A program made the translations under genes and the position numbers. Source: a virus. Taken from it: 64,000 nt of DNA. The notes under the pieces are model-generated. The model was given only the letters and a program-made list of their open reading frames with translations, was not told where the DNA came from and made no database searches. The DNA is taken from the IMG/VR virus record IMGVR_UViG_3300021957_004906, positions 1-64,000 of that record. One strand, given 5' to 3'. Below are positions 1 through 64,000 of the stretch, one piece after another; position 1 is the first letter of the stretch; every line of letters starts with the position of its first letter.

Positions 1-110
1 TTTATCATAATTGTCCATTCTGGGTGTTTGTTAACAAGTTCATTTGCTTCTAACAAACTATCATAGGTATCTATGATACTTCCAGTTTTAAGATTCATTA
101 CATAATACAT
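1..110 (-). CDS. Partial small hypothetical protein, N-terminal part
   Basis: An open frame starts at an ATG (108-110) that shares one base with the stop of the upstream membrane-protein gene (TAATG coupling). It runs off the left edge of the window after about 36 codons. The visible protein starts MYYVMNLKTGS and contains a short helical segment (SLLEANELVNKHPEW). No family is recognised. The stop/start overlap and the absence of internal stops support it as a real gene in the same operon. Confidence 0.5.
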   Translation of the reverse strand, partial: MYYVMNLKTGSIIDTYDSLLEANELVNKHPEWTIMI

Positions 111-541
111 TATTCGTGTTCGCCGCCTAAACCGCGGCCATTATATGCGCCAAACATATTTGGTTTACGTTTGGCTGTTTCAAATGTTGCTACTGTAATT
201 GCAATAGCTCCTAGCAATAGTACGTGTAGAATCATGCTGAACACTCCTGCCCACATACTACCTACTATAATAGCAAACACAATACACCACATCCATGCAA
301 GTACCTGCATGATCATATGTCGTGTGCTAAAGTCTGGAATGTTACTCAGTGGATTCAAGTTATGATCCATTACTACGTTCCAACAATTATATACCCATTC
401 TCTCATTGATATTACCTTTCTAAAAGTTACTTTTAATGGATAATGTGCATCGACATCATCACGATATTCAATTGCATCGTTCACATCATGAAACTCTTCT
501 GACACTTTACGATCTTTAAACCATGCTGTTACTCTATACAT
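110..541 (-). CDS. Small membrane protein, unknown function
   Basis: This 143-residue protein has a soluble N-terminal part of about 85 residues beginning MYRVTAWFKDRKVSEEF. Two adjacent hydrophobic segments (about residues 78-98 and 102-118) look like a transmembrane hairpin, and a short polar tail rich in Gly, Arg and Lys follows. No catalytic motif is seen and the family is not recognised. It lies just downstream of the tRNA cluster and is coupled to the next, partial gene through TAATG. Membrane location is inferred from composition only. Confidence 0.6.
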   Translation of the reverse strand: MYRVTAWFKDRKVSEEFHDVNDAIEYRDDVDAHYPLKVTFRKVISMREWVYNCWNVVMDHNLNPLSNIPDFSTRHMIMQVLAWMWCIVFAIIVGSMWAGVFSMILHVLLLGAIAITVATFETAKRKPNMFGAYNGRGLGGEHE

Positions 542-561
542 TATTTAATCCATTGTTGTTG

Positions 562-637
562 TGGTGCCGCAACCAAGATTCGAACTCGGGACCTACTGAT
601 TACAAATCAGTTGCTCTACCAACTGAGCTATTGCGGC
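562..637 (-). tRNA. tRNA-Thr (anticodon TGT)
   Basis: A full cloverleaf reads on the minus strand: acceptor GCCGCAA pairs with its 3' partner, the D arm is AGCTCAGTTGGTAGAGC, anticodon stem ACTGA/TCAGT encloses loop TTTGTAA, and the T arm contains GTTCGAATC. CCA is encoded at 562-564. It is the last tRNA of a six-gene cluster read right to left. Confidence 0.95.
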
Positions 638-638
638 G

Positions 639-713
639 TTATCGTTTTACTCTGCAATTAGGACAAAAATCGTTATGACCTAATTCTGTTTTACAATCTG
701 GACAAGTTTTCAT
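639..713 (-). CDS. 24-residue zinc-ribbon miniprotein
   Basis: A short frame between two tRNA genes encodes MKTCPDCKTELGHNDFCPNC followed by RVKR and a stop. Two CxxC pairs (TCPDC and FCPNC) spaced about 10 residues apart match the knuckles of a minimal zinc ribbon. A weak purine-rich stretch (GGATAAG) lies about 11 bases upstream of the ATG. The Cys spacing makes translation plausible although the frame is tiny and sits within the tRNA cluster. Function is unknown; such knuckles can bind nucleic acid or a protein partner. Confidence 0.5.
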   Translation of the reverse strand: MKTCPDCKTELGHNDFCPNCRVKR

Positions 714-738
714 AAAAATACTTATCCGTGGTTTAATT

Positions 739-822
739 TGGTACTCGCACCCGGACTCGAACCGGGACGCCTTACGGCCACAGATTTTAAGTCTGTTATG
801 TCTACCATTCCATCATGCGAGC
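739..822 (-). tRNA. tRNA-Leu (anticodon TAA)
   Basis: The minus strand gives acceptor GCTCGCA, anticodon stem ACAGA/TCTGT with loop CTTAAAA (anticodon TAA), a long variable arm typical of tRNA-Leu, T arm GGTTCGAGTCC and an encoded CCA at 739-741. Confidence 0.95.
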
Positions 823-825
823 ATC

Positions 826-915
826 TGGCAGTGAGGGTGGGATTCGAACCCACGGAACGCTTGCACGTTCTCCGGATTAGTAATCCGGCGCTTTCGGCCA
901 CTCAGCCACCTCACC
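826..915 (-). tRNA. tRNA-Ser with unusual anticodon ACT
   Basis: The minus strand shows acceptor GGTGAGG (G1-U72 wobble), anticodon stem CCGGA/TCCGG with loop TTACTAA, a long class II variable arm (GAACGTGCAAGCGTTC), T arm GTGGGTTCGAATCCCAC, discriminator G and encoded CCA. The class II arm and the AGY-reading anticodon identify serine. Position 34 is A, whereas bacterial tRNAs for AGC/AGT normally have GCT. The fold is otherwise intact. Confidence 0.88.
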
Positions 916-976
916 TTAACACTTGTAGGATTCAGGAAGGTCACTAGGTAATTACTCCTATTAATTTCCAACGCCT

Positions 977-1027
977 GTCGAAGCTAGATATGACTATGCA
1001 TAGATTTTAACTATCTAGTCTTCCGAC
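977..1027. other. Long imperfect hairpin in the tRNA cluster
   Basis: GTCG, AAG and CTAGATA (977-990) pair with TATCTAG, CTT and CGAC (1012-1027), giving 14 base pairs interrupted by two single-base bulges. The loop contains the palindrome CTATGCATAG. It lies in the 190-base spacer between tRNA-Ser and tRNA-Trp where I find no convincing gene. It is not a tRNA: there is no T arm or CCA. It may be a processing signal, a small RNA or a decayed tRNA. Confidence 0.45.
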
Positions 1028-1105
1028 GATTTTCCTACTGTACAAAGAACGTTGCAGTTTACTCTTATCAGTTTATTCCTGCGGTGTTCTCTGCACCATA
1101 AACTT

Positions 1106-1179
1106 TGGCAAAGGTGAGGAGAATCGAACTCCTGCTTCTGGTTTTGGAGACCAGCGTGATACCATTTCACCACACCCTT
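1106..1179 (-). tRNA. tRNA-Trp (anticodon CCA)
   Basis: The minus strand has acceptor AAGGGTG pairing with CACCTTT (one G-U), anticodon stem CTGGT/ACCAG with loop CTCCAAA, T arm AGGAGTTCGATTCTCCT and encoded CCA at 1106-1108. Confidence 0.94.
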
Positions 1180-1184
1180 ATAAT

Positions 1185-1261
1185 TGGTACTCCCCACAGG
1201 ACTCGAACCTGTAACCAAAACGTTATGAGCGTTCTGCTCTAACCAATTGAGCTAGAGGAGT
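1185..1261 (-). tRNA. tRNA-Met (anticodon CAT)
   Basis: Acceptor ACTCCTC pairs with GGGGAGT, the anticodon loop is CTCATAA, the T arm is ACAGGTTCGAGTCCTGT and CCA is encoded at 1185-1187. An A1-U72 pair fits either an elongator Met or a lysidine-modified Ile2 tRNA better than a classical bacterial initiator; the sequence alone does not decide. Confidence 0.92.
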
Positions 1262-1269
1262 ACATATTC

Positions 1270-1346
1270 TGGCGGACCCTAGAGGATTCGAACCTCTGAC
1301 CTAGTGCTTAGAAGGCACTTGCTCTATCCAGCTGAGCTAAGGGACC
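1270..1346 (-). tRNA. tRNA-Arg (anticodon TCT)
   Basis: The minus strand gives acceptor GGTCCCT against AGGGTCC with a U-U mismatch at pair 3-70, anticodon stem AGTGC/GCACT with loop CTTCTAA, T arm AGAGGTTCGAATCCTCT and encoded CCA. It reads AGA/AGG, useful in an AT-rich genome. Its 5' end overlaps the 3' end of the upstream protein gene by 10 bases (1337-1346). Confidence 0.92.
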
Positions 1347-2200
1347 TGTTTCATTTTATAAACATCATATTTACTGTCGTAACTTGTTGCATTAACTATA
1401 TTAGAAATAAACCCTGTTGTCAAGTCTAAAGTTTCATTTTCTGTTATGGTTTTAAATAATTTATCAGCTAGTATAGTATGGTTATCCATTATTAGATGGT
1501 TAACCCTGCCGTCAGCTCCACCGCAAATATCCATAAATGCTGTCCAAAGACTTTGTTCATCTCTTTTTTCTGATTGCCATTCATTAGCACTAACTGAATT
1601 TAAATTTCCAATTGAATTAAAATTATTATTCCATTTAGTTACTTCACTATTTTCATAAATTGGGATATTAATTATTTGATACCCCTCATGCTGTTGCATA
1701 TTAAAATACGCTAATACAGATACTCCGTACAATTCCTCCATTACTGGATCAGCTATATTAATAACATATTGCCTAGCCGCTTCTGCTTGATAAAGAGACT
1801 TTTGTCTTGTTTCATGATCATGACGTAATGTCATTTTTTTAAGATATTCTATGTTTAGTGTGCTATCTGTTTTGATAAAATTAATAAAGTTACTAAGCTC
1901 TGGCGATTTTTGTATAAACCATCTACGAGCAGGCATTGTGTGTCCAATTATAATAACGTCATTTTCTTTATCAATATCGGTTCTTTCTTGAACATATCTC
2001 CATTGAATATAATCTAATCCTATCCCTGGCATACCGTGATTACAGATTTCAGACAATCCAAGTTTTTGACATAATAAAGATTGCCAAGTCATTGAAAAGT
2101 CTTTTTTACTTTCTTCTGTAAACACCAAGTCATTTACTAACATTCTTTTTTCTAATGGTGCGTTTGTGAAACTATCACCAAAGATCCATAGTTTACCCAT
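1337..2200 (-). CDS. SGNH/GDSL-hydrolase-like protein (paralogue A)
   Basis: This 287-residue protein begins MGKLWIFGDSFTNAP; GDSF matches block I of the SGNH/GDSL hydrolase fold with the usual nucleophile Ser. A glycine-rich block (HGMPGIGLDYIQW) and a late N-H-x3-A-D-K segment follow. It is clearly related to the 245-residue protein at 37776-38510, sharing KLWxFGDSF, a KLG(L/V)S turn, a xRRWFIxxxPxLSN block and a C-terminal H-x3-(A/S)DK segment. Its ATG follows directly on the stop of the upstream gene, and its stop codon lies inside tRNA-Arg. Esterase activity on a surface polysaccharide is a family-based guess. Confidence 0.6.
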   Translation of the reverse strand: MGKLWIFGDSFTNAPLEKRMLVNDLVFTEESKKDFSMTWQSLLCQKLGLSEICNHGMPGIGLDYIQWRYVQERTDIDKENDVIIIGHTMPARRWFIQKSPELSNFINFIKTDSTLNIEYLKKMTLRHDHETRQKSLYQAEAARQYVINIADPVMEELYGVSVLAYFNMQQHEGYQIINIPIYENSEVTKWNNNFNSIGNLNSVSANEWQSEKRDEQSLWTAFMDICGGADGRVNHLIMDNHTILADKLFKTITENETLDLTTGFISNIVNATSYDSKYDVYKMKQVP

Positions 2201-2437
2201 TTAAAATGCCATTTCAATTTGTGTATCAACAGCAACTTCTTCTTCTTCATTTGCAATAATAGCTGACACAATTTCATCAAATGATTCATAAAACTGTTCA
2301 TCATCTTTCCAGAAAGAACGACATTCTGCGTATGCATCTGCATCCACGAAGCTCCAATTAATAGAACCATCTTCATTAAGGTTCTCTTCTTTTTCAATTG
2401 CGTCACGGATTTCGATTTCTAACATTGAGTGAATCAT
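2201..2437 (-). CDS. Small acidic hypothetical protein
   Basis: This 78-residue, strongly acidic protein (runs such as NEEEEVAVD) has no recognised domain. The ATG at 2437 is favoured by an AAAGGAA ribosome-binding site upstream and by a sigma70-like promoter at 2473-2501. The stop abuts the ATG of the SGNH-like gene (TAAATG), so the two are probably co-translated. Confidence 0.6.
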   Translation of the reverse strand: MIHSMLEIEIRDAIEKEENLNEDGSINWSFVDADAYAECRSFWKDDEQFYESFDEIVSAIIANEEEEVAVDTQIEMAF

Positions 2438-2472
2438 TTAGTATTCCTTTGTTTCGCTGTTTCTATATATCA

Positions 2473-2501
2473 TATATAGCATCAAGAGTTCCTAGTGTCA
2501 A
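2473..2501 (-). promoter_or_regulatory. Sigma70-like promoter
   Basis: On the minus strand TTGACA (2496-2501) is followed after exactly 17 bases by TATATA (2473-2478). The -35 box lies in the 3' end of the HExxH protein gene. It should drive the acidic protein, the SGNH-like protein and possibly the tRNA cluster. Confidence 0.6.
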
Positions 2502-2883
2502 CACTGTTATTAAAACTTTCTAACATTTTTTCTTGTTCAGCATATGCTTCAATCTCCCAAGGACGGTCAAAATAAGGAATGTCACTAGGCTCAAACATTG
2601 GAAACTCTTTACGTACTGCCTGCTTTACATGTACCATTTCGTGAAAGATAGCAGTAATCAAATCTTCGTAGCTAAGTCCTTTGCGAACTCTTAGTTCATA
2701 TTCTCTATCATCATCACCATCTAATAGATCTGCTTCAGCACTTAATCCAGGTGCAATTTCAACATCAACTGTTAGTTTACGATGCTTGGGAAGTAGATAT
2801 GATTTAGCAAACCAAAGTGCTTCAGTTACCGCTGCACGTTCTTTTTTAGTTCCGCCAATTACTGAATAAAGCATATGTACCAT
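2482..2883 (-). CDS. Putative zinc metallopeptidase-like protein (HExxH)
   Basis: This 133-residue protein carries HEMVHVKQ at about residues 81-88, the HExxH zinc signature, and a downstream EIEAYAEQE segment that could supply the third ligand. Upstream is an acidic stretch and a TKKERAAVTEALWFAKSYL helix. The size and layout resemble small SprT-like or phage 'putative metalloprotease' proteins. The real start may be the second Met (MLYSVIGG). It has its own sigma70-like promoter. Substrate unknown; activity is inferred from the motif only. Confidence 0.6.
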   Translation of the reverse strand: MVHMLYSVIGGTKKERAAVTEALWFAKSYLLPKHRKLTVDVEIAPGLSAEADLLDGDDDREYELRVRKGLSYEDLITAIFHEMVHVKQAVRKEFPMFEPSDIPYFDRPWEIEAYAEQEKMLESFNNSVDTRNS

Positions 2884-2901
2884 CTCCGCTATTACTCTTA
2901 T

Positions 2902-2930
2902 ACCATATAGTAAGACGTATTGGTAGTCAA
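2902..2930 (-). promoter_or_regulatory. Sigma70-like promoter
   Basis: Minus strand TTGACT (2925-2930), 17-base spacer, TATGGT (2902-2907), in the gap between rpiB and the HExxH protein gene, about 20 bases before its start. Confidence 0.55.
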
Positions 2931-2938
2931 CCTTTTTC

Positions 2939-3361
2939 TTAAAGTTTTTCTATTCTTTTTTCGTGTCTGCCACCTTCAAATTCTGTAGTGAGAAAGGTGT
3001 CAACTATGTTAATAATCCAAGCTGGATCAGTTACTCTAGCACCCAAACATAATACATTTGCATTGTTATGCTGTCTTGTAAGCATTGCAGTATGTGTATC
3101 TTTACAAAGCCCTGCACGAATCTTTGGATTACGATTAGCTGTCATACTCATGCCAATACCTGTACCGCAAACAAGGATACCAAAGGTAGCGGCGCCTGTT
3201 GCTACAAGTTCACATACACCTTTAGCAAAGTCTGGATAGTCGCAACTTTCTTCACTATCACAACCCCAATCTCGAACATTGTGTCCTTGGTCCATTAACC
3301 ATTCACTAATTGCTTGTTTTGTTTTGTAACCTCCATGATCACTTGCTATTGTTATAATCAT
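2939..3361 (-). CDS. rpiB: Ribose-5-phosphate isomerase B
   Basis: This 140-residue protein has the full RpiB/LacAB pattern: N-terminal ASDHGG (Asp8, His9), the catalytic cysteine in VCGTGIGMS (Cys65), a His in RQHNNANVL and a Gly-rich C-terminal region. Length matches the family. It interconverts ribose-5-phosphate and ribulose-5-phosphate. In a phage it could draw pentose phosphates towards nucleotides, or help supply sedoheptulose-7-phosphate, the precursor of the ADP-heptose made by the hld genes elsewhere in the window (inference). It overlaps the upstream 71-aa gene by 4 nt (ATGA), placing it at the end of the gp32-uvsX-uvsY operon. Confidence 0.93.
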   Translation of the reverse strand: MIITIASDHGGYKTKQAISEWLMDQGHNVRDWGCDSEESCDYPDFAKGVCELVATGAATFGILVCGTGIGMSMTANRNPKIRAGLCKDTHTAMLTRQHNNANVLCLGARVTDPAWIINIVDTFLTTEFEGGRHEKRIEKL

Positions 3362-3573
3362 TTTCTCTTTGCTTTCCTCGCTTTGGGTTTAGCCTTAGGC
3401 TTTATTTCTTCAACTTTCTTTAAGTTACTATATCGTAACAATGGACCAACAGCCGCTTCTACTTGGCTATCAGTCCATTTAAATTTTTTCTTTACATCAC
3501 TATACAACAACTCTTTATCACTATAGATGGAAATCATACTATGAAGTATCTTATCAATTTCCATCCAATTCAT
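3358..3573 (-). CDS. Small basic hypothetical protein
   Basis: This 71-residue protein has a helix-rich N-terminal part (MNWMEIDKILHSMISIY) and a tail of alternating Lys, Pro, Ala and Arg (PKAKPKARKAKRK) that looks like a nucleic-acid-binding extension. A segment around DSQVEAAVGPLLRYS could be a small helical domain. It overlaps both neighbours by 4 nt, between probable uvsY and rpiB. Family not recognised; a DNA-binding accessory role would fit the basic tail and context. Confidence 0.6.
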   Translation of the reverse strand: MNWMEIDKILHSMISIYSDKELLYSDVKKKFKWTDSQVEAAVGPLLRYSNLKKVEEIKPKAKPKARKAKRK

Positions 3574-4028
3574 AAACTAATATCTTCCAGACCTGCTGCA
3601 CGTAGTTTTACAATGTTATTAATTTGAAATTGTTTGGCATCAAGTGCTTTAACTAATCCCATAAACTTGTTCCTTACTAATGAAAGCTCATTAATAATAT
3701 GTTGTTGGTTAATTACTTCACTTTCGCCATCAGCAAATTTTTCTGCATCTCTACTTGAAAGTGCCTTGTTATATCCTTCCAAATATATGCGATAATGCTT
3801 ATTGCGTATTTTACGCATTTCAATATTCAAATATTCAAGTATAGCTTCTAGTTCCTGTAACTGATTAAATCGATATTCTACTATACCAGGCATATCTCTA
3901 CTGTGTCTCTCAACGTTTCCTTTGAGACCACATTCAAGTTTTGCTTCTTGTAATTGTAGTTCGAAGTAATCAATTGCAGGAATAATGTTAGCTAAGTCTT
4001 GGCGTATTTTACCAAACCATGCGCTCAT
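3570..4028 (-). CDS. uvsY: Probable UvsY-like recombination mediator
   Basis: This 152-residue helical protein ends with a segment (FMGLVKALDAKQFQINNIVKL, then RAAGLEDISL; written here in pieces) that resembles the C-terminus of T4 UvsY: a helix, an LDA-like turn, F-x-I-x-x-I and a basic RxAG. A long amphipathic helix precedes it. UvsY loads UvsX recombinase onto gp32-covered single-stranded DNA, and this gene lies in one operon with both. Sequence similarity is modest, so the name rests partly on context. It overlaps the acidic 84-aa gene by one base. Confidence 0.55.
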   Translation of the reverse strand: MSAWFGKIRQDLANIIPAIDYFELQLQEAKLECGLKGNVERHSRDMPGIVEYRFNQLQELEAILEYLNIEMRKIRNKHYRIYLEGYNKALSSRDAEKFADGESEVINQQHIINELSLVRNKFMGLVKALDAKQFQINNIVKLRAAGLEDISL

Positions 4029-4282
4029 TACCAGTCGTCATCCTCATCTTGTTCATAGTCACCACCAGTGGGCTCACTATAAAAGTTTTCTTTGAGTGAT
4101 TTATCAAGTGTATTATCATAGCCAAACCATTCATCACCAACTTCACTTAAATCATGTAAATTTTCATTAATCAGTTCTAAATATTTTTCGCATGCAGAAT
4201 CTCTATCTTTAGAATTAATGTAAGGCTTTAACGAAATCCAAATATCAATAAACGTAGATAGTTCTGTTTCACTCATTTTCAT
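4028..4282 (-). CDS. Acidic hypothetical protein between uvsX and uvsY
   Basis: This 84-residue protein ends in a very acidic tail (YEQDEDDDW). It overlaps uvsX by 14 bases and the next gene by one, so it is translationally coupled within the recombination operon. No domain is recognised. An alternative start is the Met two codons in (MSETELS). A partner of the recombination proteins is possible but is only contextual. Confidence 0.6.
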   Translation of the reverse strand: MKMSETELSTFIDIWISLKPYINSKDRDSACEKYLELINENLHDLSEVGDEWFGYDNTLDKSLKENFYSEPTGGDYEQDEDDDW

Positions 4283-5384
4283 ATGATTCGTTGTCCTCTA
4301 ATACTTGGTCATCAGCTTGGTTATTTAGTTCATCGGCTGCTTTGTCAACAGCGATGTCATCCCATTCTGTCATAACTAGGTCAAGAGCACCATCTTTATT
4401 AGCATTCCAAGGTTTACGAAACATTTTAATTACTTCGCCAGTTACATGACTAGTATATTCTAAACTATTGCCACTTTTCTTAAGAACCTCTTTTGCTTCT
4501 AAAAACTCAACAAGTCCACTATATGGTGACATTCCTGTCTCATATGGAATCTCCACTTGTACACTTTCAAAAGGTTTAGCATAACGTGTTTTCATTACTT
4601 TACACGCCGCTCTAATACCATGTACCTGTGATGTTTTGTTACCATCTGCATCAGTTTTTAGTTTAAGTTTACGCATGGCAACTACAATACTACTTGCGTA
4701 GATAAAGCCTTGTCCGCCACTAATCTTGTCATCTGGATCAAACATATCTTGTGATGCATATGTATGGTTAGTTGCCATTAGTCCTACATTGTATTCTCCC
4801 AACATATTGACAGTATTACGAACCAATGACGTTAATGCCTTAGGCTTACGACCCAAGTCACCTTTCATATCACCTGCTTCAAACTGTTTAACATCAGTTG
4901 GCGTCAACATCATACCTAATGAGTCAATTACAAACAATACTTTAGGACGTTCATCCTTTTCTTTGTCTGCCCATTCTTTTTTGTAGTCTGTCATAAAATC
5001 ACTCATAACTTTGGCTACATCGTCAATCATTGCTAAGTTAAGTTTTAGCAATTTGTCTGGACTTGTGTCTACATCCAGTGCATGTAACCAAGTCTCATCT
5101 AGTGCGTTTTCAGTATCAATTAGCACAACAAAGATGTTTTGGTCTTGTGCTTGTTTAACAATATTACCAGCCGCAATATATGACTTACCTGCGCCACTTT
5201 CTCCAGCCAATACTGATACTTTACCTAGTGGAATACCTTTATTAAAGTCTCCACTGATTAGTTTGTTTAGTGTATAATTACCTGTTGAAATCCATGTATC
5301 TGGATCATTAAACCCAACACTTAGTCCGGGCACCGCTTTGGTAATACTTTTGCGGAATTTACTTACGTCAAAAGGTCTTGGCAT
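4269..5384 (-). CDS. uvsX: UvsX RecA-like recombinase
   Basis: This 371-residue RecA/RAD51-family ATPase has Walker A GESGAGKS at residues 61-68, a Walker-B-like hydrophobic strand ending in ID (VLFVIDSLGMM) and a NHTYASQ loop in the central domain. The C-terminal tail is acidic (DDQVLEDNESYENE), as in T4 UvsX. It catalyses strand exchange and supports recombination-dependent replication. It lies downstream of gp32, from which it is separated by a hairpin at 5408-5432. A good AGGAG site precedes the ATG. Confidence 0.95.
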   Translation of the reverse strand: MPRPFDVSKFRKSITKAVPGLSVGFNDPDTWISTGNYTLNKLISGDFNKGIPLGKVSVLAGESGAGKSYIAAGNIVKQAQDQNIFVVLIDTENALDETWLHALDVDTSPDKLLKLNLAMIDDVAKVMSDFMTDYKKEWADKEKDERPKVLFVIDSLGMMLTPTDVKQFEAGDMKGDLGRKPKALTSLVRNTVNMLGEYNVGLMATNHTYASQDMFDPDDKISGGQGFIYASSIVVAMRKLKLKTDADGNKTSQVHGIRAACKVMKTRYAKPFESVQVEIPYETGMSPYSGLVEFLEAKEVLKKSGNSLEYTSHVTGEVIKMFRKPWNANKDGALDLVMTEWDDIAVDKAADELNNQADDQVLEDNESYENE

Positions 5385-5407
5385 TTATGTCTCCTAATAA
5401 GAATAAT

Positions 5408-5432
5408 AGAAGGCAGCATAGTACTGCCTTCT
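5408..5432 (-). terminator. Hairpin terminator/attenuator between gp32 and uvsX
   Basis: AGAAGGCAG and CTGCCTTCT form a perfect 9-bp stem with a 7-base loop. Downstream on the minus strand the sequence is T-rich (ATTATTCTTATT) but has no long U run, so partial termination that favours gp32 over uvsX is likely. Confidence 0.75.
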
Positions 5433-5449
5433 TTAAGATGTAAGGTTAA

Positions 5450-6496
5450 TTATGATCCGCGGTTACGGATAGCAGCAAGTATATCTTGTGCTGATGGTTT
5501 AGCTTCATCACCACCTGCTATCGCTGGCTCTGCTACTGGAGCAGGCTGCGGTGTTGGTGCTACTACTTCCTGTTGAACAGGGGGAGCAACTGGTACCGGC
5601 GCTGGTTGACTATCAGCAACTGGTGCTACTGGTGCTTGTGGAATGCTTGCTGCTGGTGCTTTACCAGCTGACGTATTTGGCGCACTATTTGATGTATCGA
5701 TTTGTACACCACTTGGACGATAAAAATTACCCCAACGCTCTGCATCATATAATTGCCCATCTACACTAGCTTCAAACATTTCAGCAATTACTGCTAATTC
5801 AGATTCGCTAGGTTGTTTAGGAAGATAGTCATTTAAGTTATACAACCCATGAGTGTCAATTGCTGAACGCTCATTACTGTCTAAACTACGCTCACGGCGT
5901 GCCCAACTACTCGTACTATAATCACTATATTGACCTTTAGTAGTTTTAGTAAGACGGAAGTCAGTACCTTGTTCAATATCTGTTGGAAGTTCAACAAAAT
6001 CTGTATCCATTAATGCACCTTTGATAATATTAAAGATACTTGGATTAATAATAAATCTACGGATTGGATTATCTGGAGATTCCTCTTGTAAGCTATTTTC
6101 AGTTACAAAGCCTTGGAATACATATGAACGTTTTTTCCAATACTTGCGACCCATTTCTTCTAAGTTAGGATCTTTAAACCAGGCACGTACTTCAGATAGT
6201 ACTGGGCAACTGCCTACTGGTCCCCACATTTCATTACATGGAATATTAACAATCACTTTACGACTGTCTGGTTGGTTTTTTACACCCGCAAATTCCATGC
6301 GGATCATTTGACGCTCTCTCCAAAAATACGGATTTTCCGTATCTCCATCTGGTAAAAAGCGAATCACGCTAGTTGTATTTTCTGGGATGTTCCAAAATGG
6401 GAAGATAGCGTTATCTCCACCAGTTGCTCCGCCTTGGCGTTGATTGCCTTGCTCAGATGCTTGTAATTTTGCTCGAATTTCTGCTAATGATGCCAT
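5450..6496 (-). CDS. 32: gp32 single-stranded DNA-binding protein
   Basis: This 348-residue protein matches the marine T4-like gp32 layout: an N-terminal basic cooperativity segment (MASLAEIRAKLQASEQGNQR), an OB-type core beginning NAIFPFWNIPENTTSVIRFL, a paired-Cys segment (PCNEMWGPVGSCP) where T4 has its zinc site, then a 70-residue Pro/Ala/Val/Gln-rich linker. It ends in SAQDILAAIRNRGS rather than the strongly acidic tail of T4. It coats single-stranded DNA and works with UvsX/UvsY. A consensus sigma70-like promoter lies 80-110 bases upstream and a hairpin follows the stop. Confidence 0.92.
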   Translation of the reverse strand: MASLAEIRAKLQASEQGNQRQGGATGGDNAIFPFWNIPENTTSVIRFLPDGDTENPYFWRERQMIRMEFAGVKNQPDSRKVIVNIPCNEMWGPVGSCPVLSEVRAWFKDPNLEEMGRKYWKKRSYVFQGFVTENSLQEESPDNPIRRFIINPSIFNIIKGALMDTDFVELPTDIEQGTDFRLTKTTKGQYSDYSTSSWARRERSLDSNERSAIDTHGLYNLNDYLPKQPSESELAVIAEMFEASVDGQLYDAERWGNFYRPSGVQIDTSNSAPNTSAGKAPAASIPQAPVAPVADSQPAPVPVAPPVQQEVVAPTPQPAPVAEPAIAGGDEAKPSAQDILAAIRNRGS

Positions 6497-6577
6497 AGTT
6501 TTAATCTCCTATTTGCCTATGTTTGTTTGCCTAAGTATGCCTTTGTGACAACAGTGTATATAATAATACATGTTACC

Positions 6578-6606
6578 ACTATATTACGTTTTGTCTAGAT
6601 TGTCAA
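6578..6606 (-). promoter_or_regulatory. Sigma70-like promoter for gp32
   Basis: Minus strand TTGACA (6601-6606), 17-base spacer, TATAGT (6578-6583). It leaves a leader of about 75 bases before gp32, long enough for translational control such as the autoregulation known for T4 gp32 (inference). Confidence 0.75.
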
Positions 6607-6610
6607 GATT

Positions 6611-7963
6611 TTATTTAAATAAATCATCAAACTCATAACTGTCGAGTGTGCTTTCAAATTGTGCTTCATAATCTACAGTGTTACGTTCACTGCTTTCACT
6701 TGTTTTAGCAGAAAGTTTTGGCATCATATTTTTGACTGCCGTAATACCTGCTGCTATTGTTGATTGCTCAGTAACATCAGTTACCATACTACCAAACTGT
6801 TCAAGTAATCCTGATAGTTTTTCGTTTTCACAAACTGCTTCTGAAAAGTATTTCATTGTCATTGCAAGTTGTGTATTAGCTGACGCAGATGCTGAATGTT
6901 CATTAACTAATGGATTTTCTGGATCTGATTTTGGATCAGCACCAGTGAAGTTAATAGTTTCCATTTCTGCAATTGCTTCTGCTAGTTCTTTAACTGTATT
7001 AGCTGCTGAAATATTTGCTTCCTTAACTCCATTTACTTCTTTCATAATTGAATTAACATATGGTAACGCATCTTCTAAATTTTCGTCAAAATGCCGTACT
7101 GTAAATTGGTTGCGTAGTGAAGTCTTATCTCTTTCGTTAATTTTTAACTCTCTTGATTCGAATGTATCACGCATAGCAGCATATCCTTTACTGCCTTTCA
7201 TTTTACTAATTGTTTCTCTAACATGTTCTATTCTTGCTGTAACTGCTTCTAGAATATCGTTTGTCTCTTCATTTACTAATCCATTACGTTGACTATACTT
7301 TTTAAACTCTTTTAGTTTACTAAGTTCTTTACACTGTTCAATAATATGTTCTCCAAGATCGTCATGCATTTGTCCACCTTGTTGTATATGACGCAACATT
7401 GCTCGGCCACCTGCTAGATTTTTACTTGGAAATTTATGTCTTTCACCATCTGCGTTTTCAATATAGATAGCACTAATATTTCTACTTCTGCTACCACGTG
7501 TTTCTTCATTGACTGGTTTAGTGTGTTTAATAACCAACTTTGCTGATTCTAATTTTTGATAACTACTTTTTGTGCTACCATATGCTGTGCTAATGCCTTC
7601 TTGTACATCTTGTTTCATATCTCTCGCCTTTTGTGCTTCAAAATCTTGATCTTTAGGAGTAATAGCTTTAGAAAAACTCTTTAGTGTATATTCTACTATA
7701 CTTTTATTGGCTAAATTTTTTAACTGAGCCAATGTATCTTTTAGTTGTTCTACACTAGTGGTTTGACTAACACTAACTCTAATTTCTCTATTAGCATTAC
7801 TAGTTTCAAAATTAACCATTGCTCCCATATCTTTAACATAGAATCTACGAGCATTATTTGGATCAATAGTATTTTCACCTTCTTCAGTAAATAATTCTAT
7901 ATTATAACCGTTGCCTTTTAAAATTTTAAAAATACCAGTTGTTATTTTGTCATCACTAATCAT
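6611..7963 (-). CDS. Hypothetical protein downstream of the terminase, likely virion-associated
   Basis: This 450-residue protein has no enzymatic motif that I recognise. It shows an N-terminal globular part (residues 1-95), a conserved-looking basic block around ESAKLVIKHTKPVNEETRGS and FPSKNLAGGRAMLRHIQQGG (about 145-200), then long helical stretches with many Glu/Lys. It follows the large terminase with a late-type promoter box (7980-7987) overlapping the end of gp17, which argues for late expression and a structural or assembly role. Function not established. Confidence 0.65.
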   Translation of the reverse strand: MISDDKITTGIFKILKGNGYNIELFTEEGENTIDPNNARRFYVKDMGAMVNFETSNANREIRVSVSQTTSVEQLKDTLAQLKNLANKSIVEYTLKSFSKAITPKDQDFEAQKARDMKQDVQEGISTAYGSTKSSYQKLESAKLVIKHTKPVNEETRGSRSRNISAIYIENADGERHKFPSKNLAGGRAMLRHIQQGGQMHDDLGEHIIEQCKELSKLKEFKKYSQRNGLVNEETNDILEAVTARIEHVRETISKMKGSKGYAAMRDTFESRELKINERDKTSLRNQFTVRHFDENLEDALPYVNSIMKEVNGVKEANISAANTVKELAEAIAEMETINFTGADPKSDPENPLVNEHSASASANTQLAMTMKYFSEAVCENEKLSGLLEQFGSMVTDVTEQSTIAAGITAVKNMMPKLSAKTSESSERNTVDYEAQFESTLDSYEFDDLFK

Positions 7964-7979
7964 ATTACGTCCTTTGTAT

Positions 7980-7987
7980 TATTTATG
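7980..7987 (-). promoter_or_regulatory. T4-late-like promoter box
   Basis: CATAAATA on the minus strand, differing from T4 TATAAATA only at the first base. It starts 17 bases upstream of the 450-aa protein start. Confidence 0.6.
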
Positions 7988-9535
7988 CTAAAAGACCATA
8001 ATTGGCATTGGTGCATCAGTTCCATCTTCATCAAAACTATCTTTAAGCTCTTCATAAGTTACTTCGTCATACTGTGCAACCTGTTGAGCTATACGGACAA
8101 CTAGTACACTTGCCATAACTAAATCATCTGTTTCGCTAGATTTAGCAGCAAAACTTGATCCCCTAGCAATAAACGTTTTAAGCTCTTGTAATAACGCTTC
8201 GCTGTTAACCACCATTTTTCCAGTTTCAATCCAGTTCTTTAATCTACTACATGCCTCAAGTTTACTTTTATTAGTTGTTGTAAATCCTTTTCTGTGTCCT
8301 CTATTACTGCTTTTTGGCTGACTAATTAATGTACCAGGAATGTTTTCTTCACCCATTTCCGCTATGACCACAAGGGCAGCTTCACCCAGCGTGTTATTTT
8401 CCACACTCCAATATATTTCAGTATCGGTTACTTCTTGTTCTATTTCCTTCAGTATTTGTCTGAGTATTCTTATCTGTTCCGTGATTGGCGTCTTGTTGTG
8501 CATCCATTCAGCTACTTGATTCATTCCTGGTAGTTCAAAAACTTGTATTGCTGCATTATCACCACCAGTACCTAAACTTGGATCAAGCCCTGCAATATAA
8601 GTTTTTCCCTTTTGTAAATTTTTATACCAGCGTACTTGACCTGTACGTTTGTATACTTCTTTAGACTCTAGTGTTGGCAATATTAGTCCACTAATAAGTG
8701 TTTCGTCAGCACTAATAAATTCACATCCGTGTTCTCGTCTAAATCTTTCTTCACCAATTTTAGCTGCTTCTTCGTCAGCCCATTCTTGATCTCTATCCGG
8801 ATGTTCTCTCCAATCAACTAGAATATGTTTAAATCCATTAACTCCTACTTTTGTTTCATTACCATATTGATCAATAGTTTTATTTGCTGCTTTCCAAATT
8901 TGTGCAAATTGATCATTATCCTGGTTTGGTGTACTTGTGATCATACATTTACCACCTGTACTAAGTGTTGGACTCAGTGCTGTCCAAAACTCTTTGGCAA
9001 TACGGGGTGGCACAAATGCAAACTCGTCTAAGTATACTAATGATAATGATAAACCACGTCCTGTATTTTCTGTTGTAGCTTGTGCAATAATACGACTGCC
9101 ATTATCAAACTCTAAACTTCCTTTGTTATATGCAGTAACACCTGCACGTATATGATTAGGTAATGTTTCATATGCAAACCGTATACGTTGCATGATCTCT
9201 TGAGCGCCACTGTACTTGTGTGCTGCAATTAGAATAGTTTGGTCTGGATTAAACATTGCATACCATAGCAAGTATCCTGCCGCACATGTTGATTTACCTG
9301 TTTGTCTGGGTAACATAGCAATACTATAACGATTTTGATGATATACTTCTACTAAACGTTTTTGATATGGATACAATGAAAATTTCATACGTCCCTTAGT
9401 GGGATGTTGAATATAGCAGTGTTCTAACATAAAGTATTCTGGATCAACAGCACAACGAGCAAGTTCTTGGAATTGCTCGGTTGTAAATTTTTCCTTTTGA
9501 TATGGTTTTTTTATTAAATTTGTATCTACTGACAT
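7988..9535 (-). CDS. 17: gp17 large terminase (packaging ATPase/nuclease)
   Basis: This 515-residue protein carries Walker A PRQTGKST (about residues 76-83), Walker B LVYLDEF (about 170), a coupling motif TSTPNQ, and a C-terminal RNase-H-like nuclease domain starting GLDPSLGTGGDNAAI. It pumps DNA into the prohead through the gp20 portal and cuts the concatemer. It is shorter than T4 gp17 (610 residues). No ribosome-binding site is visible; a late-like box ends 5 bases before the ATG, suggesting a leaderless transcript. Confidence 0.96.
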   Translation of the reverse strand: MSVDTNLIKKPYQKEKFTTEQFQELARCAVDPEYFMLEHCYIQHPTKGRMKFSLYPYQKRLVEVYHQNRYSIAMLPRQTGKSTCAAGYLLWYAMFNPDQTILIAAHKYSGAQEIMQRIRFAYETLPNHIRAGVTAYNKGSLEFDNGSRIIAQATTENTGRGLSLSLVYLDEFAFVPPRIAKEFWTALSPTLSTGGKCMITSTPNQDNDQFAQIWKAANKTIDQYGNETKVGVNGFKHILVDWREHPDRDQEWADEEAAKIGEERFRREHGCEFISADETLISGLILPTLESKEVYKRTGQVRWYKNLQKGKTYIAGLDPSLGTGGDNAAIQVFELPGMNQVAEWMHNKTPITEQIRILRQILKEIEQEVTDTEIYWSVENNTLGEAALVVIAEMGEENIPGTLISQPKSSNRGHRKGFTTTNKSKLEACSRLKNWIETGKMVVNSEALLQELKTFIARGSSFAAKSSETDDLVMASVLVVRIAQQVAQYDEVTYEELKDSFDEDGTDAPMPIMVF

Positions 9536-9540
9536 ACAAC

Positions 9541-9548
9541 TACTTATG
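9541..9548 (-). promoter_or_regulatory. Late-like box directly before gp17
   Basis: CATAAGTA on the minus strand followed by 5 bases and the gp17 ATG. It has one more deviation from TATAAATA than the other boxes, but the spacing equals that at gp14 and no Shine-Dalgarno sequence lies between. Confidence 0.4.
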
Positions 9549-9555
9549 ATAGGAA

Positions 9556-9585
9556 AAAGAGGCTACAATATTATGCAGCCTCTTT
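9556..9585 (-). terminator. Intrinsic terminator upstream of gp17
   Basis: AAAGAGGCT and AGCCTCTTT form a perfect 9-bp stem around a 12-base loop, followed on the minus strand by a T run (CTCTTTTTCC). It ends the unit containing the 95-aa gene and makes gp17 depend on its own promoter. Confidence 0.85.
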
Positions 9586-9598
9586 AATGTAAACCTAC

Positions 9599-9886
9599 TT
9601 ATAAGATGCCTGATAACATCTTAAGAGTATTAATTGATTCGTTTGTTTCTAATGATTCTTCTGTATTTCCGCCATTGGCACCTAAGTGTGCTACACAGTC
9701 ATGATGTCCACGTTCCAATGCATCATATAGCTCGTCAAATGCTTCTTGGATTTCGGTAAAGTCTGAGTCACCGCCAATTTCAGTACATGCTTTCTGCAAC
9801 CTGCCTTCATTACGGAAAACTTTCTGTAATGCGTCTACTTTACTCATTGCACCCATAAAAGTTCTGTCTATTTTTGGTTCTAACAT
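9599..9886 (-). CDS. Small acidic hypothetical protein
   Basis: This 95-residue acidic protein (GGDSDFTEIQEAFDELYDALE) ends in INTLKMLSGIL, a variant of the L-x-K-L-A-G-I tail seen in gp22 and in the preceding gene product. It lies two bases after the 415-aa protein gene, with AGGAG before the ATG, and is followed by a strong terminator. No known domain. The context and shared tail suggest a structural or scaffold-associated role. Confidence 0.6.
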   Translation of the reverse strand: MLEPKIDRTFMGAMSKVDALQKVFRNEGRLQKACTEIGGDSDFTEIQEAFDELYDALERGHHDCVAHLGANGGNTEESLETNESINTLKMLSGIL

Positions 9887-9888
9887 TA

Positions 9889-11136
9889 TTAAACTCCTGC
9901 TAACTTTCTTAACATATCAATGTCGTCATCCATACGCATTGTATCACGCATTGCATGTGCAGCATCGTCTGCAGACATTGTTTGTCTATCTTCTTCTTCG
10001 TCTCTAATCTGATCAATGTATCGCATTTCTTCCTCTTGTGATAATGGAACATATTGATCATTTCTATTATATGCTTCTAGGTTCCATGTTTCACCATCAT
10101 CGGTTGACCAACGAATCATTAGTTGTTCGTCATCATCGTACATTTCACCCTCAGCTTCTGTTACTTTGTAGGTTTTACCGTCTACTTCAAACTCATCTTG
10201 GTTGGCGTCTTTTGCTTTTTTAAGTTCTAGTGAGAATTTGTTGCCCTCTTCAACATCGACCTCTTCCATTTGGTCCCAGTCGTAGTCTTCATCTTCAACT
10301 TCACCCTCACCGTTACAAGTCTCACATGTTTCCATATGACTGTCAATCTCACCAATATCTCTGCTAAAACTTTGTGGTCTGTATGTTTCAACTTCAACCT
10401 CTCCGTCACCATCGCAATCAGTACACTTTGTCATTGGAGTAAAGTCTTCTTCTACTGACTCATCTACTGCATACTGTGCAAACATTTCTTCTAAATCATC
10501 CATGTTATGTTTGATCCACTCTTGTTCTTCAGGATGTGCCATAGAAAAAATATGAGAAACTGAATCATTTGGCGTAAATTCATGACGTACAGCATTTTCA
10601 GCATGCTGTCTCATTTCATCAGTTGGCCAATCCATATCATGGAGGTTTTTAGATTCTGTTGCAACCTCATCACTACATCCACAATCTTCACATCCACAAT
10701 CTTCTTTATACTTCTTTTTTTTACCGTATTTGCCTTCTGCTTTAAATGACTGATATGCTTCGCTGACACTTTCTACTGTGTGATCTGGATACACATCTTC
10801 GTCTACAGAAACATGGTCTCCCATTGCTCCTAAATAACGTCTTAAACTTGTATCGCCAGCAGTATCATTTGGTTTTACTTCTCTTGCCTTACCATCGTAG
10901 CCCATCTCTGCACCACTATTAGCATAGCCTTCACCTTGTCCGCCTGGATCGCTAACAACTTCTTCAACTTCTGTTGTGCCTTGTAATTTATTTAAAAGTT
11001 CTGGAGAAACTAACGCAATCATTGCTTGCATTTGTTCTCTATCACCCATTGGTTGTTCAGATACTTCTGTTGGCTCTATTGCAGGTGTATCATTTTTTTG
11101 AATTCCTGCTAATTTGTATAAATCATTTAAATCCAT
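9889..11136 (-). CDS. Acidic protein with DnaJ-type CxxCxGxG zinc-finger repeats
   Basis: The protein, 415 residues from MDLNDLYKLAGIQK, is rich in Asp/Glu. It has two CxxCxGxG-type knuckles (CTDCDGDG and CETCNGEG) separated by about 35 residues, the arrangement of half a DnaJ zinc-binding domain, plus an earlier CGCEDCGC cluster. It ends in MLRKLAGV, and its N-terminus carries the similar DLYKLAGI. I choose the ATG at 11136, not an in-frame start 10 codons upstream, because AAGGTG lies just before it and the previous gene stops there. No J domain is present. It may act as an assembly chaperone or structural protein. Confidence 0.65.
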   Translation of the reverse strand: MDLNDLYKLAGIQKNDTPAIEPTEVSEQPMGDREQMQAMIALVSPELLNKLQGTTEVEEVVSDPGGQGEGYANSGAEMGYDGKAREVKPNDTAGDTSLRRYLGAMGDHVSVDEDVYPDHTVESVSEAYQSFKAEGKYGKKKKYKEDCGCEDCGCSDEVATESKNLHDMDWPTDEMRQHAENAVRHEFTPNDSVSHIFSMAHPEEQEWIKHNMDDLEEMFAQYAVDESVEEDFTPMTKCTDCDGDGEVEVETYRPQSFSRDIGEIDSHMETCETCNGEGEVEDEDYDWDQMEEVDVEEGNKFSLELKKAKDANQDEFEVDGKTYKVTEAEGEMYDDDEQLMIRWSTDDGETWNLEAYNRNDQYVPLSQEEEMRYIDQIRDEEEDRQTMSADDAAHAMRDTMRMDDDIDMLRKLAGV

Positions 11137-11137
11137 G

Positions 11138-11644
11138 TTACACCTTATATTCTTTGTATAGCTCACTAGATCCTACTGCATCTTTAATCATTTTTTCATT
11201 ATATGCATCACCATAATGCTCACTATGGTCAACCTTTTCTGAGTCTTTATATTCTGCATCGGCAAGAACACTTGTTACATCTTCATCTACAGCTTCTTCA
11301 TCTGTTTCCCAAAGCTCTTGTGATTCATGTTTACTATTGACTATTAATTCGCCTTCTGAAAGTCCACAACATACTCTAATTTCATCTTTTAGTTGTGCAG
11401 TTGTTACTGGCAACTTGGTGGCAATATCAGTGACAAATACTTCTCTAGGACCCAAGTCTGCATTAAATCCTCTAGGAGTTTGTTGCATAATTGTTTTCTT
11501 AGGAGAGCTCACACTCTCAACATTATATTTTTTCATATGCATTTCTAATTTATCAATTTGTTCGTTTGACATATCTACAACACTACGTAATCTAAACTCG
11601 TATGTTCTTTCATTTTCTGCCAAATAATGTTTTAAACTTTTCAT
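11138..11644 (-). CDS. Hypothetical protein with a capsid-targeting-like N-terminus
   Basis: This 168-residue protein starts MKSLKHYLAENERTYEFRLR. Its opening resembles the MKTYQEFIAEA capsid-targeting peptide of T4 internal proteins. The middle (VVDMSNEQIDKLEMHMKKYN, then a PREVFVTDIATKLPVTTAQL stretch) looks like an alpha/beta domain and the tail is acidic. Its stop lies one base before the next ATG. A late box at 11666-11673 precedes it. Internal head protein or tail-assembly factor are both possible; function is not established. Confidence 0.55.
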   Translation of the reverse strand: MKSLKHYLAENERTYEFRLRSVVDMSNEQIDKLEMHMKKYNVESVSSPKKTIMQQTPRGFNADLGPREVFVTDIATKLPVTTAQLKDEIRVCCGLSEGELIVNSKHESQELWETDEEAVDEDVTSVLADAEYKDSEKVDHSEHYGDAYNEKMIKDAVGSSELYKEYKV

Positions 11645-11664
11645 CGCGAATATCCTTGTTACTA

Positions 11665-12192
11665 TTATTTATCTTTATTAGACGATTGAGTGCCCATTTT
11701 ATCAAGTACTGCATTAATTAAACTGTTTCGATCTTCAAATTCTTCAGCTTCTCCTTGCATCATACCATCGTCTTTTGCTCCTTTGGTAGCTTGTACCTGT
11801 ACTGTATGATCTAGTTTAGCTTTTTGTAACTGTAACTGTACCATTTTAAGTTTTTTATCCATTTTTGCTGTTTTGGCAGTGATAGCATTTCCCATCATTG
11901 TACTTGCCACAGCAAAAATATTAGCAGCGTGTCTGTCTTCAACATTTTGTCCAAGATCCATTAAGTCTGCAAATGCATGCATTGCTTTATCAGCGTACTT
12001 GTCCATATCAGCATCTAAATTATCTAAATCTCTAACCATTGGTAGTGCTGAATCAATCTTATCCGCATTATCTAAAATTGTACTCATTGTACCAATATCA
12101 AAGTCTGACTGTGGCAAACTAATCGTCGACTCTTCTTGTTCAATATCGTCTGCACTAGGCAAATTAAGTATTTCTTCTATTTTCTTTGTCAT
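11665..12192 (-). CDS. 16: gp16 small terminase subunit
   Basis: This 175-residue protein has an acidic N-terminus and a central long coiled-coil-forming helix (NIFAVASTMMGNAITAKTAK, KMDKKLKMVQLQLQKAKLDH) that matches the central oligomerisation helices of T4 gp16 (in T4, [21 protein letters not shown]). Its tail is polar. The small subunit forms a ring that recognises DNA and stimulates gp17. Its length is close to T4 gp16 (164). It is co-transcribed with the upstream small membrane protein and gp4; gp17 lies three genes downstream. Confidence 0.75.
   Translation of the reverse strand: MTKKIEEILNLPSADDIEQEESTISLPQSDFDIGTMSTILDNADKIDSALPMVRDLDNLDADMDKYADKAMHAFADLMDLGQNVEDRHAANIFAVASTMMGNAITAKTAKMDKKLKMVQLQLQKAKLDHTVQVQATKGAKDDGMMQGEAEEFEDRNSLINAVLDKMGTQSSNKDK
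11666..11673 (-). promoter_or_regulatory. T4-late-like promoter box
   Basis: GATAAATA on the minus strand, overlapping the 3' end of gp16 and 22 bases upstream of the 168-aa gene. Confidence 0.6.
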
Positions 12193-12447
12193 TTAAAATC
12201 CCAACTTAAATATTATTATTAATACAATTACTGTAATTACTTTTACTAGAAACATTTTTCCGATACCTTTTCCAGTATCTTTAACTGGGTGTTTCCAAGT
12301 TTCCCAACGTCCTAATTTAGCCCATTCTTCTTTAGACGTCCATAATCCACCCACATGTTTAAGCCACTGTTTAAAGGTTTTATCCTTATGACGTTTTCGT
12401 TCATTATACCATTCTTCTAGTATGTCTATAATGTCACCAGGCTTCAA
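12193..12447 (-). CDS. Small protein with a C-terminal membrane anchor
   Basis: This 84-residue protein is rich in Lys/Trp in its first 60 residues (WYNERKRHKDKTFKQWLKHV) and ends in a single hydrophobic segment (MFLVKVITVIVLIIIFKLGF). It overlaps gp4 by 4 nt and abuts gp16. Family not recognised. The basic, Trp-rich part followed by one anchor suggests a membrane-associated protein; a holin role is not supported because there is only one segment. Confidence 0.55.
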   Translation of the reverse strand: MKPGDIIDILEEWYNERKRHKDKTFKQWLKHVGGLWTSKEEWAKLGRWETWKHPVKDTGKGIGKMFLVKVITVIVLIIIFKLGF

Positions 12448-12887
12448 TTTCTCTTTTTAGGGTTATTGAATAATTCATTTTCAGTTAGTACTCTAAACCC
12501 TACTCCTTGACGTTTAGCAAAAGCAGTAGCCGCTTGCCATTTAGCTTCGTTTACTATAGCTGCAATTTTCTGTGCTTGACTTTTAGCAAATTTCATTGTT
12601 TGTCCTGCAGGCTTTATTTCTATAAACTCAGCTCTCTGTTGTTTGTTTTTATCTTCATAAACAATGAAAAAATCTGGTACATATGTTGTCGATTTACCAG
12701 TTGCTGGATGCCTATATGGTATTCTATGACTTTCACTAGCCCATGCTTTAACATAAGGATGCCCGTCTAACAATCTCATGAATTTTAATTCCCAACCACT
12801 TCTATACCTAGGCGCACCTTTGCCTATGTACTTATTAGGATTCTTTACTTGGTAGTTTCCTTGTTGAAAATGTGTTTTTCTAGGCAT
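12444..12887 (-). CDS. 4: gp4-like head completion protein with PD-(D/E)xK nuclease motif
   Basis: This 147-residue protein (T4 gp4 is about 150) has a basic N-terminus (FQQGNYQVKNPNKYIGKGAP), RSGWELKFMRLLDGHPYVKAW, then PDFFIVY followed by EFIEIKP. These supply the D-x(n)-E-x-K catalytic triad of the TnsA/PD-(D/E)xK nuclease fold. In T4, gp4 with gp50/gp65 completes the packaged head before tail joining. A late box at 12896-12903 lies just upstream. Confidence 0.85.
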   Translation of the reverse strand: MPRKTHFQQGNYQVKNPNKYIGKGAPRYRSGWELKFMRLLDGHPYVKAWASESHRIPYRHPATGKSTTYVPDFFIVYEDKNKQQRAEFIEIKPAGQTMKFAKSQAQKIAAIVNEAKWQAATAFAKRQGVGFRVLTENELFNNPKKRN

Positions 12888-12895
12888 TATGTAAG

Positions 12896-12903
12896 TATTT
12901 ATT
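12896..12903 (-). promoter_or_regulatory. T4-late-like promoter box
   Basis: AATAAATA on the minus strand, about 9 bases upstream of the gp4 ATG, overlapping the intergenic gap after the corrinoid-protein gene. Confidence 0.6.
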
Positions 12904-12908
12904 ATGTA

Positions 12909-13610
12909 CTAGTTTCTAACTAGGTTTTGTTGATTATGTTTTCTATCCATAAAGACTTTGGCAGTTTCTACTGCTACGGCTGCATCTCGACAGTAAGCAT
13001 CAGCACCTATTGCTTTACCGAACTCTTCATTTAAAGGAGCTCCTCCAACTAATACTGTATAGTTGTCACGTATACCTTTCTCAGTCATTGTATCAATAAC
13101 AACTTTCATATAAGGCATAGTAGTTGTAAGCAATGCACTCATTCCTAATATGTCTGGCTCATGTTCGTCTATTGCATCGAGGTATGCATCAACTGAGTTG
13201 TTGATACCTAAGTCAACAACTTCAAAGCCGGCGCCTTCCATCATCATACCTACTAGGTTTTTACCAATGTCGTGTATGTCACCTTTGACTGTGCCAATAA
13301 CCATCTTGCCAACTTGTGGTGCACCTGTTTCAGCCAGCAATGGTTTGAGTATTGCCATACCACCTTTCATTGCGTTTGCGGCTAGTAGCACTTCAGGCAC
13401 AAACAATATACCATCACGGAAGTCTATGCCCACAATAGTCATACCAGCAACTAAAGATTCTGTTAATACCCGATATGGTTCCCATCCACGTTCTAATAGA
13501 ATATTAGTACCTTCTTCAATTTCTTCCTTGAGTCCATCGTAGAGGTCGTCACCCATTTGCAGTACAAGCTCTTCGTCGTTGAGCTCTGCTAATATAATAT
13601 CATCTTCCAT
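12909..13610 (-). CDS. Corrinoid (cobalamin)-binding methyl-carrier protein
   Basis: This 233-residue protein has the two-domain layout of MtbC/MtmC-type corrinoid proteins: a helical cap (about residues 10-95, with FVPEVLLAANAMKGGMAIL) and a Rossmann-like B12 domain (100-220). The latter contains GDIHDIGKNLV, giving Asp111-x-His113-x-x-Gly116 (the DxHxxG cobalt-ligand motif), MSALLTTTMPYM and VLVGGAPL. All B12-binding signatures are intact. Such proteins carry a methyl group between a substrate-specific methyltransferase and an acceptor. Neither partner is visible in this window. It sits between tail genes with a late-type box before it, so late expression is likely. An auxiliary role in methylamine/betaine-type or one-carbon metabolism is inferred. 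Confidence 0.9.
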   Translation of the reverse strand: MEDDIILAELNDEELVLQMGDDLYDGLKEEIEEGTNILLERGWEPYRVLTESLVAGMTIVGIDFRDGILFVPEVLLAANAMKGGMAILKPLLAETGAPQVGKMVIGTVKGDIHDIGKNLVGMMMEGAGFEVVDLGINNSVDAYLDAIDEHEPDILGMSALLTTTMPYMKVVIDTMTEKGIRDNYTVLVGGAPLNEEFGKAIGADAYCRDAAVAVETAKVFMDRKHNQQNLVRN

Positions 13611-13614
13611 GTTG

Positions 13615-13622
13615 TATTTATT
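13615..13622 (-). promoter_or_regulatory. T4-late-like promoter box before the corrinoid protein gene
   Basis: AATAAATA on the minus strand ends only 4 bases before the corrinoid-protein ATG (13608-13610) and overlaps the stop of the tail gene upstream. No Shine-Dalgarno sequence lies between, so transcription from this box would give a leaderless mRNA. Confidence 0.5.
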
Positions 13623-14656
13623 TACTGTGGTCCAGCTGCAAATGTTATTGTGCCATTATTTAATTTTTTTGCTGTTTCACTATTATCAGAGTCATTTGGT
13701 ATAACCATACCTGGGTCAACGTCTGCTGTTGTACCATCACCAATGGTTGGCATATTAACTGGCTTACCAATATTTGTAATAGTAGGGACTTGTACAAGTC
13801 CACCTTGCTGTTCTTGTAGTGATCTAAGAGTATCACCAACAGTAGTTCCTCCAATTTGTGGAGGTGTATACGTTTGTGCTATAGTTGTATCTGATTGAGT
13901 TTGTTTATTTGTCCCTGATCTATTACCAATTGTGCTAGCAGTTGTATTACCAGTTTCTGCTTGTTGTCTTGCTGCCTGTTGAACATTAACACTATTTTCA
14001 GGTGCTGAACCCCCCAATGGATCAAAGTTAACATGTTCTGGTTGTATTGCTACCTGCCACATCACTGGTTGACTGTCACTATAATCTAATCTATCGTACT
14101 GTACATTGTTTATCATACAATTATACATTGTAGTTGTTTTTCCACCCTGTGCTGTATCTTTTTGATGCACTCTTATTTCTTCAAACATAAATCTAGTGTC
14201 ATGCGTAATTGATTCAGCACCAAATGGTTGACCTGCACCAGTGCTAAATTGTTCTTGTATTATATTATTTCCACTAAAATTCCTAGGGTCAAGCTGATGA
14301 CCATGAAAATAATGCCCAGCATACGCCATCATTAAATGTAAAAATTGATTATCTTTTGTATCATAAAAGGTAATACCAGCTGGTCCTGTTTCTAACCTAG
14401 TAGGGACATATCTAGGTCTGTTATATTGATTAAGTCTCTGAACACTGTAGTCAAAGTCTGGTAGACTTATACCTAACACTCTGTGAAACGTAAAAGACCT
14501 ACCATAACTATCGTCAATTAATGGGATATTTTCGTTTAGTATAAACTCTATACTAAAGTTAAACTTCTGCCTTGGATATCTTAAGGTAACAGGGTCGTCT
14601 GAACCAAAATGATCTGCCGCAGCATTATAAAAGCCAGTATTAGAAGTTAATCCCAT
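13622..14656 (-). CDS. Tail-tube-fold protein, possible baseplate/tube junction
   Basis: This 344-residue protein has an N-terminal half (RQKFNFSIEFILNENIP, RSFTFHRVLGISLPDFDYSV, GPAGITFYDTKDNQ) that looks like the gp19/gp54 tail-tube fold seen in the neighbouring gene product. The C-terminal 120 residues are low-complexity Thr/Gln/Asn. It lies immediately downstream of gp19 (8-base gap), so a tube initiator, tube cap or second tube protein are the best guesses. The exact T4 counterpart is not resolved. Confidence 0.6.
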   Translation of the reverse strand: MGLTSNTGFYNAAADHFGSDDPVTLRYPRQKFNFSIEFILNENIPLIDDSYGRSFTFHRVLGISLPDFDYSVQRLNQYNRPRYVPTRLETGPAGITFYDTKDNQFLHLMMAYAGHYFHGHQLDPRNFSGNNIIQEQFSTGAGQPFGAESITHDTRFMFEEIRVHQKDTAQGGKTTTMYNCMINNVQYDRLDYSDSQPVMWQVAIQPEHVNFDPLGGSAPENSVNVQQAARQQAETGNTTASTIGNRSGTNKQTQSDTTIAQTYTPPQIGGTTVGDTLRSLQEQQGGLVQVPTITNIGKPVNMPTIGDGTTADVDPGMVIPNDSDNSETAKKLNNGTITFAAGPQ

Positions 14657-14664
14657 ATTCTATA

Positions 14665-15270
14665 TTAACCCTGTGTACCAGCACCTGATGCATTACTTAA
14701 TGTTTGATCAAGTGTTTCTCCAGTTAGTGTTGCATTACCTGCTGCATCATAAATTTCTGCATTGTCATAACGAATACTTACTGTTACTTGTACTTGTTCA
14801 CTACTACCATAAGCCATATCGCCATAATTAATATTTTGGATATAGCAACCTGCTAATTCAAATTTGTCTAACACTCCTGGTGTTGGGCTTGCACCATCTA
14901 ATGATTCAAGTATAAATTGGAATTTATAAGCACTTCCTGAACGGCTTGCACTTTGGTTTGCATGATCGACTTGCATATTTAATTGTTTGTTCATTTCTTT
15001 AATTACTACACTATCAACATCATCACGGAAGGTTACAGTAACCATATCCCATGTGTGTTTTCCTGCTGCATAAATTCTACTATTGTAGGATTCAATAATT
15101 ACATCTTCGTGTGTTAACGAAGGCCTAGTTGCGCTAATAACACTACGTGTAGGTGTACTGCTAAAAGCTGCCCCAATGAATGTCGCTCTAAAACGATATT
15201 GTAGTTTGGGCATTATTGTTGTGGTGCTACCTGCATTGTCTGGTACACCAAGTGTTGTGATAACTGCCAT
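14665..15270 (-). CDS. 19: gp19 tail tube protein
   Basis: This 201-residue protein has the gp19 pattern: PKLQYRFRATF near the N-terminus, SVISATRPSLTHEDVIIESY, then KHTWDMVTVTFRDDVDSVVI and a C-terminal strand pair (VQVTVSIRYDNAEIYD). It polymerises into the inner tube through which DNA passes. T4 gp19 is 163 residues. It lies directly after gp18 in the conserved sheath-tube order. Confidence 0.88.
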   Translation of the reverse strand: MAVITTLGVPDNAGSTTTIMPKLQYRFRATFIGAAFSSTPTRSVISATRPSLTHEDVIIESYNSRIYAAGKHTWDMVTVTFRDDVDSVVIKEMNKQLNMQVDHANQSASRSGSAYKFQFILESLDGASPTPGVLDKFELAGCYIQNINYGDMAYGSSEQVQVTVSIRYDNAEIYDAAGNATLTGETLDQTLSNASGAGTQG

Positions 15271-15298
15271 CGAATTTCTCCTTTATACCGGCTGTTAG

Positions 15299-15306
15299 TA
15301 TTTATT
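15299..15306 (-). promoter_or_regulatory. T4-late-like promoter box for gp19
   Basis: AATAAATA on the minus strand, about 29 bases before the gp19 ATG and just after the gp18 terminator. Confidence 0.6.
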
Positions 15307-15322
15307 AAAACCTGCTCAAAAA

Positions 15323-15346
15323 AATAGGCCCAATAAAGGACCTATT
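15323..15346 (-). terminator. Intrinsic terminator after gp18
   Basis: On the minus strand AATAGGTCC pairs with GGGCCTATT (one G-U) around loop TTTATT and is followed by TTTTTT, a classical intrinsic terminator between the sheath and tube genes. Confidence 0.85.
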
Positions 15347-15366
15347 AAGTATTATGTTAATTTTAT

Positions 15367-17853
15367 TTAGTTAGTAGTGGCTAATGTACCAGTATTAACT
15401 AATCTAATTGGAATATAGATGAATTCTGCTGCTTTTGAAGGTTCAATTGCAACATCAACGTAAAATTCATTACGATCAATTCTTGCTGGTGTGTTATTAC
15501 TTGTATCACAAACAACTGCAAAATCTGTAAGTCCACGTCTGCTTAAAATGTCTGCGAGGAATCTTTCAAATGCAATCTTTGCTCTTGCTCTTGTTTGTTC
15601 ATCATTAATCTCAAACAAGAACGGACGTCCTAGTTCATCAAATCTGTCACGCAAGTATGCAACTAATCTAGCAACATTAACTCTATCTAATGCACTAGTT
15701 CCAGCATGTAAAGTTTTCTGTCCAAATACTATTGTGCCTTGTCCAGGGAAAGTTGTGATTGGATTTAGCTTTGCTGTATACATTGCATCACGCTGTCCTT
15801 GTGTAAGGCTAATTGCTTTAAATTCGCCTTCAGTTGTCAAGTGCCCAACACTAGTAGCATTTTGTACCACACCACGTGTTAGTCCAGCTGGTGCAAACCA
15901 TTGGAAACTAATATTATCGTTATATGCAAATGTATATAATGCCATATGACTTGGTGGTACCATTACTGATGCACCAGTTGATGGCAATGTAGAACTGCCA
16001 GATGGGTAATAAACTGCACTATATGTATTATTAGTTACCAGACCATCTTCACCGTTTTCTGATGCACTTCCTGTATTATTAGTCCAATTAATAACATCTG
16101 TTGGACTCTTACGCATTGGTGAGTCAACAATAATAAATGCAGTTTCGCCTCTATCACTATTAAGTGTAACCATTTCATCAACTAGTTCAGGATAGTTAGG
16201 TGCTGCAATTAAACTAAATGCATTACTTGGATCTCTAAGATCTGCACCTGCTGCCACTGCCTGCATTGCAGTTGCAATAACACCACGTTGGGCATATCTA
16301 CCAAAACGTCCGCTACCATCTGCATGATTGCTTGCACCATTTCTCCAAGCAGTTCCATTCCATGCTCGAACTGTGTTTTTACTCTGCCCCATATTAACAG
16401 CTACCATTCCATTTGGATACACTGCTGGGTTTGGACCGCCACTAATAACTGTAGCATTACCACTATTAGTAGCATCGCCTGCTGCGTCTGTAATATCTGC
16501 AAACAATACGCCTGTTGTAGTTGTTTGATCTGTATTGTCATGTGAAATCCATGCACTTCCGTTATAAACTTTGATGTGTGGATAAGCACGTTCGTTAGTT
16601 TGGTTTTCTGCTGCTAGTGATGTATCAACCCAAATATCATTTAGAGAAGCACCTGTTGGAGCAGTTGAACTATAAGTTGCTGACTTTGGTAAAAATTCAC
16701 CTGCTGTAATTACATACAAATCTAACTTATCAATTGTATTATCAAACCAATATGTACCTGTAGCTAGTGTTCTAGTTGGTGTTGCAGCTTGTCCTAATAC
16801 TGTAGTTGCTGTTAAATCGCCTACTGCACCCGCTGTTATAACTTCTCTAATAACAACAGTAGCTTTGGTATTTGCTTGTTGGTCTAACAAATAAGCACCT
16901 ACTGTAGCTGTGCTTGCGGATAATGCAGTTGTGCTTGAACCGTCTTGTGCTACAAAATCACCAATGGCTCCTGCACCATCAGCTTGTGTAGTACTAATAC
17001 CTTGTACTGTAGCTGTTGTAAATGCCGTGCCATTGTGTGTGCTTAGTGCTAGTGCCAAACCGTTGCCTGGGCGTGTTGTTTTAACCCAAACATCGTTTGC
17101 TACTGGAGAGCTTGGTGCATTATAGTGTGCATCATAAGTTACAGCTTCACCAGTGCTTAGAGCAGTATCTGAATCTAGTGATTCCCATGCGCCGCCTACG
17201 CCGTAAAAGTATTCAATACTCATACCACGACCTGCGCTATTTGCTATTTCGTTATCAACGTTTGTTACAACTAGGAATGTTCCGTCAGTTGCAGCACTTG
17301 CGCCGCTTGGTGTATTAACGTCACCATCAATATCTGCGTCATCATAATTAGTCTGTACTGCTGGTATTTTGTTTTCCCATTTGCTAGTTGTGCTGTTCCA
17401 CTGATGGATACCATACTTACTAGCGTCTGTGTCTAACCACACTGTGTTGCCTATATTATATGGCGCTGTTGGTTCAGTTGCACTATTTTCTAATTGTGCA
17501 AGATCAATATCTGCTCTTACAACAAATGCTTGGCTTCCTTGTCCAAGATAACTATATGCAGCTAACAGACCATATTCACTTGTTTCACTTCCTTGTGAAA
17601 CTGTTGAGCCAACTGTGGTAAATGTTGGGTTTCCAAAAAATTGTGTTAATTCTCTTTGGCTAGTAACTTTCACTACTTCGCCAGCGGCTGTGGATTTAGT
17701 TTTTGCCGCAATATTATCTGCCGATCCGCCGGTTGGATCTGCTTTGTTTGATCTAGTAGCTAGAACTAATAGTGGTACAGTACCGGATCCTGGTGCACCA
17801 TATGCACTCTCATCAACTACCGATACTTGTACGCCTGGTGACGTTAAGGCCAT
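15367..17853 (-). CDS. 18: gp18 tail sheath protein
   Basis: This 828-residue protein starts MALTSPGVQVSVVDESAYG, typical of T4-like sheath proteins. It ends with the conserved sheath core (GQKTLHAGTSALDRVNVARL, FEINDEQTRARAKIAFERFL, RNEFYVDVAIEPSKAAEFIY). It is longer than T4 gp18 (659): the middle third contains inserted, repetitive Thr/Ala-rich domains with W-containing motifs (NTVWLDTDASKYGIHQWNS) that probably decorate the sheath exterior. It contracts around the gp19 tube on infection. Confidence 0.95.
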   Translation of the reverse strand: MALTSPGVQVSVVDESAYGAPGSGTVPLLVLATRSNKADPTGGSADNIAAKTKSTAAGEVVKVTSQRELTQFFGNPTFTTVGSTVSQGSETSEYGLLAAYSYLGQGSQAFVVRADIDLAQLENSATEPTAPYNIGNTVWLDTDASKYGIHQWNSTTSKWENKIPAVQTNYDDADIDGDVNTPSGASAATDGTFLVVTNVDNEIANSAGRGMSIEYFYGVGGAWESLDSDTALSTGEAVTYDAHYNAPSSPVANDVWVKTTRPGNGLALALSTHNGTAFTTATVQGISTTQADGAGAIGDFVAQDGSSTTALSASTATVGAYLLDQQANTKATVVIREVITAGAVGDLTATTVLGQAATPTRTLATGTYWFDNTIDKLDLYVITAGEFLPKSATYSSTAPTGASLNDIWVDTSLAAENQTNERAYPHIKVYNGSAWISHDNTDQTTTTGVLFADITDAAGDATNSGNATVISGGPNPAVYPNGMVAVNMGQSKNTVRAWNGTAWRNGASNHADGSGRFGRYAQRGVIATAMQAVAAGADLRDPSNAFSLIAAPNYPELVDEMVTLNSDRGETAFIIVDSPMRKSPTDVINWTNNTGSASENGEDGLVTNNTYSAVYYPSGSSTLPSTGASVMVPPSHMALYTFAYNDNISFQWFAPAGLTRGVVQNATSVGHLTTEGEFKAISLTQGQRDAMYTAKLNPITTFPGQGTIVFGQKTLHAGTSALDRVNVARLVAYLRDRFDELGRPFLFEINDEQTRARAKIAFERFLADILSRRGLTDFAVVCDTSNNTPARIDRNEFYVDVAIEPSKAAEFIYIPIRLVNTGTLATTN

Positions 17854-17888
17854 TTCATTACTCCTCTTTGTTTACATAATGTTATATG

Positions 17889-17896
17889 TATTTAAC
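17889..17896 (-). promoter_or_regulatory. T4-late-like promoter box for gp18
   Basis: GTTAAATA on the minus strand, about 35 bases before the gp18 ATG, which has its own GAGGAG site. Confidence 0.5.
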
Positions 17897-17940
17897 AAGA
17901 TTGCCATTTATCCAGGGGGTTACGGTAGTTATCTTAGTAG

Positions 17941-18453
17941 TTAACTAACACTATAAGAATCAATATGTGTCAATAATTGTCGTACATTAAATGCAAGATC
18001 ATCTAATGTTCCATTATTATCAATAGTATGATCTGCCATCCATTGTTGTAAACTCATACTGTTTATACTTTCTGGTGGTAAATGATCACTACGGTCAACC
18101 CATATAACCTTATCAAATACGCCTGTATTCTGCATTGCAAAGAATTCACGTTTGTTACGTAATCCACAATAGATATCATGTTCTTTAAATATTTCTCTTC
18201 CTAGAGATGCACCATCTTTTACATTATAGTTGCATATTGCATTATACCATTCTGCTCTGTGATTATGTCTATCAGCATAGCATTCTTCTTCATTTAAATA
18301 GTTATATTTGTTTTTTAAGTCATTATATATGAATAGTTTACTACAAAACTTACTACTACTTTCAAAAGTATAACCATACCGATCTCTCAGTATTTCACAA
18401 ACTGTATCTTTGCCATGACGTCCATGGCCTATTACAAGTAATTTTAATTTCAT
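17941..18453 (-). CDS. Deoxynucleoside-monophosphate-kinase-like P-loop protein
   Basis: This 170-residue protein has a P-loop at its N-terminus (GHGRHGKDT) and a C-terminal segment (ADHTIDNNGTLDDLAFNV) that parallels the ITNDGSLEEL end of T4 gp1, a dNMP kinase. A middle helix-rich LID/NMP region is present. The likely reaction is phosphorylation of (deoxy)nucleoside monophosphates with ATP. Length is shorter than T4 gp1 (241). A sigma70-like promoter (18459-18487) gives it early-type control within the tail region. Confidence 0.7.
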   Translation of the reverse strand: MKLKLLVIGHGRHGKDTVCEILRDRYGYTFESSSKFCSKLFIYNDLKNKYNYLNEEECYADRHNHRAEWYNAICNYNVKDGASLGREIFKEHDIYCGLRNKREFFAMQNTGVFDKVIWVDRSDHLPPESINSMSLQQWMADHTIDNNGTLDDLAFNVRQLLTHIDSYSVS

Positions 18454-18458
18454 AATTT

Positions 18459-18487
18459 ATGATAACAGATTTATATACAAATGTCAA
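18459..18487 (-). promoter_or_regulatory. Sigma70-like promoter
   Basis: Minus strand TTGACA (18482-18487), 17-base spacer, TATCAT (18459-18464), directly before the kinase-like gene; the -35 box abuts the stop of the Cys-rich miniprotein. Confidence 0.55.
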
Positions 18488-18601
18488 CTAAGATTTTGTT
18501 TTGCAATCGCAGTGTCCGCATACATCATTTACACAGGTAGGACAAGTTACTTTGTCACAATGACAAGCATGTCCACATTTTGTACAAGTTTTTGTATGCA
18601 C
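18488..18601 (-). CDS. 37-residue Cys/His-rich metallothionein-like miniprotein
   Basis: A GTG-started frame with a good AAGGGA site 8 bases upstream encodes 37 residues with nine Cys and three His: CTKCGHACHC, then CPTC, then CGHCDC. The CxxC/CxC spacing resembles zinc-binding metallothioneins or a double zinc ribbon. It lies 2 bases after the upstream lysine-rich gene, so it belongs to the same operon. No homologue is recognised; metal binding is inferred from the spacing alone. Confidence 0.6.
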   Translation of the reverse strand: MHTKTCTKCGHACHCDKVTCPTCVNDVCGHCDCKTKS

Positions 18602-18603
18602 TG

Positions 18604-18903
18604 TTATTTCCCTTTGGTATTGCTTACGTTTTTAGCTTTGCCTCTGCGATTTTTATTAGGGTCTTGTCTACGTTTCTTACTAACTGCGGCGCCAATTGCT
18701 TTTTTGCCGCCTTTTGCTCTTAGGCTTGCAGCTTTACTTTTACTTAAACACTTGGGCTTTGCTTTGCTTTTTGTATCTCCGCATTTACCTACACGTTCGC
18801 CTTTTGTATTGTATGCATCCCAGCCACCGCCACCAGCGCCGCCTTTTTTGCCTTTGCCAAACCATGCACGTAAATCTTCGTTTATGATTTCGGTTATCTT
18901 CAT
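18604..18903 (-). CDS. Small Lys/Gly-rich protein (AYNTKGERVGKCG family)
   Basis: This 99-residue, very basic protein contains WDAYNTKGERVGKCGDTKSK and CLSKSKAASLRAKGGKKAIG. This signature is common in small proteins of marine T4-like phages, where it is usually of unknown function. The start MKITEIINEDL resembles a T4 capsid-targeting peptide. The charge suggests DNA binding or packaging inside the head. It overlaps the next gene upstream by 4 nt. Confidence 0.65.
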   Translation of the reverse strand: MKITEIINEDLRAWFGKGKKGGAGGGGWDAYNTKGERVGKCGDTKSKAKPKCLSKSKAASLRAKGGKKAIGAAVSKKRRQDPNKNRRGKAKNVSNTKGK

Positions 18904-19085
18904 TTCTTTGAATTACCCCAGTTCTTTGCACCAACTTTACGACACTTAACTAATGCACCTGATGCGTATGCTGATGGCCATACTTTGTAACGTGATTTAA
19001 CTTTGTGATAGCAAGCATCTTTTTTACCTGCTTTTTCATCAAACTGTTCTTCAGTTAATGGTTGAATTACTTCATTAATCTTCAT
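18900..19085 (-). CDS. Small basic protein (DACYHKVKSRYKVWPSAYAS family)
   Basis: This 61-residue protein consists of an MKINEVIQPLTEEQ leader and the block KKDACYHKVKSRYKVW, PSAYASGALVKCRKVGAKNW. That block is strikingly conserved in many marine phages and large DNA viruses (recognised from memory), with unknown function. The two Cys and many Lys suggest nucleic-acid binding. It shares its N-terminal leader type with the overlapping downstream gene and follows gp13 by 4 bases. Confidence 0.7.
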   Translation of the reverse strand: MKINEVIQPLTEEQFDEKAGKKDACYHKVKSRYKVWPSAYASGALVKCRKVGAKNWGNSKK

Positions 19086-19089
19086 AATT

Positions 19090-19827
19090 TTAGCCTATAA
19101 TAAATCCTAAACCTGCACTGCCTTCAGCATAGAATTTTAAGTCTTCCTCTAGTTTATCAATGCTTGTAAACGCATCAGTTCTAAGTGCGTCTGCATTCAT
19201 TGATGTACCTCCCTGTGGTCCAGCTACTGTGTTAAATTTTCCACGAGCTTCTGCTAACATTAGTTTGGCCTGTGCTAAAGCATATTCCTTAATCCAAGGC
19301 GATGCATAACTATCTTGTAATATCTCTTCGTCGCCACGTTGCTTATATACGTGTAAAAATATTTCATCCGAAGATTTAATTTTACGATGAAGTAGTAATT
19401 TTTTATTAACAGTATTCCAAGTAAACATAATTTCTTGACCAAACATACGTCCTAATGCTTCTCGGTGTTGCGCTAAAGCATCATATGTTGCCATACCGCC
19501 TGCTCTGCCACTATTGAGTAAAAAATTATTTAAGTATGCGCTCTCAAATGGCTCAATACCACCACTGCTAGTTGAACTTGTGCCGGTAGCATATCTGTAA
19601 ATATCTTTTACTTCAATAATGTCTGATGCTAAAGTATACTCAGCTACATCTTTAATAACTTGCAGTGGAATAAATGTTTCTTCAATAGCATTTTCACTAC
19701 GCTGTCTATACTTTTCAAAACTCTTATTCATAGCTAAATCGTAGTGTTCAGGATCTAATTCCACATCTACCATTTGCCCACCTAAACGTAGTTCTATCTC
19801 TTTAATTAAATCATCTCTATAAGCCAT
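19090..19827 (-). CDS. 13: gp13 neck protein
   Basis: This 245-residue protein aligns with T4 gp13 at both ends. The N-terminus ELRLGGQMVDVELDPEHYDL parallels T4 [20 protein letters not shown]. The C-terminus (WIKEYALAQAKLMLAEARGK and a final GLGFIIG) parallels [20 protein letters not shown] and PFGILVG. It is shorter than T4 gp13 (309). gp13 and gp14 form the neck that joins head and tail. A late-type box sits 6 bases upstream of the ATG. Confidence 0.88.
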   Translation of the reverse strand: MAYRDDLIKEIELRLGGQMVDVELDPEHYDLAMNKSFEKYRQRSENAIEETFIPLQVIKDVAEYTLASDIIEVKDIYRYATGTSSTSSGGIEPFESAYLNNFLLNSGRAGGMATYDALAQHREALGRMFGQEIMFTWNTVNKKLLLHRKIKSSDEIFLHVYKQRGDEEILQDSYASPWIKEYALAQAKLMLAEARGKFNTVAGPQGGTSMNADALRTDAFTSIDKLEEDLKFYAEGSAGLGFIIG

Positions 19828-19832
19828 GTTAA

Positions 19833-19840
19833 TATTTATG
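19833..19840 (-). promoter_or_regulatory. T4-late-like promoter box for gp13
   Basis: CATAAATA on the minus strand, ending 5 bases before the gp13 ATG. It overlaps the base of the terminator hairpin of the upstream unit, so one ends exactly where the other begins. Confidence 0.6.
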
Positions 19841-19863
19841 CGGCGAAGTTATCCTCGCCGCAT
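19838..19863 (-). terminator. Hairpin terminator after the 389-aa gene
   Basis: ATGCGGCGA and TCGCCGCAT form a perfect GC-rich 9-bp stem with an 8-base loop, followed on the minus strand by AAATATT. It separates the early-promoter unit 19874-21040 from late gp13. Confidence 0.8.
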
Positions 19864-19873
19864 TTATATTTTA

Positions 19874-21040
19874 CTACTTAAATGCTTTTAGGATGATTGT
19901 GTCTGCATTAAACCTACCATTAAGTTTAGTCTCAGTAGTTTTTAAATATCCAAACTGTGTTGGTACCTTATGCCGTGTAACTTTTTTCCACTGTGGCATA
20001 ATTTCACTTGGCTTACGTACTGTACGTTGTACACTTTTCTTTTCATCAAAGAACTGAAGTGTGGTTCCTTTGACTTTAAGTGTACAATTATCATCTGCAT
20101 AATATACTCCAAGTTTACGGTTTTTTGTATTAAACACAACAACACATGTTGCATCAATAACATCAGCTGGATTAATACTAGCAATTCCAATTTTAGTATC
20201 ACTAGGATTAAACTTGAGTTTCTTAACTTGGTCTGCTGCACTTTTAACCTTTGCTCTACGTGGTGTTTGTGACTGTTTTCTTTCTGCTTTAAAAATTTCA
20301 ATAGCATCAAACAGTCGTTTATAAAAATCTGTTAGTTCCTTGATTTCTTTTTTACTGTACGAGCTATATCCTTCTGCAAGCTGTTCTTGCATATCATTAC
20401 GTTTCTTAGGAGCAGGTAAATTATTTAATTCCTGCATTTCTTCATGCGCACCTTTAAAGAACTCACTAACAAAACGCAAATGACCTAGATTCATTTCGTG
20501 CTTTTTAAAATACAGCAATGGATTTTGCTTAATTAATGGATTCTTTTTGCTGTCACGCATCCAATCGTCCAACCAACTGTCCATGTCTTCTAATTTATCG
20601 ATGGTAGCTTCTTGAAGACGTTCTTGAATAGTTGGGACATGAATATGTTTCTTAGACGCCTTTGCTGATTTCTTAACTTCCGCAACTAGTTTTCCTTCTT
20701 CAACCAATGCATTAATTCGTTTAGGAAGTCCAGTAATGTAGTCGGGATGCACCACATCTGCAAAATCATTAACAAACAACCAGGCGGCTGTTGACCATCC
20801 ACTATGCATAGAAGTTTTCCAGTCTGGCAGTCTATTCACAGCCTGTGCGTCTTCTTTGCTCCAATTTTGACTAATATATGCTTTTACAATTGAACCCCAT
20901 TCACGGTTTTCAACTTCATTATGTACATAATAGTGACATGCATGCCATCCATCATTAACCGGCATGGCATTAATTCCAGTAGTACGGCGTTTAGCTCTTG
21001 GAGCTTTCTTTTTAACTTTTATACCAGCTATCTTAGCCAT
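19874..21040 (-). CDS. Conserved-type hypothetical protein under an early-like promoter
   Basis: The protein is 388 residues from MAKIAGIKVKKKAPRAKRRT. It has a very basic N-terminus, a helical middle with the block LIKQNPLLYFKKHEMNLGHL, and a C-terminal beta-rich part (VVVFNTKNRKLGVYYADDNC). I chose the ATG at 21040 over the in-frame start at 21106 because a GGAG site precedes it and the promoter at 21075-21103 would start transcription downstream of the longer start. Related proteins occur in marine T4-like phages (from memory). No motif tells its function; the early-like promoter argues against a pure structural role. Confidence 0.65.
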   Translation of the reverse strand: MAKIAGIKVKKKAPRAKRRTTGINAMPVNDGWHACHYYVHNEVENREWGSIVKAYISQNWSKEDAQAVNRLPDWKTSMHSGWSTAAWLFVNDFADVVHPDYITGLPKRINALVEEGKLVAEVKKSAKASKKHIHVPTIQERLQEATIDKLEDMDSWLDDWMRDSKKNPLIKQNPLLYFKKHEMNLGHLRFVSEFFKGAHEEMQELNNLPAPKKRNDMQEQLAEGYSSYSKKEIKELTDFYKRLFDAIEIFKAERKQSQTPRRAKVKSAADQVKKLKFNPSDTKIGIASINPADVIDATCVVVFNTKNRKLGVYYADDNCTLKVKGTTLQFFDEKKSVQRTVRKPSEIMPQWKKVTRHKVPTQFGYLKTTETKLNGRFNADTIILKAFK

Positions 21041-21074
21041 GTCGTTTCTCCATTTAATTAATTTATACTTACAC

Positions 21075-21103
21075 CTTATAAAGCAAATAATACCAATAGT
21101 CAA
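21075..21103 (-). promoter_or_regulatory. Sigma70-like promoter
   Basis: Minus strand TTGACT (21098-21103), 17-base spacer, TATAAG (21075-21080), pointing at the gene ending at 19874. It is divergent from the gp14 late box 24 bases away. Confidence 0.65.
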
Positions 21104-21126
21104 CACTTTTTTCTAACTAATGTTCT

Positions 21127-21134
21127 GATAAATA
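21127..21134 (+). promoter_or_regulatory. T4-late-like box immediately before gp14
   Basis: GATAAATA is followed by only 5 bases and the gp14 ATG. With T4 late-promoter geometry the transcript would start at the ATG itself. No Shine-Dalgarno sequence is present. Confidence 0.55.
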
Positions 21135-21139
21135 AGTAC

Positions 21140-22300
21140 ATGCCACGTTTGACCTTATATAAACCAACTAAAACTAACGATTTTTACTTTCAGGATCGAT
21201 CAATCCGTGAACAGTTTAATATCGGAGGGACTGGGGTACATGTACACAAATATCTTGGACCAGCAGCACAACCCAACAAGGACGACCCAAGTCAACCAAA
21301 TTATATTGGTGGCGGTGAAATTGATCCACTTAGTGGTGAATATATCAATGTTGAAGGCATAATTAATGAAACAAAAATACAAGATTTATTGTTTATGGAA
21401 AACAGAGATCGAAAATATGATCAAGATATTTTCGATATGCGTGGAGTGTATAATGTTCAAGATAATGATTATGATTTAACACAGTTTGGATTATTTCTCA
21501 GTAATGATCAATTATATATGACCTTTCATATAAATGATATGGTGGAGATAATGGGTAGGCGTTTGATGCCTGGTGATGTCTTGGAATTACCACATTTACG
21601 TGATGACTTACTTCTTAATGCTAGTAAAGCCGCAGTAAACAAATATTATGTTGTTAACGATGCGAACAGAGGTGCTGAAGGATTTAGTCAAACTTGGTAT
21701 CCGCATATTTGGCGAGTCAAACTAAGCCCACTAACAGACAGTCAAGAATACTACGATATACTTGGCGATAGCAGTGATGCTAATAGTCTCAAAAATGATG
21801 TTAGTACATATAAAGCAGAATATAATATAAGTGATGCGATTATTGCAGCCGCTGACGCTGCTGATCCAAATGGTACAAGTATGGTTGACCATTTATTTGG
21901 ATATGACCATGCTACTAGTGGTGGTATTGTTAACAAGGACAATAGTTATAACCACGGTGAGACAATTGCAACTGGTGATCAATTTCCAGTAGAACCTAAT
22001 GAGGGCGATTACTTTATAAGAAACGACTTTGTTCCTAATAGAATGTTTGTTCGTCGTGGATCAAGATGGCATAGGCTATATGATAATATCACTGAACAAA
22101 CATGGACAGATAAAACATATAATGCTAGTGATTATATTTTTAATGAAAAAAACACTACAGTTGTAGATAACAGAGAAACGCAAGAGCTGCAACCAATTAG
22201 TACAGCGATAACTGCACAACCAGACAATCAAAAAAAAAGTAGTCTATATATGACTGCTGGATATGTAGCTACTGGCTATGTAACACCTGATGGAGAATAA
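21140..22300 (+). CDS. 14: gp14 neck protein
   Basis: This 386-residue protein starts MPRLTLYKPTKTNDFYFQDR and contains GTGVHVHKYLGP, FDMRGVYNVQDNDYDLTQFG, MGRRLMPGDVLELPHLRDD and WYPHIWRVKLSPLTDSQEY, the pattern of gp14-type neck proteins in marine T4-like phages. It is longer than T4 gp14 (256). With gp13 it closes the filled head for tail docking. It heads the plus-strand block. The fibre gene follows after 3 bases, so gp14 and the fibre are probably one transcript. Confidence 0.8.
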   Translation: MPRLTLYKPTKTNDFYFQDRSIREQFNIGGTGVHVHKYLGPAAQPNKDDPSQPNYIGGGEIDPLSGEYINVEGIINETKIQDLLFMENRDRKYDQDIFDMRGVYNVQDNDYDLTQFGLFLSNDQLYMTFHINDMVEIMGRRLMPGDVLELPHLRDDLLLNASKAAVNKYYVVNDANRGAEGFSQTWYPHIWRVKLSPLTDSQEYYDILGDSSDANSLKNDVSTYKAEYNISDAIIAAADAADPNGTSMVDHLFGYDHATSGGIVNKDNSYNHGETIATGDQFPVEPNEGDYFIRNDFVPNRMFVRRGSRWHRLYDNITEQTWTDKTYNASDYIFNEKNTTVVDNRETQELQPISTAITAQPDNQKKSSLYMTAGYVATGYVTPDGE

Positions 22301-22303
22301 AAC

Positions 22304-25300
22304 ATGACTATAACAAAAAGATTAGTAAAAGGAAGTGAACTATCATATGCAGAAATGGATGCAAATTTTACTGACTTAGATGAAAGAACAGTAGTACTTG
22401 AAACTGCAAATAGTACTAGTTCACAAGTAACTAATGCTAATATTGGTTCATTACTTAATGTGGATACAACTGGTGTTATTAATGGGCAAGTATTGAAATA
22501 TGATAGTAATGCTAACAAATGGAAACCATCATCAGATTTGTCTGGTGGCGGTAGTGGAGGAGGGATTGCACTAACAGACCTGAGCTTAATACAATCTGCA
22601 GATAGCGGCTTAGGTTCTGCAACATATAACAGCGTAACTGGACAATTTACTATTGCAATGCCAGATTTAACACCATATGCTAAAACAACTCAATTATTTA
22701 CAACTTCAGATGTAGATTCACATTTAAACCAAAGTAACCCAACTAATGGTTATGTTCTTAGTTGGAATGGTAGTGATTATACGTGGGTAGACAATGGAGT
22801 TATTACTGAAACAGATCCAATATTTACCGCAAGTCCAGCAAGTACTATAACAAATACAAAAATTACCAATTGGGATACATCATATGGGTGGGGAGATCAC
22901 TCAGTAGAAGGTTATTTAAAGTCAGAAACAGATCCAATCTTTACAGCACATGCGGCAAATAACGTAACAAATACAAAAATTACTAATTGGGATACATCAT
23001 ATGGGTGGGGAGATCACTCAGTAGAAGGTTATTTAAAGTCAGAAACAGATCCAATATTTACCGCAAGTCCAGCAAGTACTATAACAAATACAAAAATTAC
23101 CAATTGGGATACATCATATGGGTGGGGAGATCATAGCACAGCAGGTTACTTAACAAGTTTTACAGAAACGAATACTAGTTTATCACTTGCTACTAATATA
23201 CTAAAGTATACAGACGAAGCTGGCGCAGTAACAAACATAGATTTAAGTTTATATTTAGACGACACAAATTTAGCAAAATTAACATCTGGTACAATTGATG
23301 GAGCTACTGGTATAGCAACATTTCTCAGAGATGATGCTTCATCTTTTACAGTTGATTTTAGTCAACTCTTTGACGATACAAACTTATCTAGAATTGACAG
23401 CGCAACCTTTGCTAGTGGAACTCTAACACTTACTAGAAGTGATGCATCAACTGCATCTACCGTCAGTTTGGACGGTAGATATCTACAAAACTTAGCCGCG
23501 CAAGATACTGATAATCTTTCTGAAGGGTCTACAAATCTTTATTATACTCAAGCAAGATTCAATTCTGCACTATCTACTAAATCTACAACAGACCTTTCCG
23601 AAGGAAACAACCTTTACTATACAGATGCTAGAGTAGATGCAAGAATCACTAATGCTGGTTTGTTTGATGGAGATTATAATTCACTAACAAACCTACCAAC
23701 TCTATTTAATGGACAATTTGGTAGTCTTACTGGTAAACCAACTACAATATCAGGGTATGGAATTACAGATGCATTTGATGGTGACTATACAAATTTAACA
23801 AACAAACCAACATTATTTGATGGGAAGTTTAGTTCTTTAACTAACACGCCAACTACAATAGCAGGTTATGGAATTACTGATGCATTGGCATTAGGTACAA
23901 CTAGTACAACAGCACTAGCAGGTGATACAGCATTATTTGATGGTGACTACACGAACTTAACAAATAAACCTACCATACCTGCTGTGCTTACAGATTTAAG
24001 TATTAGTGATGGCACAAATGGTCAAATATTAACAACAGATGGTAGCGGAAACTTTACCTTCCAATCTATTTCAGCTGGTGGATCTACTACACTTTCTGGA
24101 CTAACTGATACAACAATTGCAAGCGTACAGCAATTCCAATCATTACAATGGAGTGGGACAAAATGGGTAAACGCTTATCCTAATACACAGCATTTATCAA
24201 ATGTTGATAGACTGAATAATCCGACAAACGGTGATACTTTAGTATGGAATGCACTTAACAATCAGTATGAATATTCTCAGGCAGTTGTTTCTGATCAAGC
24301 ACTTTCTACTACAGACGATGTAACATTTAATCGTATTGCTACAACAACTACAGTTACAGCAAATGCATTCCAAGGTAAACTATACGATACTAACGGTAAT
24401 GTTCTACTTGATAATACAAGTGGTGCGGCAGGTTTCGGTGGTAATATTTCATCAAATGGTTCATCATCATTCTCAGGTACAGTAGATTTCAATGGTGCTA
24501 CAATTAACAATTTAGCTTTATCACTAGGAGATTTATCAAATGTAGATCCGGTAGCCCCAACAACTGGCCATGTTTTAAAATGGGGGGGCAGCCAATGGGC
24601 TCCTGGACTTAGTGGCGATATGCCAACATCAGGCGGCACGTTTACTGGTGATGTAACTTTTGCTTCAGGCAAAATAATTGGCCCTACTAACGCTAGCGGC
24701 CTTGGCATGGATATTGAAATTCCAAGTCTTTACGGCCTTGATTTGGTCTACACAGGGGGCCCGTCAGACGAGTTTTTAGCGAGATTTGGGTCAAACGGTG
24801 CTGTACAGCTTTACCACAATGGAAATGAAAAGGTTAAGACATCGCCATCGGGTATTACTGTTACAGGCGCCGCGGCAATAGGCTCGGCTTTAACCATTAA
24901 TGAAACAAACCTTACCTATAATCAATCTGGTTCTGGAAATTTTCAAATAATATCTAACAAAGAAGTAGACATGAAAGTGTCTAATTCTGATAGAATTACA
25001 CTCCGTGCTACTGGTGCGGTAGACTTATATCATTCAGGCTCTAAAAAGCTAGAAACGACCGCAACTGGCGTAGCAGTTACAGGCACACTGACAGGCGTTA
25101 CTGATATTACCACAGGCCCAGCATCTGGAAGTCCTAGCATAAACCTTGGTGACGGTACTGGCAACTTCGGTAATCCTATTATCAATTTCAACGCCGGCAT
25201 AACTGGCGTATCAGGACACATTACACATATCGCAAATAGTGGATTTGAAATAAAATCTAATAGTGGGGGCGAATACATACGATTGCAGACATATGACTCT

Positions 25301-28300
25301 AGTCATTTCACGCCTTTAGAAGTTGTTGGAAATGTCGTTACAATTAGCCAGGCATATACTCTTCCTTCAAGTGATGGCACAACCGGACAAGTACTACAAA
25401 CCAATGGCGCAGGTGTTTTAAGTTTTACATCATTAAGCAGTGGAGGCATGGTTAGTTTAGCAGATGACACAACACCACAACTAGGTGGTGCTCTAGATTC
25501 TAACAACCATGATGTAGTGCTTAAAGGTACTGGTCCTTTTTATAATAATAATATAACTTTTGATGCTAGTCAAGACATACTTCATTTTGAAGATGGTATG
25601 ACAATAAGAATGGGCACAGGCTCTGGTGCAGCTAACGGTGAAGATTTTTGGATATTCCATGATGGAACTAATAGTTATATTGAACATCGTCCAACGGCTC
25701 CTGGAAAACTTATGGTTAATTCAAACCATATGGAATTAAGAGCTTCTGGCGGATACAAATATATGTCAGGTCGAGCCTCTGGTGGAACAACAGTAGACGA
25801 AGTTAAATTTTATTTTGGTAGTAACTCTGAAAAGCTCGCTTTATCTGCTGATGGTATTACAGTATCAGGTAACATAACTACAACAGGATATATTGCTGGA
25901 CCTGCTACATTGACAATTGATCCAGCTGCGGTGGGCGACGATACTGGTACAGTTGTAATAGCAGGAGACTTACAAGTTGATGGGACCACAACCACAGTAA
26001 ACAGCGCCACACTTGACGTTGCAGATATCAATATTACTGTAGCAAAGGGAGCGGCAAACGCCGCCGCTGCTAATGGTGCAGGCCTTACTGTTGATGGGGC
26101 TAGTGCAACATTAACATATGCAAGTGCAGGAGATAATTGGGCGTTCAACAAACCATTAGACATGGGCAGTAATAATATTACCACAACAGGCCAAATGCTT
26201 TATAGTAATGTTTATAGTGCCGAAGTTGACCTGCCAAATGCTAGTACATATCATGGAATGTTTGCACATGTTCATGGTACCGGAAAAGGATATTTTGCAC
26301 ATAGTGGTAACTGGATAGCATTACAAAACGAAAATGCATTGGAAGGAGATGTAGACACACATCTCAAAACAACAAGTGCTGGAATTGGACAAGTATTAGG
26401 TTGGACTGGCTCAGACTTTAACTGGGTAACGATGAGTAGTGGCTTAGGTAATATAGTAGAAGATATTAGTCCACAACTTGGCGGACCACTAGACGTAAAT
26501 GGAAAAGTAATTACTAGTTCTAGTAACGGAAATATTCAAATTAAGCCTGCTGGAACAGGACATACTGAATTTGAAAACGAAATACAATTTGTAGGTACTA
26601 GCTATACTACTGAATGGTTATCTGTAGGACATTGGAGTTTTAGAGATGGAGTACAAGCACGTTTTGGTAGTACTGATGATTTAGTAATAAAACATGACGG
26701 ATCTAATAGTTATATTGACGAGACTGGTACTGGAAATCTTATTATTAAATCGTCATTTTTAGATATTAAAGATGCAAGCAATGTGGAATTAATTTCTGCA
26801 GATGCATCTGAAGTTAGATTACGCCAAGGCGGTAATATTAAACTCAAAACAGCTTCCACTGGTGTAGATGTTACAGGTGATGTTTCTCTAACAGGTTCCA
26901 TTACATCAACTGCCGTAGGCACACCAACTATTACTAGTAGTACTGATATTGTTCTAGCGGCCAATAGTGGCAGCGGGATAGTTAATGTTAGTGGAAGTAA
27001 AATTACAAACCTAGGAACACCAACATCAACATCAGATGCTGCAACCAAAGCATATGTTGATGCAAACGCTGGAGGAGGATCAGCTTTTACAACGCCTGAA
27101 GTTAAAACATCGGATTGGTCAGTAACTAATGCAGATAAAGGTAAAGTATATATTGTTGATACTGATAACTTAACTCTTACTTTACCAGAAGATTCTACTT
27201 TAGATAGTGACTGGTTTATTAGAATCTACACCAAAGGTAATAGTTTCCAACCAAGTTATGGATCAGTTGGTGACTTAACCATTGATCCACAATATAGTTT
27301 GCACGGTGGACGGGTTAACGGAAATACTAACTGGATTATGAGGGCTAGACAAGGTGGTATTTTATTTGTAGATCCTGAAGCATCTGATAACTTTCTTTTT
27401 GATACTCATAGTACTAACTGGGATATTGATGTTAATTCCACAGCAAATGCCAACAGAGCAAATGCTACTGGCTGGGGAGGCGTTGCTATTAGCGGACAAG
27501 CTACTGCACAAGGCACCGGGGCGGTTGCAATAGGCTATCTTTCTTATGCTACAGGAAACGACTCGATTGCTATTGGCGGTAACTCAGCACAAGCCGTTGC
27601 AACAGATGCAATTGCGTTAGGTAATTCGTATGCAGGAGGTACTCAAAGTTTTGCAGCGGCTATTGATAACAACACATCATCATATGGTGCGTTAAATCCA
27701 CATAGTATTGCAATAGGATATCAGGCAAAAGCGGCGGCTGATCGATCAACTGCTATTGGTTATACTGCACAAGTTACAGGAAATCATGCATCAGCATACG
27801 GACATGGATCGAGTGCCACTGGAGCAGGTTCAAATTCATTAGGTTACGGATCGAGTGCCAGTGGAGCGTTTGCTAATGCTATTGGATCATCTGCTGTGGC
27901 TATAGGTGATAATTCAGTAGCATTTACTCAGGCAAGAGCTAGCGGATCAGATAGTTTTGCGGCTGCTATTAGTAGCAATTCGTCTTCATATGGCGCTAGT
28001 GCTACAAATGCAGTTGCCTTAGGATATTATGCTAAAGCTGCAGGAGACTTTTCAGTTGCCATTGGTAAAAATGCCTCTGCAACTGGTAACGATACAATTG
28101 CGTTGGGCGGTGCAACTACTCTAGTAAAAGTTGACGGAACACTTGATGTTAGTGGATTTAAAGTTTCTGGAGATGTTGAGGAAAAGTTTACTACACTTAC
28201 AAGTTCATCATCAATCGTTGCACACGACTGTAGTACAGCCGCTATATTTTATCATACAGGGGCGACAGGAGATTTTACTATAAACCTAACAAATATAAAT

Positions 28301-28522
28301 TCTACACAAGAATATGCAAAAGGAATAGCAGTAGTTGTCAATCAAGGTGCTACAGCATACATGCCAACTGCATTACAAATTGGCGGGTCAGTACAGACAA
28401 TTAATTGGCAAGGTGGAAGTGCACCATCTGGTACAGATTCTGGAATAGATATTGTATCCTTTACAATACTTAATGATGGTGGAACTTATGTAGTGTTAGG
28501 TCAATCAGTAGCATATAGTTAA
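22304..28522 (+). CDS. Very long tail fibre protein with modular repeats
   Basis: This 2072-residue protein opens with MTITKRLVKGSELSYAEMDA, an N-terminus typical of marine T4-like fibres. In order it has: three 39-residue ETDPIFTA...GYLKS repeats (about 169-285), repeated LSEG-x-NLYYT-x-AR and FDGDYTNLTNKPT modules (about 400-560), long beta-rich stretches with repeated LGDLSNVD and QLGG-type motifs, a DPAAVGD...DLQVDGTTTTV module shared with the fibre at 50915-53995, AIG-x-x-S/A-x-A YadA-head-like repeats (about 1725-1930), and a C-terminal receptor-binding-like domain. No chaperone or protease motif is visible. It probably trimerises and contacts the host surface. Confidence 0.85.
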   Translation: MTITKRLVKGSELSYAEMDANFTDLDERTVVLETANSTSSQVTNANIGSLLNVDTTGVINGQVLKYDSNANKWKPSSDLSGGGSGGGIALTDLSLIQSADSGLGSATYNSVTGQFTIAMPDLTPYAKTTQLFTTSDVDSHLNQSNPTNGYVLSWNGSDYTWVDNGVITETDPIFTASPASTITNTKITNWDTSYGWGDHSVEGYLKSETDPIFTAHAANNVTNTKITNWDTSYGWGDHSVEGYLKSETDPIFTASPASTITNTKITNWDTSYGWGDHSTAGYLTSFTETNTSLSLATNILKYTDEAGAVTNIDLSLYLDDTNLAKLTSGTIDGATGIATFLRDDASSFTVDFSQLFDDTNLSRIDSATFASGTLTLTRSDASTASTVSLDGRYLQNLAAQDTDNLSEGSTNLYYTQARFNSALSTKSTTDLSEGNNLYYTDARVDARITNAGLFDGDYNSLTNLPTLFNGQFGSLTGKPTTISGYGITDAFDGDYTNLTNKPTLFDGKFSSLTNTPTTIAGYGITDALALGTTSTTALAGDTALFDGDYTNLTNKPTIPAVLTDLSISDGTNGQILTTDGSGNFTFQSISAGGSTTLSGLTDTTIASVQQFQSLQWSGTKWVNAYPNTQHLSNVDRLNNPTNGDTLVWNALNNQYEYSQAVVSDQALSTTDDVTFNRIATTTTVTANAFQGKLYDTNGNVLLDNTSGAAGFGGNISSNGSSSFSGTVDFNGATINNLALSLGDLSNVDPVAPTTGHVLKWGGSQWAPGLSGDMPTSGGTFTGDVTFASGKIIGPTNASGLGMDIEIPSLYGLDLVYTGGPSDEFLARFGSNGAVQLYHNGNEKVKTSPSGITVTGAAAIGSALTINETNLTYNQSGSGNFQIISNKEVDMKVSNSDRITLRATGAVDLYHSGSKKLETTATGVAVTGTLTGVTDITTGPASGSPSINLGDGTGNFGNPIINFNAGITGVSGHITHIANSGFEIKSNSGGEYIRLQTYDSSHFTPLEVVGNVVTISQAYTLPSSDGTTGQVLQTNGAGVLSFTSLSSGGMVSLADDTTPQLGGALDSNNHDVVLKGTGPFYNNNITFDASQDILHFEDGMTIRMGTGSGAANGEDFWIFHDGTNSYIEHRPTAPGKLMVNSNHMELRASGGYKYMSGRASGGTTVDEVKFYFGSNSEKLALSADGITVSGNITTTGYIAGPATLTIDPAAVGDDTGTVVIAGDLQVDGTTTTVNSATLDVADINITVAKGAANAAAANGAGLTVDGASATLTYASAGDNWAFNKPLDMGSNNITTTGQMLYSNVYSAEVDLPNASTYHGMFAHVHGTGKGYFAHSGNWIALQNENALEGDVDTHLKTTSAGIGQVLGWTGSDFNWVTMSSGLGNIVEDISPQLGGPLDVNGKVITSSSNGNIQIKPAGTGHTEFENEIQFVGTSYTTEWLSVGHWSFRDGVQARFGSTDDLVIKHDGSNSYIDETGTGNLIIKSSFLDIKDASNVELISADASEVRLRQGGNIKLKTASTGVDVTGDVSLTGSITSTAVGTPTITSSTDIVLAANSGSGIVNVSGSKITNLGTPTSTSDAATKAYVDANAGGGSAFTTPEVKTSDWSVTNADKGKVYIVDTDNLTLTLPEDSTLDSDWFIRIYTKGNSFQPSYGSVGDLTIDPQYSLHGGRVNGNTNWIMRARQGGILFVDPEASDNFLFDTHSTNWDIDVNSTANANRANATGWGGVAISGQATAQGTGAVAIGYLSYATGNDSIAIGGNSAQAVATDAIALGNSYAGGTQSFAAAIDNNTSSYGALNPHSIAIGYQAKAAADRSTAIGYTAQVTGNHASAYGHGSSATGAGSNSLGYGSSASGAFANAIGSSAVAIGDNSVAFTQARASGSDSFAAAISSNSSSYGASATNAVALGYYAKAAGDFSVAIGKNASATGNDTIALGGATTLVKVDGTLDVSGFKVSGDVEEKFTTLTSSSSIVAHDCSTAAIFYHTGATGDFTINLTNINSTQEYAKGIAVVVNQGATAYMPTALQIGGSVQTINWQGGSAPSGTDSGIDIVSFTILNDGGTYVVLGQSVAYS
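22808..23158 (+). repeat. Three tandem 117-bp repeats in the fibre gene
   Basis: Copies start at 22808, 22925 and 23042, exactly 117 bp (39 codons) apart. Copies 1 and 3 match in their first half, and copies 1 and 2 match nearly perfectly in their second half. This mosaic suggests recent unequal crossing-over or gene conversion. Confidence 0.9.
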
Positions 28523-28531
28523 GGAATAAAA

Positions 28532-31528
28532 ATGCCAATTATTAATTTACCAAGTTCAAGTAGTTCAATGTTAAGAGGTAACACAGCAGGCGGAGGCGGC
28601 AGTTTCGACCCTTTAATTGGTGAACACACTTATACCACACCGGGTCAATATTATTTTACAGTACCTGCTGGTGTCACATCGCTTAGTGCAGTAGTTGTTG
28701 GAGCTGGTGGCTCAGGAGGTAAAGGCACAAATGCCGCAGGCGGCGGTGCGTTAGTATATGTAAATAATAAAACATATAATTCAGGCACGATTCTTACTAT
28801 TGTTGTTGGCGCTGGTGGGACAGGACCATCAGGTGCTGGTACAAATAACCAACCTGGGGAAGATGGTGGAAGTAGTTATGCGTTAGGTGCCCATGCTGGC
28901 GGAGGCCGAGGCGGTCAGTCTGGTACCCCTGCATATGGTACAGATGGACAATTTGGAGGCGGTGGCCTTGGTGGAGTACCAGGTGGTGTATATACAATTG
29001 GACGTACAGGCGGTCGCGGTGGAGGACATTCAGGCATAGGCGATAACGCAGGCGGTGGTAGTGCTGCAGGTTATAGTTCAAATGGTAAAAACGGTGGTAG
29101 CGCATACGCATCTTCTGGCGGTGCGGCAGGAGCAGGTGGTTCTGGCGGTTCTGGTGCTGGTACGGCTTCAAACACATATGACTATGGCGGGTCAGGTGGT
29201 GGTGTAGGCATATACGGCGAAGGTTCAAATGGAACCGCAGGACAGGCTAATGCATCAACTCAAGCAGATGCACACGGTACTGCAGGATCAAGTGGATCGG
29301 GTGTAACTCATGGTGCTGGTACTGGTAGTGCTTACGGGGGTTCTTATACATTAGACGGCGGTGATGGCGCAGTTCGTATTATATACGGTGCAGGACGAGC
29401 GTTTCCTTCAACTAACACAAGTGCTGCTATTTCTGGTAGTAATATTACATTAAACGGTACGCAGATTGCATCATCAGCAACTGGCGAACATCAATTTCTT
29501 AACCCTGGTACATATAGTTGGTTGTGCCCCACAGGAGTTACCAAAGTTAGCGTAGTTTGTATTGGTGGTGGTGGCGGCGGCGGAGGCGGTTATGGACCTG
29601 GCGGAGGCGGTGGCGGTCTCGCATATAAAAATGATATTCCAGTGACACCAGGTCAAACTTACACAGTTGTAGTTGGCGATGCAGGTACTGGTGCGGCAGA
29701 TGATGGTGATGGCAGCCTCTGGACACTGGCACAAGGTAGCGGCGGCGGTGCGTCTTACTTTATGAGCGCAAACACTGTTCGGGCTACTGGCGGGGCTGGA
29801 GCAACAACAACTAGTGCTTCTGGATCTGTTGGTGGCCAGTTTACTAATGGTGATAATGGCGGATCTGGTGGATTATCTGCTGTTTCTGGAGCAGGATATC
29901 ATTGGCCAGGCGGTGGCGCAGGTGGTTATACTGGAACTGGAGGGAGATCAGGATCAAGTAGTTCTTCATATGCTGGGCATTCAGGAACAGATTATTATGG
30001 ACATGATGGTGCTGGAGGCGGCGGCGGGGGTGGTGGATACATCAATAGTCACGCTGCTGGTACTGGTGGCGGTGGAACTGGAATTTTTGGTGAAGGAACA
30101 AACGGAGCTGGCGGAACAAATGGACCAACTGGTGGTGGTGGTGGATCTGGTGGTGATGCTGGTTCCGCTGGTGGTAGTGGTACTGGCGGAGTAGGCGGTA
30201 GCCCTGGTGGTGGTGGCGGTTGCGGTTATACCACTGGCGGCGATGGCGCCGCAGGTGCAGTTCGTATTGTTTGGGGTGGCAGAGCATTTCCTAGTGCAAA
30301 TGTTGATTTAGCATCGTCAAATTCAAATGTTACCCAAGAACCAGCAGCTGGTCCTAATTGGACAACGTTATCGCAGACTCAACAAGTGGTTGCTGGTTCG
30401 CCAAGTTTGAATGCAGCATTTGGACGAAGTCTGGCTTTTTCAGAGGACGGAAATTACCTTCTGGTTGGTGCATCAGGTGATAGATCAGGCGGAACTTGGA
30501 CTGGGAGAGTTTGGGCTTATTCAAGGAGTGGAAATACTTGGTCAAACAATCAAAATTTTGTTCCACCTAATATTACAGCCAATGACAATTTTGGTTGGGC
30601 TATTGATATTACAGGAAACTCCACAGCGGTAATAGGGGGTAGAGCTGAAACTGTAGGTGGTGTATCAGATGCAGGAGCCGCATATATTTACACACGCTCA
30701 GGAACTAACTGGTCAAGGGTTGCAGATTTAACTCAAAGTGACCCAACTTTTAACGTACTATATGGTGGTGGTGTTGGAATCAGTGGACAAACTGCTGTTG
30801 TGGCTGCTCAACAGTTTGCTGGCGGCGGTAAAGTTTATATTTGGTACAACACTTCTGGAAATAATTGGTCACTGCAAACAACTCTAAGCGGTGCCGCAAG
30901 TGGGGATAGCTTTGGTAGCCGAGTGGCTATTGACGGTGACACATTGGCTGTTTCTGCCCCTTATGCAGATGTTTCTGGTGTATCAAATAGAGGGCTTATA
31001 TATATTTATACTAGGTCTGGAACTACTTGGTCGCTACAGCAAACTATTAATCACGGTACAATTAATTCCAGCGTTGAGACCCAAGGCGCTAATGGCTTAG
31101 TGCTTAAAAATAATACTTTAATTTTTAGTTCCAACAAGTATGTCCCAAGTGGAAGTAGTAATACTAATGTTGGTGGTGTTTTTGTATACACTCGGTCAGG
31201 TACAACCTGGTCACACGAAGCAACAATAACTCCAGATCTAGCTAGTGACGGTTATATAAGTATGTTTGGTGGTGATGAGAATACAGTTGCAATTGGACAT
31301 CACGGATACAACAGCAATCAAGGGCGGGCTTGGGTTTATAGTAGATCAGGTACAAGTTGGTCACTTCAAAAATCGCTTACTGGTAGTGGCACAGCTAGTG
31401 GTGATTACTTTGGTTATCCGTCGCATGCTGTTAGTTCCAGTGGTGAGCAAGTTGCGGTTGTGGCAGGTTTTGACACTATTAGCGGGAACAGTTCCGCTGG
31501 ATCTGTTTTTATATACACAACGAGTTAA
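28532..31528 (+). CDS. Glycine-rich adhesin with a C-terminal seven-bladed beta-propeller
   Basis: This 998-residue protein has two tandem glycine-rich domains (about residues 25-290 and 310-590). Each begins with a strand motif such as PGQYYFTVPAGVTSLSAVVV or PGTYSWLCPTGVTKVSVVCI and continues into GG-dense polyglycine-II-like stretches. After a linker, residues about 625-998 contain seven blades ending in a Y-x-R-S-G-x-x-W-S signature (the last is YTTS), typical of FG-GAP/integrin-like propellers. It lies directly after the long fibre gene, the position of the receptor-binding adhesin gp38 in T-even phages, and probably determines host specificity. Confidence 0.75.
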   Translation: MPIINLPSSSSSMLRGNTAGGGGSFDPLIGEHTYTTPGQYYFTVPAGVTSLSAVVVGAGGSGGKGTNAAGGGALVYVNNKTYNSGTILTIVVGAGGTGPSGAGTNNQPGEDGGSSYALGAHAGGGRGGQSGTPAYGTDGQFGGGGLGGVPGGVYTIGRTGGRGGGHSGIGDNAGGGSAAGYSSNGKNGGSAYASSGGAAGAGGSGGSGAGTASNTYDYGGSGGGVGIYGEGSNGTAGQANASTQADAHGTAGSSGSGVTHGAGTGSAYGGSYTLDGGDGAVRIIYGAGRAFPSTNTSAAISGSNITLNGTQIASSATGEHQFLNPGTYSWLCPTGVTKVSVVCIGGGGGGGGGYGPGGGGGGLAYKNDIPVTPGQTYTVVVGDAGTGAADDGDGSLWTLAQGSGGGASYFMSANTVRATGGAGATTTSASGSVGGQFTNGDNGGSGGLSAVSGAGYHWPGGGAGGYTGTGGRSGSSSSSYAGHSGTDYYGHDGAGGGGGGGGYINSHAAGTGGGGTGIFGEGTNGAGGTNGPTGGGGGSGGDAGSAGGSGTGGVGGSPGGGGGCGYTTGGDGAAGAVRIVWGGRAFPSANVDLASSNSNVTQEPAAGPNWTTLSQTQQVVAGSPSLNAAFGRSLAFSEDGNYLLVGASGDRSGGTWTGRVWAYSRSGNTWSNNQNFVPPNITANDNFGWAIDITGNSTAVIGGRAETVGGVSDAGAAYIYTRSGTNWSRVADLTQSDPTFNVLYGGGVGISGQTAVVAAQQFAGGGKVYIWYNTSGNNWSLQTTLSGAASGDSFGSRVAIDGDTLAVSAPYADVSGVSNRGLIYIYTRSGTTWSLQQTINHGTINSSVETQGANGLVLKNNTLIFSSNKYVPSGSSNTNVGGVFVYTRSGTTWSHEATITPDLASDGYISMFGGDENTVAIGHHGYNSNQGRAWVYSRSGTSWSLQKSLTGSGTASGDYFGYPSHAVSSSGEQVAVVAGFDTISGNSSAGSVFIYTTS

Positions 31529-31565
31529 AGCAGTGATGATGGTAACATATCAACTAATTAATACA

Positions 31566-31573
31566 GCTAAATA
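31566..31573 (+). promoter_or_regulatory. Late-like box before gp15
   Basis: GCTAAATA lies 17 bases before the gp15 ATG, with a GAAGGA ribosome site between. The same GCTAAATA variant precedes the fibre gene at 50915-53995. Confidence 0.45.
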
Positions 31574-31590
31574 TAGTTGAAGGATTTCCA

Positions 31591-32991
31591 ATGGCGTATG
31601 AAAAATCAAAAATATCAACTGTACCATATTTTTATGATAAACAACTGAGAAGATATATTCAGCAATTTATTCGTATATTTGGTGGATTTCAAATAGCAGT
31701 ACACACCAATAGTGAAGGTGATCTTGTTTATCAAACAGTGCCTGTTAGATATGGTGATGTTAACCGTATGGCTGCTCATATTGTAAAGGAAAATAGTGAA
31801 AACACTATGAATAGTACTCCTTTTATAAGTTGTTATGTTACTGGATTAGAGACTGCACCACAAAGTAGAACCTATTCTCAATTTGAAGAAACTGTTCCAG
31901 TTTATGAAAAAAAATATAATGAAGTTACTGGAAGTTATGAAAATGAAGTAGGAAACGTATATAGTATTAAAAGACACCAACCAGTTCCTTATACACTTAC
32001 TATGCAAGTTGATTTATGGACCAGTAATACTGAGCAAAAGCTACAAATATTAGAACAAATACTTGTATTATTTAATCCAACACTTAATATACACACGTCT
32101 GATAATCCATTAGATTGGAGTAGTTTAAGTTACGTTGAATTAATCAGTAGTACGTGGAGCATGAGAACTATACCAAGTGGCATTGATGATATTATTGATA
32201 TTAGTACACTAACATTTCAACTACCTATTTTAATTAATCCTCCAGCTAAAGTTTTAAAAAATACAGTTATACATACCATTATTGATAATATTGAAGATGT
32301 TACTAGTAGTGATTTAGATTCTATTAGAGCAGGCGGGAGTTATTCACCATTGTTTACTAGTTATAAAATTATAACTCTAGACAATTATAAAATGAAATTT
32401 TTAGTTGACAATGCAGGAAATGCCACAGCTCAGTTATTGAACAGAGACACTAGTGCAACAGACAATAATGCACAGATATTAAATTGGGTATCAATTTTTA
32501 AACCATATGGTGAATTCAGAGATAGTATAAGCCAAATTAGATTAAAACAAACTACTGACCCATCTAATACTGCTGATGATATAATTGGTAATATTGTTGT
32601 TAATACTGGAAATTCAAATCTACTTAACATTACATTAGACGTCGATACACTACCAGCTAACACACAAGGTATTGTAGATGCCGTAATTAATCCACAAGCT
32701 AACTTTCCTGGTGATGGAACGTTAACCGCCGCAGCTGACAATGATAGATATTTGTTAACATCTGATGTAGCTGGAGGAAGTGGTTGGGGCGGCATTATAG
32801 CAACGAAACATGATATTATACAGTACAATGGAAGTAATTGGAGTGTTGTATTTGATGCTAGTCTAAATGGTACAACAGTACAACATATAACAAATACTAC
32901 AACTGGCGATAAACTTAAATGGAATGGATCAGAATGGGTTAATGCGTTTGAAGGAACATACAATCCTGGCTTCTGGCGAATATATATGTAA
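31591..32991 (+). CDS. 15: gp15 tail terminator / sheath stabiliser
   Basis: The N-terminal 230 residues match T4 gp15: PYFYDKQLRRYIQQFIRIFG parallels FYNSSFRRYATLMGDLFSNI, followed by PVRYGDVNRMAAHI (T4 PITYASKEHFMMKL), YTLTMQVDLWTSNTEQKLQI (T4 MIYELSIFTRYEDDMFQIVE) and LPILINPPAKV. gp15 caps the tail tube and sheath and docks to the neck. At 466 residues it is far longer than T4 gp15 (272). The extra C-terminal part (about 270-466) is beta-rich and ends with fibre-like WNGSEWVNAFEGTY motifs, suggesting an exposed decoration domain. Confidence 0.88.
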   Translation: MAYEKSKISTVPYFYDKQLRRYIQQFIRIFGGFQIAVHTNSEGDLVYQTVPVRYGDVNRMAAHIVKENSENTMNSTPFISCYVTGLETAPQSRTYSQFEETVPVYEKKYNEVTGSYENEVGNVYSIKRHQPVPYTLTMQVDLWTSNTEQKLQILEQILVLFNPTLNIHTSDNPLDWSSLSYVELISSTWSMRTIPSGIDDIIDISTLTFQLPILINPPAKVLKNTVIHTIIDNIEDVTSSDLDSIRAGGSYSPLFTSYKIITLDNYKMKFLVDNAGNATAQLLNRDTSATDNNAQILNWVSIFKPYGEFRDSISQIRLKQTTDPSNTADDIIGNIVVNTGNSNLLNITLDVDTLPANTQGIVDAVINPQANFPGDGTLTAAADNDRYLLTSDVAGGSGWGGIIATKHDIIQYNGSNWSVVFDASLNGTTVQHITNTTTGDKLKWNGSEWVNAFEGTYNPGFWRIYM

Positions 32992-33449
32992 TGATAAGTG
33001 CAAGTGGGTGTTGCTTCTTGGCCCTTGATACCGGAAGAATAATGCTACAACAAAGAAGTAAGACTAGCAGTCATCCGTTAACTTGGAGTTTCTGGGGAGG
33101 AAAGTCTGAAAAGAAAGAACGTCCTATTGAAACATTATTAAGGGAATGTAACGAAGAAATGGGAATACTTCCTGATATTGAAAAAGTATATCCATTACAT
33201 ACTTTTCTTAGTGATGATAAAAAATTTACATATAATACATTCTGCATTACAGTATTTGAAGAGTTTATTCCTGTATGCAATGGTGAAAGTAGTGGGTATG
33301 CATGGGTAGGTATACATGCTTGGCCTAAGCCATTACATCGTGGTGCTAGAGCTGTATTAGAACAACCTGATATGGTTGAGAAAATTACAACAATATATAA
33401 TCGCCAAAAGGATAAACTAGACTTACCAAATTGGTTAGACAGTTTTTAA
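32991..33449 (+). CDS. Nudix hydrolase
   Basis: This 152-residue protein has a perfect Nudix box at residues 37-59: G-x5-E-x7-R-E-x-x-E-E-x-G-I (GKSEKKERPIETLLRECNEE, then MGI). The fold would hydrolyse a nucleoside diphosphate linked to another moiety (damaged NTP, ADP-sugar, NAD or RNA cap). The substrate cannot be read from the sequence; ADP-heptose metabolism is encoded nearby. Its ATG overlaps the gp15 stop (TAATG). Its stop and that of the convergent bilin reductase share the palindrome TTAA. Confidence 0.9.
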   Translation: MISASGCCFLALDTGRIMLQQRSKTSSHPLTWSFWGGKSEKKERPIETLLRECNEEMGILPDIEKVYPLHTFLSDDKKFTYNTFCITVFEEFIPVCNGESSGYAWVGIHAWPKPLHRGARAVLEQPDMVEKITTIYNRQKDKLDLPNWLDSF

Positions 33450-34117
33450 ACTTCTGGAAATAAACAATCTTCAATAAAATGTTTAACGTCAGATGCATCA
33501 AGACCAAGTGATTCCATAACTTTAGGCGTATGTGGATTTTGTTTTTGATAATGACAATATCTATTTTGTCTACGTTTTATTTGATCTGCATCATTTTTAA
33601 TATTAGTGTATTTAGGTAGATGTGTAAAATACATGTCTAGATTATCTAATGCCATTGTGACAACTTGGTCCATTTCTTGTATAGTTTTAACATTACTAAC
33701 TGCTACCATATGTGGTGTAAATATAGCTTCTGCCCAAGGAGGCAGTGCTCTTTCCTTTTTCCATTCTAAATTTTTAGTAGATTCTGCAAATAAATCTATC
33801 ATTGGATGTGACATTGGCCAGCTAGGGCTGTAGTCATGAAATGCTCCTGTTACTTTATTTTTACCACAAATTATATCAAATCCATATATCGGTGCCGTAT
33901 TATTAAAATTAGGAAAAACACAGATATGAGTCATATACAACCCTTTTGTATCTCTTGCATCTACACTATCTATATGAGCTCTTCTAAAATGGTCGCCTTT
34001 AAAAACCCGGTTAAGCCAATCAAACTCAGGGTCATCAAATGTTTCCTCACCCAACGTTGCACATTTTTTTATTATTTGTTGCTCACACTCTATCATTCTA
34101 TCCCAAATTTCACTCAT
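33446..34117 (-). CDS. pcyX: Ferredoxin-dependent bilin reductase, PcyA/PcyX type
   Basis: This 223-residue protein belongs to the ferredoxin-dependent bilin reductase family. The core [20 protein letters not shown] aligns with the PcyA segment that contains its two catalytic residues: His64 and Asp81 here are 17 residues apart, exactly like His88 and Asp105 of PcyA. The [13 protein letters not shown] segment follows as in the family. PcyA and the phage PcyX group keep this His, whereas PebA/PebB/PebS-type enzymes have Asn there (from memory). It would reduce biliverdin to phycocyanobilin or, if PcyX-like, phycoerythrobilin, using reduced ferredoxin. It overlaps the ALAS gene by 8 nt, so the two are co-translated. 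Confidence 0.88.
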
Positions 34118-35300
34118 ATATTATACCTTTAAGTTTATCAGCTAAATCATTTATCATTGCATCTGTATGAAACGGAGTTGGTGCAAACCGCAATCTTTCT
34201 GTGCCCATGTCCACTGTAGGATAATTAATTGCTTGCGCATATATATTATGATTTTCTATTAATTTATCACTTATTGACTTGCACTTTATTGGATCATTAA
34301 TCATAACTGGTACAATGTGTGTGTTATTTTCTAATACCTCGATTCCATTATTATGTAATGCTATTTTTAATTTTTTAACTATTTCTTGATGTTTGTTTCG
34401 TAATTCTATACCGTTTTTGCTACGCAAGTATTTTATGGCTGCTAATGCACCAGCACAGATTACAGGACTTATACTAGTGGTGAAAATAAATCCACTTGCT
34501 ACACTACGTATCGCATCTATAGCAATACCGTCTCCTGCAATATAACCGCCTTGGCAACCAAATGCTTTTCCTAATGTTCCATTAACAAAATCAACTCTGT
34601 CTTGTAGTCCTAGTTTTTCTAGATATCCTGCACCTTGTGATCCGTATAAACCTACAGCATGCACTTCGTCAATATATGTTATTGCATTGTATTTGTCTGC
34701 TAAATCTAAAATAGCTTCAATTTCACTTACATACCCATCCATACTATACACACTTTCAAATACAATGCAAGGGGTACCTTTTATTGATTTTAAAATATCC
34801 TCTAATTCCTGTATATTATTATGTTGGAAAATATGTTTTGGGGAACCACTATGTCTTATACCAGCTATTAAACTAGCGTGATTTTTACTATCACTTATAA
34901 ACTCAATATTTTCTACAATTTTACTAAGTGCTATTAGGCTCCATTCATTTGCGACATATGCACTAGTATACAGTAATGCACTGTTCTTTTTATGTAGACT
35001 AGCAATTTCATGTTCAAGTGCAACATGATAATGTGTAGTACCGCTTATATTACGTGTGCCACCACTTCCAGCACCTGTTTGACTAAGAGCTGTATGCATC
35101 GCATCACTTACTACTTTATGTTGTCCCATACCTAAATAATCATTACTACACCAGTTTACAATATTTTTAATATTATATGGTCCATACCAAATAGCATTAG
35201 GATAATCACCACTTTCTCTTAATATGTCATTAAAAATGCGATAATTTCCAGACTGCTTTAGTTGATCAATTTTATTTTGGAAGGTTTTTATGGGTATCAT
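34110..35300 (-). CDS. hemA: 5-aminolevulinate synthase (Shemin pathway)
   Basis: This 396-residue PLP enzyme of the alpha-oxoamine synthase family shows the ALAS-specific signature [13 protein letters not shown] (77-89), [39 protein letters not shown] (Asp211, His214), the PLP lysine in NGTLGKAFG (Lys245), FTTSISP and [13 protein letters not shown]. It condenses glycine and succinyl-CoA to 5-aminolevulinate, the committed step of heme synthesis in Alphaproteobacteria. All key residues are intact and the length matches the family. It is first in a two-gene operon with the bilin reductase. It is transcribed divergently from the heptose operon. No strong ribosome site precedes its ATG. Confidence 0.95.
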
Positions 35301-35321
35301 TTAGCACCGTTTCTTTTGTTA

Positions 35322-35329
35322 TATTTAGT
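35322..35329 (-). promoter_or_regulatory. Possible late-like promoter box for hemA-pcyX
   Basis: ACTAAATA on the minus strand, 21 bases before the ALAS ATG. It resembles the GCTAAATA boxes of gp15 and the 1026-aa fibre. No convincing -35/-10 pair is visible on this strand of the 82-base divergent intergenic region. Confidence 0.35.
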
Positions 35330-35334
35330 TTTAA

Positions 35335-35362
35335 TTGACTTGGCCTGATTTTATGTTATAAT
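35335..35362 (+). promoter_or_regulatory. Consensus sigma70-like promoter for the heptose operon
   Basis: TTGACT (35335-35340), 16-base spacer and a perfect TATAAT (35357-35362) lie 20 bases before the hldD ATG. AAAAGGAG sits at about 35368-35375, so the leader is very short. Confidence 0.85.
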
Positions 35363-35382
35363 ATGGTAAAAGGAGTTCTAAT

Positions 35383-36279
35383 ATGCATATTGTTACAGGT
35401 GCCAGTGGATTTATTGGTAGTAATATGGTACAACATTTAAACCGCATGGGACATAATGATATTTTATGTGTTGATACATTAAACAGTGAAAAAGTAAAAA
35501 ATCTCCAAGGGCTCCAGTTCATTGATTTTATAAGTCCTAGTGAATTATTAACACAACAATTGGATGATTGTACATTGTGGCATTTAGGTGCTAATAGTAA
35601 AACTAGCAGTGACGACTGGGAAAGCATTTACAATTCCAATGTGGTATATACTAGAAAGCTATTGAGTAAATTTAATGATGTAGTTTTTGCTAGTAGTGCT
35701 AGTGTGTATGGAGACAATACTGATACTTCAGAGCATCCCGATAACGAGTCACCTAAAAACATGTATGCTGCTACTAAAATGATGTGTGATAATATGATTC
35801 GTTCATCACAAACAGGAAAACGACAGAGTTGGAGATTCTTTAACGTTTATGGCAATAGAGAATCACATAAAATAGAAGTACAGCAAGCTAGTCCATACAC
35901 TAACTTTACACATCAAGCAAAAACTACAGGAGTTATTAAACTATTTACTAATAGTAAAGATGTATTTCGCGACTTCATCTGTATTGACGATGTAGTGAGT
36001 ATAATGTATGATGTGCATGAACGCACAGATAATAACTTTATTAGTAATTTAGGAACTGGGAAAGTGTTTAGTTTTCAGCAATGGGGAGAGTTATTGGCTA
36101 ATAAGTATAATGCAGAAATAGAATATATCGAAATGCCAGACAGCCTTAAAAATATATATCAAATGTATACATGTAGTGATAATGAAAAACTAGGACATTT
36201 GCTAGATTATATTTGGGAGGATTTACGAGTACCATATCAGTTTTTAACACCAGAAGAATATATCGAGGATAATTTATGA
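35383..36279 (+). CDS. hldD: ADP-L-glycero-D-manno-heptose 6-epimerase-like protein
   Basis: This 298-residue extended short-chain dehydrogenase has an N-terminal GASGFIGSN NAD(P)-binding loop, a catalytic YAATK (Y-x3-K), and HldD-specific blocks: RFFNVYGNRESHK, LFTNSKDVFRDFICIDDVV, NLGTGKVFSFQQW and a final IEYIEMPDSLKNIYQMYT. It converts ADP-D-glycero- to ADP-L-glycero-D-manno-heptose, the donor for LPS inner core. It is the first gene of a four-gene operon, overlapping hldE by 4 nt. Other NDP-sugar epimerase specificity is possible but the blocks fit HldD best. Confidence 0.88.
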   Translation: MHIVTGASGFIGSNMVQHLNRMGHNDILCVDTLNSEKVKNLQGLQFIDFISPSELLTQQLDDCTLWHLGANSKTSSDDWESIYNSNVVYTRKLLSKFNDVVFASSASVYGDNTDTSEHPDNESPKNMYAATKMMCDNMIRSSQTGKRQSWRFFNVYGNRESHKIEVQQASPYTNFTHQAKTTGVIKLFTNSKDVFRDFICIDDVVSIMYDVHERTDNNFISNLGTGKVFSFQQWGELLANKYNAEIEYIEMPDSLKNIYQMYTCSDNEKLGHLLDYIWEDLRVPYQFLTPEEYIEDNL

Positions 36280-37427
36280 AAGTATTAGTGTTTGGTGATG
36301 TGATCGTCGACAAATATATCTATGGTACTAGTACAAGAATTAGTCCAGAAGCACCAGTGCCTGTTGTGACTTTTCAAGAAGAAAAAGAATCACTAGGCGG
36401 TGCAGGACTGGTGTATGAAAACTTAAAAAGCCTAGGCGTTGATACAACACTACTACAAACAGAACAGCCACGCAGTGTTAAGACCAGAATAATATGTGAC
36501 GGGCATTATATTACACGTATAGATGATGATAAAGATGCAGATTCAAATGCAGTATTAGCTAACGTATTACGCAGTGACTTCTCTCAATGGGATTATGTTA
36601 TACTAAGTGATTACGACAAAGGTGTATTAGACAATGCAAAACAAATTATTGCACATATAAACAGCCAAGGTCCTAAAGTAATTGTAGATCCAAAACGATA
36701 TGCACACGACTACGAAGGCGCTTGGTTAGTAAAGCCTAACAACAGCGAATATACTAAGTTTGAATTTGACGAATGGCAAGGCAACATTATTACCACAGAC
36801 GCAGGACATAGTGTGAGTGCTACAATAGACAATATCGAATATACTATTCCTGTAGAACAAGTCGAAGTATCAGATGTTACTGGCGCTGGAGATTGTTTTC
36901 TAGCTGCGTTTGTGTATGCACTTACTAAAGGTTACAGTCATAAAAAATGTTTACAGATAGCTGTTAGTGCAAGTACACAAAGTGTTAAGCATACTGGTAC
37001 ATATGTTTTAACTAAACAGGATGTAGAACGTACTAAAGTGTTTACCAATGGTTGCTTTGACATTGTACATCGAGGACATATTGAAATGCTCAAGGCTAGT
37101 AAACAATTGGGAGACTGGCTAGTAGTAGGGGTTAATACAGATCAAAGTGTTCGTCGTCTTAAAGGTGAATCTAGACCTGTTAATAATGAAAGTGACAGAA
37201 AAGTTCTGCTGGAAAGTTTAGACTTTGTTGATGAAGTAATACTGTTTGACGAGGATACGCCACTGGAATTAATACAACGTGTACAGCCAAACATAATTAC
37301 CAAAGGCGGGGACTATACAGTAGACACAGTTGTAGGTAACCAACTTGCAAAAGTTGTGATACTGCCAACAGTAGATGATTATAGCACAACAAATACAATA
37401 CAAAGGATTAATAATGACACAACTTAA
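36276..37427 (+). CDS. hldE: Bifunctional heptose-7-phosphate kinase / heptose-1-phosphate adenylyltransferase
   Basis: This 383-residue protein fuses two domains. Residues 1-245 are a ribokinase/PfkB-type kinase (VFGDVIVDKYIYG, SPEAPVPVV, DPKRYAHDYEG, VTGAGDCFLAAF with the catalytic Asp). Residues 250-383 are a cytidylyltransferase-fold domain (FTNGCFDIVHRGHIEMLKAS with the HxGH-type motif HRGH, VNTDQSVRRLKG, ITKGGDY). This is the HldE arrangement, though somewhat shorter than E. coli HldE (477). It phosphorylates heptose-7-phosphate and later adenylylates heptose-1-phosphate. The intermediate steps GmhA and GmhB are not seen here and would come from the host or elsewhere in the genome. Confidence 0.93.
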   Translation: MKVLVFGDVIVDKYIYGTSTRISPEAPVPVVTFQEEKESLGGAGLVYENLKSLGVDTTLLQTEQPRSVKTRIICDGHYITRIDDDKDADSNAVLANVLRSDFSQWDYVILSDYDKGVLDNAKQIIAHINSQGPKVIVDPKRYAHDYEGAWLVKPNNSEYTKFEFDEWQGNIITTDAGHSVSATIDNIEYTIPVEQVEVSDVTGAGDCFLAAFVYALTKGYSHKKCLQIAVSASTQSVKHTGTYVLTKQDVERTKVFTNGCFDIVHRGHIEMLKASKQLGDWLVVGVNTDQSVRRLKGESRPVNNESDRKVLLESLDFVDEVILFDEDTPLELIQRVQPNIITKGGDYTVDTVVGNQLAKVVILPTVDDYSTTNTIQRINNDTT

Positions 37428-37779
37428 AGGCCAGCAAGATAAAGGATGGGGTCGAGAATTAATTTTTGCCACTAATGACAAATACTGTGGCAAAATAATG
37501 TTCTTTGACAAAAAGGGTGCTAAGTTTAGTATGCATTTTCATAAAGAAAAAGACGAAAGTTGGTATGTACTTAATGGTAGTTTTACGCTACATATCATAG
37601 ATACTGATACTGCTGAAATGGAAACACATGTTTTAACAAAGGGAGAAACATGGCGTAACGAACCACTATTACCGCATCAGTTAATTGCAATGCAAGATAA
37701 TAGTATTATTATTGAAGTTAGTACTCCAGATAGCGTAGAAGACAACTATCGAATTATCAAAGGTGATAGTCAAACATGA
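37414..37779 (+). CDS. Cupin-domain protein
   Basis: The protein is 121 residues from MTQLKGQQDKGWGRELIF; the ATG at 37414 has AAAGGA just upstream, while the in-frame start 13 codons earlier lies inside hldE. It has a textbook cupin motif 1, G-x5-H-x-H-x4-E-x6-G (GAKFSMHFHKEKDESWYVLN, then G), and a later PHQL that fits motif 2. Metal-binding cupins of this kind occur in sugar-nucleotide operons as isomerases or epimerases (for example WxcM-like or mannose-6-phosphate-isomerase-like). The exact reaction is unknown. Confidence 0.75.
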   Translation: MTQLKGQQDKGWGRELIFATNDKYCGKIMFFDKKGAKFSMHFHKEKDESWYVLNGSFTLHIIDTDTAEMETHVLTKGETWRNEPLLPHQLIAMQDNSIIIEVSTPDSVEDNYRIIKGDSQT

Positions 37780-38510
37780 GTAAGCTATGGACGTTTGGGG
37801 ATAGTTTTGTTTCTCCAGTGAATAGATGTTATGATACAGAGCATTATCCAGAGTGGCATTGGGTTTATCAGCTTGGAAAAAAACTTGGGGTGTCAGGATT
37901 GTCTGGTGCTGCATTACCAGGGGTAAGTAATGAATGGATTTCACATCAGATAATGCAAAACATTAATAATATTAATAAGGATGATTTTATTGTTATTGTT
38001 ACAACTGGTATGCATAGACGCTGGTTTATTAAAGATAAACCAACGTTATCTAATTTATATATTGTTAACTTACATGAACATATGCCGCGAGATTCTTATC
38101 GTGCAATTGATCTTTACAAGCAAGAATTTAATGAACAGCATGAGTTTTTAAGTAAAATTTATTACGAACAATTTTTAACATGGATACGCTCAGTATTACA
38201 ACCTTACCAATATTGTTTAATACCAGGATTTGATGCTACAACATTGCATCATACTTCAAATAACATACCATTAGTAAAAGCTGATGAAGGCGAGTTTATT
38301 GATGGTTATGATAGAAAATTATTTGCGACATGGGAAGGTTGGGATAGGAGACTAAGTCATTTAAGTGAATGCAATCACGATGTATTGTCAGATAAAATTA
38401 CTAGATTTTTCAATACTAATGAACTAATAGATCTTAGCACTGAATTTAAGAAAAATTTATTTACCTGTAAGCAAGATTGTTTGGACTACAATTTAGATAT
38501 CTCAATATAG
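37776..38510 (+). CDS. SGNH/GDSL-hydrolase-like protein (paralogue B)
   Basis: This 244-residue protein begins MSKLWTFGDSFVSPVN with the GDSF nucleophile block and continues with LGVSGLSGAALPGVSNEWIS and HRRWFIKDKPTLSNLY. These shared blocks show it is a paralogue of the protein at 1337-2200. It overlaps the cupin gene by 4 nt (ATGA) in the heptose operon, so it may act on a saccharide acyl group (inference). Its 3' end overlaps the convergent methyltransferase gene by 25 bases. Confidence 0.65.
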   Translation: MSKLWTFGDSFVSPVNRCYDTEHYPEWHWVYQLGKKLGVSGLSGAALPGVSNEWISHQIMQNINNINKDDFIVIVTTGMHRRWFIKDKPTLSNLYIVNLHEHMPRDSYRAIDLYKQEFNEQHEFLSKIYYEQFLTWIRSVLQPYQYCLIPGFDATTLHHTSNNIPLVKADEGEFIDGYDRKLFATWEGWDRRLSHLSECNHDVLSDKITRFFNTNELIDLSTEFKKNLFTCKQDCLDYNLDISI

Positions 38511-39130
38511 TATACAGTATCTTTGTGTTCTATACTGTTACTAAAATTAGTTATATGTAGATTATTATTTGCTAACATATCACTAAATGTGTCTGGATTG
38601 CTTCCTGTTACATTTTCCATAAGCATTATTTTACCATCATCTGTCAGATAATCATTGACGGTATCAAAAAAGTCTTGATGTATTTTCCAATCTAAATCCT
38701 GCATTTTTCTCGGTTCATGTTCAGTCACTGTCAAGTCATCTCGCCATGCTGGCACAGTAAAATTAAAATGAGGCGGGTTTGCTATTATAAGATCAAATTT
38801 TTGTTTGGGGATTTGTTTAAAATTATCAGACAAGTAAAATACACAGTCTAAATTATTAACTTCTAAGCTCTGTAATAATACAGCTTGTGCATGTTCACTT
38901 ATGTCACTGAAACTAATTTGTTTTGCAAGTTTAGTATATAGTGCAGCAAGTCCAAAATAACCAGGGCCACAGCACCACTCTAGTGCATTTTTAAATTGTC
39001 GTCCTTGCGAAAAATGATGAAAGCAACTATTTGCATCTTTAACCGTTAAGTATCCAAATCCATCAGTATCATCGCTACTGAATACAGTATAATTCCCTAT
39101 ATTAACTGATGTTGTCGAGTTCAAAGTCAA
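38486..39130 (-). CDS. Class I SAM-dependent methyltransferase, PrmC/HemK-like
   Basis: The protein shows motif I LEWCCGPGYFGLAAL, an acidic strand-2 end (ISFSDISEHAQAVLL), and the N-P-P-H motif in LIIANPPHFNF typical of N-methyltransferases acting on a planar amide or base nitrogen (PrmC, RsmC/RlmG type). The start is uncertain. The open frame extends to a GTG/ATG at 39184/39181, but AAGAAGG lies 9 bases before a TTG at 39130, giving 214 residues and only a 29-base overlap with the upstream gene. Target unknown; ribosome, release factor or DNA are possible. Confidence 0.75.
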   Translation of the reverse strand: MTLNSTTSVNIGNYTVFSSDDTDGFGYLTVKDANSCFHHFSQGRQFKNALEWCCGPGYFGLAALYTKLAKQISFSDISEHAQAVLLQSLEVNNLDCVFYLSDNFKQIPKQKFDLIIANPPHFNFTVPAWRDDLTVTEHEPRKMQDLDWKIHQDFFDTVNDYLTDDGKIMLMENVTGSNPDTFSDMLANNNLHITNFSNSIEHKDTVYYIEISKL

Positions 39131-39641
39131 ACACAAATACCTTCTTATTTGTAGTGCATGGATACGCACCATGCCAAACATCACCGTCTAAGACAATTAG
39201 TGTTCCAGGCAATTGTTCAATTGTTTTAACATTTATAGATCCGTCTGGTTCTGGCAGTATAAAATAAAATATTCCTGATCCGACTTCGCCCTCTACACAC
39301 AGAACTACTGACACCGACTTGCCTCCCGGACCATGTTTATGTATTGCTTGCCAACCATTCTCCATATATTCAATATTCCAAGCTATCAATCTTTTTCCTA
39401 ATTTAAATGGAGCATTATGTGTGGATAAATGGGTGTTTACATAATCTCTAATATCATTAGTTAGTTCTATACCTTCATCATCTTCAAAATAGGTTTGCTG
39501 TGCAACATTACTAGCAACTAGGTCTGCTTCAACAGACCTAGTTGCTTGATTCCAATTTTCTAGTGTGGTTTGCCACTGTGGATATGTGGTTTCGATTGCC
39601 CATTTTGTATTATAAAAGGATGACCAAAAATTATTGCTCAT
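39102..39641 (-). CDS. Possible 2-oxoglutarate/Fe(II) dioxygenase-like (double-stranded beta-helix) protein
   Basis: This 179-residue protein has a C-terminal half that reads like a jelly-roll oxygenase: WQAIHKHGPGGKSVSVVLCV (candidate metal His), a mid-strand GSGIFYFILPEPDGS, LPGTLIVLDGDVWHGAYP (distal His) and VFVFDFEL. The classical HxD and the 2OG-binding Arg are not clear, so activity is uncertain. Such proteins are common in marine T4-like phages. It starts a two-gene unit with the methyltransferase. Confidence 0.5.
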   Translation of the reverse strand: MSNNFWSSFYNTKWAIETTYPQWQTTLENWNQATRSVEADLVASNVAQQTYFEDDEGIELTNDIRDYVNTHLSTHNAPFKLGKRLIAWNIEYMENGWQAIHKHGPGGKSVSVVLCVEGEVGSGIFYFILPEPDGSINVKTIEQLPGTLIVLDGDVWHGAYPCTTNKKVFVFDFELDNIS

Positions 39642-39739
39642 TTATAACCCACAGTACTATTCATAAAATTGCCTACTATATCGTGTATAATATTGTTAGA
39701 TAATTGTATTATCTTTAGTTGATCTAGTGTTATTGACAT

Positions 39740-41584
39740 TTAGACTGGTGTCCAATTTCCTTTAAAGATTAATTTTCCAAACTCTGGCAAATACAAGTAC
39801 TCAACATCACTATTAGATACAGTTTTCAATGCATCTTCTAATGTTTCAACTAATGGTTCTCCACCTAGATTGAAACTAGTGTTAAAGATAATAGGACACC
39901 CTGTTTTTTCTTTAAACGCTTTAATAATATCATAGTAATGCGGATTTTGATCCCTGTTAACTGTTTGAATACGACAAGTGCCATCTATGTGAATAATAGC
40001 TGGAATCTTTTCTTCAATACCGGGCTGACAATTTACAGCATACATCATAGTTGGAGAACTTTCCATACCACGCAAATCAAACCATTCATGCACGTCTTCT
40101 TCCAAGATACTACCTGCAAATGGACGGAAATATTCTCTGTGTTTTACACTGTTTACAAAATCTTTTCCATCTGGATCTGTGGGATCATACATTAAACTTC
40201 TGTTACCCAATGCACGTGGTCCATTTTCACTACGTCCTTGAAACAATGATACAATATTTTTACTAGTTATAAGTTCCACTATGTCATCATGTGTAGCATC
40301 ACTAATTGTACAATCATATTTTTCTGCTAATGTTTCAATATATTGTTGAGTATAATCATATTTTGGTCCCAAATAAATCTCTGGGTTATGTTTCTCTTCT
40401 GATCGAGACATTTCATAATACCCCCAAAGTGCTGCGCCAATCGCAGTACCGCCATCATTACTGCATGGCTCTACATATAAATTAATACCTTCTTCACTCA
40501 ATTTATCCAAATAGTGATAATTTGCAACACAGTTTAGTCCATATCCACCACTAAGAACAACATTCTTTTGTCCAGAAAATTCTACTGCACTTTTAATTAA
40601 ATTTAATACTTGTTCTTGTGTTTCTGTTTGTACAGCATATGATAGATCTTTGCGGTTTTGTAGATCTGGAAACTTTTCATGTTCCCCTGGGGTAAATGCA
40701 AGCTCTGAATAAGCTGGATAATTTATATATGCAGCATTAGGATAGGTTGGAATAATTAAATTTCTATTTACAGTTGGAATAGTAGTATCTGTAGAAAAGA
40801 TAGAAGGTATATTGTCATTAGGTTTACCATAGGGAAATAATCCCATAGTCTTACCAGCTTCAATTGCTTGAAATCCATTATAGATAGTAGCTGCTTCATA
40901 TGCTTTAACAATGCCAGCATTTGGAGATAATACTGCTATGTGTTTTCCATCTTCACCTATACCCTCACTAGAACATTGGTATTCTATCTGATGTGGAACA
41001 GGTTCTCTTGTACCAAAATGTTTATAATAAGTTTTAAATTCTGCTGGATATTTAACACCAATAATACTTTCAACTTCCCAAGCAACAATGGTTTCCTCTC
41101 CTTGGAAGGGTAAATTACACCTTACATTTGCAGCTGATCCTGCGCCATCTACAACAACTGCCACAGCTTCGTCAAATCCACTTCTATAAAAAGCACAAGC
41201 TGCATGAACTTTGTGGTGCTGGCTTGCTAAATCAATTACTTGTGGACTTAGCGGTTGTTCTGGAGTTGGTATATGAAAATCAATAAGTCCAAGTTTACGT
41301 GCCATTCCAGAGTAAATATCATCACTCATATACTCAATACACAAGTCTCCGGCGGCACCAAGTGTTGTTGTATGTGATATGAACATATAATCAATTTTAT
41401 CAGTATAATCAAGAACTTTAACCATTCCAGCAAGCGGCGAGCCGTCATATTTTGCTCTGCTAAGACGCTCTTCTTCAACTGAAAATACTACTTCACCATC
41501 CTTTAGTAGACATACGCCTGCATTATGACCTCTACTAATACCTAAAATGTACCCAGTATTATTAACTCTATTTAATTTTTTCAT
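39740..41584 (-). CDS. Carbamoyltransferase (NodU/CmcH/TobZ family)
   Basis: This 614-residue protein has the two-domain layout of the family. An N-terminal Kae1-like domain carries GISRGHNAGVCLLKDGEVVF, VEEERLSRAKYDG, SQHHKVHAACAFYRSGFD (the metal-binding HHxxHA) and VVDGAGS. A C-terminal domain carries GRSENGPRALGNRSLMYDP, EYFRPFAGSILEEDVHEWF and FNTSFNLGGEPLV. It transfers a carbamoyl group from carbamoyl phosphate through carbamoyl-adenylate to a hydroxyl, usually on a sugar or antibiotic. Next to a glycosyltransferase, the target is probably a surface or DNA-linked sugar (inference). Confidence 0.93.
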   Translation of the reverse strand: MKKLNRVNNTGYILGISRGHNAGVCLLKDGEVVFSVEEERLSRAKYDGSPLAGMVKVLDYTDKIDYMFISHTTTLGAAGDLCIEYMSDDIYSGMARKLGLIDFHIPTPEQPLSPQVIDLASQHHKVHAACAFYRSGFDEAVAVVVDGAGSAANVRCNLPFQGEETIVAWEVESIIGVKYPAEFKTYYKHFGTREPVPHQIEYQCSSEGIGEDGKHIAVLSPNAGIVKAYEAATIYNGFQAIEAGKTMGLFPYGKPNDNIPSIFSTDTTIPTVNRNLIIPTYPNAAYINYPAYSELAFTPGEHEKFPDLQNRKDLSYAVQTETQEQVLNLIKSAVEFSGQKNVVLSGGYGLNCVANYHYLDKLSEEGINLYVEPCSNDGGTAIGAALWGYYEMSRSEEKHNPEIYLGPKYDYTQQYIETLAEKYDCTISDATHDDIVELITSKNIVSLFQGRSENGPRALGNRSLMYDPTDPDGKDFVNSVKHREYFRPFAGSILEEDVHEWFDLRGMESSPTMMYAVNCQPGIEEKIPAIIHIDGTCRIQTVNRDQNPHYYDIIKAFKEKTGCPIIFNTSFNLGGEPLVETLEDALKTVSNSDVEYLYLPEFGKLIFKGNWTPV

Positions 41585-41600
41585 ATTTGTGTTAACTCCA

Positions 41601-42593
41601 TTATTTTTTCTTAGTCTGTAGCATTAGTGGCAAATTATCTATTTTATTTTTAGATTTAGTTGCATCTTTAGATTTTGGTTTTCCTAGTTTTTCTTCTATG
41701 CTATCAATTATTTGTTTCATAACATTATCATCAAAAATCATAAGATCTTCGCTATCACGTTCTATAGCAAAATCATGCGTTACTCTAAATGGTTGATATT
41801 CTCTAGTTTCTTTGCCATTATCAATAATTGTAAAATCTTTATTTCCAGGGTATGAAATATTTTCAGGATATGTTGCCCCTATTACTACCGTAGCTGGTTT
41901 TCCTAATGCGTTTGCATAATGTTGTCCCATGCTATCACATCCTAAGAAATAATCACATGCATTAACAATACCCATCCATTGTAACAAATTTGTATCATTT
42001 GGCATAACAGCACCCATTTGTTTTTCTGTGGGTATTTCTAAATTTGTCATTAATATAACAGCGTAATTTTTTGCCAATTCATCAACAATACGTATAATAT
42101 CTCTCACTTCAAAACTACGACCACTACTATCATATAAGAAACTACCATCACGTTTTGCGCCAGATCCTAATGGTTGAAATACTATAGCTTTTTCTTTTCC
42201 AGTTTGCTGTTTAAGTTGCGCAATCATATTATGCCCATATACTTGATCAGCTTTATTAATTTCTAAGTTAAATGATTTCGATTCAGGAATATCATCAAGG
42301 TCATTAATAAGTATATCAAATGCTTGAATTAGATTTACTTTTTGAGTAAAATATGCATTCAATCTATAGGGCTCGGGACTGATAAGTTCAGTTTGTTTTA
42401 GTTTATCCCATAATCCTTTGCTATTTGCTGGCCAAATATTATTACGTAATTTTTTGCTACTATAAAATAATTCTTGCCAAGCTTCAGCAACAATTACAAC
42501 ATCGTCTGCAACATTATCTTTGTAGTATTCTAAACCAGGAATACTACAAAGAACTCTACCGGCGCCGCCGTTAATAAAAAATGATTTTTTCAT
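41601..42593 (-). CDS. GT-B glycosyltransferase, heptosyltransferase (GT9)-like
   Basis: This 330-residue protein starts with a GT-B N-terminal loop (FINGGAGRVLCSIPGLEYY). Its C-terminal nucleotide-binding half contains VFQPLGSGAKRDGS, YAVILMTNLEIPTEKQ, NLLQWMGIVNACDYFLGCDS and HYANALGKPATVVIGATYP, the pattern of ADP-heptose:LPS heptosyltransferases. This matches the ADP-heptose genes 4-6 kb away. It is transcribed from a consensus promoter with the carbamoyltransferase, and could add a modified heptose to host LPS or a virion component. Family placement is from motif resemblance. Confidence 0.7.
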   Translation of the reverse strand: MKKSFFINGGAGRVLCSIPGLEYYKDNVADDVVIVAEAWQELFYSSKKLRNNIWPANSKGLWDKLKQTELISPEPYRLNAYFTQKVNLIQAFDILINDLDDIPESKSFNLEINKADQVYGHNMIAQLKQQTGKEKAIVFQPLGSGAKRDGSFLYDSSGRSFEVRDIIRIVDELAKNYAVILMTNLEIPTEKQMGAVMPNDTNLLQWMGIVNACDYFLGCDSMGQHYANALGKPATVVIGATYPENISYPGNKDFTIIDNGKETREYQPFRVTHDFAIERDSEDLMIFDDNVMKQIIDSIEEKLGKPKSKDATKSKNKIDNLPLMLQTKKK

Positions 42594-42645
42594 GTATTTC
42601 TTTCATTATAATGTAAACGGTAGATAGAAAATACCGCATAGTTAC

Positions 42646-42673
42646 ATTATAGCTAATCTAGATTAATTGTCAA
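42646..42673 (-). promoter_or_regulatory. Perfect consensus sigma70-like promoter
   Basis: Minus strand TTGACA (42668-42673), 16-base spacer, TATAAT (42646-42651), about 50 bases before the glycosyltransferase gene. The leader holds a small CGGTA/TACCG hairpin. Confidence 0.85.
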
Positions 42674-42689
42674 GATATTTTTATTAAAT

Positions 42690-43784
42690 TTAAGAGCAAA
42701 CCCAACTAACACAGATCATCCCCATGCGTCCGCTATCGCCACCGCAGCTTTGACAGCCGCCGCCAACTGTACTAGCGGCTCCGCCTGATCCTGGAATTTG
42801 TCTATTATTACACCCAGTGTAATTACATCCAAAACAACTTGTACCGTTTTGCCAAAAAGTCATAGCGCAACTACAATCTTCATATCCAAATACTGGTGCT
42901 GGGCAGGTATAAGTTTGGGCGTTGGTTAAGTTGCTCTGCGATATTTGCATCATTGGGAACATTGATGGTATACCGTATACTGTACCATTGTATGTGGTTA
43001 GGACACTAGGACTATACGCCCATGTTCTCTGACAATCATATAAGAAGTCAATACACATACCATCATTACCACTATCCCAACAAAAATTCCAACCACTACA
43101 ATTATCAGGACCACACTTATCAGTGTTACAACCTGGCGCCTGAAAGAAGCTATTAGCTTGGAGATTGTTTATCGCAGCAACACAATTCCATTTGCAGAAA
43201 CAACTAATGGTATCACCACTACAGGTAGTAATACAAACGCTAGCATTACCACTACAAATACAAGTATTTCCGCCGCACCCACCGTGGCTAGTTTGATAAG
43301 CAAAACAACAATAAGCGCATCCAGCACAAAGACACCAGCAATGTCCTGGAGTCACATCTAATTCTACCACACTATAAGCACCACTAGCACCAAACGGTGC
43401 TCCTCCACAGCAACAATTACTGCCTGTTCCTGCTCCAGGACCCCAACTTTGGAATCTAGCTCTAGTTACACCTGGTGGTACGCACCAGGTACAGGTCTGC
43501 CCACATCTAAAGTAACCACTGGTATCGCATACTTTAAAACCATTTGCTTGAGAGTCTGTGACTGTTCCAATTGTGGCTGCCCATTCTGCTTTTAAAGCAG
43601 CGGTGGATCCACTAAAGTCACTAGCTCCTCCGCCAGAAGACCGCGACTTGCACCAATCACCTGATTGGCTGTTCTCTCCACAATATTGTTCCAATGTTGG
43701 ACCTGAACCTGATCCAGCCGCTGGCATTAGTGGAAGTAGTCTTGCATTTTCTTTTAGTGCGGCATATAGTAAAACGTCACTCAT
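42690..43784 (-). CDS. Extremely cysteine-rich virion-type protein A
   Basis: This 364-residue protein contains 39 Cys (about 11%). After an N-terminal SDVLLYAALKENARLLPLMP helix it has a C-rich version of the glycine-rich adhesin domain: RCGQTCTWCVPPGVTRARFQ, SWGPGAGTGSNCCCGGAPFG, ASGAYSVVELDVTPGHCWCL. These positions align with PGTYSWLCPTGVTKVSVVCI and the following Gly-rich loops of the 998-aa adhesin. It is paralogous to the 341-aa protein at 44497-45522. It lies among late tail genes. Dense Cys suggests disulfide or metal cross-linking of a surface protein, but no signal peptide is present. Confidence 0.75.
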   Translation of the reverse strand: MSDVLLYAALKENARLLPLMPAAGSGSGPTLEQYCGENSQSGDWCKSRSSGGGASDFSGSTAALKAEWAATIGTVTDSQANGFKVCDTSGYFRCGQTCTWCVPPGVTRARFQSWGPGAGTGSNCCCGGAPFGASGAYSVVELDVTPGHCWCLCAGCAYCCFAYQTSHGGCGGNTCICSGNASVCITTCSGDTISCFCKWNCVAAINNLQANSFFQAPGCNTDKCGPDNCSGWNFCWDSGNDGMCIDFLYDCQRTWAYSPSVLTTYNGTVYGIPSMFPMMQISQSNLTNAQTYTCPAPVFGYEDCSCAMTFWQNGTSCFGCNYTGCNNRQIPGSGGAASTVGGGCQSCGGDSGRMGMICVSWVCS

Positions 43785-43802
43785 TTTGTTTCCTTTAGAT
43801 TA

Positions 43803-44462
43803 TTATAATACAGTATCTGGATCTGGTAATGTTTTTAATAAATTTACTACAGCCATTGGTAATTTTGGTAGGTTACCTTCTGCTACAGTAATATATTTCC
43901 ATGGTAATACACTAGCATTAGCTGTAGTATAATCACTAGCGGCTGTTTTAAAAGCAGCAATCAACACTTTAGTATCATCATCTAAATCATATGTATTTTC
44001 ATATTTTTCCAGCCACCGTAGTCTTTTATCAAGTATTAGTTCATGTGTAGTTTTCTCAAGTTTATATAATGGAACTAATTCAACATCTGTTCCATCAGAA
44101 TTAACTACTAAATCTTTCCAATCTCTTAGTCTAGGATTGGTTATTTTTTTATAAACACTACCATCTGCTTGTGTTTCATTTTCATACGTATATTCAAAAT
44201 CATCAGCTAGCACTTTCATCCATTGCCCAATTTCAGGCCTATCGTTACAATCAATTTCAATAATAGTACAATTTGGATGTTCATCTTGCGGAATTTCTTT
44301 TTCAGTATCAAATCCCATTAAATTATCCCCATGAACTGCTACCCATACAGTATCAGTACCAGTATACGTATACGTAGCTGTGTTAACTGGATCATCTGTC
44401 CATTTGTTTAACCAAAGCTCATCTTGAACATTAACTGTAAATTCTTTTGTTATATCTGCCAT
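43803..44462 (-). CDS. Hypothetical structural-type protein between the two Cys-rich genes
   Basis: This 219-residue protein has an N-terminal beta-rich part (KEFTVNVQDELWLNKWTDDP, YTYTGTDTVWVAVHGDNLMG) and a C-terminal helical part (LEKTTHELILDKRLRWLEKY). It contains only two Cys, in contrast to its neighbours. A late box (44482-44489) precedes it. Not recognised; its position between two related Cys-rich proteins suggests a partner or assembly factor for them. Confidence 0.6.
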   Translation of the reverse strand: MADITKEFTVNVQDELWLNKWTDDPVNTATYTYTGTDTVWVAVHGDNLMGFDTEKEIPQDEHPNCTIIEIDCNDRPEIGQWMKVLADDFEYTYENETQADGSVYKKITNPRLRDWKDLVVNSDGTDVELVPLYKLEKTTHELILDKRLRWLEKYENTYDLDDDTKVLIAAFKTAASDYTTANASVLPWKYITVAEGNLPKLPMAVVNLLKTLPDPDTVL

Positions 44463-44481
44463 ATTTTTTTACCTTCGTAAT

Positions 44482-44489
44482 TATTTATC
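44482..44489 (-). promoter_or_regulatory. T4-late-like promoter box
   Basis: GATAAATA on the minus strand, 19 bases before the 219-aa gene, in the gap after Cys-rich protein B. Confidence 0.55.
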
Positions 44490-44496
44490 TTATTCA

Positions 44497-45522
44497 TCAC
44501 TCTGACCACCATGACACTTTTACATGTCCTGGGTGTGGCATTCCACCGCAATTTGAGTTCGCTCCACCCATATGATGGGCAAACGTGGCTCCTTGACCCC
44601 AGTGTTCACACTGGCAGGTATTACAATAAGCACCGCAATTAATACCGCCGCAGCATTGCCCACTAGAAAACGTAGCACAACAATCACAAGTTCCAACTAG
44701 CTGAGTATGCTCGTGGCTTATTCCTGGCGGTCTTATTTTATATCCATAATGGTTTGTGTCGAAACACGTGACTGGGTAAACACTGTTAAACCCACCATAA
44801 TTGTTACTTGATTGAGCTCCACCTAAACTTACATAAAACCCACGATCAGGATCTACTGAATATTCAACTTCTCCGCACGTTGCACACGAGCTGGCAAAAC
44901 AATAATCGCCACCACTATTACAAATACATGCTCCGGATGATTGTGACGTTTTGGATTGGAATCTACAACAAGACGAACCCGACAGTACTTGTATATGTCT
45001 AAATACACCACTACAGCCACCAAATGCACACATACATACTTCATAATCTGTGCCAGCCATTCCAGTTACAGTGGAAGCACAATGGGTACATGCACCAACT
45101 CCTCTACCAGGATGACAACATTGAGCACACGCTGAACATAGTAGATAGGTTGCACCAGGGCAAACATCAGCAATTGCTACTGCATACGCACCATTTGCTC
45201 CATATTCTGATCCACCGCAACAACACCCAGGCATCGTGTTTGCTCCTGCTCCCCATATCTGGAACATAGCTTTATTGGTAGCAGCTGGCACAGTCCAGGT
45301 GCAGCTATTGCCACATCGATAGGGACACGCACTGTTTTGTACGTCAAGTACATTTGATGCTGTTTTTCCAGCACCACAATACGGTAGTAATACCCATCCT
45401 TCTATACAAAATGGACAATTATCTAAGGCGGATTGCAATCCTGCTAAGTTAGTATCTTCAATGCATTGTTGCATAGCTTTATTTGATTCCATAATCTGAT
45501 TATATAATAATGCATCTGCCAT
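44497..45522 (-). CDS. Extremely cysteine-rich virion-type protein B
   Basis: This 341-residue protein with 38 Cys is a paralogue of the protein at 42690-43784. Both share a short N-terminal helix (ADALLYNQIMESNKAMQQ here), CPYRCGNSCTWTVPAATNKA, FQIWGAGANTMPGCCCGGSE, GANGAYAVAIADVCPGATYL and CSACAQCCHPG, in the same order and spacing. The rest is a run of CxC, CC and CxxC motifs, ending in a His/Gly-rich PHPGHVKVSWWSE. A late box overlaps the end of the upstream gene. Role as a disulfide-armoured tip or surface protein is inferred. Confidence 0.75.
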   Translation of the reverse strand: MADALLYNQIMESNKAMQQCIEDTNLAGLQSALDNCPFCIEGWVLLPYCGAGKTASNVLDVQNSACPYRCGNSCTWTVPAATNKAMFQIWGAGANTMPGCCCGGSEYGANGAYAVAIADVCPGATYLLCSACAQCCHPGRGVGACTHCASTVTGMAGTDYEVCMCAFGGCSGVFRHIQVLSGSSCCRFQSKTSQSSGACICNSGGDYCFASSCATCGEVEYSVDPDRGFYVSLGGAQSSNNYGGFNSVYPVTCFDTNHYGYKIRPPGISHEHTQLVGTCDCCATFSSGQCCGGINCGAYCNTCQCEHWGQGATFAHHMGGANSNCGGMPHPGHVKVSWWSE

Positions 45523-45550
45523 ATTTTCTTTTACCTTTGTTTACTAATTC

Positions 45551-45558
45551 TATTTATC
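45551..45558 (-). promoter_or_regulatory. T4-late-like promoter box
   Basis: GATAAATA on the minus strand, 28 bases before Cys-rich protein B and overlapping the stop of the 1568-aa fibre gene. Confidence 0.55.
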
Positions 45559-48500
45559 ATTGCTCAACAACTGCAATTTCAGTTACAGTACCAGATGTAG
45601 CATCGTATGTAATGGTTACATTGTTAGTTTTTCCTGCAACTGAGTCAGCTTCAGTATAGCTTGTTATACGTTTGAAACTACCAAAGACCAGCGATCCACT
45701 GTCTGCTCTACCAACAGTTTCATATACTATATTAGTATATGAAATTGATCCAACTGTTCCGGCAGTTACAAATCCGTCTGAATTTAACGTAAGACTACTT
45801 GATAAGAATGTGTTTGTTAATCCAGCACCGCCGCCGCCTGAGCCGTATTCAAAACCAGTTCCCCCAGCATTTACTTTAAGTACTTTTCCAGCAGCACCAA
45901 TTGCCAATCTCTCAGGAGCAGTTGCCCCTCTTACGATAATATCGCCTTGTGTTGTTAATAATGATTTAGCAATTTTAGTATCTGCATAAGTTTTAACAGC
46001 CTGTTCTGTCGGGACTGATAAGTTACTATTACCTGACAACGACCCATCACTACTAAATTCGTTAATACTTTCTCCCAATTGAGCACCAATACTACCAAGT
46101 CTTAAACTTGTCAAACCAGCTAGGTCAAATGCACTTGCATCCAATGTAGCTCTACCAGTAGCTTGGTCAACTCTAAAGTAACTACCAACTCTAAAGTTAC
46201 CATCTTGGTCTGTACTTACATAGTAAACACGTCCTGGGAATGTTTCAGTAACTTCTCTACCTTGTGCTGCATCTTGTGTTGGTACACCTGGATAGTTACT
46301 GCTTTCTTTTGTACCAGTACCAATACTTAGGAAGTCATGTCCTGTTAAACGTACTTGACTATATCTGTATCTGATATTGAATCGTTGTCCATAGTATGTT
46401 GCCGCTGTATTTTGTTTTTCCGTTGCCAATGTTACGGTAACTGTGCCACCTTGTGTATCATTTGATTCTTTAACATAATTACTTACACTTGTGATAATAT
46501 AAGTTAAAGAATCTACACCTGTATTTTGATCATCGGTAATATCTGTGTTATCTGCTGGATTTATTACTGGACCAGTAATAAATTCTAAACTACCGCCTGC
46601 TACTGGAATACTACTAAGGCCACCCAGTACCATGGCAAATCCAAATTGTCCTTGGTTTGCCTTGTCAGTACCTGCCGGATTCGTTAGTGTCGCAAATTGC
46701 CCATCTTGTGCTGTTATGACTGTATTGTTAGCAAACGGATAAGTTATCATACCATGTACTTGCTCTCTAAACGCATCTGCTGTACTATGTTGTGTTGTTG
46801 TTTCGTATTTAATTGTTGGTCTTGCGCCAATTGGCTTAACTGCATTTGCTGTTGCGCTTACAAAAGAGTGGACACTAGCTGCCGCCGCTCCAGTTGCTAC
46901 GCCAACATTAACTGTAATTGTTGTAGCTGTTACCTCAAGTATTGATATATAAGTTTCAAATACACCCGCACTACTCGCTTTTGGATATGCAATTTGTGTT
47001 GTATTACCATCATATGCACACGTAAATGTCAAACTTTCATTATCTAAAATAATATGTGACCCCAAGGCTAAACTGTGTGCGCCAATTTCCAATACCATCA
47101 CACCAGTAGTTGGATCATATGTAGTTCCAGTTGTTGGAGTGAATTTTCTTCCTCCACCCATTCCAGAATGATTTTTACATACTGCATATAAATCTGCGAC
47201 GGAGCCAATTACTCTAACTTCTCTAGCAGTTGCGGAAGCAAACCCACTATCATAAGCAGCTAAGTTGCCTACATTTACACCATCTAACCAGTACTCTACA
47301 CTTGATCCACTACCAAGCCCAGCTGCCGCATCTTTAGCTACAGTATGTTCTGCGCCGCCAGCATGGATACCGTCAGCAGTTGTACTAAAATATAGTGGAT
47401 GACTAATATTAGTACTATCATTTTGTTCAAAAATGTACATCCTGTGTTTAGTGTCCATTTTAATAGCTTGTGCTTCTTGCCCATTAAACAGATATCTGTT
47501 TCCCAATCCATTATTTTGAACAGTTACTTTAAATGTTTGCCCTGCATAACCATGATAGATATCATTAATAACTAGTCTATGCTTAGTTGCTGGATTTAAA
47601 TTTGTTTGTATATTAGCAACACTGGCTGTATATTTTGTTGATAGTACATTTCCTCCCGATAGTGTAGTACCGTTTAGAATTCTTGTTGCACTACCGCCAC
47701 TAGTATAAGCTGTATACGCTGTTCCGTCTACACTGTTTGAAAGTCCAGAATCACTATAAAGTTCAAGCGTGTTAGTTGTAACATTGGCTGCATAATAGTC
47801 ATTTCCATTAAGTTGTGTCATACCTGCAACACCTGTTACTGCTTGAACTAATTGACCATTAGAATATCCGTGATTAGCTGCCGTTATAATAACTGGGTTA
47901 CTACGTGTTGCATCTTGAATTGCCACTGTAACAAATCCCCAACCAGCAAGTGATCGTGTATCTAGATAATTAGTTAAATCTGGGTTTGTACATATTCTAA
48001 AACTAGTTGTATCTACAACGTCTGCATACCATGTTCTGTTATACATATTTGCTGTTCCGTGGCTACCTAAAATTGGCTGCCATACGGCTTCAGGAATGCT
48101 ACTAAATGCAAATCCTTCACCTTCAGAAAATCCATGAGCGCCTGTTGTGGTAACAGTTGCCTGTTGAGCTATACTTATTCCAGTTATTGACTGTGATGAA
48201 TCAGTCTGTGAACCAGTTATTGTATCACCAACTGTAAATCCATCTGTTGTATTAAGAGTTGATACTGTGTACTCAACTGTATCACCATAAACATATCCGC
48301 TTAGTGGAAATTCAGAAGTATCAAAACCTTGTGAAACTGCACCGTATTCGCCGTAACTGTTGTTACCGTTTAGCGCACGTATTTTACCGCCGCCAGTAGC
48401 AGCATAACCGTAAGTATTATAGTATGTAAAGCAACTAACAATTTCACTCAATCCGTTGTCTTTTATCCAAAATCCTATGCCACCGTTATGTACTTGTGTA

Positions 48501-50263
48501 AATGTGTGAAACACCATACTACCCGCTGTACCTGCGGCAACAACCGATCCATCTACAATAGCACCAACGCCTCCTGTTGAGAACGCACTTGATTCTTTGA
48601 TGTATGGAGATTTGGCTAATGTAGCACCGGGTTCAATTCTAAAGTAACAACCTTTAACTGTCGACGCTGTAATATCACTTGGTGTATTGTCAACAAATCC
48701 GGTTAAACCTTTAAGGAGTACGCCTTCTATCATTGTTCCACTGTTTACAAAAAACATTGTAGCTTCATTGTTTGGTGTTACACCATCATCACTAATACCT
48801 GCACCAAATCCACCATCATTCACTGTGTCTGGTTGGATTATACAGTTACGCTGTCCGTCACCAACAATAGTAGTATTAATCGGAATATGAATTGGAAGTT
48901 GCTCGCTGTAAGTACCATCTTTGATAAAGATTGTAGCTGGTGTTCTGTTTGCTACGTCAGCGTTGATATAATCACATGCAAACCGAAGGCTTGCAAACGC
49001 ATAGTCAATTGCCTGTCCATGATCATTATCATCAGCACTACTAGTACTGTCTTCTGACACATAGTAAATTTTATCATTAGCACCACTAAACTGCCAACTA
49101 TAGTTTATACCATCTGGTGTCTGTAAGTACTTACCAGCTTGTCCAGCTGTATTTGGAAGCACATAACTAGCACCAACAACAAAACTAGTCCATAATCCAT
49201 TTGCACTATCTACAAAAAAGTCACTACCTGCTACGTGATCACTAGCTGCAATATATGTACTGACACTTTCACTAACAATATCGTCTTTAAGATATGTTGT
49301 GCCAGCTGTCCAGGCTCCCATATAACGAACGCCACTATTAAACTTTATCCATTTATTTGCAGCTAGGTCAGTATTAAATACTCCTGACGTGTGACTAATT
49401 AAACAATTATAAGTATTACCTCCGTATACTACAATATCGTTAATTGCAAAGGCTGTTGATGTTATCCAATCACCTCTTGAATTTACACCAGTTGAAAATA
49501 ATTCCCATTCAGTTGTATTTGTATCTGGAGATTTACCAACGTTATCAATTTTAGCTGAATAAACGTTTCCACCAAATCTTACAGTTTCACCAACAAAATA
49601 ATCTGTAGTCGGTCCCCATAACCCTCTAAAACTATTACCTGTACTAAACAGCTCCCAAAATCCGTTATTAGTTGGTATATTTCCAGATGTTTCTAGTGTA
49701 CAACGATAAATGTTGGCACCGTAGGCTACTAAGTCACCTGGTACATAATTAACGGCATTATTATAAACACCTGCTGCACTAATTCCATCAACAAACTGAT
49801 CCCAATATGTTGAAGCCGTTGGCAAATTTCCTGTCGTATCTTGTTTAGCAATATATGTTTTTGCACCATATTGTACTATATCATTCTTTTGATAAACGCC
49901 TGCGCTACTATAAACACCTTCCCATTGAATACCATCTGCAAATTGGCTCCAGTATGTTGCATTTGGAGGGGTGTTTCCTTGTGTATCAGCTATAGCAATA
50001 TATACTGCACCACCATGTGCAACCCCGTCACCAACACGATATTGTGTTGCTCCATCATATATTTGTCTAAATTTAAAACCTTCTACCATTAACGCCCAAT
50101 ATGCTGCGTTTGTTGGGAGGTTTCCAGCTGTTCGTGTCACGCTACTGTAAACGTAAACGTTACCACCATACTTTACTACATCATTAATTTCATAAGTTGT
50201 GGCTACTTGCCAATCACCTGCAAAGTGAAATCTTAGTTTACCAAGGTCTAATATTGTTGCCAT
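45557..50263 (-). CDS. Large tail-fibre/tailspike-like protein with carbohydrate-binding repeats
   Basis: This 1568-residue protein starts MATILDLGKLRFHFAGDWQV. Residues about 15-370 hold seven or so ~50-residue repeats of the type W-x-x-x-T-x-Y-x-x-x-D-x-V-x-Y-G-G-x-x-Y ... G-N-x-P-x-x-x-x-Y-W, which resemble chitin-binding CBM5/12 modules. The central part (about 400-700) looks like a right-handed beta-helix (IFIKDGTYSEQLPIHIPINT, TTIVGDGQRN). The remainder is beta-rich repeats and a fibre-like C-terminus. Binding, and perhaps cleavage, of a surface polysaccharide is likely; no catalytic residues can be assigned. Confidence 0.8.
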   Translation of the reverse strand: MATILDLGKLRFHFAGDWQVATTYEINDVVKYGGNVYVYSSVTRTAGNLPTNAAYWALMVEGFKFRQIYDGATQYRVGDGVAHGGAVYIAIADTQGNTPPNATYWSQFADGIQWEGVYSSAGVYQKNDIVQYGAKTYIAKQDTTGNLPTASTYWDQFVDGISAAGVYNNAVNYVPGDLVAYGANIYRCTLETSGNIPTNNGFWELFSTGNSFRGLWGPTTDYFVGETVRFGGNVYSAKIDNVGKSPDTNTTEWELFSTGVNSRGDWITSTAFAINDIVVYGGNTYNCLISHTSGVFNTDLAANKWIKFNSGVRYMGAWTAGTTYLKDDIVSESVSTYIAASDHVAGSDFFVDSANGLWTSFVVGASYVLPNTAGQAGKYLQTPDGINYSWQFSGANDKIYYVSEDSTSSADDNDHGQAIDYAFASLRFACDYINADVANRTPATIFIKDGTYSEQLPIHIPINTTIVGDGQRNCIIQPDTVNDGGFGAGISDDGVTPNNEATMFFVNSGTMIEGVLLKGLTGFVDNTPSDITASTVKGCYFRIEPGATLAKSPYIKESSAFSTGGVGAIVDGSVVAAGTAGSMVFHTFTQVHNGGIGFWIKDNGLSEIVSCFTYYNTYGYAATGGGKIRALNGNNSYGEYGAVSQGFDTSEFPLSGYVYGDTVEYTVSTLNTTDGFTVGDTITGSQTDSSQSITGISIAQQATVTTTGAHGFSEGEGFAFSSIPEAVWQPILGSHGTANMYNRTWYADVVDTTSFRICTNPDLTNYLDTRSLAGWGFVTVAIQDATRSNPVIITAANHGYSNGQLVQAVTGVAGMTQLNGNDYYAANVTTNTLELYSDSGLSNSVDGTAYTAYTSGGSATRILNGTTLSGGNVLSTKYTASVANIQTNLNPATKHRLVINDIYHGYAGQTFKVTVQNNGLGNRYLFNGQEAQAIKMDTKHRMYIFEQNDSTNISHPLYFSTTADGIHAGGAEHTVAKDAAAGLGSGSSVEYWLDGVNVGNLAAYDSGFASATAREVRVIGSVADLYAVCKNHSGMGGGRKFTPTTGTTYDPTTGVMVLEIGAHSLALGSHIILDNESLTFTCAYDGNTTQIAYPKASSAGVFETYISILEVTATTITVNVGVATGAAAASVHSFVSATANAVKPIGARPTIKYETTTQHSTADAFREQVHGMITYPFANNTVITAQDGQFATLTNPAGTDKANQGQFGFAMVLGGLSSIPVAGGSLEFITGPVINPADNTDITDDQNTGVDSLTYIITSVSNYVKESNDTQGGTVTVTLATEKQNTAATYYGQRFNIRYRYSQVRLTGHDFLSIGTGTKESSNYPGVPTQDAAQGREVTETFPGRVYYVSTDQDGNFRVGSYFRVDQATGRATLDASAFDLAGLTSLRLGSIGAQLGESINEFSSDGSLSGNSNLSVPTEQAVKTYADTKIAKSLLTTQGDIIVRGATAPERLAIGAAGKVLKVNAGGTGFEYGSGGGGAGLTNTFLSSSLTLNSDGFVTAGTVGSISYTNIVYETVGRADSGSLVFGSFKRITSYTEADSVAGKTNNVTITYDATSGTVTEIAVVEQ

Positions 50264-50289
50264 TTTTGCGTCCTACTTTATACTTATTA

Positions 50290-50297
50290 TATTTATG
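50290..50297 (-). promoter_or_regulatory. T4-late-like promoter box
   Basis: CATAAATA on the minus strand, followed by TAATAAG, 26 bases before the 1568-aa gene. Confidence 0.6.
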
Positions 50298-50550
50298 CCA
50301 GGAATACCATTTGTAAATGTCCTGTTGTATGGTTAAATTGAAACTCAATCGAGTCTACACTCCAAAAATGTTGCCGGTAATCGTCACCGCCAATATTTTC
50401 TGGATCTGGGATCATAATTGGTGTTGTACCATCATTGATAATTTCCACTGTTAAATCTCCATTAATTGGATCTAATTTAAATCCATAAAATGTTTTATCA
50501 CCGTACTGTGTTCCTTCGTATATTCCACCGGTGCTGTCTGAATGTGCCAT
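50293..50550 (-). CDS. Small fibre-associated protein
   Basis: This 85-residue protein contains YGFKLDPINGDLTVEIINDG and ends in GHLQMVFLA. No domain is recognised. It overlaps the 110-aa gene by one base and lies between two fibre genes under the same late box, so a small baseplate or fibre-hinge component is plausible. Confidence 0.6.
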   Translation of the reverse strand: MAHSDSTGGIYEGTQYGDKTFYGFKLDPINGDLTVEIINDGTTPIMIPDPENIGGDDYRQHFWSVDSIEFQFNHTTGHLQMVFLA

Positions 50551-50882
50551 TATAATGCCTCTTTCAATAAGCTAAGGGTAACAGTAAATCCGTCAGTTTT
50601 TGCACTAGTAGTCTTGACTTTAATTGCGTCACCATCTTGAATATAGATTTTATTATCTTTTGCTACATCAACTACTTCGTCTCCCATAACTTTAAGATTA
50701 TGAGCAATATGTGTAACAGTGGCATCTGCATGAACTATTTCAACTGTAATTGGTAATGCACTTCCATATACATTAGCTATATAACAACTGTGTATAAAAT
50801 GTGAACCAGCACCAACTGTCACTAGTGTTGTTCCTGAACCTGCTATTGTAGCAGTTTTGAATGTTTCCATTGCTTGTGCCAA
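50550..50882 (-). CDS. Small beta-rich structural-type protein
   Basis: This 110-residue protein is beta-rich (TATIAGSGTTLVTVGAGSHF, IHSCYIANVYGSALPITVEI, DGDAIKVKTTSAKTDGFTVT), resembling small tail or head decoration proteins of marine T4-like phages. A late box lies 22 bases upstream. Not assigned to a named family. Confidence 0.6.
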   Translation of the reverse strand: MAQAMETFKTATIAGSGTTLVTVGAGSHFIHSCYIANVYGSALPITVEIVHADATVTHIAHNLKVMGDEVVDVAKDNKIYIQDGDAIKVKTTSAKTDGFTVTLSLLKEAL

Positions 50883-50903
50883 GTTAATTTCCTTACTTTA
50901 ATA

Positions 50904-50911
50904 TATTTATC
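50904..50911 (-). promoter_or_regulatory. T4-late-like promoter box
   Basis: GATAAATA on the minus strand between the 1026-aa fibre gene and the 110-aa gene. Confidence 0.55.
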
Positions 50912-50914
50912 CAT

Positions 50915-53900
50915 TTATAGATTTAAAAGTTGGAATAAACTGTTACCCCCACCGCCACCGCCACTCACTGTTCCTGGTACCCATTCAGTTGTATTTCCAT
51001 CATATACTAAAACTTGTCCATTTGTTGGAGGGGTTGTTGCTGTGTCGACGTCACTAAGTTCATTAATACTAGATACATTAATTTTAGCTAATGTTCTAGC
51101 GTCTGTATAGTAAAGATTAGTTGTGCCTTCTGTTAAATCGTCTGTAGTGAAGTTACTAATATCTGTAACTTGACCAGTAATATTACCAGTAACGTCACCA
51201 ATAAATTCATTAGCAGTTAGTTTTGCACTAATAAATGCACTCGTGGTTGTGTCATAAATTTCTGCACTCCACCGATCATTTACTTCGTCCCATACAAAAC
51301 GAACATTATCACTAGTACCACGCTCAATTTCAATACCGCCGTTTTGGCTTGGTGTACTTGTTTCATCACTATTAAGTAGTATAATACTATCACCAATGTT
51401 AACTTCATTTGAGTTAACTGATGTTGTTGTGCCTTTAACTGTTAAGTCACCTTCGATTGTAACTTCACCATCAAAAGTAGCATCGTTAAATGTAACGTCT
51501 GATGTTGTTGCAACGTCCTGTCCAATTTCAATTACACCAGTACTAGGTGTGTATGTTACACCTGTACCTCCACTAATTGCACTTCTTGCTCTAGTATCTG
51601 TGAAGTAAAGGTTAGTTGAACCTTCGCTTAGTGCGTCAGTGTTGTGGTTTGAAATATCTGATACAGTACCAGTTACGTTACCCGTCACATTACCGTGTAC
51701 CCTTGATACATTTAGTTCTTTGTTTAAGTTCCAACGGTCATCTGTATTAGTATATGTAAGTGTAGCATTTGCACCGTCAACTGTTAACCCAGCGCCATTA
51801 GCAGCCGCGGCACTTGCCGATCCTTTTGCTACTGTGATATTAAGATCATCTACATCAAGTGTTGTGCTGTTAATTGTTGTAGTTGTTCCGTCAACTTGTA
51901 AGTCTCCTGCTATTACAACCTTACCAGTGTTATCTCCAACACCTGCTGGGTCAATAACAAAATTAGCAGGACCAGCTAAGTATCCACTTACTGTTGCATT
52001 ACCAGTAATATTAATATTACCAGTTCCAGTGATATCTTTGGAATTAAGATCTAAATCACCACCCAGTTGTGGTGTTGTGTCTTCTACAACTTCATTAATA
52101 GATACTGCCTCTACACGAGCATCTGTATAATATAAATTCGTTGTGCCTTCTGATAAGTCATCGGTTGATTTATTACCAAAGTCAGTATCAAAATCAGTCG
52201 ACTTATATGTTGTTACGCTAAACACCCCTGTTGATTGAGTATATGTTAAATCACCACTTGCACTTACATGAGCTCTAACTTCTGCCGCACTTGGACCAGT
52301 ATAAGAAATAACACCAGTTGATGAATCATATGATACCGAACCATCACCGCCATTATCTGTTACTGATATTGATGCTCTTGCTCTTGCATCAGTGAAATAT
52401 AAATTCGTTGAACCTTCTGATAAATCGTCAGTGTATGCACCTGCTAATTTTGTATCGAAGTCTGCATTCGCTCTTGCAGACGTATAGTAAAGATTAGTTG
52501 TTCCTTCTGATAAATCGTCAGTATCATTAACACTAAGATCAAAACCTCCAGGAGAGCCAATAACTGTTCCTGTGGCATTAAGCGTTCCTGCCCCTAACTT
52601 TATAGTACTTCCACTTAGATATAAATCTTTCCATTTTTTAGTTGAACTACCTATATCTCTTGTTTCGTCACCATCAGGCAAAAAGTCACCGGATAGTATA
52701 ATATCTTTATTAAAGTCCCAACTAGTAGTTGCATGTGTGTATGTAATATTAGCGCCTGCACCGTCAACTGTTAACCCAGCTCCGTTTGCAGCCGCAGAAT
52801 CTGCGGCTCCTTTAGCCACAGTAATATTAAGATCATCAACGTCTAATGTTGTACTGTTAATTGTTGTAGTTGTTCCATCAACTTGTAAATCGCCAGCAAT
52901 TACAACTTTACCTGTGTTATCTCCAACACCTGCTGGGTCAATAACAAAATTAGCAGGACCAGCTAAGTATCCACTAATCACTGCATTACCAGTAATATTA
53001 ATATTACCAGTTCCAGTGATATCTTTGGAATTAAGATCTAAATCACCACCCAGTTGTGGCGTAGTGTCTTCTACTATATTTTCTAATGAGACTGCTCTTG
53101 CTCTTGCATCTGTATAATATAGGTTAGTTCCTTCTGCTAAGTCTGTAGTTGACTTAGTTGCTAAATCTGTGTTGAATTGTGCTGTATCACGTGCCGCTGT
53201 GTAATATAGATTAGTTCCTTCTGCTAAGTCTGTCGTTGACTTAGTTGCTAATCTTGTATCGAAATCTGCATTTGCTCTTGCGGTAGTGTAATATAAATTT
53301 GTTGTGCCTTCAGTTATATCATCTGTATTTCCAGTGATACCACTTAATACTGGAGGTATGTATGTAAAAACGCCAGTAATGTTATCATATGTAATTCCGC
53401 CATCGCCTGCGGCAGTACCTTCTGCACCAACACTAATGTCAGATAAGACTATACCTGCACCACTATTTGTTACCCAATTATAATCTGTACCGTCCCAACT
53501 TAGTACCTGATTGGTTATTGCACTACCTTGATTTAAGTGTGTATCAACATCACTATCTGTATACAAATCACTTGTTAGCGCGATTGTCCCAGTACCACTT
53601 GGGATAGTATGTGTGTTTAATGTACCATTAAACTGTACATTACCACCTACAGTTAATTGCGAAACGACATTGAATAGTCCTGCACTATTTATTGATGCTC
53701 GGTCTACACCAGCTGTTGTAAATGTAAGGGTATCTTCGTCTGATCCAGGTGCAGATTCTGCTGTAATTTTAGTATCTTGATCTACATCAACTATACCACC
53801 TAACGAACTCCATCCAGATCCATTGTAACCTTCAAACGATTGCAGTTGTGTGTTAAAACGTATTTGACCGCTTGCCGCGGTTGGTCGTTGTGCAGTATTT

Positions 53901-53995
53901 CCTACTGGTACACCAAGTGCACCAGTTGTACTTATTGTTAATACATCTGATGTAGATGTAATCCTATCTCGTTGATGATCATAATTTATAGCCAT
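50915..53995 (-). CDS. Tail fibre with duplicated modules
   Basis: This 1026-residue protein opens MAINYDHQRDRITSTSDVLT. It holds at least six D-D-L-S-E-G-T/S-T-N-L-Y-Y-T/F-T-D-A-R modules. It also has two long near-identical copies of a module running from EDTTPQLGGDLDLNSKDITG through DPAGVGDNTGKVVIAGDLQV to AAANGAGLTVDGA, and a final VKGTTTSVNSNEVNIGDSII region. It ends in a Gly/Pro-rich tail (SGGGGGGNSLFQLLNL). It shares modules with the plus-strand fibre at 22304-28522. It is probably a trimeric beta-structured fibre. Confidence 0.85.
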   Translation of the reverse strand: MAINYDHQRDRITSTSDVLTISTTGALGVPVGNTAQRPTAASGQIRFNTQLQSFEGYNGSGWSSLGGIVDVDQDTKITAESAPGSDEDTLTFTTAGVDRASINSAGLFNVVSQLTVGGNVQFNGTLNTHTIPSGTGTIALTSDLYTDSDVDTHLNQGSAITNQVLSWDGTDYNWVTNSGAGIVLSDISVGAEGTAAGDGGITYDNITGVFTYIPPVLSGITGNTDDITEGTTNLYYTTARANADFDTRLATKSTTDLAEGTNLYYTAARDTAQFNTDLATKSTTDLAEGTNLYYTDARARAVSLENIVEDTTPQLGGDLDLNSKDITGTGNINITGNAVISGYLAGPANFVIDPAGVGDNTGKVVIAGDLQVDGTTTTINSTTLDVDDLNITVAKGAADSAAANGAGLTVDGAGANITYTHATTSWDFNKDIILSGDFLPDGDETRDIGSSTKKWKDLYLSGSTIKLGAGTLNATGTVIGSPGGFDLSVNDTDDLSEGTTNLYYTSARANADFDTKLAGAYTDDLSEGSTNLYFTDARARASISVTDNGGDGSVSYDSSTGVISYTGPSAAEVRAHVSASGDLTYTQSTGVFSVTTYKSTDFDTDFGNKSTDDLSEGTTNLYYTDARVEAVSINEVVEDTTPQLGGDLDLNSKDITGTGNINITGNATVSGYLAGPANFVIDPAGVGDNTGKVVIAGDLQVDGTTTTINSTTLDVDDLNITVAKGSASAAAANGAGLTVDGANATLTYTNTDDRWNLNKELNVSRVHGNVTGNVTGTVSDISNHNTDALSEGSTNLYFTDTRARSAISGGTGVTYTPSTGVIEIGQDVATTSDVTFNDATFDGEVTIEGDLTVKGTTTSVNSNEVNIGDSIILLNSDETSTPSQNGGIEIERGTSDNVRFVWDEVNDRWSAEIYDTTTSAFISAKLTANEFIGDVTGNITGQVTDISNFTTDDLTEGTTNLYYTDARTLAKINVSSINELSDVDTATTPPTNGQVLVYDGNTTEWVPGTVSGGGGGGNSLFQLLNL
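51775..53067 (-). repeat. Direct duplication of about 300 bp within the fibre gene (offset 987 bp)
   Basis: The segment at 51775-52080 recurs at 52762-53067, exactly 987 bases away, with stretches of more than 50 identical bases. The conserved part encodes the QLGGDLDLNSK to LTVDGA module. Confidence 0.9.
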
Positions 53996-54020
53996 ATAAC
54001 ACTCTCACTGTTGTTTCGAG

Positions 54021-54028
54021 TATTTAGC
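54021..54028 (-). promoter_or_regulatory. Late-like promoter box before the 1026-aa fibre
   Basis: GCTAAATA on the minus strand, 25 bases before the fibre ATG, the same variant as at gp15. Confidence 0.45.
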
Positions 54029-54032
54029 TGTA

Positions 54033-54557
54033 TTAGCCAGACATTTCTTGAAAGAGCTGGGTAGCAAAGTCAAAACAAATTTTAGCTTCTTCTGCCATAC
54101 TGTCGTCTAATTTTTCACGCACTCTGTCTTTGATAACATTAACATCTTCGTCGAACTGGTACATAGTACCTGATCCGGGTGTACGTTTAGAGATCATTTG
54201 TCCGCCACTTAGATCGCCCATATGTCTTACATATATGTGTGCCATAAGTTTGTTAGGATCATCTTTGATATTTAATAAATGATCCAAGTATTGCTCGACA
54301 ACAGGATACATTGTTGGTATGTAATCTTCTAAATCTGTTTCAAGTTCAGTTATATCGTTGTGTATTTTTGGTGCAATAATTACATCAGTCAATCCATGTA
54401 ATCTTGCAAAATTTTCTAATACATTATATTGAGGATGTTGATTATGTAAGAAATCACAATAGCGTTCATTACTAATTCCGCCCATAAGTTCTTTAACAAA
54501 ATCTTGTCTTTCAGCATTTTTATGATGCTCGTAGGTTAGTTCTTTAAGATTGCTCAT
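54033..54557 (-). CDS. ho1: Heme oxygenase
   Basis: This 174-residue protein matches the heme oxygenase family. ELTYEHHKNAERQDFVKELM places the proximal heme ligand His12 in the usual H-x-x-A-E context, and HIYVRHMGDLSGGQMI supplies the distal helix GDLSGGQ. It would open heme to biliverdin, CO and iron using reduced ferredoxin. It is shorter than typical cyanobacterial HO1 (about 240) but the core is complete. Biliverdin is the substrate of the bilin reductase at 33446-34117. It stands alone between late structural genes with its own sigma70-like promoter. The ATG lies so near the -10 box that the mRNA may be leaderless. Confidence 0.92.
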   Translation of the reverse strand: MSNLKELTYEHHKNAERQDFVKELMGGISNERYCDFLHNQHPQYNVLENFARLHGLTDVIIAPKIHNDITELETDLEDYIPTMYPVVEQYLDHLLNIKDDPNKLMAHIYVRHMGDLSGGQMISKRTPGSGTMYQFDEDVNVIKDRVREKLDDSMAEEAKICFDFATQLFQEMSG

Positions 54558-54562
54558 ATCTA

Positions 54563-54590
54563 ACTATAGCACTTTCTAAGTTCGTGTCAA
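54563..54590 (-). promoter_or_regulatory. Sigma70-like promoter for heme oxygenase
   Basis: Minus strand TTGACA (54585-54590), 16-base spacer, TATAGT (54563-54568). The ATG begins 6 bases after the -10 box. The -35 element lies within the last codons of the subtilase gene. Confidence 0.75.
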
Positions 54591-56624
54591 GCTAATACCG
54601 CCTGAAAATATAAAACTTCCTGATATTGTAGCGTCAGTGATAGGGTTTGCAGTACTTACTGGAATAGTTGCTTGATAAAGTATTCTTCTATCAGCACTTC
54701 TTAGTGCATTATAATCACTACTCCAACTTGCTGTAGGGCTTGTAGGTTCTGTGCCTACATATATATCAGTAGTGGGTTGTACTTGTACATTTGTCTTAAT
54801 CCAATTACGCAAATCTTCATATGTCCAGCCCCTGTTATACTGCATCGCAATTGCTAAAAATCCACATGCTACTGGACAGGCGGCACTAGTACCACTAAAT
54901 CTCGTGTCTCGACAGGCAGCAATGGCTGTTAATCCACTATAACTAGCGTCTGATCTAGCAACATCTAATCCATATACATCTTCTGTTGCGGCGAGTGTTC
55001 CGTCCCCTGGTGCAAATAAATCAATAGCACTTCCCATATCACTATAGTTTACTTTTCTATCTTGATCATAGTTATTTGTCATATCATCATCTAAACAACC
55101 AATGTTAATGGCTGGAAATTTAACTGTGGTATTTCCTTGTGCAGTTTGGATTTCAGTTTTACCAATGTGTTGCGGAAAACCGCGTCTGTTTGTTGATCCT
55201 GTTACGTTAAATCCAAACTCATTAAATGTATCTTGATAGAACGTATTAGTATTATTGTTGCTAATGCGGTTATCATAGTTGGGATGATCTGGATTAACTT
55301 GTTGCTGATTACTATTTCCTGCTGCCATCACACATATAACACCTGCTTGTGTAAGTTCATCTCCAGCTTGTGTCATACTATTGTCATACATTTCTGATTT
55401 CCAACGTCCGCCATCACCTGTTGCACCTAACCAACTGATAAATCCTGGCTCGTTACCTGTTCCACTATATGCAACTGCTGGATTTGTTCTCCAATAATAA
55501 TGACTACCGCCTTTGTCACTAGCTCTATATCCCCAACTGTTTGAACTCATTGTTGGATCTTTTGTTCCAAATGTTGGGTTTACTGGTTTATACTGATGAA
55601 ATACTTTTTGTAGATCAAATCCAATTTCCATACTACCTGGATTGTAAGTACCGTATAAATTTAAAATCCATTTGTTAGCATTGTATGCCCAACCATGTGT
55701 ACGTCCAAATATTAAACTGGCGCATTGAGTACCATGTGTGCCACTAGTAGGAAATGTTGTATTACTACCATTGGCTCTATTTCTAGTATAGCTGTCACTG
55801 ACCGGAATATTACCAAATGCCGATAAACTTGCACTACGTTGACTACTACTCTGCCACCAACTACGTGCAACACTCTCCACAGGAACAGTTGTGCCGTCCC
55901 AACGTGTCATTAGTCTATTTGTTGGATCAGCATCAAACCAATCTGGGTCAATATAATAAGGAGCGTCTAATACCAAATCTAAGCAATCACAAATACCATT
56001 TCCTGGAAGTACATTGCCGCCTACATAGTCTGTTGGATTTACTGCATTAGTAACACCATTATTAATAAATTCTGTATGTCCAATCCAACTAGCATTGTCA
56101 GCACAAATGATATCAACATTCTCACCTGCCCCAACTTGTTGTACTTTACTGCTAATAGCAACATTTTCATTTGTTGTTGCAGTTTTCCACGGATTTTGTT
56201 TTGTTTGCATTCTATACAAAGCGGTTGTACGATTTATTGTAGGTTCAGCATTGCTAAAATTACTTTGTACACTACTACTACCAACAGTCCACATTTGATA
56301 GTTGTTGTATGCATTTGGCCATCTGTCAGTTAGTGTATTGTTGGTTGCACAATGTAATTCTTCCCAAGGTGGCATATATGTTTCGGGATATTTTTCAGGA
56401 CTTTCGTTAATAAATTTTACACGTTCATCGCTTTGTAATGCGGTTGCTTCTTCTAGTGTAAGCAAGTAACTACCACGTGTCGGACTATGTAGTTTTTCGT
56501 CTTCGACTGTAACTTCTCTACTTGGTACACTAGCGTATGTATTTCCGTCTGCAATAAGTTCGGCATGTAGTTCAGCCCATTGCTCAGTGGTATGTGTTCC
56601 TAGTGTGTAATATTTTTCACTCAT
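54576..56624 (-). CDS. Subtilisin-like serine protease (S8), probably virion-associated
   Basis: This 682-residue protein carries the full S8 triad: Asp176 in DIICADNASWIGHTEF, His297 in SGTHGTQCASL and Ser580 in FSGTSAACPVACGF, with the oxyanion Asn437 in VMAAGNSN. Residues 1-165 could be a pro- or anchoring domain, and the last 80 residues form a beta-rich tail. No signal peptide is seen. It sits between late structural genes and follows the 16-residue-repeat protein by 16 bases, so a tail-borne protease acting on host surface or fibre maturation is likely (inference). Confidence 0.88.
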   Translation of the reverse strand: MSEKYYTLGTHTTEQWAELHAELIADGNTYASVPSREVTVEDEKLHSPTRGSYLLTLEEATALQSDERVKFINESPEKYPETYMPPWEELHCATNNTLTDRWPNAYNNYQMWTVGSSSVQSNFSNAEPTINRTTALYRMQTKQNPWKTATTNENVAISSKVQQVGAGENVDIICADNASWIGHTEFINNGVTNAVNPTDYVGGNVLPGNGICDCLDLVLDAPYYIDPDWFDADPTNRLMTRWDGTTVPVESVARSWWQSSSQRSASLSAFGNIPVSDSYTRNRANGSNTTFPTSGTHGTQCASLIFGRTHGWAYNANKWILNLYGTYNPGSMEIGFDLQKVFHQYKPVNPTFGTKDPTMSSNSWGYRASDKGGSHYYWRTNPAVAYSGTGNEPGFISWLGATGDGGRWKSEMYDNSMTQAGDELTQAGVICVMAAGNSNQQQVNPDHPNYDNRISNNNTNTFYQDTFNEFGFNVTGSTNRRGFPQHIGKTEIQTAQGNTTVKFPAINIGCLDDDMTNNYDQDRKVNYSDMGSAIDLFAPGDGTLAATEDVYGLDVARSDASYSGLTAIAACRDTRFSGTSAACPVACGFLAIAMQYNRGWTYEDLRNWIKTNVQVQPTTDIYVGTEPTSPTASWSSDYNALRSADRRILYQATIPVSTANPITDATISGSFIFSGGISLTRT

Positions 56625-56640
56625 GATATTTCCTAAGTTA

Positions 56641-57909
56641 TTATGCTATAATTGAGCCTTGGTTTGCAGTATTCAACCAACCATTTGTACCATATAGTAA
56701 TGTTATATTATCGTTTACATCAGCCATTGTAATTGTCGTTCCGGTAGCAAATGTAGTTGGAGTAATTGTTGCGTCACCGCCATCTACTATCATACTAATT
56801 ATTTTTATTTGTCCTGCTACACCATCTGCAAGTGTGTAGTCATCTGCGCCAGTTGTTGTAATTTCAGTAATGTATGATGTTACGTCAATTGCTCCAGGGC
56901 CACTAATTTGTTGCACACTTCCTATCATAGTTTGTTGTGCTGGTGTTGCTGTATGTGTTACTTCGCCTGTTGTAGCATCGTACATCAACGTAGTTGTACC
57001 ACTTGCATTTCTAATTGGTTTAATTACTAAACTATTTGCCGTGGTGTTGTTTGTTTCCACACCAGTTGCACTTATTACAATTGAGTTTGCAGCTTGGTTT
57101 GATTGACCAGCATCGTGTCCAATTGCTATTGCACTATCACCTTGGGCAGAATTACCAGCAAGGTACCCAATCGCAACAGCTTTTATACCTTGATTTTGAT
57201 TGCCTGTGTTATTGCCAATTGCTACTGCACTTTCACCTTGGGTCGACGATCCTACATTGCTACCGATTGCTACTCCACCTGTACCTTGTGTTGTTTCGCC
57301 TGCGTTTATACCAATTGCTACAGAAAAATTGCCTTGATTTGTTTTACCAGCATCAGTACCAATTGCTACTGCATTAGCACTTTGATTATCTTCACCTGCG
57401 AAAGAACCAATTGCTACTGCTTTTGCGCCTTGACTTGTTGCACCTGCCCTGTCACCAACTGCTGTTGCACCTACACCTTGACTTGTAAAACCTGCATAAC
57501 TACCAATTGCTGTTGCGTTTTCACCTTGACTTGTTTTGCCAGAATTAGCACCAACTGCTGTTGCTTCAACACCTTGAGTTGTTTTACCAGCTTCATTACC
57601 AATACCAACTCCGCCTGCGCCTTGACCAGTTAGACCTGCTTCACCACCAACTGCTACAGTAAAATTACCTTGACTTGTTTTACCAGCATTTTCTCCAATT
57701 GCTACTGCTTTTGTTCCCTGACCAGTTTCACCTGCCAGTGCGCCAAGTGCGATTATTGATGGACCATTAGCATTGTTAATATCAGTAATATTTGCCCAAG
57801 TCGTTGAGCCACCACCGCTAACACCGGTTAATGCACTACCGTCTCCACTAAAAGAGGTTGCAGTAACTTGTCCAGTAACCTCTATACCTTGTTTAAATTT
57901 TGTTGACAT
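56641..57909 (-). CDS. Beta-roll fibre/adhesin with 16-residue repeats
   Basis: In this 422-residue protein about 13 tandem 16-residue repeats span roughly residues 45-265, with the form (A)-x-A-V-A-I-G-x-x-A-G-x-T-x-Q-G. These resemble the YadA/trimeric autotransporter head, which folds as a left-handed beta-roll. The short N-terminus (TKFKQGIEVTGQVTATSFSG) looks like a fibre attachment domain; the C-terminal 150 residues are beta-rich. A perfect TATAAATA late box lies just upstream. It is probably a trimeric tail or head fibre. Confidence 0.8.
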   Translation of the reverse strand: MSTKFKQGIEVTGQVTATSFSGDGSALTGVSGGGSTTWANITDINNANGPSIIALGALAGETGQGTKAVAIGENAGKTSQGNFTVAVGGEAGLTGQGAGGVGIGNEAGKTTQGVEATAVGANSGKTSQGENATAIGSYAGFTSQGVGATAVGDRAGATSQGAKAVAIGSFAGEDNQSANAVAIGTDAGKTNQGNFSVAIGINAGETTQGTGGVAIGSNVGSSTQGESAVAIGNNTGNQNQGIKAVAIGYLAGNSAQGDSAIAIGHDAGQSNQAANSIVISATGVETNNTTANSLVIKPIRNASGTTTLMYDATTGEVTHTATPAQQTMIGSVQQISGPGAIDVTSYITEITTTGADDYTLADGVAGQIKIISMIVDGGDATITPTTFATGTTITMADVNDNITLLYGTNGWLNTANQGSIIA

Positions 57910-57929
57910 ATATCATCTCCTGTTATACA

Positions 57930-57937
57930 TATTTATA
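57930..57937 (-). promoter_or_regulatory. T4 late promoter box (exact TATAAATA)
   Basis: An exact TATAAATA on the minus strand, 20 bases before the ATG of the beta-roll gene and right after the gp23 terminator. Confidence 0.75.
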
Positions 57938-57953
57938 TAAAACAGTACTCATG

Positions 57954-57979
57954 AAAACAGGGCCCGTAGGCCCTGTTTT
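57954..57979 (-). terminator. Strong hairpin terminator after gp23
   Basis: AAAACAGGGCC and GGCCCTGTTTT form a perfect 11-bp stem with a 4-base loop. The 3' arm ends in TTTT on the minus strand. It is the strongest hairpin in the window and follows the major capsid gene. Confidence 0.9.
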
Positions 57980-58000
57980 ATTATTATATATTTACTTGTA

Positions 58001-59161
58001 TTACAAGAATGCAAGATCGTTAGTTGTAACAGCAATTTTTGCAAGATAGTCAGCAGCATTACCGAGCGATGATGCTTGGTTGCTTAGTTCTACATAACCA
58101 TAACGTGTCATGAAGCTAACTACTGGCTCAAATGTACCTGGATCAAGCACTGTTCCTGAACTCATTAGTGGGATGTATGGGCAATAGAACGCCGCGGCGT
58201 CTGTTTCTGTTGCACCCTTGTATCCAACTAATACATCATCGTTAGCAGCATACTGGTTAACATAAATTCTCATAGTACCGTTTAATGTACCAACGAATTT
58301 TGTGTTTGTAGGTGCTTCAAAAGTACCTTCAGTTGTGCGAGCAAATGCTGATGTAGTTGCACTTTGTAGTACTGTAAGTACTGTTGGGCTAACTACTGCC
58401 CAGTTACCTGCGCCACGTCTTGTACGTGCTGCAATTGTGTTTGCATTTTTGTTGATAAGAACTGCAAGAGCTGCATGCTCGTCACCAACAAATGTTGCTG
58501 TACCTGATACGCCAGCTTGGCTGTATGTATCTGGACCAGTACCTGCAAGACTTGAAAGACTTGAAAGAACTTCTTGGTCGATTTCAGCAGTAATCTCTTG
58601 TGCAAGTGCTTGCATGATTTCTGCTTCAACATCTAAACCATGCATAGACTGTGCGTCTTGTGCTGATTCAAAAGTCCAACGTGCTGATAGCTTACGTGTT
58701 TTAGCTTCAACAGTCTGCTTGAGTACTTGAATACTCATTTTCTTACCTGCTTCACCTTCAAGAGCTGAAGTTGCAGCACCGCGGTTAGTTGTTTCATTAC
58801 CTGAGTAACCGTTTGCAATTGCAAATGGGCTCAATGCTTCGTCACCAGCTGTTGCTGTGTCGAATGTTTCTGCATAACGCACACGTAATGTGTGAATCTG
58901 GCCTACTGGTCCAGTCATTGGCTGAACGCCAACAATTTCGTTAGCAATAACAGTTGGCATAACACGACGAATCACTGGAAGAATCACTTTGTTAAGTGTT
59001 GCAATGTTACCTGATTGAGTTGCACCTGCTGTAACTGCCTCTGAGAGGTAGTTCTTAGTGTTCTCAAGTGTTGTTTCCATTACTTTTTTCTTGGTTCCAG
59101 TAAGACCATCGGTTAACGCTTCTTTAGTTGCGTTCCAATTTTCATTTAAATTAATAGTCAT
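58001..59161 (-). CDS. 23: gp23 major capsid protein
   Basis: This 386-residue protein fits gp23 of marine T4-like phages: VILPVIRRVMPTVIANEIVG, VQPMTGPVGQIHTLRVRYAE, KTRKLSARWTFESAQDAQSM, LDVEAEIMQALAQEITAEID and VVSPTVLTVLQSA. It is shorter than T4 gp23 (521), lacking the large insertion domain. gp21 probably trims the N-terminal helix (residues 1-50 region). The conserved order gp20-gp21-gp22-gp23 is kept, with gp23 10 bases after gp22 and a strong terminator after it. Confidence 0.95.
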   Translation of the reverse strand: MTINLNENWNATKEALTDGLTGTKKKVMETTLENTKNYLSEAVTAGATQSGNIATLNKVILPVIRRVMPTVIANEIVGVQPMTGPVGQIHTLRVRYAETFDTATAGDEALSPFAIANGYSGNETTNRGAATSALEGEAGKKMSIQVLKQTVEAKTRKLSARWTFESAQDAQSMHGLDVEAEIMQALAQEITAEIDQEVLSSLSSLAGTGPDTYSQAGVSGTATFVGDEHAALAVLINKNANTIAARTRRGAGNWAVVSPTVLTVLQSATTSAFARTTEGTFEAPTNTKFVGTLNGTMRIYVNQYAANDDVLVGYKGATETDAAAFYCPYIPLMSSGTVLDPGTFEPVVSFMTRYGYVELSNQASSLGNAADYLAKIAVTTNDLAFL

Positions 59162-59171
59162 TTCGGTCTCC

Positions 59172-60272
59172 TTAACTAATACCGGCTAATTTACGAAGGT
59201 TGATTATTTCCGCACCGGCGGTTGCTTCTGCAACAGGTTGCTTGTCTCCAGTGATTTCATTTGTATTTGATTCACTTATTACCTTCTTTACTTTAGTTTC
59301 TACTTTAGCATCATCTTTTAATACTGATGGTAGATACTTGTTGAATGATTCTTGTAGTTTCGTAGTTTGTGTACTTTCAAGTAACGCATTCATTATTTCT
59401 CTTTGCTGTTTGTTTAATGGGGCCATCATTTCGCTCATTACGAGCTTACGATTTGCTTTATCAGAAACAATACGTGAATTACGTGCTGATTCTGCTAGCT
59501 GTACCTCTTTAGCAGCAAGAGTTTTCTTAGATTCATCAATCTGCGAATTCAATTCATTAACAATATTATTCAATTTAGCGACCTCTGTGCCTTCTGACAA
59601 GTGGCTACTCATGAATTCTGCTGCAAACGTTTCGAAAATCTTACGGCCAAAGTTATTTTCTTTAGCTGATTGAATATCTTCTTTTAGTGTAGTAAGTTCA
59701 TTCTTAAGAGTTTTCTCAAGAATTGCATTTACTTTTGTAGCAGATTCGTTAATAAATCTTTGTTTTGTTTGATTAATAACTTCTTTACCTTCTTTAATCA
59801 TTCTGACCTTCGCTTCAACTAGTGAGCGTTTGTCATCATGAAACTCATTAAGTTCTTTCGTAAGTTGCTCTAAAACAAATCCTTCTAATTTAGACATATT
59901 TGCTTCTTGCACAACTCTGTCTTCGCGAAGATCTTTAATTTCTTTGCGAAGTGTATCCATTACAAACGAATCAAGAACATTTGCATGCTCCTTCATGTGT
60001 TTGCGATAGGCTACACGATCTTCAGCTAGTTTATTGTGATCTGCTTGAAACTCTTCGAGTTCTTTTGCAATAACATCACTAATCATACTATCCATAGCTT
60101 CAACAATTTGCGCTTTATCAGCATCGTAACGCTGTGCAAATTCTTCTCTTAACTCAGCTGTGATATTCTCACGAGCTTCATTAATTTGGGTTTCCCAAGC
60201 TTCTGATATTGAAGATTTGACATTTTCTGAAAGTGCTTCAGAGTTTAATAGTTCATCCATTGCATGAGCCAT
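59172..60272 (-). CDS. 22: gp22 prohead core scaffold protein
   Basis: This 366-residue, almost wholly helical, charged protein has several coiled-coil stretches (SISEAWETQINEARENITAE, ELREEFAQRYDADKAQIVEA, DIQSAKENNFGRKIFETFAA, FMSSHLSEG). The block FGRKIFETFAAEFMSSHL is characteristic of gp22. It builds the inner scaffold around which gp23 assembles and is degraded by gp21. The C-terminus ends in EIINLRKLAGIS, a short motif repeated in other proteins of this window. It lies between gp21 and gp23. Confidence 0.92.
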   Translation of the reverse strand: MAHAMDELLNSEALSENVKSSISEAWETQINEARENITAELREEFAQRYDADKAQIVEAMDSMISDVIAKELEEFQADHNKLAEDRVAYRKHMKEHANVLDSFVMDTLRKEIKDLREDRVVQEANMSKLEGFVLEQLTKELNEFHDDKRSLVEAKVRMIKEGKEVINQTKQRFINESATKVNAILEKTLKNELTTLKEDIQSAKENNFGRKIFETFAAEFMSSHLSEGTEVAKLNNIVNELNSQIDESKKTLAAKEVQLAESARNSRIVSDKANRKLVMSEMMAPLNKQQREIMNALLESTQTTKLQESFNKYLPSVLKDDAKVETKVKKVISESNTNEITGDKQPVAEATAGAEIINLRKLAGIS

Positions 60273-60274
60273 AT

Positions 60275-60916
60275 TTAATCTCTCCTATACTTCAGGTTTT
60301 TAATTAAGTTAGTCACCTCGTCCTGGAGATAACGTTGTGCGCCGTCGTCGTGTTTTACCGCAGATGCAACATCCATTAGTACATTCCCCCGTTTATGATT
60401 CATAATTCTTTCATAAATTGGATCAGGGTAAGCACTTGGTGCACTTGGATTCGCAACGATATCAACAGTAATAATCTCAAAATCTTTGACTATACCACTG
60501 TCATTAACATTGCCGCTGCCTCTACTAGACACGCCTAATTTTACTCCGCTTTCCATAAGGGTTTTACAAATATTTCCCATTGGAGTAGGTAGCAGTTTCA
60601 GCTTGCCGATACCGTTTGCACCATCAGTATCCATCTCAGTGATCATGTGTGATACACGATCTAAATTGATATTGAGGTCATCTGGGTGATCAGCTTCGCC
60701 TAATACACTGTATCCACTTTTAATTTTTTCATTAATTGCTTTAACAGCACTATGAATTTCTTCTTTTGTGTAGATACGGTTGTTCTGGTTGCGTACATCG
60801 CCTTCAATAAAGATACCCTTCATATACAGGCTTTTACCACCTTTACCGTCATCGACGGCTTCAGTGACAAGGTTTGCTTGATTATGTGATAAGTGTTCTT
60901 TTAGCGAAATACTCAT
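60275..60916 (-). CDS. 21: gp21 prohead protease
   Basis: This 213-residue herpesvirus-fold (U9/S78-like) protease has MKGIFIEGDVRNQNNRIYTK, the catalytic His in VLGEADHPDD (His77) and the Ser in GVKLGVSSRGSGNV (Ser130 or 131). Length equals T4 gp21 (212). It matures the prohead by cutting gp23, gp22 and internal proteins. It abuts gp22 by 2 bases. Confidence 0.95.
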   Translation of the reverse strand: MSISLKEHLSHNQANLVTEAVDDGKGGKSLYMKGIFIEGDVRNQNNRIYTKEEIHSAVKAINEKIKSGYSVLGEADHPDDLNINLDRVSHMITEMDTDGANGIGKLKLLPTPMGNICKTLMESGVKLGVSSRGSGNVNDSGIVKDFEIITVDIVANPSAPSAYPDPIYERIMNHKRGNVLMDVASAVKHDDGAQRYLQDEVTNLIKNLKYRRD

Positions 60917-60917
60917 A

Positions 60918-61709
60918 TTACTTCATTCCTCTAATTGGACTGTCGCTTTTGTTGTCTTCACGTTTAGCTGCTGGTGCTGCGCTTAGACTACCTGCTTCTT
61001 GCGGACCATCTACGCCCATATCTTTTACAGCAGGGGCACTAGCTTTAGGGCCTTCTGATGTATCTGTTGGGTGTGGTGAAGCATGTGCATTACCTGCACC
61101 GCTTGCTACTGGACTGCCTTTTTCAGATGAATCACTGTGTGATACACTAACTGCTGACATTGTTGCGCCTTCTTCAAGACCGTCAACTTCTTCGTCTGAT
61201 GCTTCTTCAAAAGCCATTGCTTCTTCTTCCATTTCTGGTGCATCTTCAGCTTCGTCATCGTCACCCATCATATCAGCAAATGCTGCACGTAGTTCTGCAA
61301 TTGCATCTTCTACGTTGTCCATGGCTTCTTCTGCGTCTGCTTCAGCATCGTCTGCTTCTGCTTCATCTTCTGCATCGTCATCTGATGGTTCCATGTCTAA
61401 CGCTAGATCCATTTCTGCATCTTCATCGTCCATGTCATCTTCCATAGTTTCTTCTGCGTCAATTTCCTGTTCAGCTGATTCAATATCGCTGAGGAAATCT
61501 TCTTCTTCGTCTGAAACATCAATTGCTTCGTCGAGGTCATCTTCGTCTTGAATTTCGTCTTCAACTACTTCATCGCTCTCTGTAAGTGCTGCCCAATGAT
61601 TTTTGGCTTTCTCTACAAATACATTATGAAGAAGATCAGCAGCTTTATCCTGCTCATCGTTGACTAGATACTCAAGGACCTTAACTAATGATTCCTTGTG
61701 TTCGCTCAT
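60918..61709 (-). CDS. Acidic prohead core protein (gp67/gp68-like)
   Basis: This 263-residue protein has an N-terminal helix (ESLVKVLEYLVNDEQDKAAD, LLHNVFVEKAKNHW) that resembles T4 gp68. A central run of about 130 residues is composed almost only of Asp, Glu, Ala and Met, and the C-terminal 70 residues are Ser/Ala/Pro/Gly-rich. The position between gp20 and gp21 is that of gp67/gp68 in T4. A core scaffold or internal acidic peptide precursor is therefore likely. An AAAGGAG site precedes the ATG. Confidence 0.65.
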   Translation of the reverse strand: MSEHKESLVKVLEYLVNDEQDKAADLLHNVFVEKAKNHWAALTESDEVVEDEIQDEDDLDEAIDVSDEEEDFLSDIESAEQEIDAEETMEDDMDDEDAEMDLALDMEPSDDDAEDEAEADDAEADAEEAMDNVEDAIAELRAAFADMMGDDDEAEDAPEMEEEAMAFEEASDEEVDGLEEGATMSAVSVSHSDSSEKGSPVASGAGNAHASPHPTDTSEGPKASAPAVKDMGVDGPQEAGSLSAAPAAKREDNKSDSPIRGMK

Positions 61710-61748
61710 TATAACTCTCCTTTGATAAGTTCTTTGGTTTACAAGTAT

Positions 61749-61756
61749 TATTTATT
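61749..61756 (-). promoter_or_regulatory. T4-late-like promoter box for the core-head operon
   Basis: AATAAATA on the minus strand, 39 bases before the acidic core gene and just downstream of a terminator hairpin. It probably drives the acidic protein, gp21, gp22 and gp23. Confidence 0.6.
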
Positions 61757-61778
61757 ACCAAGACGTTTTACTCATACA

Positions 61779-61802
61779 AAAACACCCAAAAATGGGTGTT
61801 TT
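61779..61802 (-). terminator. Hairpin terminator after the gp20 unit
   Basis: AAAACACCC and GGGTGTTTT form a perfect 9-bp stem with a 6-base loop and can be extended by CTCAT/ATGAG flanks. A/T-rich arms make it usable in both directions. Confidence 0.8.
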
Positions 61803-61845
61803 ATGAGCATTTTACCGATTATAAATAAAAAATTAATGTTTAAAG

Positions 61846-62058
61846 CTACATTGGGCCACTATCAGATGGGCGAGCATATATATTTTTTACACGTTTAGTG
61901 CGGTTGGCATGCTCGATATTATGCACTTCTCGTTGTTTTCTTAGACGATTTAAATGTTTAAGTGTTAGTCGCACTTTGCGACTATCGTCCTCTTTTCTGT
62001 TTGATAGATTGTCATCTTCTGCATCATAGTATTCATTTAATATTTCATTACTGCGCAT
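61846..62058 (-). CDS. Small basic protein downstream of gp20
   Basis: The protein is 70 residues from MRSNEILNEYYDAEDD: a short acidic head and then a highly basic helix (KVRLTLKHLNRLRKQREVHN, NRTKRVKNIY). I place the start at 62058 because AGGAG lies 9 bases upstream; the three upstream in-frame codons overlap that site. It overlaps the gp20 stop by about 11 bases. Similar basic small proteins follow gp20 in marine T4-like phages (from memory); the role is unknown, perhaps in the core. Confidence 0.6.
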   Translation of the reverse strand: MRSNEILNEYYDAEDDNLSNRKEDDSRKVRLTLKHLNRLRKQREVHNIEHANRTKRVKNIYARPSDSGPM

Positions 62059-63733
62059 TATCATCATCTCCTATAGGCTGGGCTTCTGCTCCACTAATTG
62101 GGCTTTCGCCTTCGTTCCCATCATCTGGTATATCGTCAATGTCTATATCTGATTCCATACCAGTATCCATTTGTTCTGGTCTTATTCCTAAATTACCTAA
62201 TCCTGGGTTAGAATCTCCATTAGGAACAGTTCCTGATTGATTTTCTTCTTCCCACATACGTTCATTTTTAAGTATCTCGTCTTCAGTTAGTCCTAGATAT
62301 TTTTCTAGCATAAATCGTCTACTTAAATATGAAACACCTTCAAGTCCACTGAATACGCTAGCTCTTGCAGCATGTATTTCAATTTCTTTGTATTGACTAA
62401 AGCTCTGTGGCTCAACAAATTTTAAATCAAACAAACTACTATCAATAGTAATTCCTTTGTTTTTCATAAACAATTTAAACTCTTTGTCCATGGTAGGGGC
62501 TATAATATTTTGCAATCTCTGACAGTATTGATTGAATCTATACTCTTGAATAAATGCTGTACCTACTCTACCATCTACATAGCTAGCTGTTCCATCGTCT
62601 GGACCAGTTGGTAAGTAACTACTAGGCACACGTAATGCTCTTAGCATCTTGTTTGTAAAATAACGCAGATCGTCAATCTGCCCTAAGTTATCACCACCAG
62701 GCAACACTTCAACTTTACTACCTCTGCCCTCAGCAGTTTGTGCAAAGAAGTAGTCTTCCATAATACTAAGTGGATTGTAACTACTATCCATAATACTTGT
62801 GCCACCACCGGTTTTACTAGGGATGCGTTTTTGATGAATTTCATTTTTAACACGCTCTACAAACCCCATGGCTTTGTTAGCTGGCATATTGCCTACATCA
62901 ACATAAAATACTCTACGTTCTGGAGCACGTTGTACTCTGTATATAATAATTGAATCTTCAAGCAATTCTTTTTGCTTGTATGTTTTAAAGATAGGATCAA
63001 GTATACTGCTACCAAAAGGCCAACTATTATCCATGCCCTCTGTCATACCCATATGTACAACATGATTAGCGTCTACTGTATACTCTTGTGTATTTCCTAA
63101 ACTACCGCCATATTGACCACCTTGTGCACCATATGCACTTTTATCAACAGCCTGTCCACGTTGTAAACTATTAGATGTTCCATAAGTTTGTGAATGTTGA
63201 ACTGGCTCACTAACTGTTTTAGTCTGCATGTTAAGATCTAAATTTTTCATAACATACTGCTCAGGTTTTTTACCTTTAGCTTCGTTAACAACTGCCTTAG
63301 TAACATCAACTGGATTTACATAATACAGCACCCATGTTTCTGGATCTCTAATAAAAAATTGATCACCATACTTAACAGCATTGCGGAACATTCTGAATAT
63401 ACGCTGATCCCAGTTGTTTAAGTTACACCATTGATGTAATGCTTGCTCAAGTACTTTTACTTCACTCTCAGTTGCTTGTTCTTTATAGTTAACAGAAAAT
63501 GGTAATTCAGTTTGTTCATCTTTTTGCGTACTAAACTCCGCAATAATGTCAAGTGCAGCATTAATTTCACTATCCATATCCATTTGATCATATTGAATAT
63601 ATCGCTCTACACGATTTGGTTGACCACTATATACTTCAGGTAGCCAGCTTTGAAAACGGCTTGAGCCGCTTGTTTTATGTACACTTTGGTCTTGACCTTG
63701 GTATACTTGAAAATGCTTTTTCCAACCTGCCAT
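62048..63733 (-). CDS. 20: gp20 portal protein
   Basis: This 561-residue protein has the gp20 pattern: RVERYIQYDQMDMDSEINAA, LDIIAEFSTQKDEQTELPFS, RAPERRVFYVDVGNMPANKA, LPGGDNLGQIDDLRYFTNKM and SYLPTGPDDGTASYVDGRVG. T4 gp20 is 524. It forms the dodecameric vertex through which DNA enters and the nucleus on which the prohead assembles. The N-terminal part contains an acidic/aromatic clip; the C-terminus is acidic. Upstream, a consensus sigma70-like promoter and a late box overlap. Confidence 0.96.
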   Translation of the reverse strand: MAGWKKHFQVYQGQDQSVHKTSGSSRFQSWLPEVYSGQPNRVERYIQYDQMDMDSEINAALDIIAEFSTQKDEQTELPFSVNYKEQATESEVKVLEQALHQWCNLNNWDQRIFRMFRNAVKYGDQFFIRDPETWVLYYVNPVDVTKAVVNEAKGKKPEQYVMKNLDLNMQTKTVSEPVQHSQTYGTSNSLQRGQAVDKSAYGAQGGQYGGSLGNTQEYTVDANHVVHMGMTEGMDNSWPFGSSILDPIFKTYKQKELLEDSIIIYRVQRAPERRVFYVDVGNMPANKAMGFVERVKNEIHQKRIPSKTGGGTSIMDSSYNPLSIMEDYFFAQTAEGRGSKVEVLPGGDNLGQIDDLRYFTNKMLRALRVPSSYLPTGPDDGTASYVDGRVGTAFIQEYRFNQYCQRLQNIIAPTMDKEFKLFMKNKGITIDSSLFDLKFVEPQSFSQYKEIEIHAARASVFSGLEGVSYLSRRFMLEKYLGLTEDEILKNERMWEEENQSGTVPNGDSNPGLGNLGIRPEQMDTGMESDIDIDDIPDDGNEGESPISGAEAQPIGDDDNAQ

Positions 63734-63757
63734 TTGATAATCGTACCTTTTGTTTGT

Positions 63758-63786
63758 ATTATATTATATTTATGCACAAGTGTCAA
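63758..63786 (-). promoter_or_regulatory. Overlapping sigma70-like and late-like promoters for gp20
   Basis: Minus strand TTGACA (63781-63786), 17-base spacer, TATAAT (63758-63763). The late-like CATAAATA (63767-63774) lies inside the spacer, so one 29-base region can serve two polymerase forms. Confidence 0.75.
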
Positions 63787-63817
63787 GCACTAGATCACTT
63801 ATTAAGAAGTTACATGG

Positions 63818-64000
63818 TTAATTAGTAGTTGTTCTTAATGCATTAACTAACATACTAATTGCAGAAGCGACATCACCAACAGGATCAAAATTAGTCAGTG
63901 CTGCTACTAACGGCTGTAGTTGTTCGTCAATTCCATCCAATCCCATTCCCTCTCCCAACTTGTCAACTATTCCTGCCATATTTTCAGGTCCTAGTGCCGC
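63818..64000 (-). CDS. Partial CDS, C-terminal 60 residues of an unknown protein
   Basis: An open minus-strand frame enters from the right edge and stops at TAA (63818-63820). The visible 60 residues include NMAGIVDKLGEGMGLDGIDE and FDPVGDVASAISMLVNALRT, a Gly/Leu-rich helical tail. No family is recognised. It lies upstream of gp20 in the late region and so is probably a structural or assembly protein. Confidence 0.55.
   Translation of the reverse strand, partial: AALGPENMAGIVDKLGEGMGLDGIDEQLQPLVAALTNFDPVGDVASAISMLVNALRTTTN

Follow-up and report, generated by a model that had tools for sequence, protein, structure and literature searches.

Genes for a GT9-like (heptosyltransferase-family) glycosyltransferase are strongly associated in phage genomes with genes for cysteine-rich proteins, including proteins unrelated to the pair from which this analysis started. 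That pair, here termed A and B, is encoded in a stretch of 64,000 nucleotides (the window; positions 1 to 64,000 of the IMG/VR record IMGVR_UViG_3300021957_004906), within a virus record of 197,947 bases that carries T4-like head and tail genes. The co-travel of the cysteine-rich proteins with one sugar-transferring enzyme suggests that their cysteines serve for the attachment of sugar and not for ordinary disulfides. We propose, giving it an even chance, that A and B are the receptor-binding tips of the tail fibre and that their cysteines are mainly acceptors for glycosylation by the GT9-like enzyme, the sugar probably being heptose from ADP-heptose. Modification by the transferase, cysteine as the acceptor and heptose as the sugar are all things that we infer, with the S-linkage based on the association.

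Protein A (44497..45522, minus strand; 341 aa, 38 Cys) and protein B (42690..43784, minus strand; 364 aa, 39 Cys) contain 11.1% and 10.7% cysteine respectively, as against a mean of 0.70% (133/19067) for the 48 other window genes examined; the runner-up in the window is a 140-aa ORF with 4.3%. An earlier note on this DNA had singled out 42690-45522 as coding for two proteins with about 11% cysteine, and both ORFs stand as placed, although a third gene with 2 Cys (43803-44462) lies between them. The paralogy claimed there also holds, in that BLASTP aligns A with B at 46% identity over 85 aa (E=6e-21), both match phrog_35878 over most of their length, and the order of blocks common to the two is conserved. 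Their cysteines are encoded by an ordinary mixture of TGT and TGC codons, and inspection by eye revealed no signal peptide. We consider A and B to be genuine genes because homologues exist in P-SSM2 and because every cysteine (38/38 and 39/39) is retained in relatives that are 91-96% identical and differ by 13-34 substitutions; the homologues and this conservation also rule out chance or a frame artefact as the source of the cysteine-richness.

The composition, described in the earlier note as exceptional, is indeed far above that of the other window genes but is not confined to this phage. A and B match phrog_35878 and phrog_4205, both listed among the PHROGs as of unknown function, and a search of marine myoviruses, as the note had advised, recovered homologues in P-SSM2 and others. 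The resulting family is large, viral and nameless, being seen in P-SSM2, S-SSM7, S-CAM1, S-CAM3, Sf-FS3 and 76 IMG/VR loci, with cysteine contents ranging from 6% to 12%. A genome scan found no relatives in bacteria, a PDB sequence search gave no matches, and the open literature searched contained no report of cysteine in this family or of S-glycosylated tail proteins. Two copies are typical (63/68 loci with both flanks present), and three tandem copies occur in S-SSM7, S-CAM1, S-CAM3 and Sf-FS3. The P-SSM2 homologues PSSM2_304 and PSSM2_306 have 36 Cys each and stand in the same order as in the window, namely tail fibre 301, cysteine-rich 304, 305, cysteine-rich 306, 307 and carbamoyltransferase 308.

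The tail-region location given in the earlier note is upheld by the window and its relatives alike: directly upstream of A lies a gene for a 1568-aa tail fibre protein (45557..50263, minus strand; phrog_9851), and the cysteine-rich genes adjoin a tail-fibre gene in 61/72 loci recovered in a single-pass search, as well as an annotated one in P-SSM2, S-SSM7, S-CAM1 and S-CAM3. The window tail fibre additionally displays seven CBM_5_12-like carbohydrate-binding repeats (5.4e-18). The conserved partner gene between A and B (43803..44462, minus strand; 219 aa) codes for a protein with an N-terminal beta domain and C-terminal helices, whose confident model (92.9) has a layout similar to TfaMu and Pam3 gp25 and returned no PDB match. 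It might be a fibre assembly chaperone, although the fold search gave no confirmation, and a Tfa-type identity was set aside for lack of a fold match to TfaMu or Pam3 gp25.

To place A and B structurally we combined profile and fold searches. The PF21722 (Gly_rich_2) model is matched by 19/88 relatives at E<=1, and the members from S-CAM1, S-CAM3, S-SSM7 and Sf-FS3 exceed its curated cut-off (25-39 bits vs 24.3), whereas window A and B themselves do not reach it. The AlphaFold (AF2) model of A (pLDDT 89.1, pTM 0.87) predicts a helix at residues 4-35 followed by a TNF-like/glycine-rich fold. Among PDB structures it best matches the Pam3 fibre (7ypx, 1.3e-4), the Bxb1 tail tip (4.8e-4) and the TNF-like/glycine-rich region of ALK/LTK (~1e-3), all with low whole-chain TM-scores (0.3-0.45), and in a viral structure library it matches P-SSM2 Q58M49 (3.6e-24) and dozens of proteins with a glycine-rich domain, Syn9 gp38 among them. 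The profile matches and the model give good support to the prediction that the A/B family is a cysteine-loaded form of the TNF-like/glycine-rich (Gly_rich_2) tail-tip adhesin. As described in PMC9608196 and PMC12892980, domains of this type make up the receptor-binding tip in Pam3 and S16/PP01, and A and B are probably the host-gripping tips of the tail. Like A and B, Pam3 gp24 and S16/PP01 gp38 are small fibre-tip proteins with an N-terminal helix and a beta plus glycine-rich domain, the beta part being TNF-like or a beta-helix. A and B differ in occurring as 2-3 tandem copies with an accompanying transferase gene and in having about 14% Gly and 10-11% Cys, as against the 39% Gly given for the Pam3 gp24 glycine-rich domain; a cysteine-rich adhesin does not appear in the searched text of either paper. 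The window also provides an internal control, a glycine-rich protein of the ordinary kind (28532..31528, plus strand), which contains two Gly_rich_2 domains, is encoded away from the GT9-like gene and has 3 Cys in 998 aa; other in-frame Gly_rich_2 domains away from the cluster in the same phages have 0-3 Cys.

Examination of the cysteines across 88 members showed 13 columns that are Cys in at least 85% of them, corresponding to about 12 of the roughly 31 domain cysteines; conserved positions in homologues, on which the earlier note had made its reading depend, are thus present. These conserved cysteines may be structural and not acceptors. About 60% of the cysteines fall at positions that turn over and hold T, Y, R, N, Q or K when Cys is absent, a spectrum that would resemble the behaviour of exposed sites. 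Glycine is under-represented among the replacing residues (0.40x), which rules out Cys as a plain Gly substitute in glycine-rich motifs. CxxC, CC and CCC blocks lie at conserved positions, and Cys-Cys spacings of 1-4 are enriched 1.25-1.57 times relative to shuffles. Even and odd cysteine totals are 54/45 and, within the domain, 35/53, with no pairing bias, and a variance test gave no sign of a conserved total. On the tree of members few pairs of cysteine columns co-change. Cys70/Cys135 is the clearest such pair, lost jointly on 4 branches; this joint loss and the 13 conserved columns fit either disulfide bonding or a metal site in common. The parity and co-change results would, as weak evidence, speak against a fully disulfide-paired protein. 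The earlier note had allowed only metal binding or oxidation after lysis, a restriction that the data do not support, given the lack of an even-number bias, the few co-changing pairs and the third option offered by the GT9-like association. A search for an Erv1-type oxidase found no match, but the control of the same search also matched nothing; thioredoxin and glutaredoxin were not found in the virus record of the window. Bilin attachment to the cysteines, considered because the window has a bilin reductase, is weakened by the absence of the reductase from 3/10 carriers.

The GT9-like gene of the window (41601..42593, minus strand; phrog_8954, with PF01075 and PDB profile matches), whose product is the proposed modifier of A and B, is followed by a NodU/HypF-like carbamoyltransferase gene (39740..41584, minus strand). 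In all 79 testable loci the GT9-like gene lies no more than 1.9 kb downstream of the cysteine-rich genes, and a carbamoyltransferase comes after it in every testable locus of the family (69/69). Carriers of the GT9-like gene among 50,697 phage records are cyanophages with the cysteine-rich family, two marine single-cell viruses and Vibrio/Aeromonas phages. Inspection of five such extra records showed that the neighbouring tail proteins are cysteine-enriched (73 Cys/758 aa, 31/290, 26/282, 23/560, 41/926 and 41/1757), even though by the family HMM they are non-homologous to A and B. In the Vibrio/Aeromonas loci the carbamoyltransferase is not beside the GT9-like gene, and the cysteine-rich neighbour is still present. 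A genome scan found no bacterial homologues of the Aeromonas GT9-like protein.

We then scanned in reverse, twice with GT9-like alignments and once with the Vibrio SBP1 transferase, and obtained 162 loci. In the first set a cysteine-rich protein is present in 63/64 loci having upstream sequence; in the one exception (L188) the tail fibre ends in a fused glycine-rich domain containing about 20 Cys, and this fibre (L188:1592-7408) is a possible intermediate between ordinary and cysteine-rich tips. In a second, more distant set cysteine-rich proteins are common, often 4-8 kb off, with 37/63 within 3.5 kb. The cysteine threshold and distance limit varied between these counts, and the search interval was widened after the 37/63 result. 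The final criterion, by which the control was also scored, defined cysteine-rich as at least 8 Cys in 150 aa and used loci of at least 12 kb, with the surroundings of the portal gene as controls: a cysteine-rich ORF was found in 86/94 GT9-like loci vs 1/37 control loci (Fisher p = 2.7e-23, which overstates independence, the loci being partly redundant). The cysteine-rich neighbours form about 21 BLAST clusters, some of which may be remote homologues. Eight GT9-like loci of this length have no cysteine-rich gene in the available flanks (L235, L240, L241, L258, L261, L271, L272 and L273); where these were inspected, a carbamoyltransferase-like gene is mostly next after the GT9-like gene. Extreme examples among the tail-region neighbours are L213:5312-8875 (131 Cys/1188 aa) and L215:2302-6675 (137 Cys/1458 aa). 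Two others, L148:6532-7395 and L158:6523-7422, have N-terminal I/L/V-x-x-I/L/V-x-x-C-I/V repeats (4 matches each vs 0.1-0.2 in shuffles), which would set cysteines along the side of what may be a coiled coil.

The GT9-like family matches PF01075 in 47/51 members at E<=0.1 (best 1.8e-7), although the window protein, at 0.0012, does not pass the Pfam cut-off, and its PDB profile matches are to LPS heptosyltransferases only (best E 0.011). Global profile alignment with E. coli WaaC/WaaF/WaaU sets GGAGRV opposite the WaaC motif SSMGDV, the local alignment covering the C-terminal part only. This places an arginine at the position of Asp13, which we take to be the catalytic base of WaaC; arginine occurs there in all 49 aligned A4 members and all 80 divergent members, and aspartate in none of them. 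Because of this replacement we call the enzyme GT9-like and not a WaaC orthologue. As a hint from sequence, the arginine is consistent with a thiol acceptor, which would have less need of a base.

Further sugar genes of the window point to a possible donor. An HldD-like ADP-glyceromanno-heptose epimerase (35383..36279, plus strand; TIGR02197, 1.7e-63) and an HldE-like heptose-phosphate kinase/adenylyltransferase of ADP-heptose synthesis (36276..37427, plus strand; NF008454, 4.8e-84), both scoring under the NCBIfam equivalog cut-offs, are accompanied by a WbuC-like cupin (37375..37779, plus strand) and a small methyltransferase (MTS; 38486..39184, minus strand) whose link to the system is uncertain. 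Outside the window, the same virus record contains two more nucleotidyltransferase genes (G000:C1:184200-184562 and 187173-187568) with a relationship to the adenylyltransferase domain of HldE. Each of the cyanophage-type records tested has HldE- and HldD-like genes, which were not found in the Vibrio and Aeromonas phages with the GT9-like gene, nor in three freshwater records (fragments) with both the cysteine-rich and GT9-like genes. Vibrio and Aeromonas hosts should make ADP-heptose for their LPS. The distribution is suggestive of an ADP-heptose donor that would be supplied by the host in the latter phages. According to Sullivan 2010 (PMC3037559), S-SM2 carries several of the same sugar genes, which in that account might be functional or might be stuffer DNA, and proteomics is described for S-SM1. 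Among the 50,697 phage records S-SM2 gave no match for the cysteine-rich family or the GT9-like gene, and these sugar genes therefore have other uses too.

Taken as a mechanism, the short N-terminal helix of A and B would serve in attachment or trimerisation, and the TNF-like/glycine-rich domain that follows it would present a surface loaded with cysteine. The phage's own HldE/HldD-like enzymes would make ADP-heptose, from which the GT9-like enzyme would probably S-heptosylate A and B by moving heptose onto cysteine sulphur; in some phages the heptose might be carbamoylated, the result being a virion with a sugar-coated adhesin. Extended to all the loci, the proposal is that a system widespread among phages uses a GT9-like enzyme with Arg at the WaaC-Asp13 position to S-glycosylate cysteines by the dozen on tail adhesins that have many unrelated folds, giving a thioether-linked sugar coat, with cyanophages bringing their own ADP-heptose pathway. 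A general base would be unnecessary in such a system because the acceptor would be a thiolate. We place this general form a shade below even odds. Weighing against S-glycosylation are the 8/94 loci without a cysteine-rich gene, the 13 conserved cysteine columns and the three freshwater records.

The main rival remains a disulfide-armoured adhesin, with cysteines reduced in the cell and oxidised after lysis so that the tail tip is locked covalently, as in phage Milano, whose virion, according to PMC10491603, is assembled in the cytoplasm yet owes stability to many disulfides and is destabilised by DTT. The conserved columns, the joint loss of Cys70/Cys135 and the confident AF2 folding of the domain accord with such locking; yet the cysteine totals show no pairing bias, few pairs co-change, and the Milano structural proteins, at 2.4% Cys, are far under 11%. 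Nor does locking account for unrelated cysteine-rich tail proteins accompanying one glycosyltransferase, and we hold it to be unlikely. The association is equally unaccounted for by a tip in which the CCC, CC and CxxC clusters hold Zn or Fe for rigidity. Metals do rigidify T4 fibre tips, and the conserved blocks and enriched short spacings would suit metal sites; however, such sites are unlike the turnover of about 60% of the cysteines, and the columns change to R/K/Q/Y, not to His/Asp, making this the most doubtful of the readings. Disulfide locking and metal binding both gain little support.

A different possibility is that the transferase could act on Ser/Thr or on another tail protein, the cysteine-richness having some other common cause such as a thiol-reactive receptor or regional history. 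The heptosylation of the adhesins AIDA-I and TibA is O-linked on Ser, the carbamoyltransferase and further sugar genes share the cluster, and the eight transferase loci without nearby cysteine-rich genes fit as well. Against this, the feature common to the unrelated neighbours is cysteine, not Ser/Thr, and it is the cysteine-rich neighbour that the Vibrio/Aeromonas loci keep, with no carbamoyltransferase adjoining the transferase; we judge this explanation rather improbable.

Glycosylation of the cysteines has partial precedents. In the TibC/TibA and Aah/AIDA-I systems a dedicated heptosyltransferase that uses ADP-heptose is encoded beside its adhesin target, just as the GT9-like gene adjoins its proposed one, but these are bacterial adhesins modified on Ser, neither of phages nor on Cys. 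In sublancin, through SunS, and in glycocin F a glycosyltransferase puts a sugar on cysteine sulphur; these enzymes are GT2-type and not GT9, and modify one or two cysteines of a small peptide rather than dozens of virion sites. Milano (PMC10491603) is similar in having unusually cysteine-rich virion proteins made in the cytoplasm, but there they are capsid, collar, neck and sheath proteins, and a transferase link was not found in the searched text. If true, the proposal would mean that virion proteins are S-glycosylated at multiple sites and would add a new specificity to the GT9-like enzymes, and sugar coats on phage tail tips would be worth seeking. It would offer a testable use for sugar genes left open by Sullivan 2010 (PMC3037559). 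The receptor-binding proteins of large cyanomyoviruses are mostly unassigned, and PSSM2_304/306 (P-SSM2), SSSM7_114-116 (S-SSM7) and SXBG_00224-226 (S-CAM1) are candidates.

As to the host, no match to psbA or psbD was found in the whole 198-kb record, and a cyanobacterial host is therefore not certain. At 33446-35300 (minus strand) the window encodes a 5-aminolevulinate synthase (TIGR01821, 5.7e-165, over the cut-off) beside a ferredoxin-dependent bilin reductase, a pair resembling the phage valaS/PcyX cassette (PMC11480375). At 562-1346 (minus strand) six tRNA genes are clustered, for Thr, Leu, Ser, Trp, Met and Arg.
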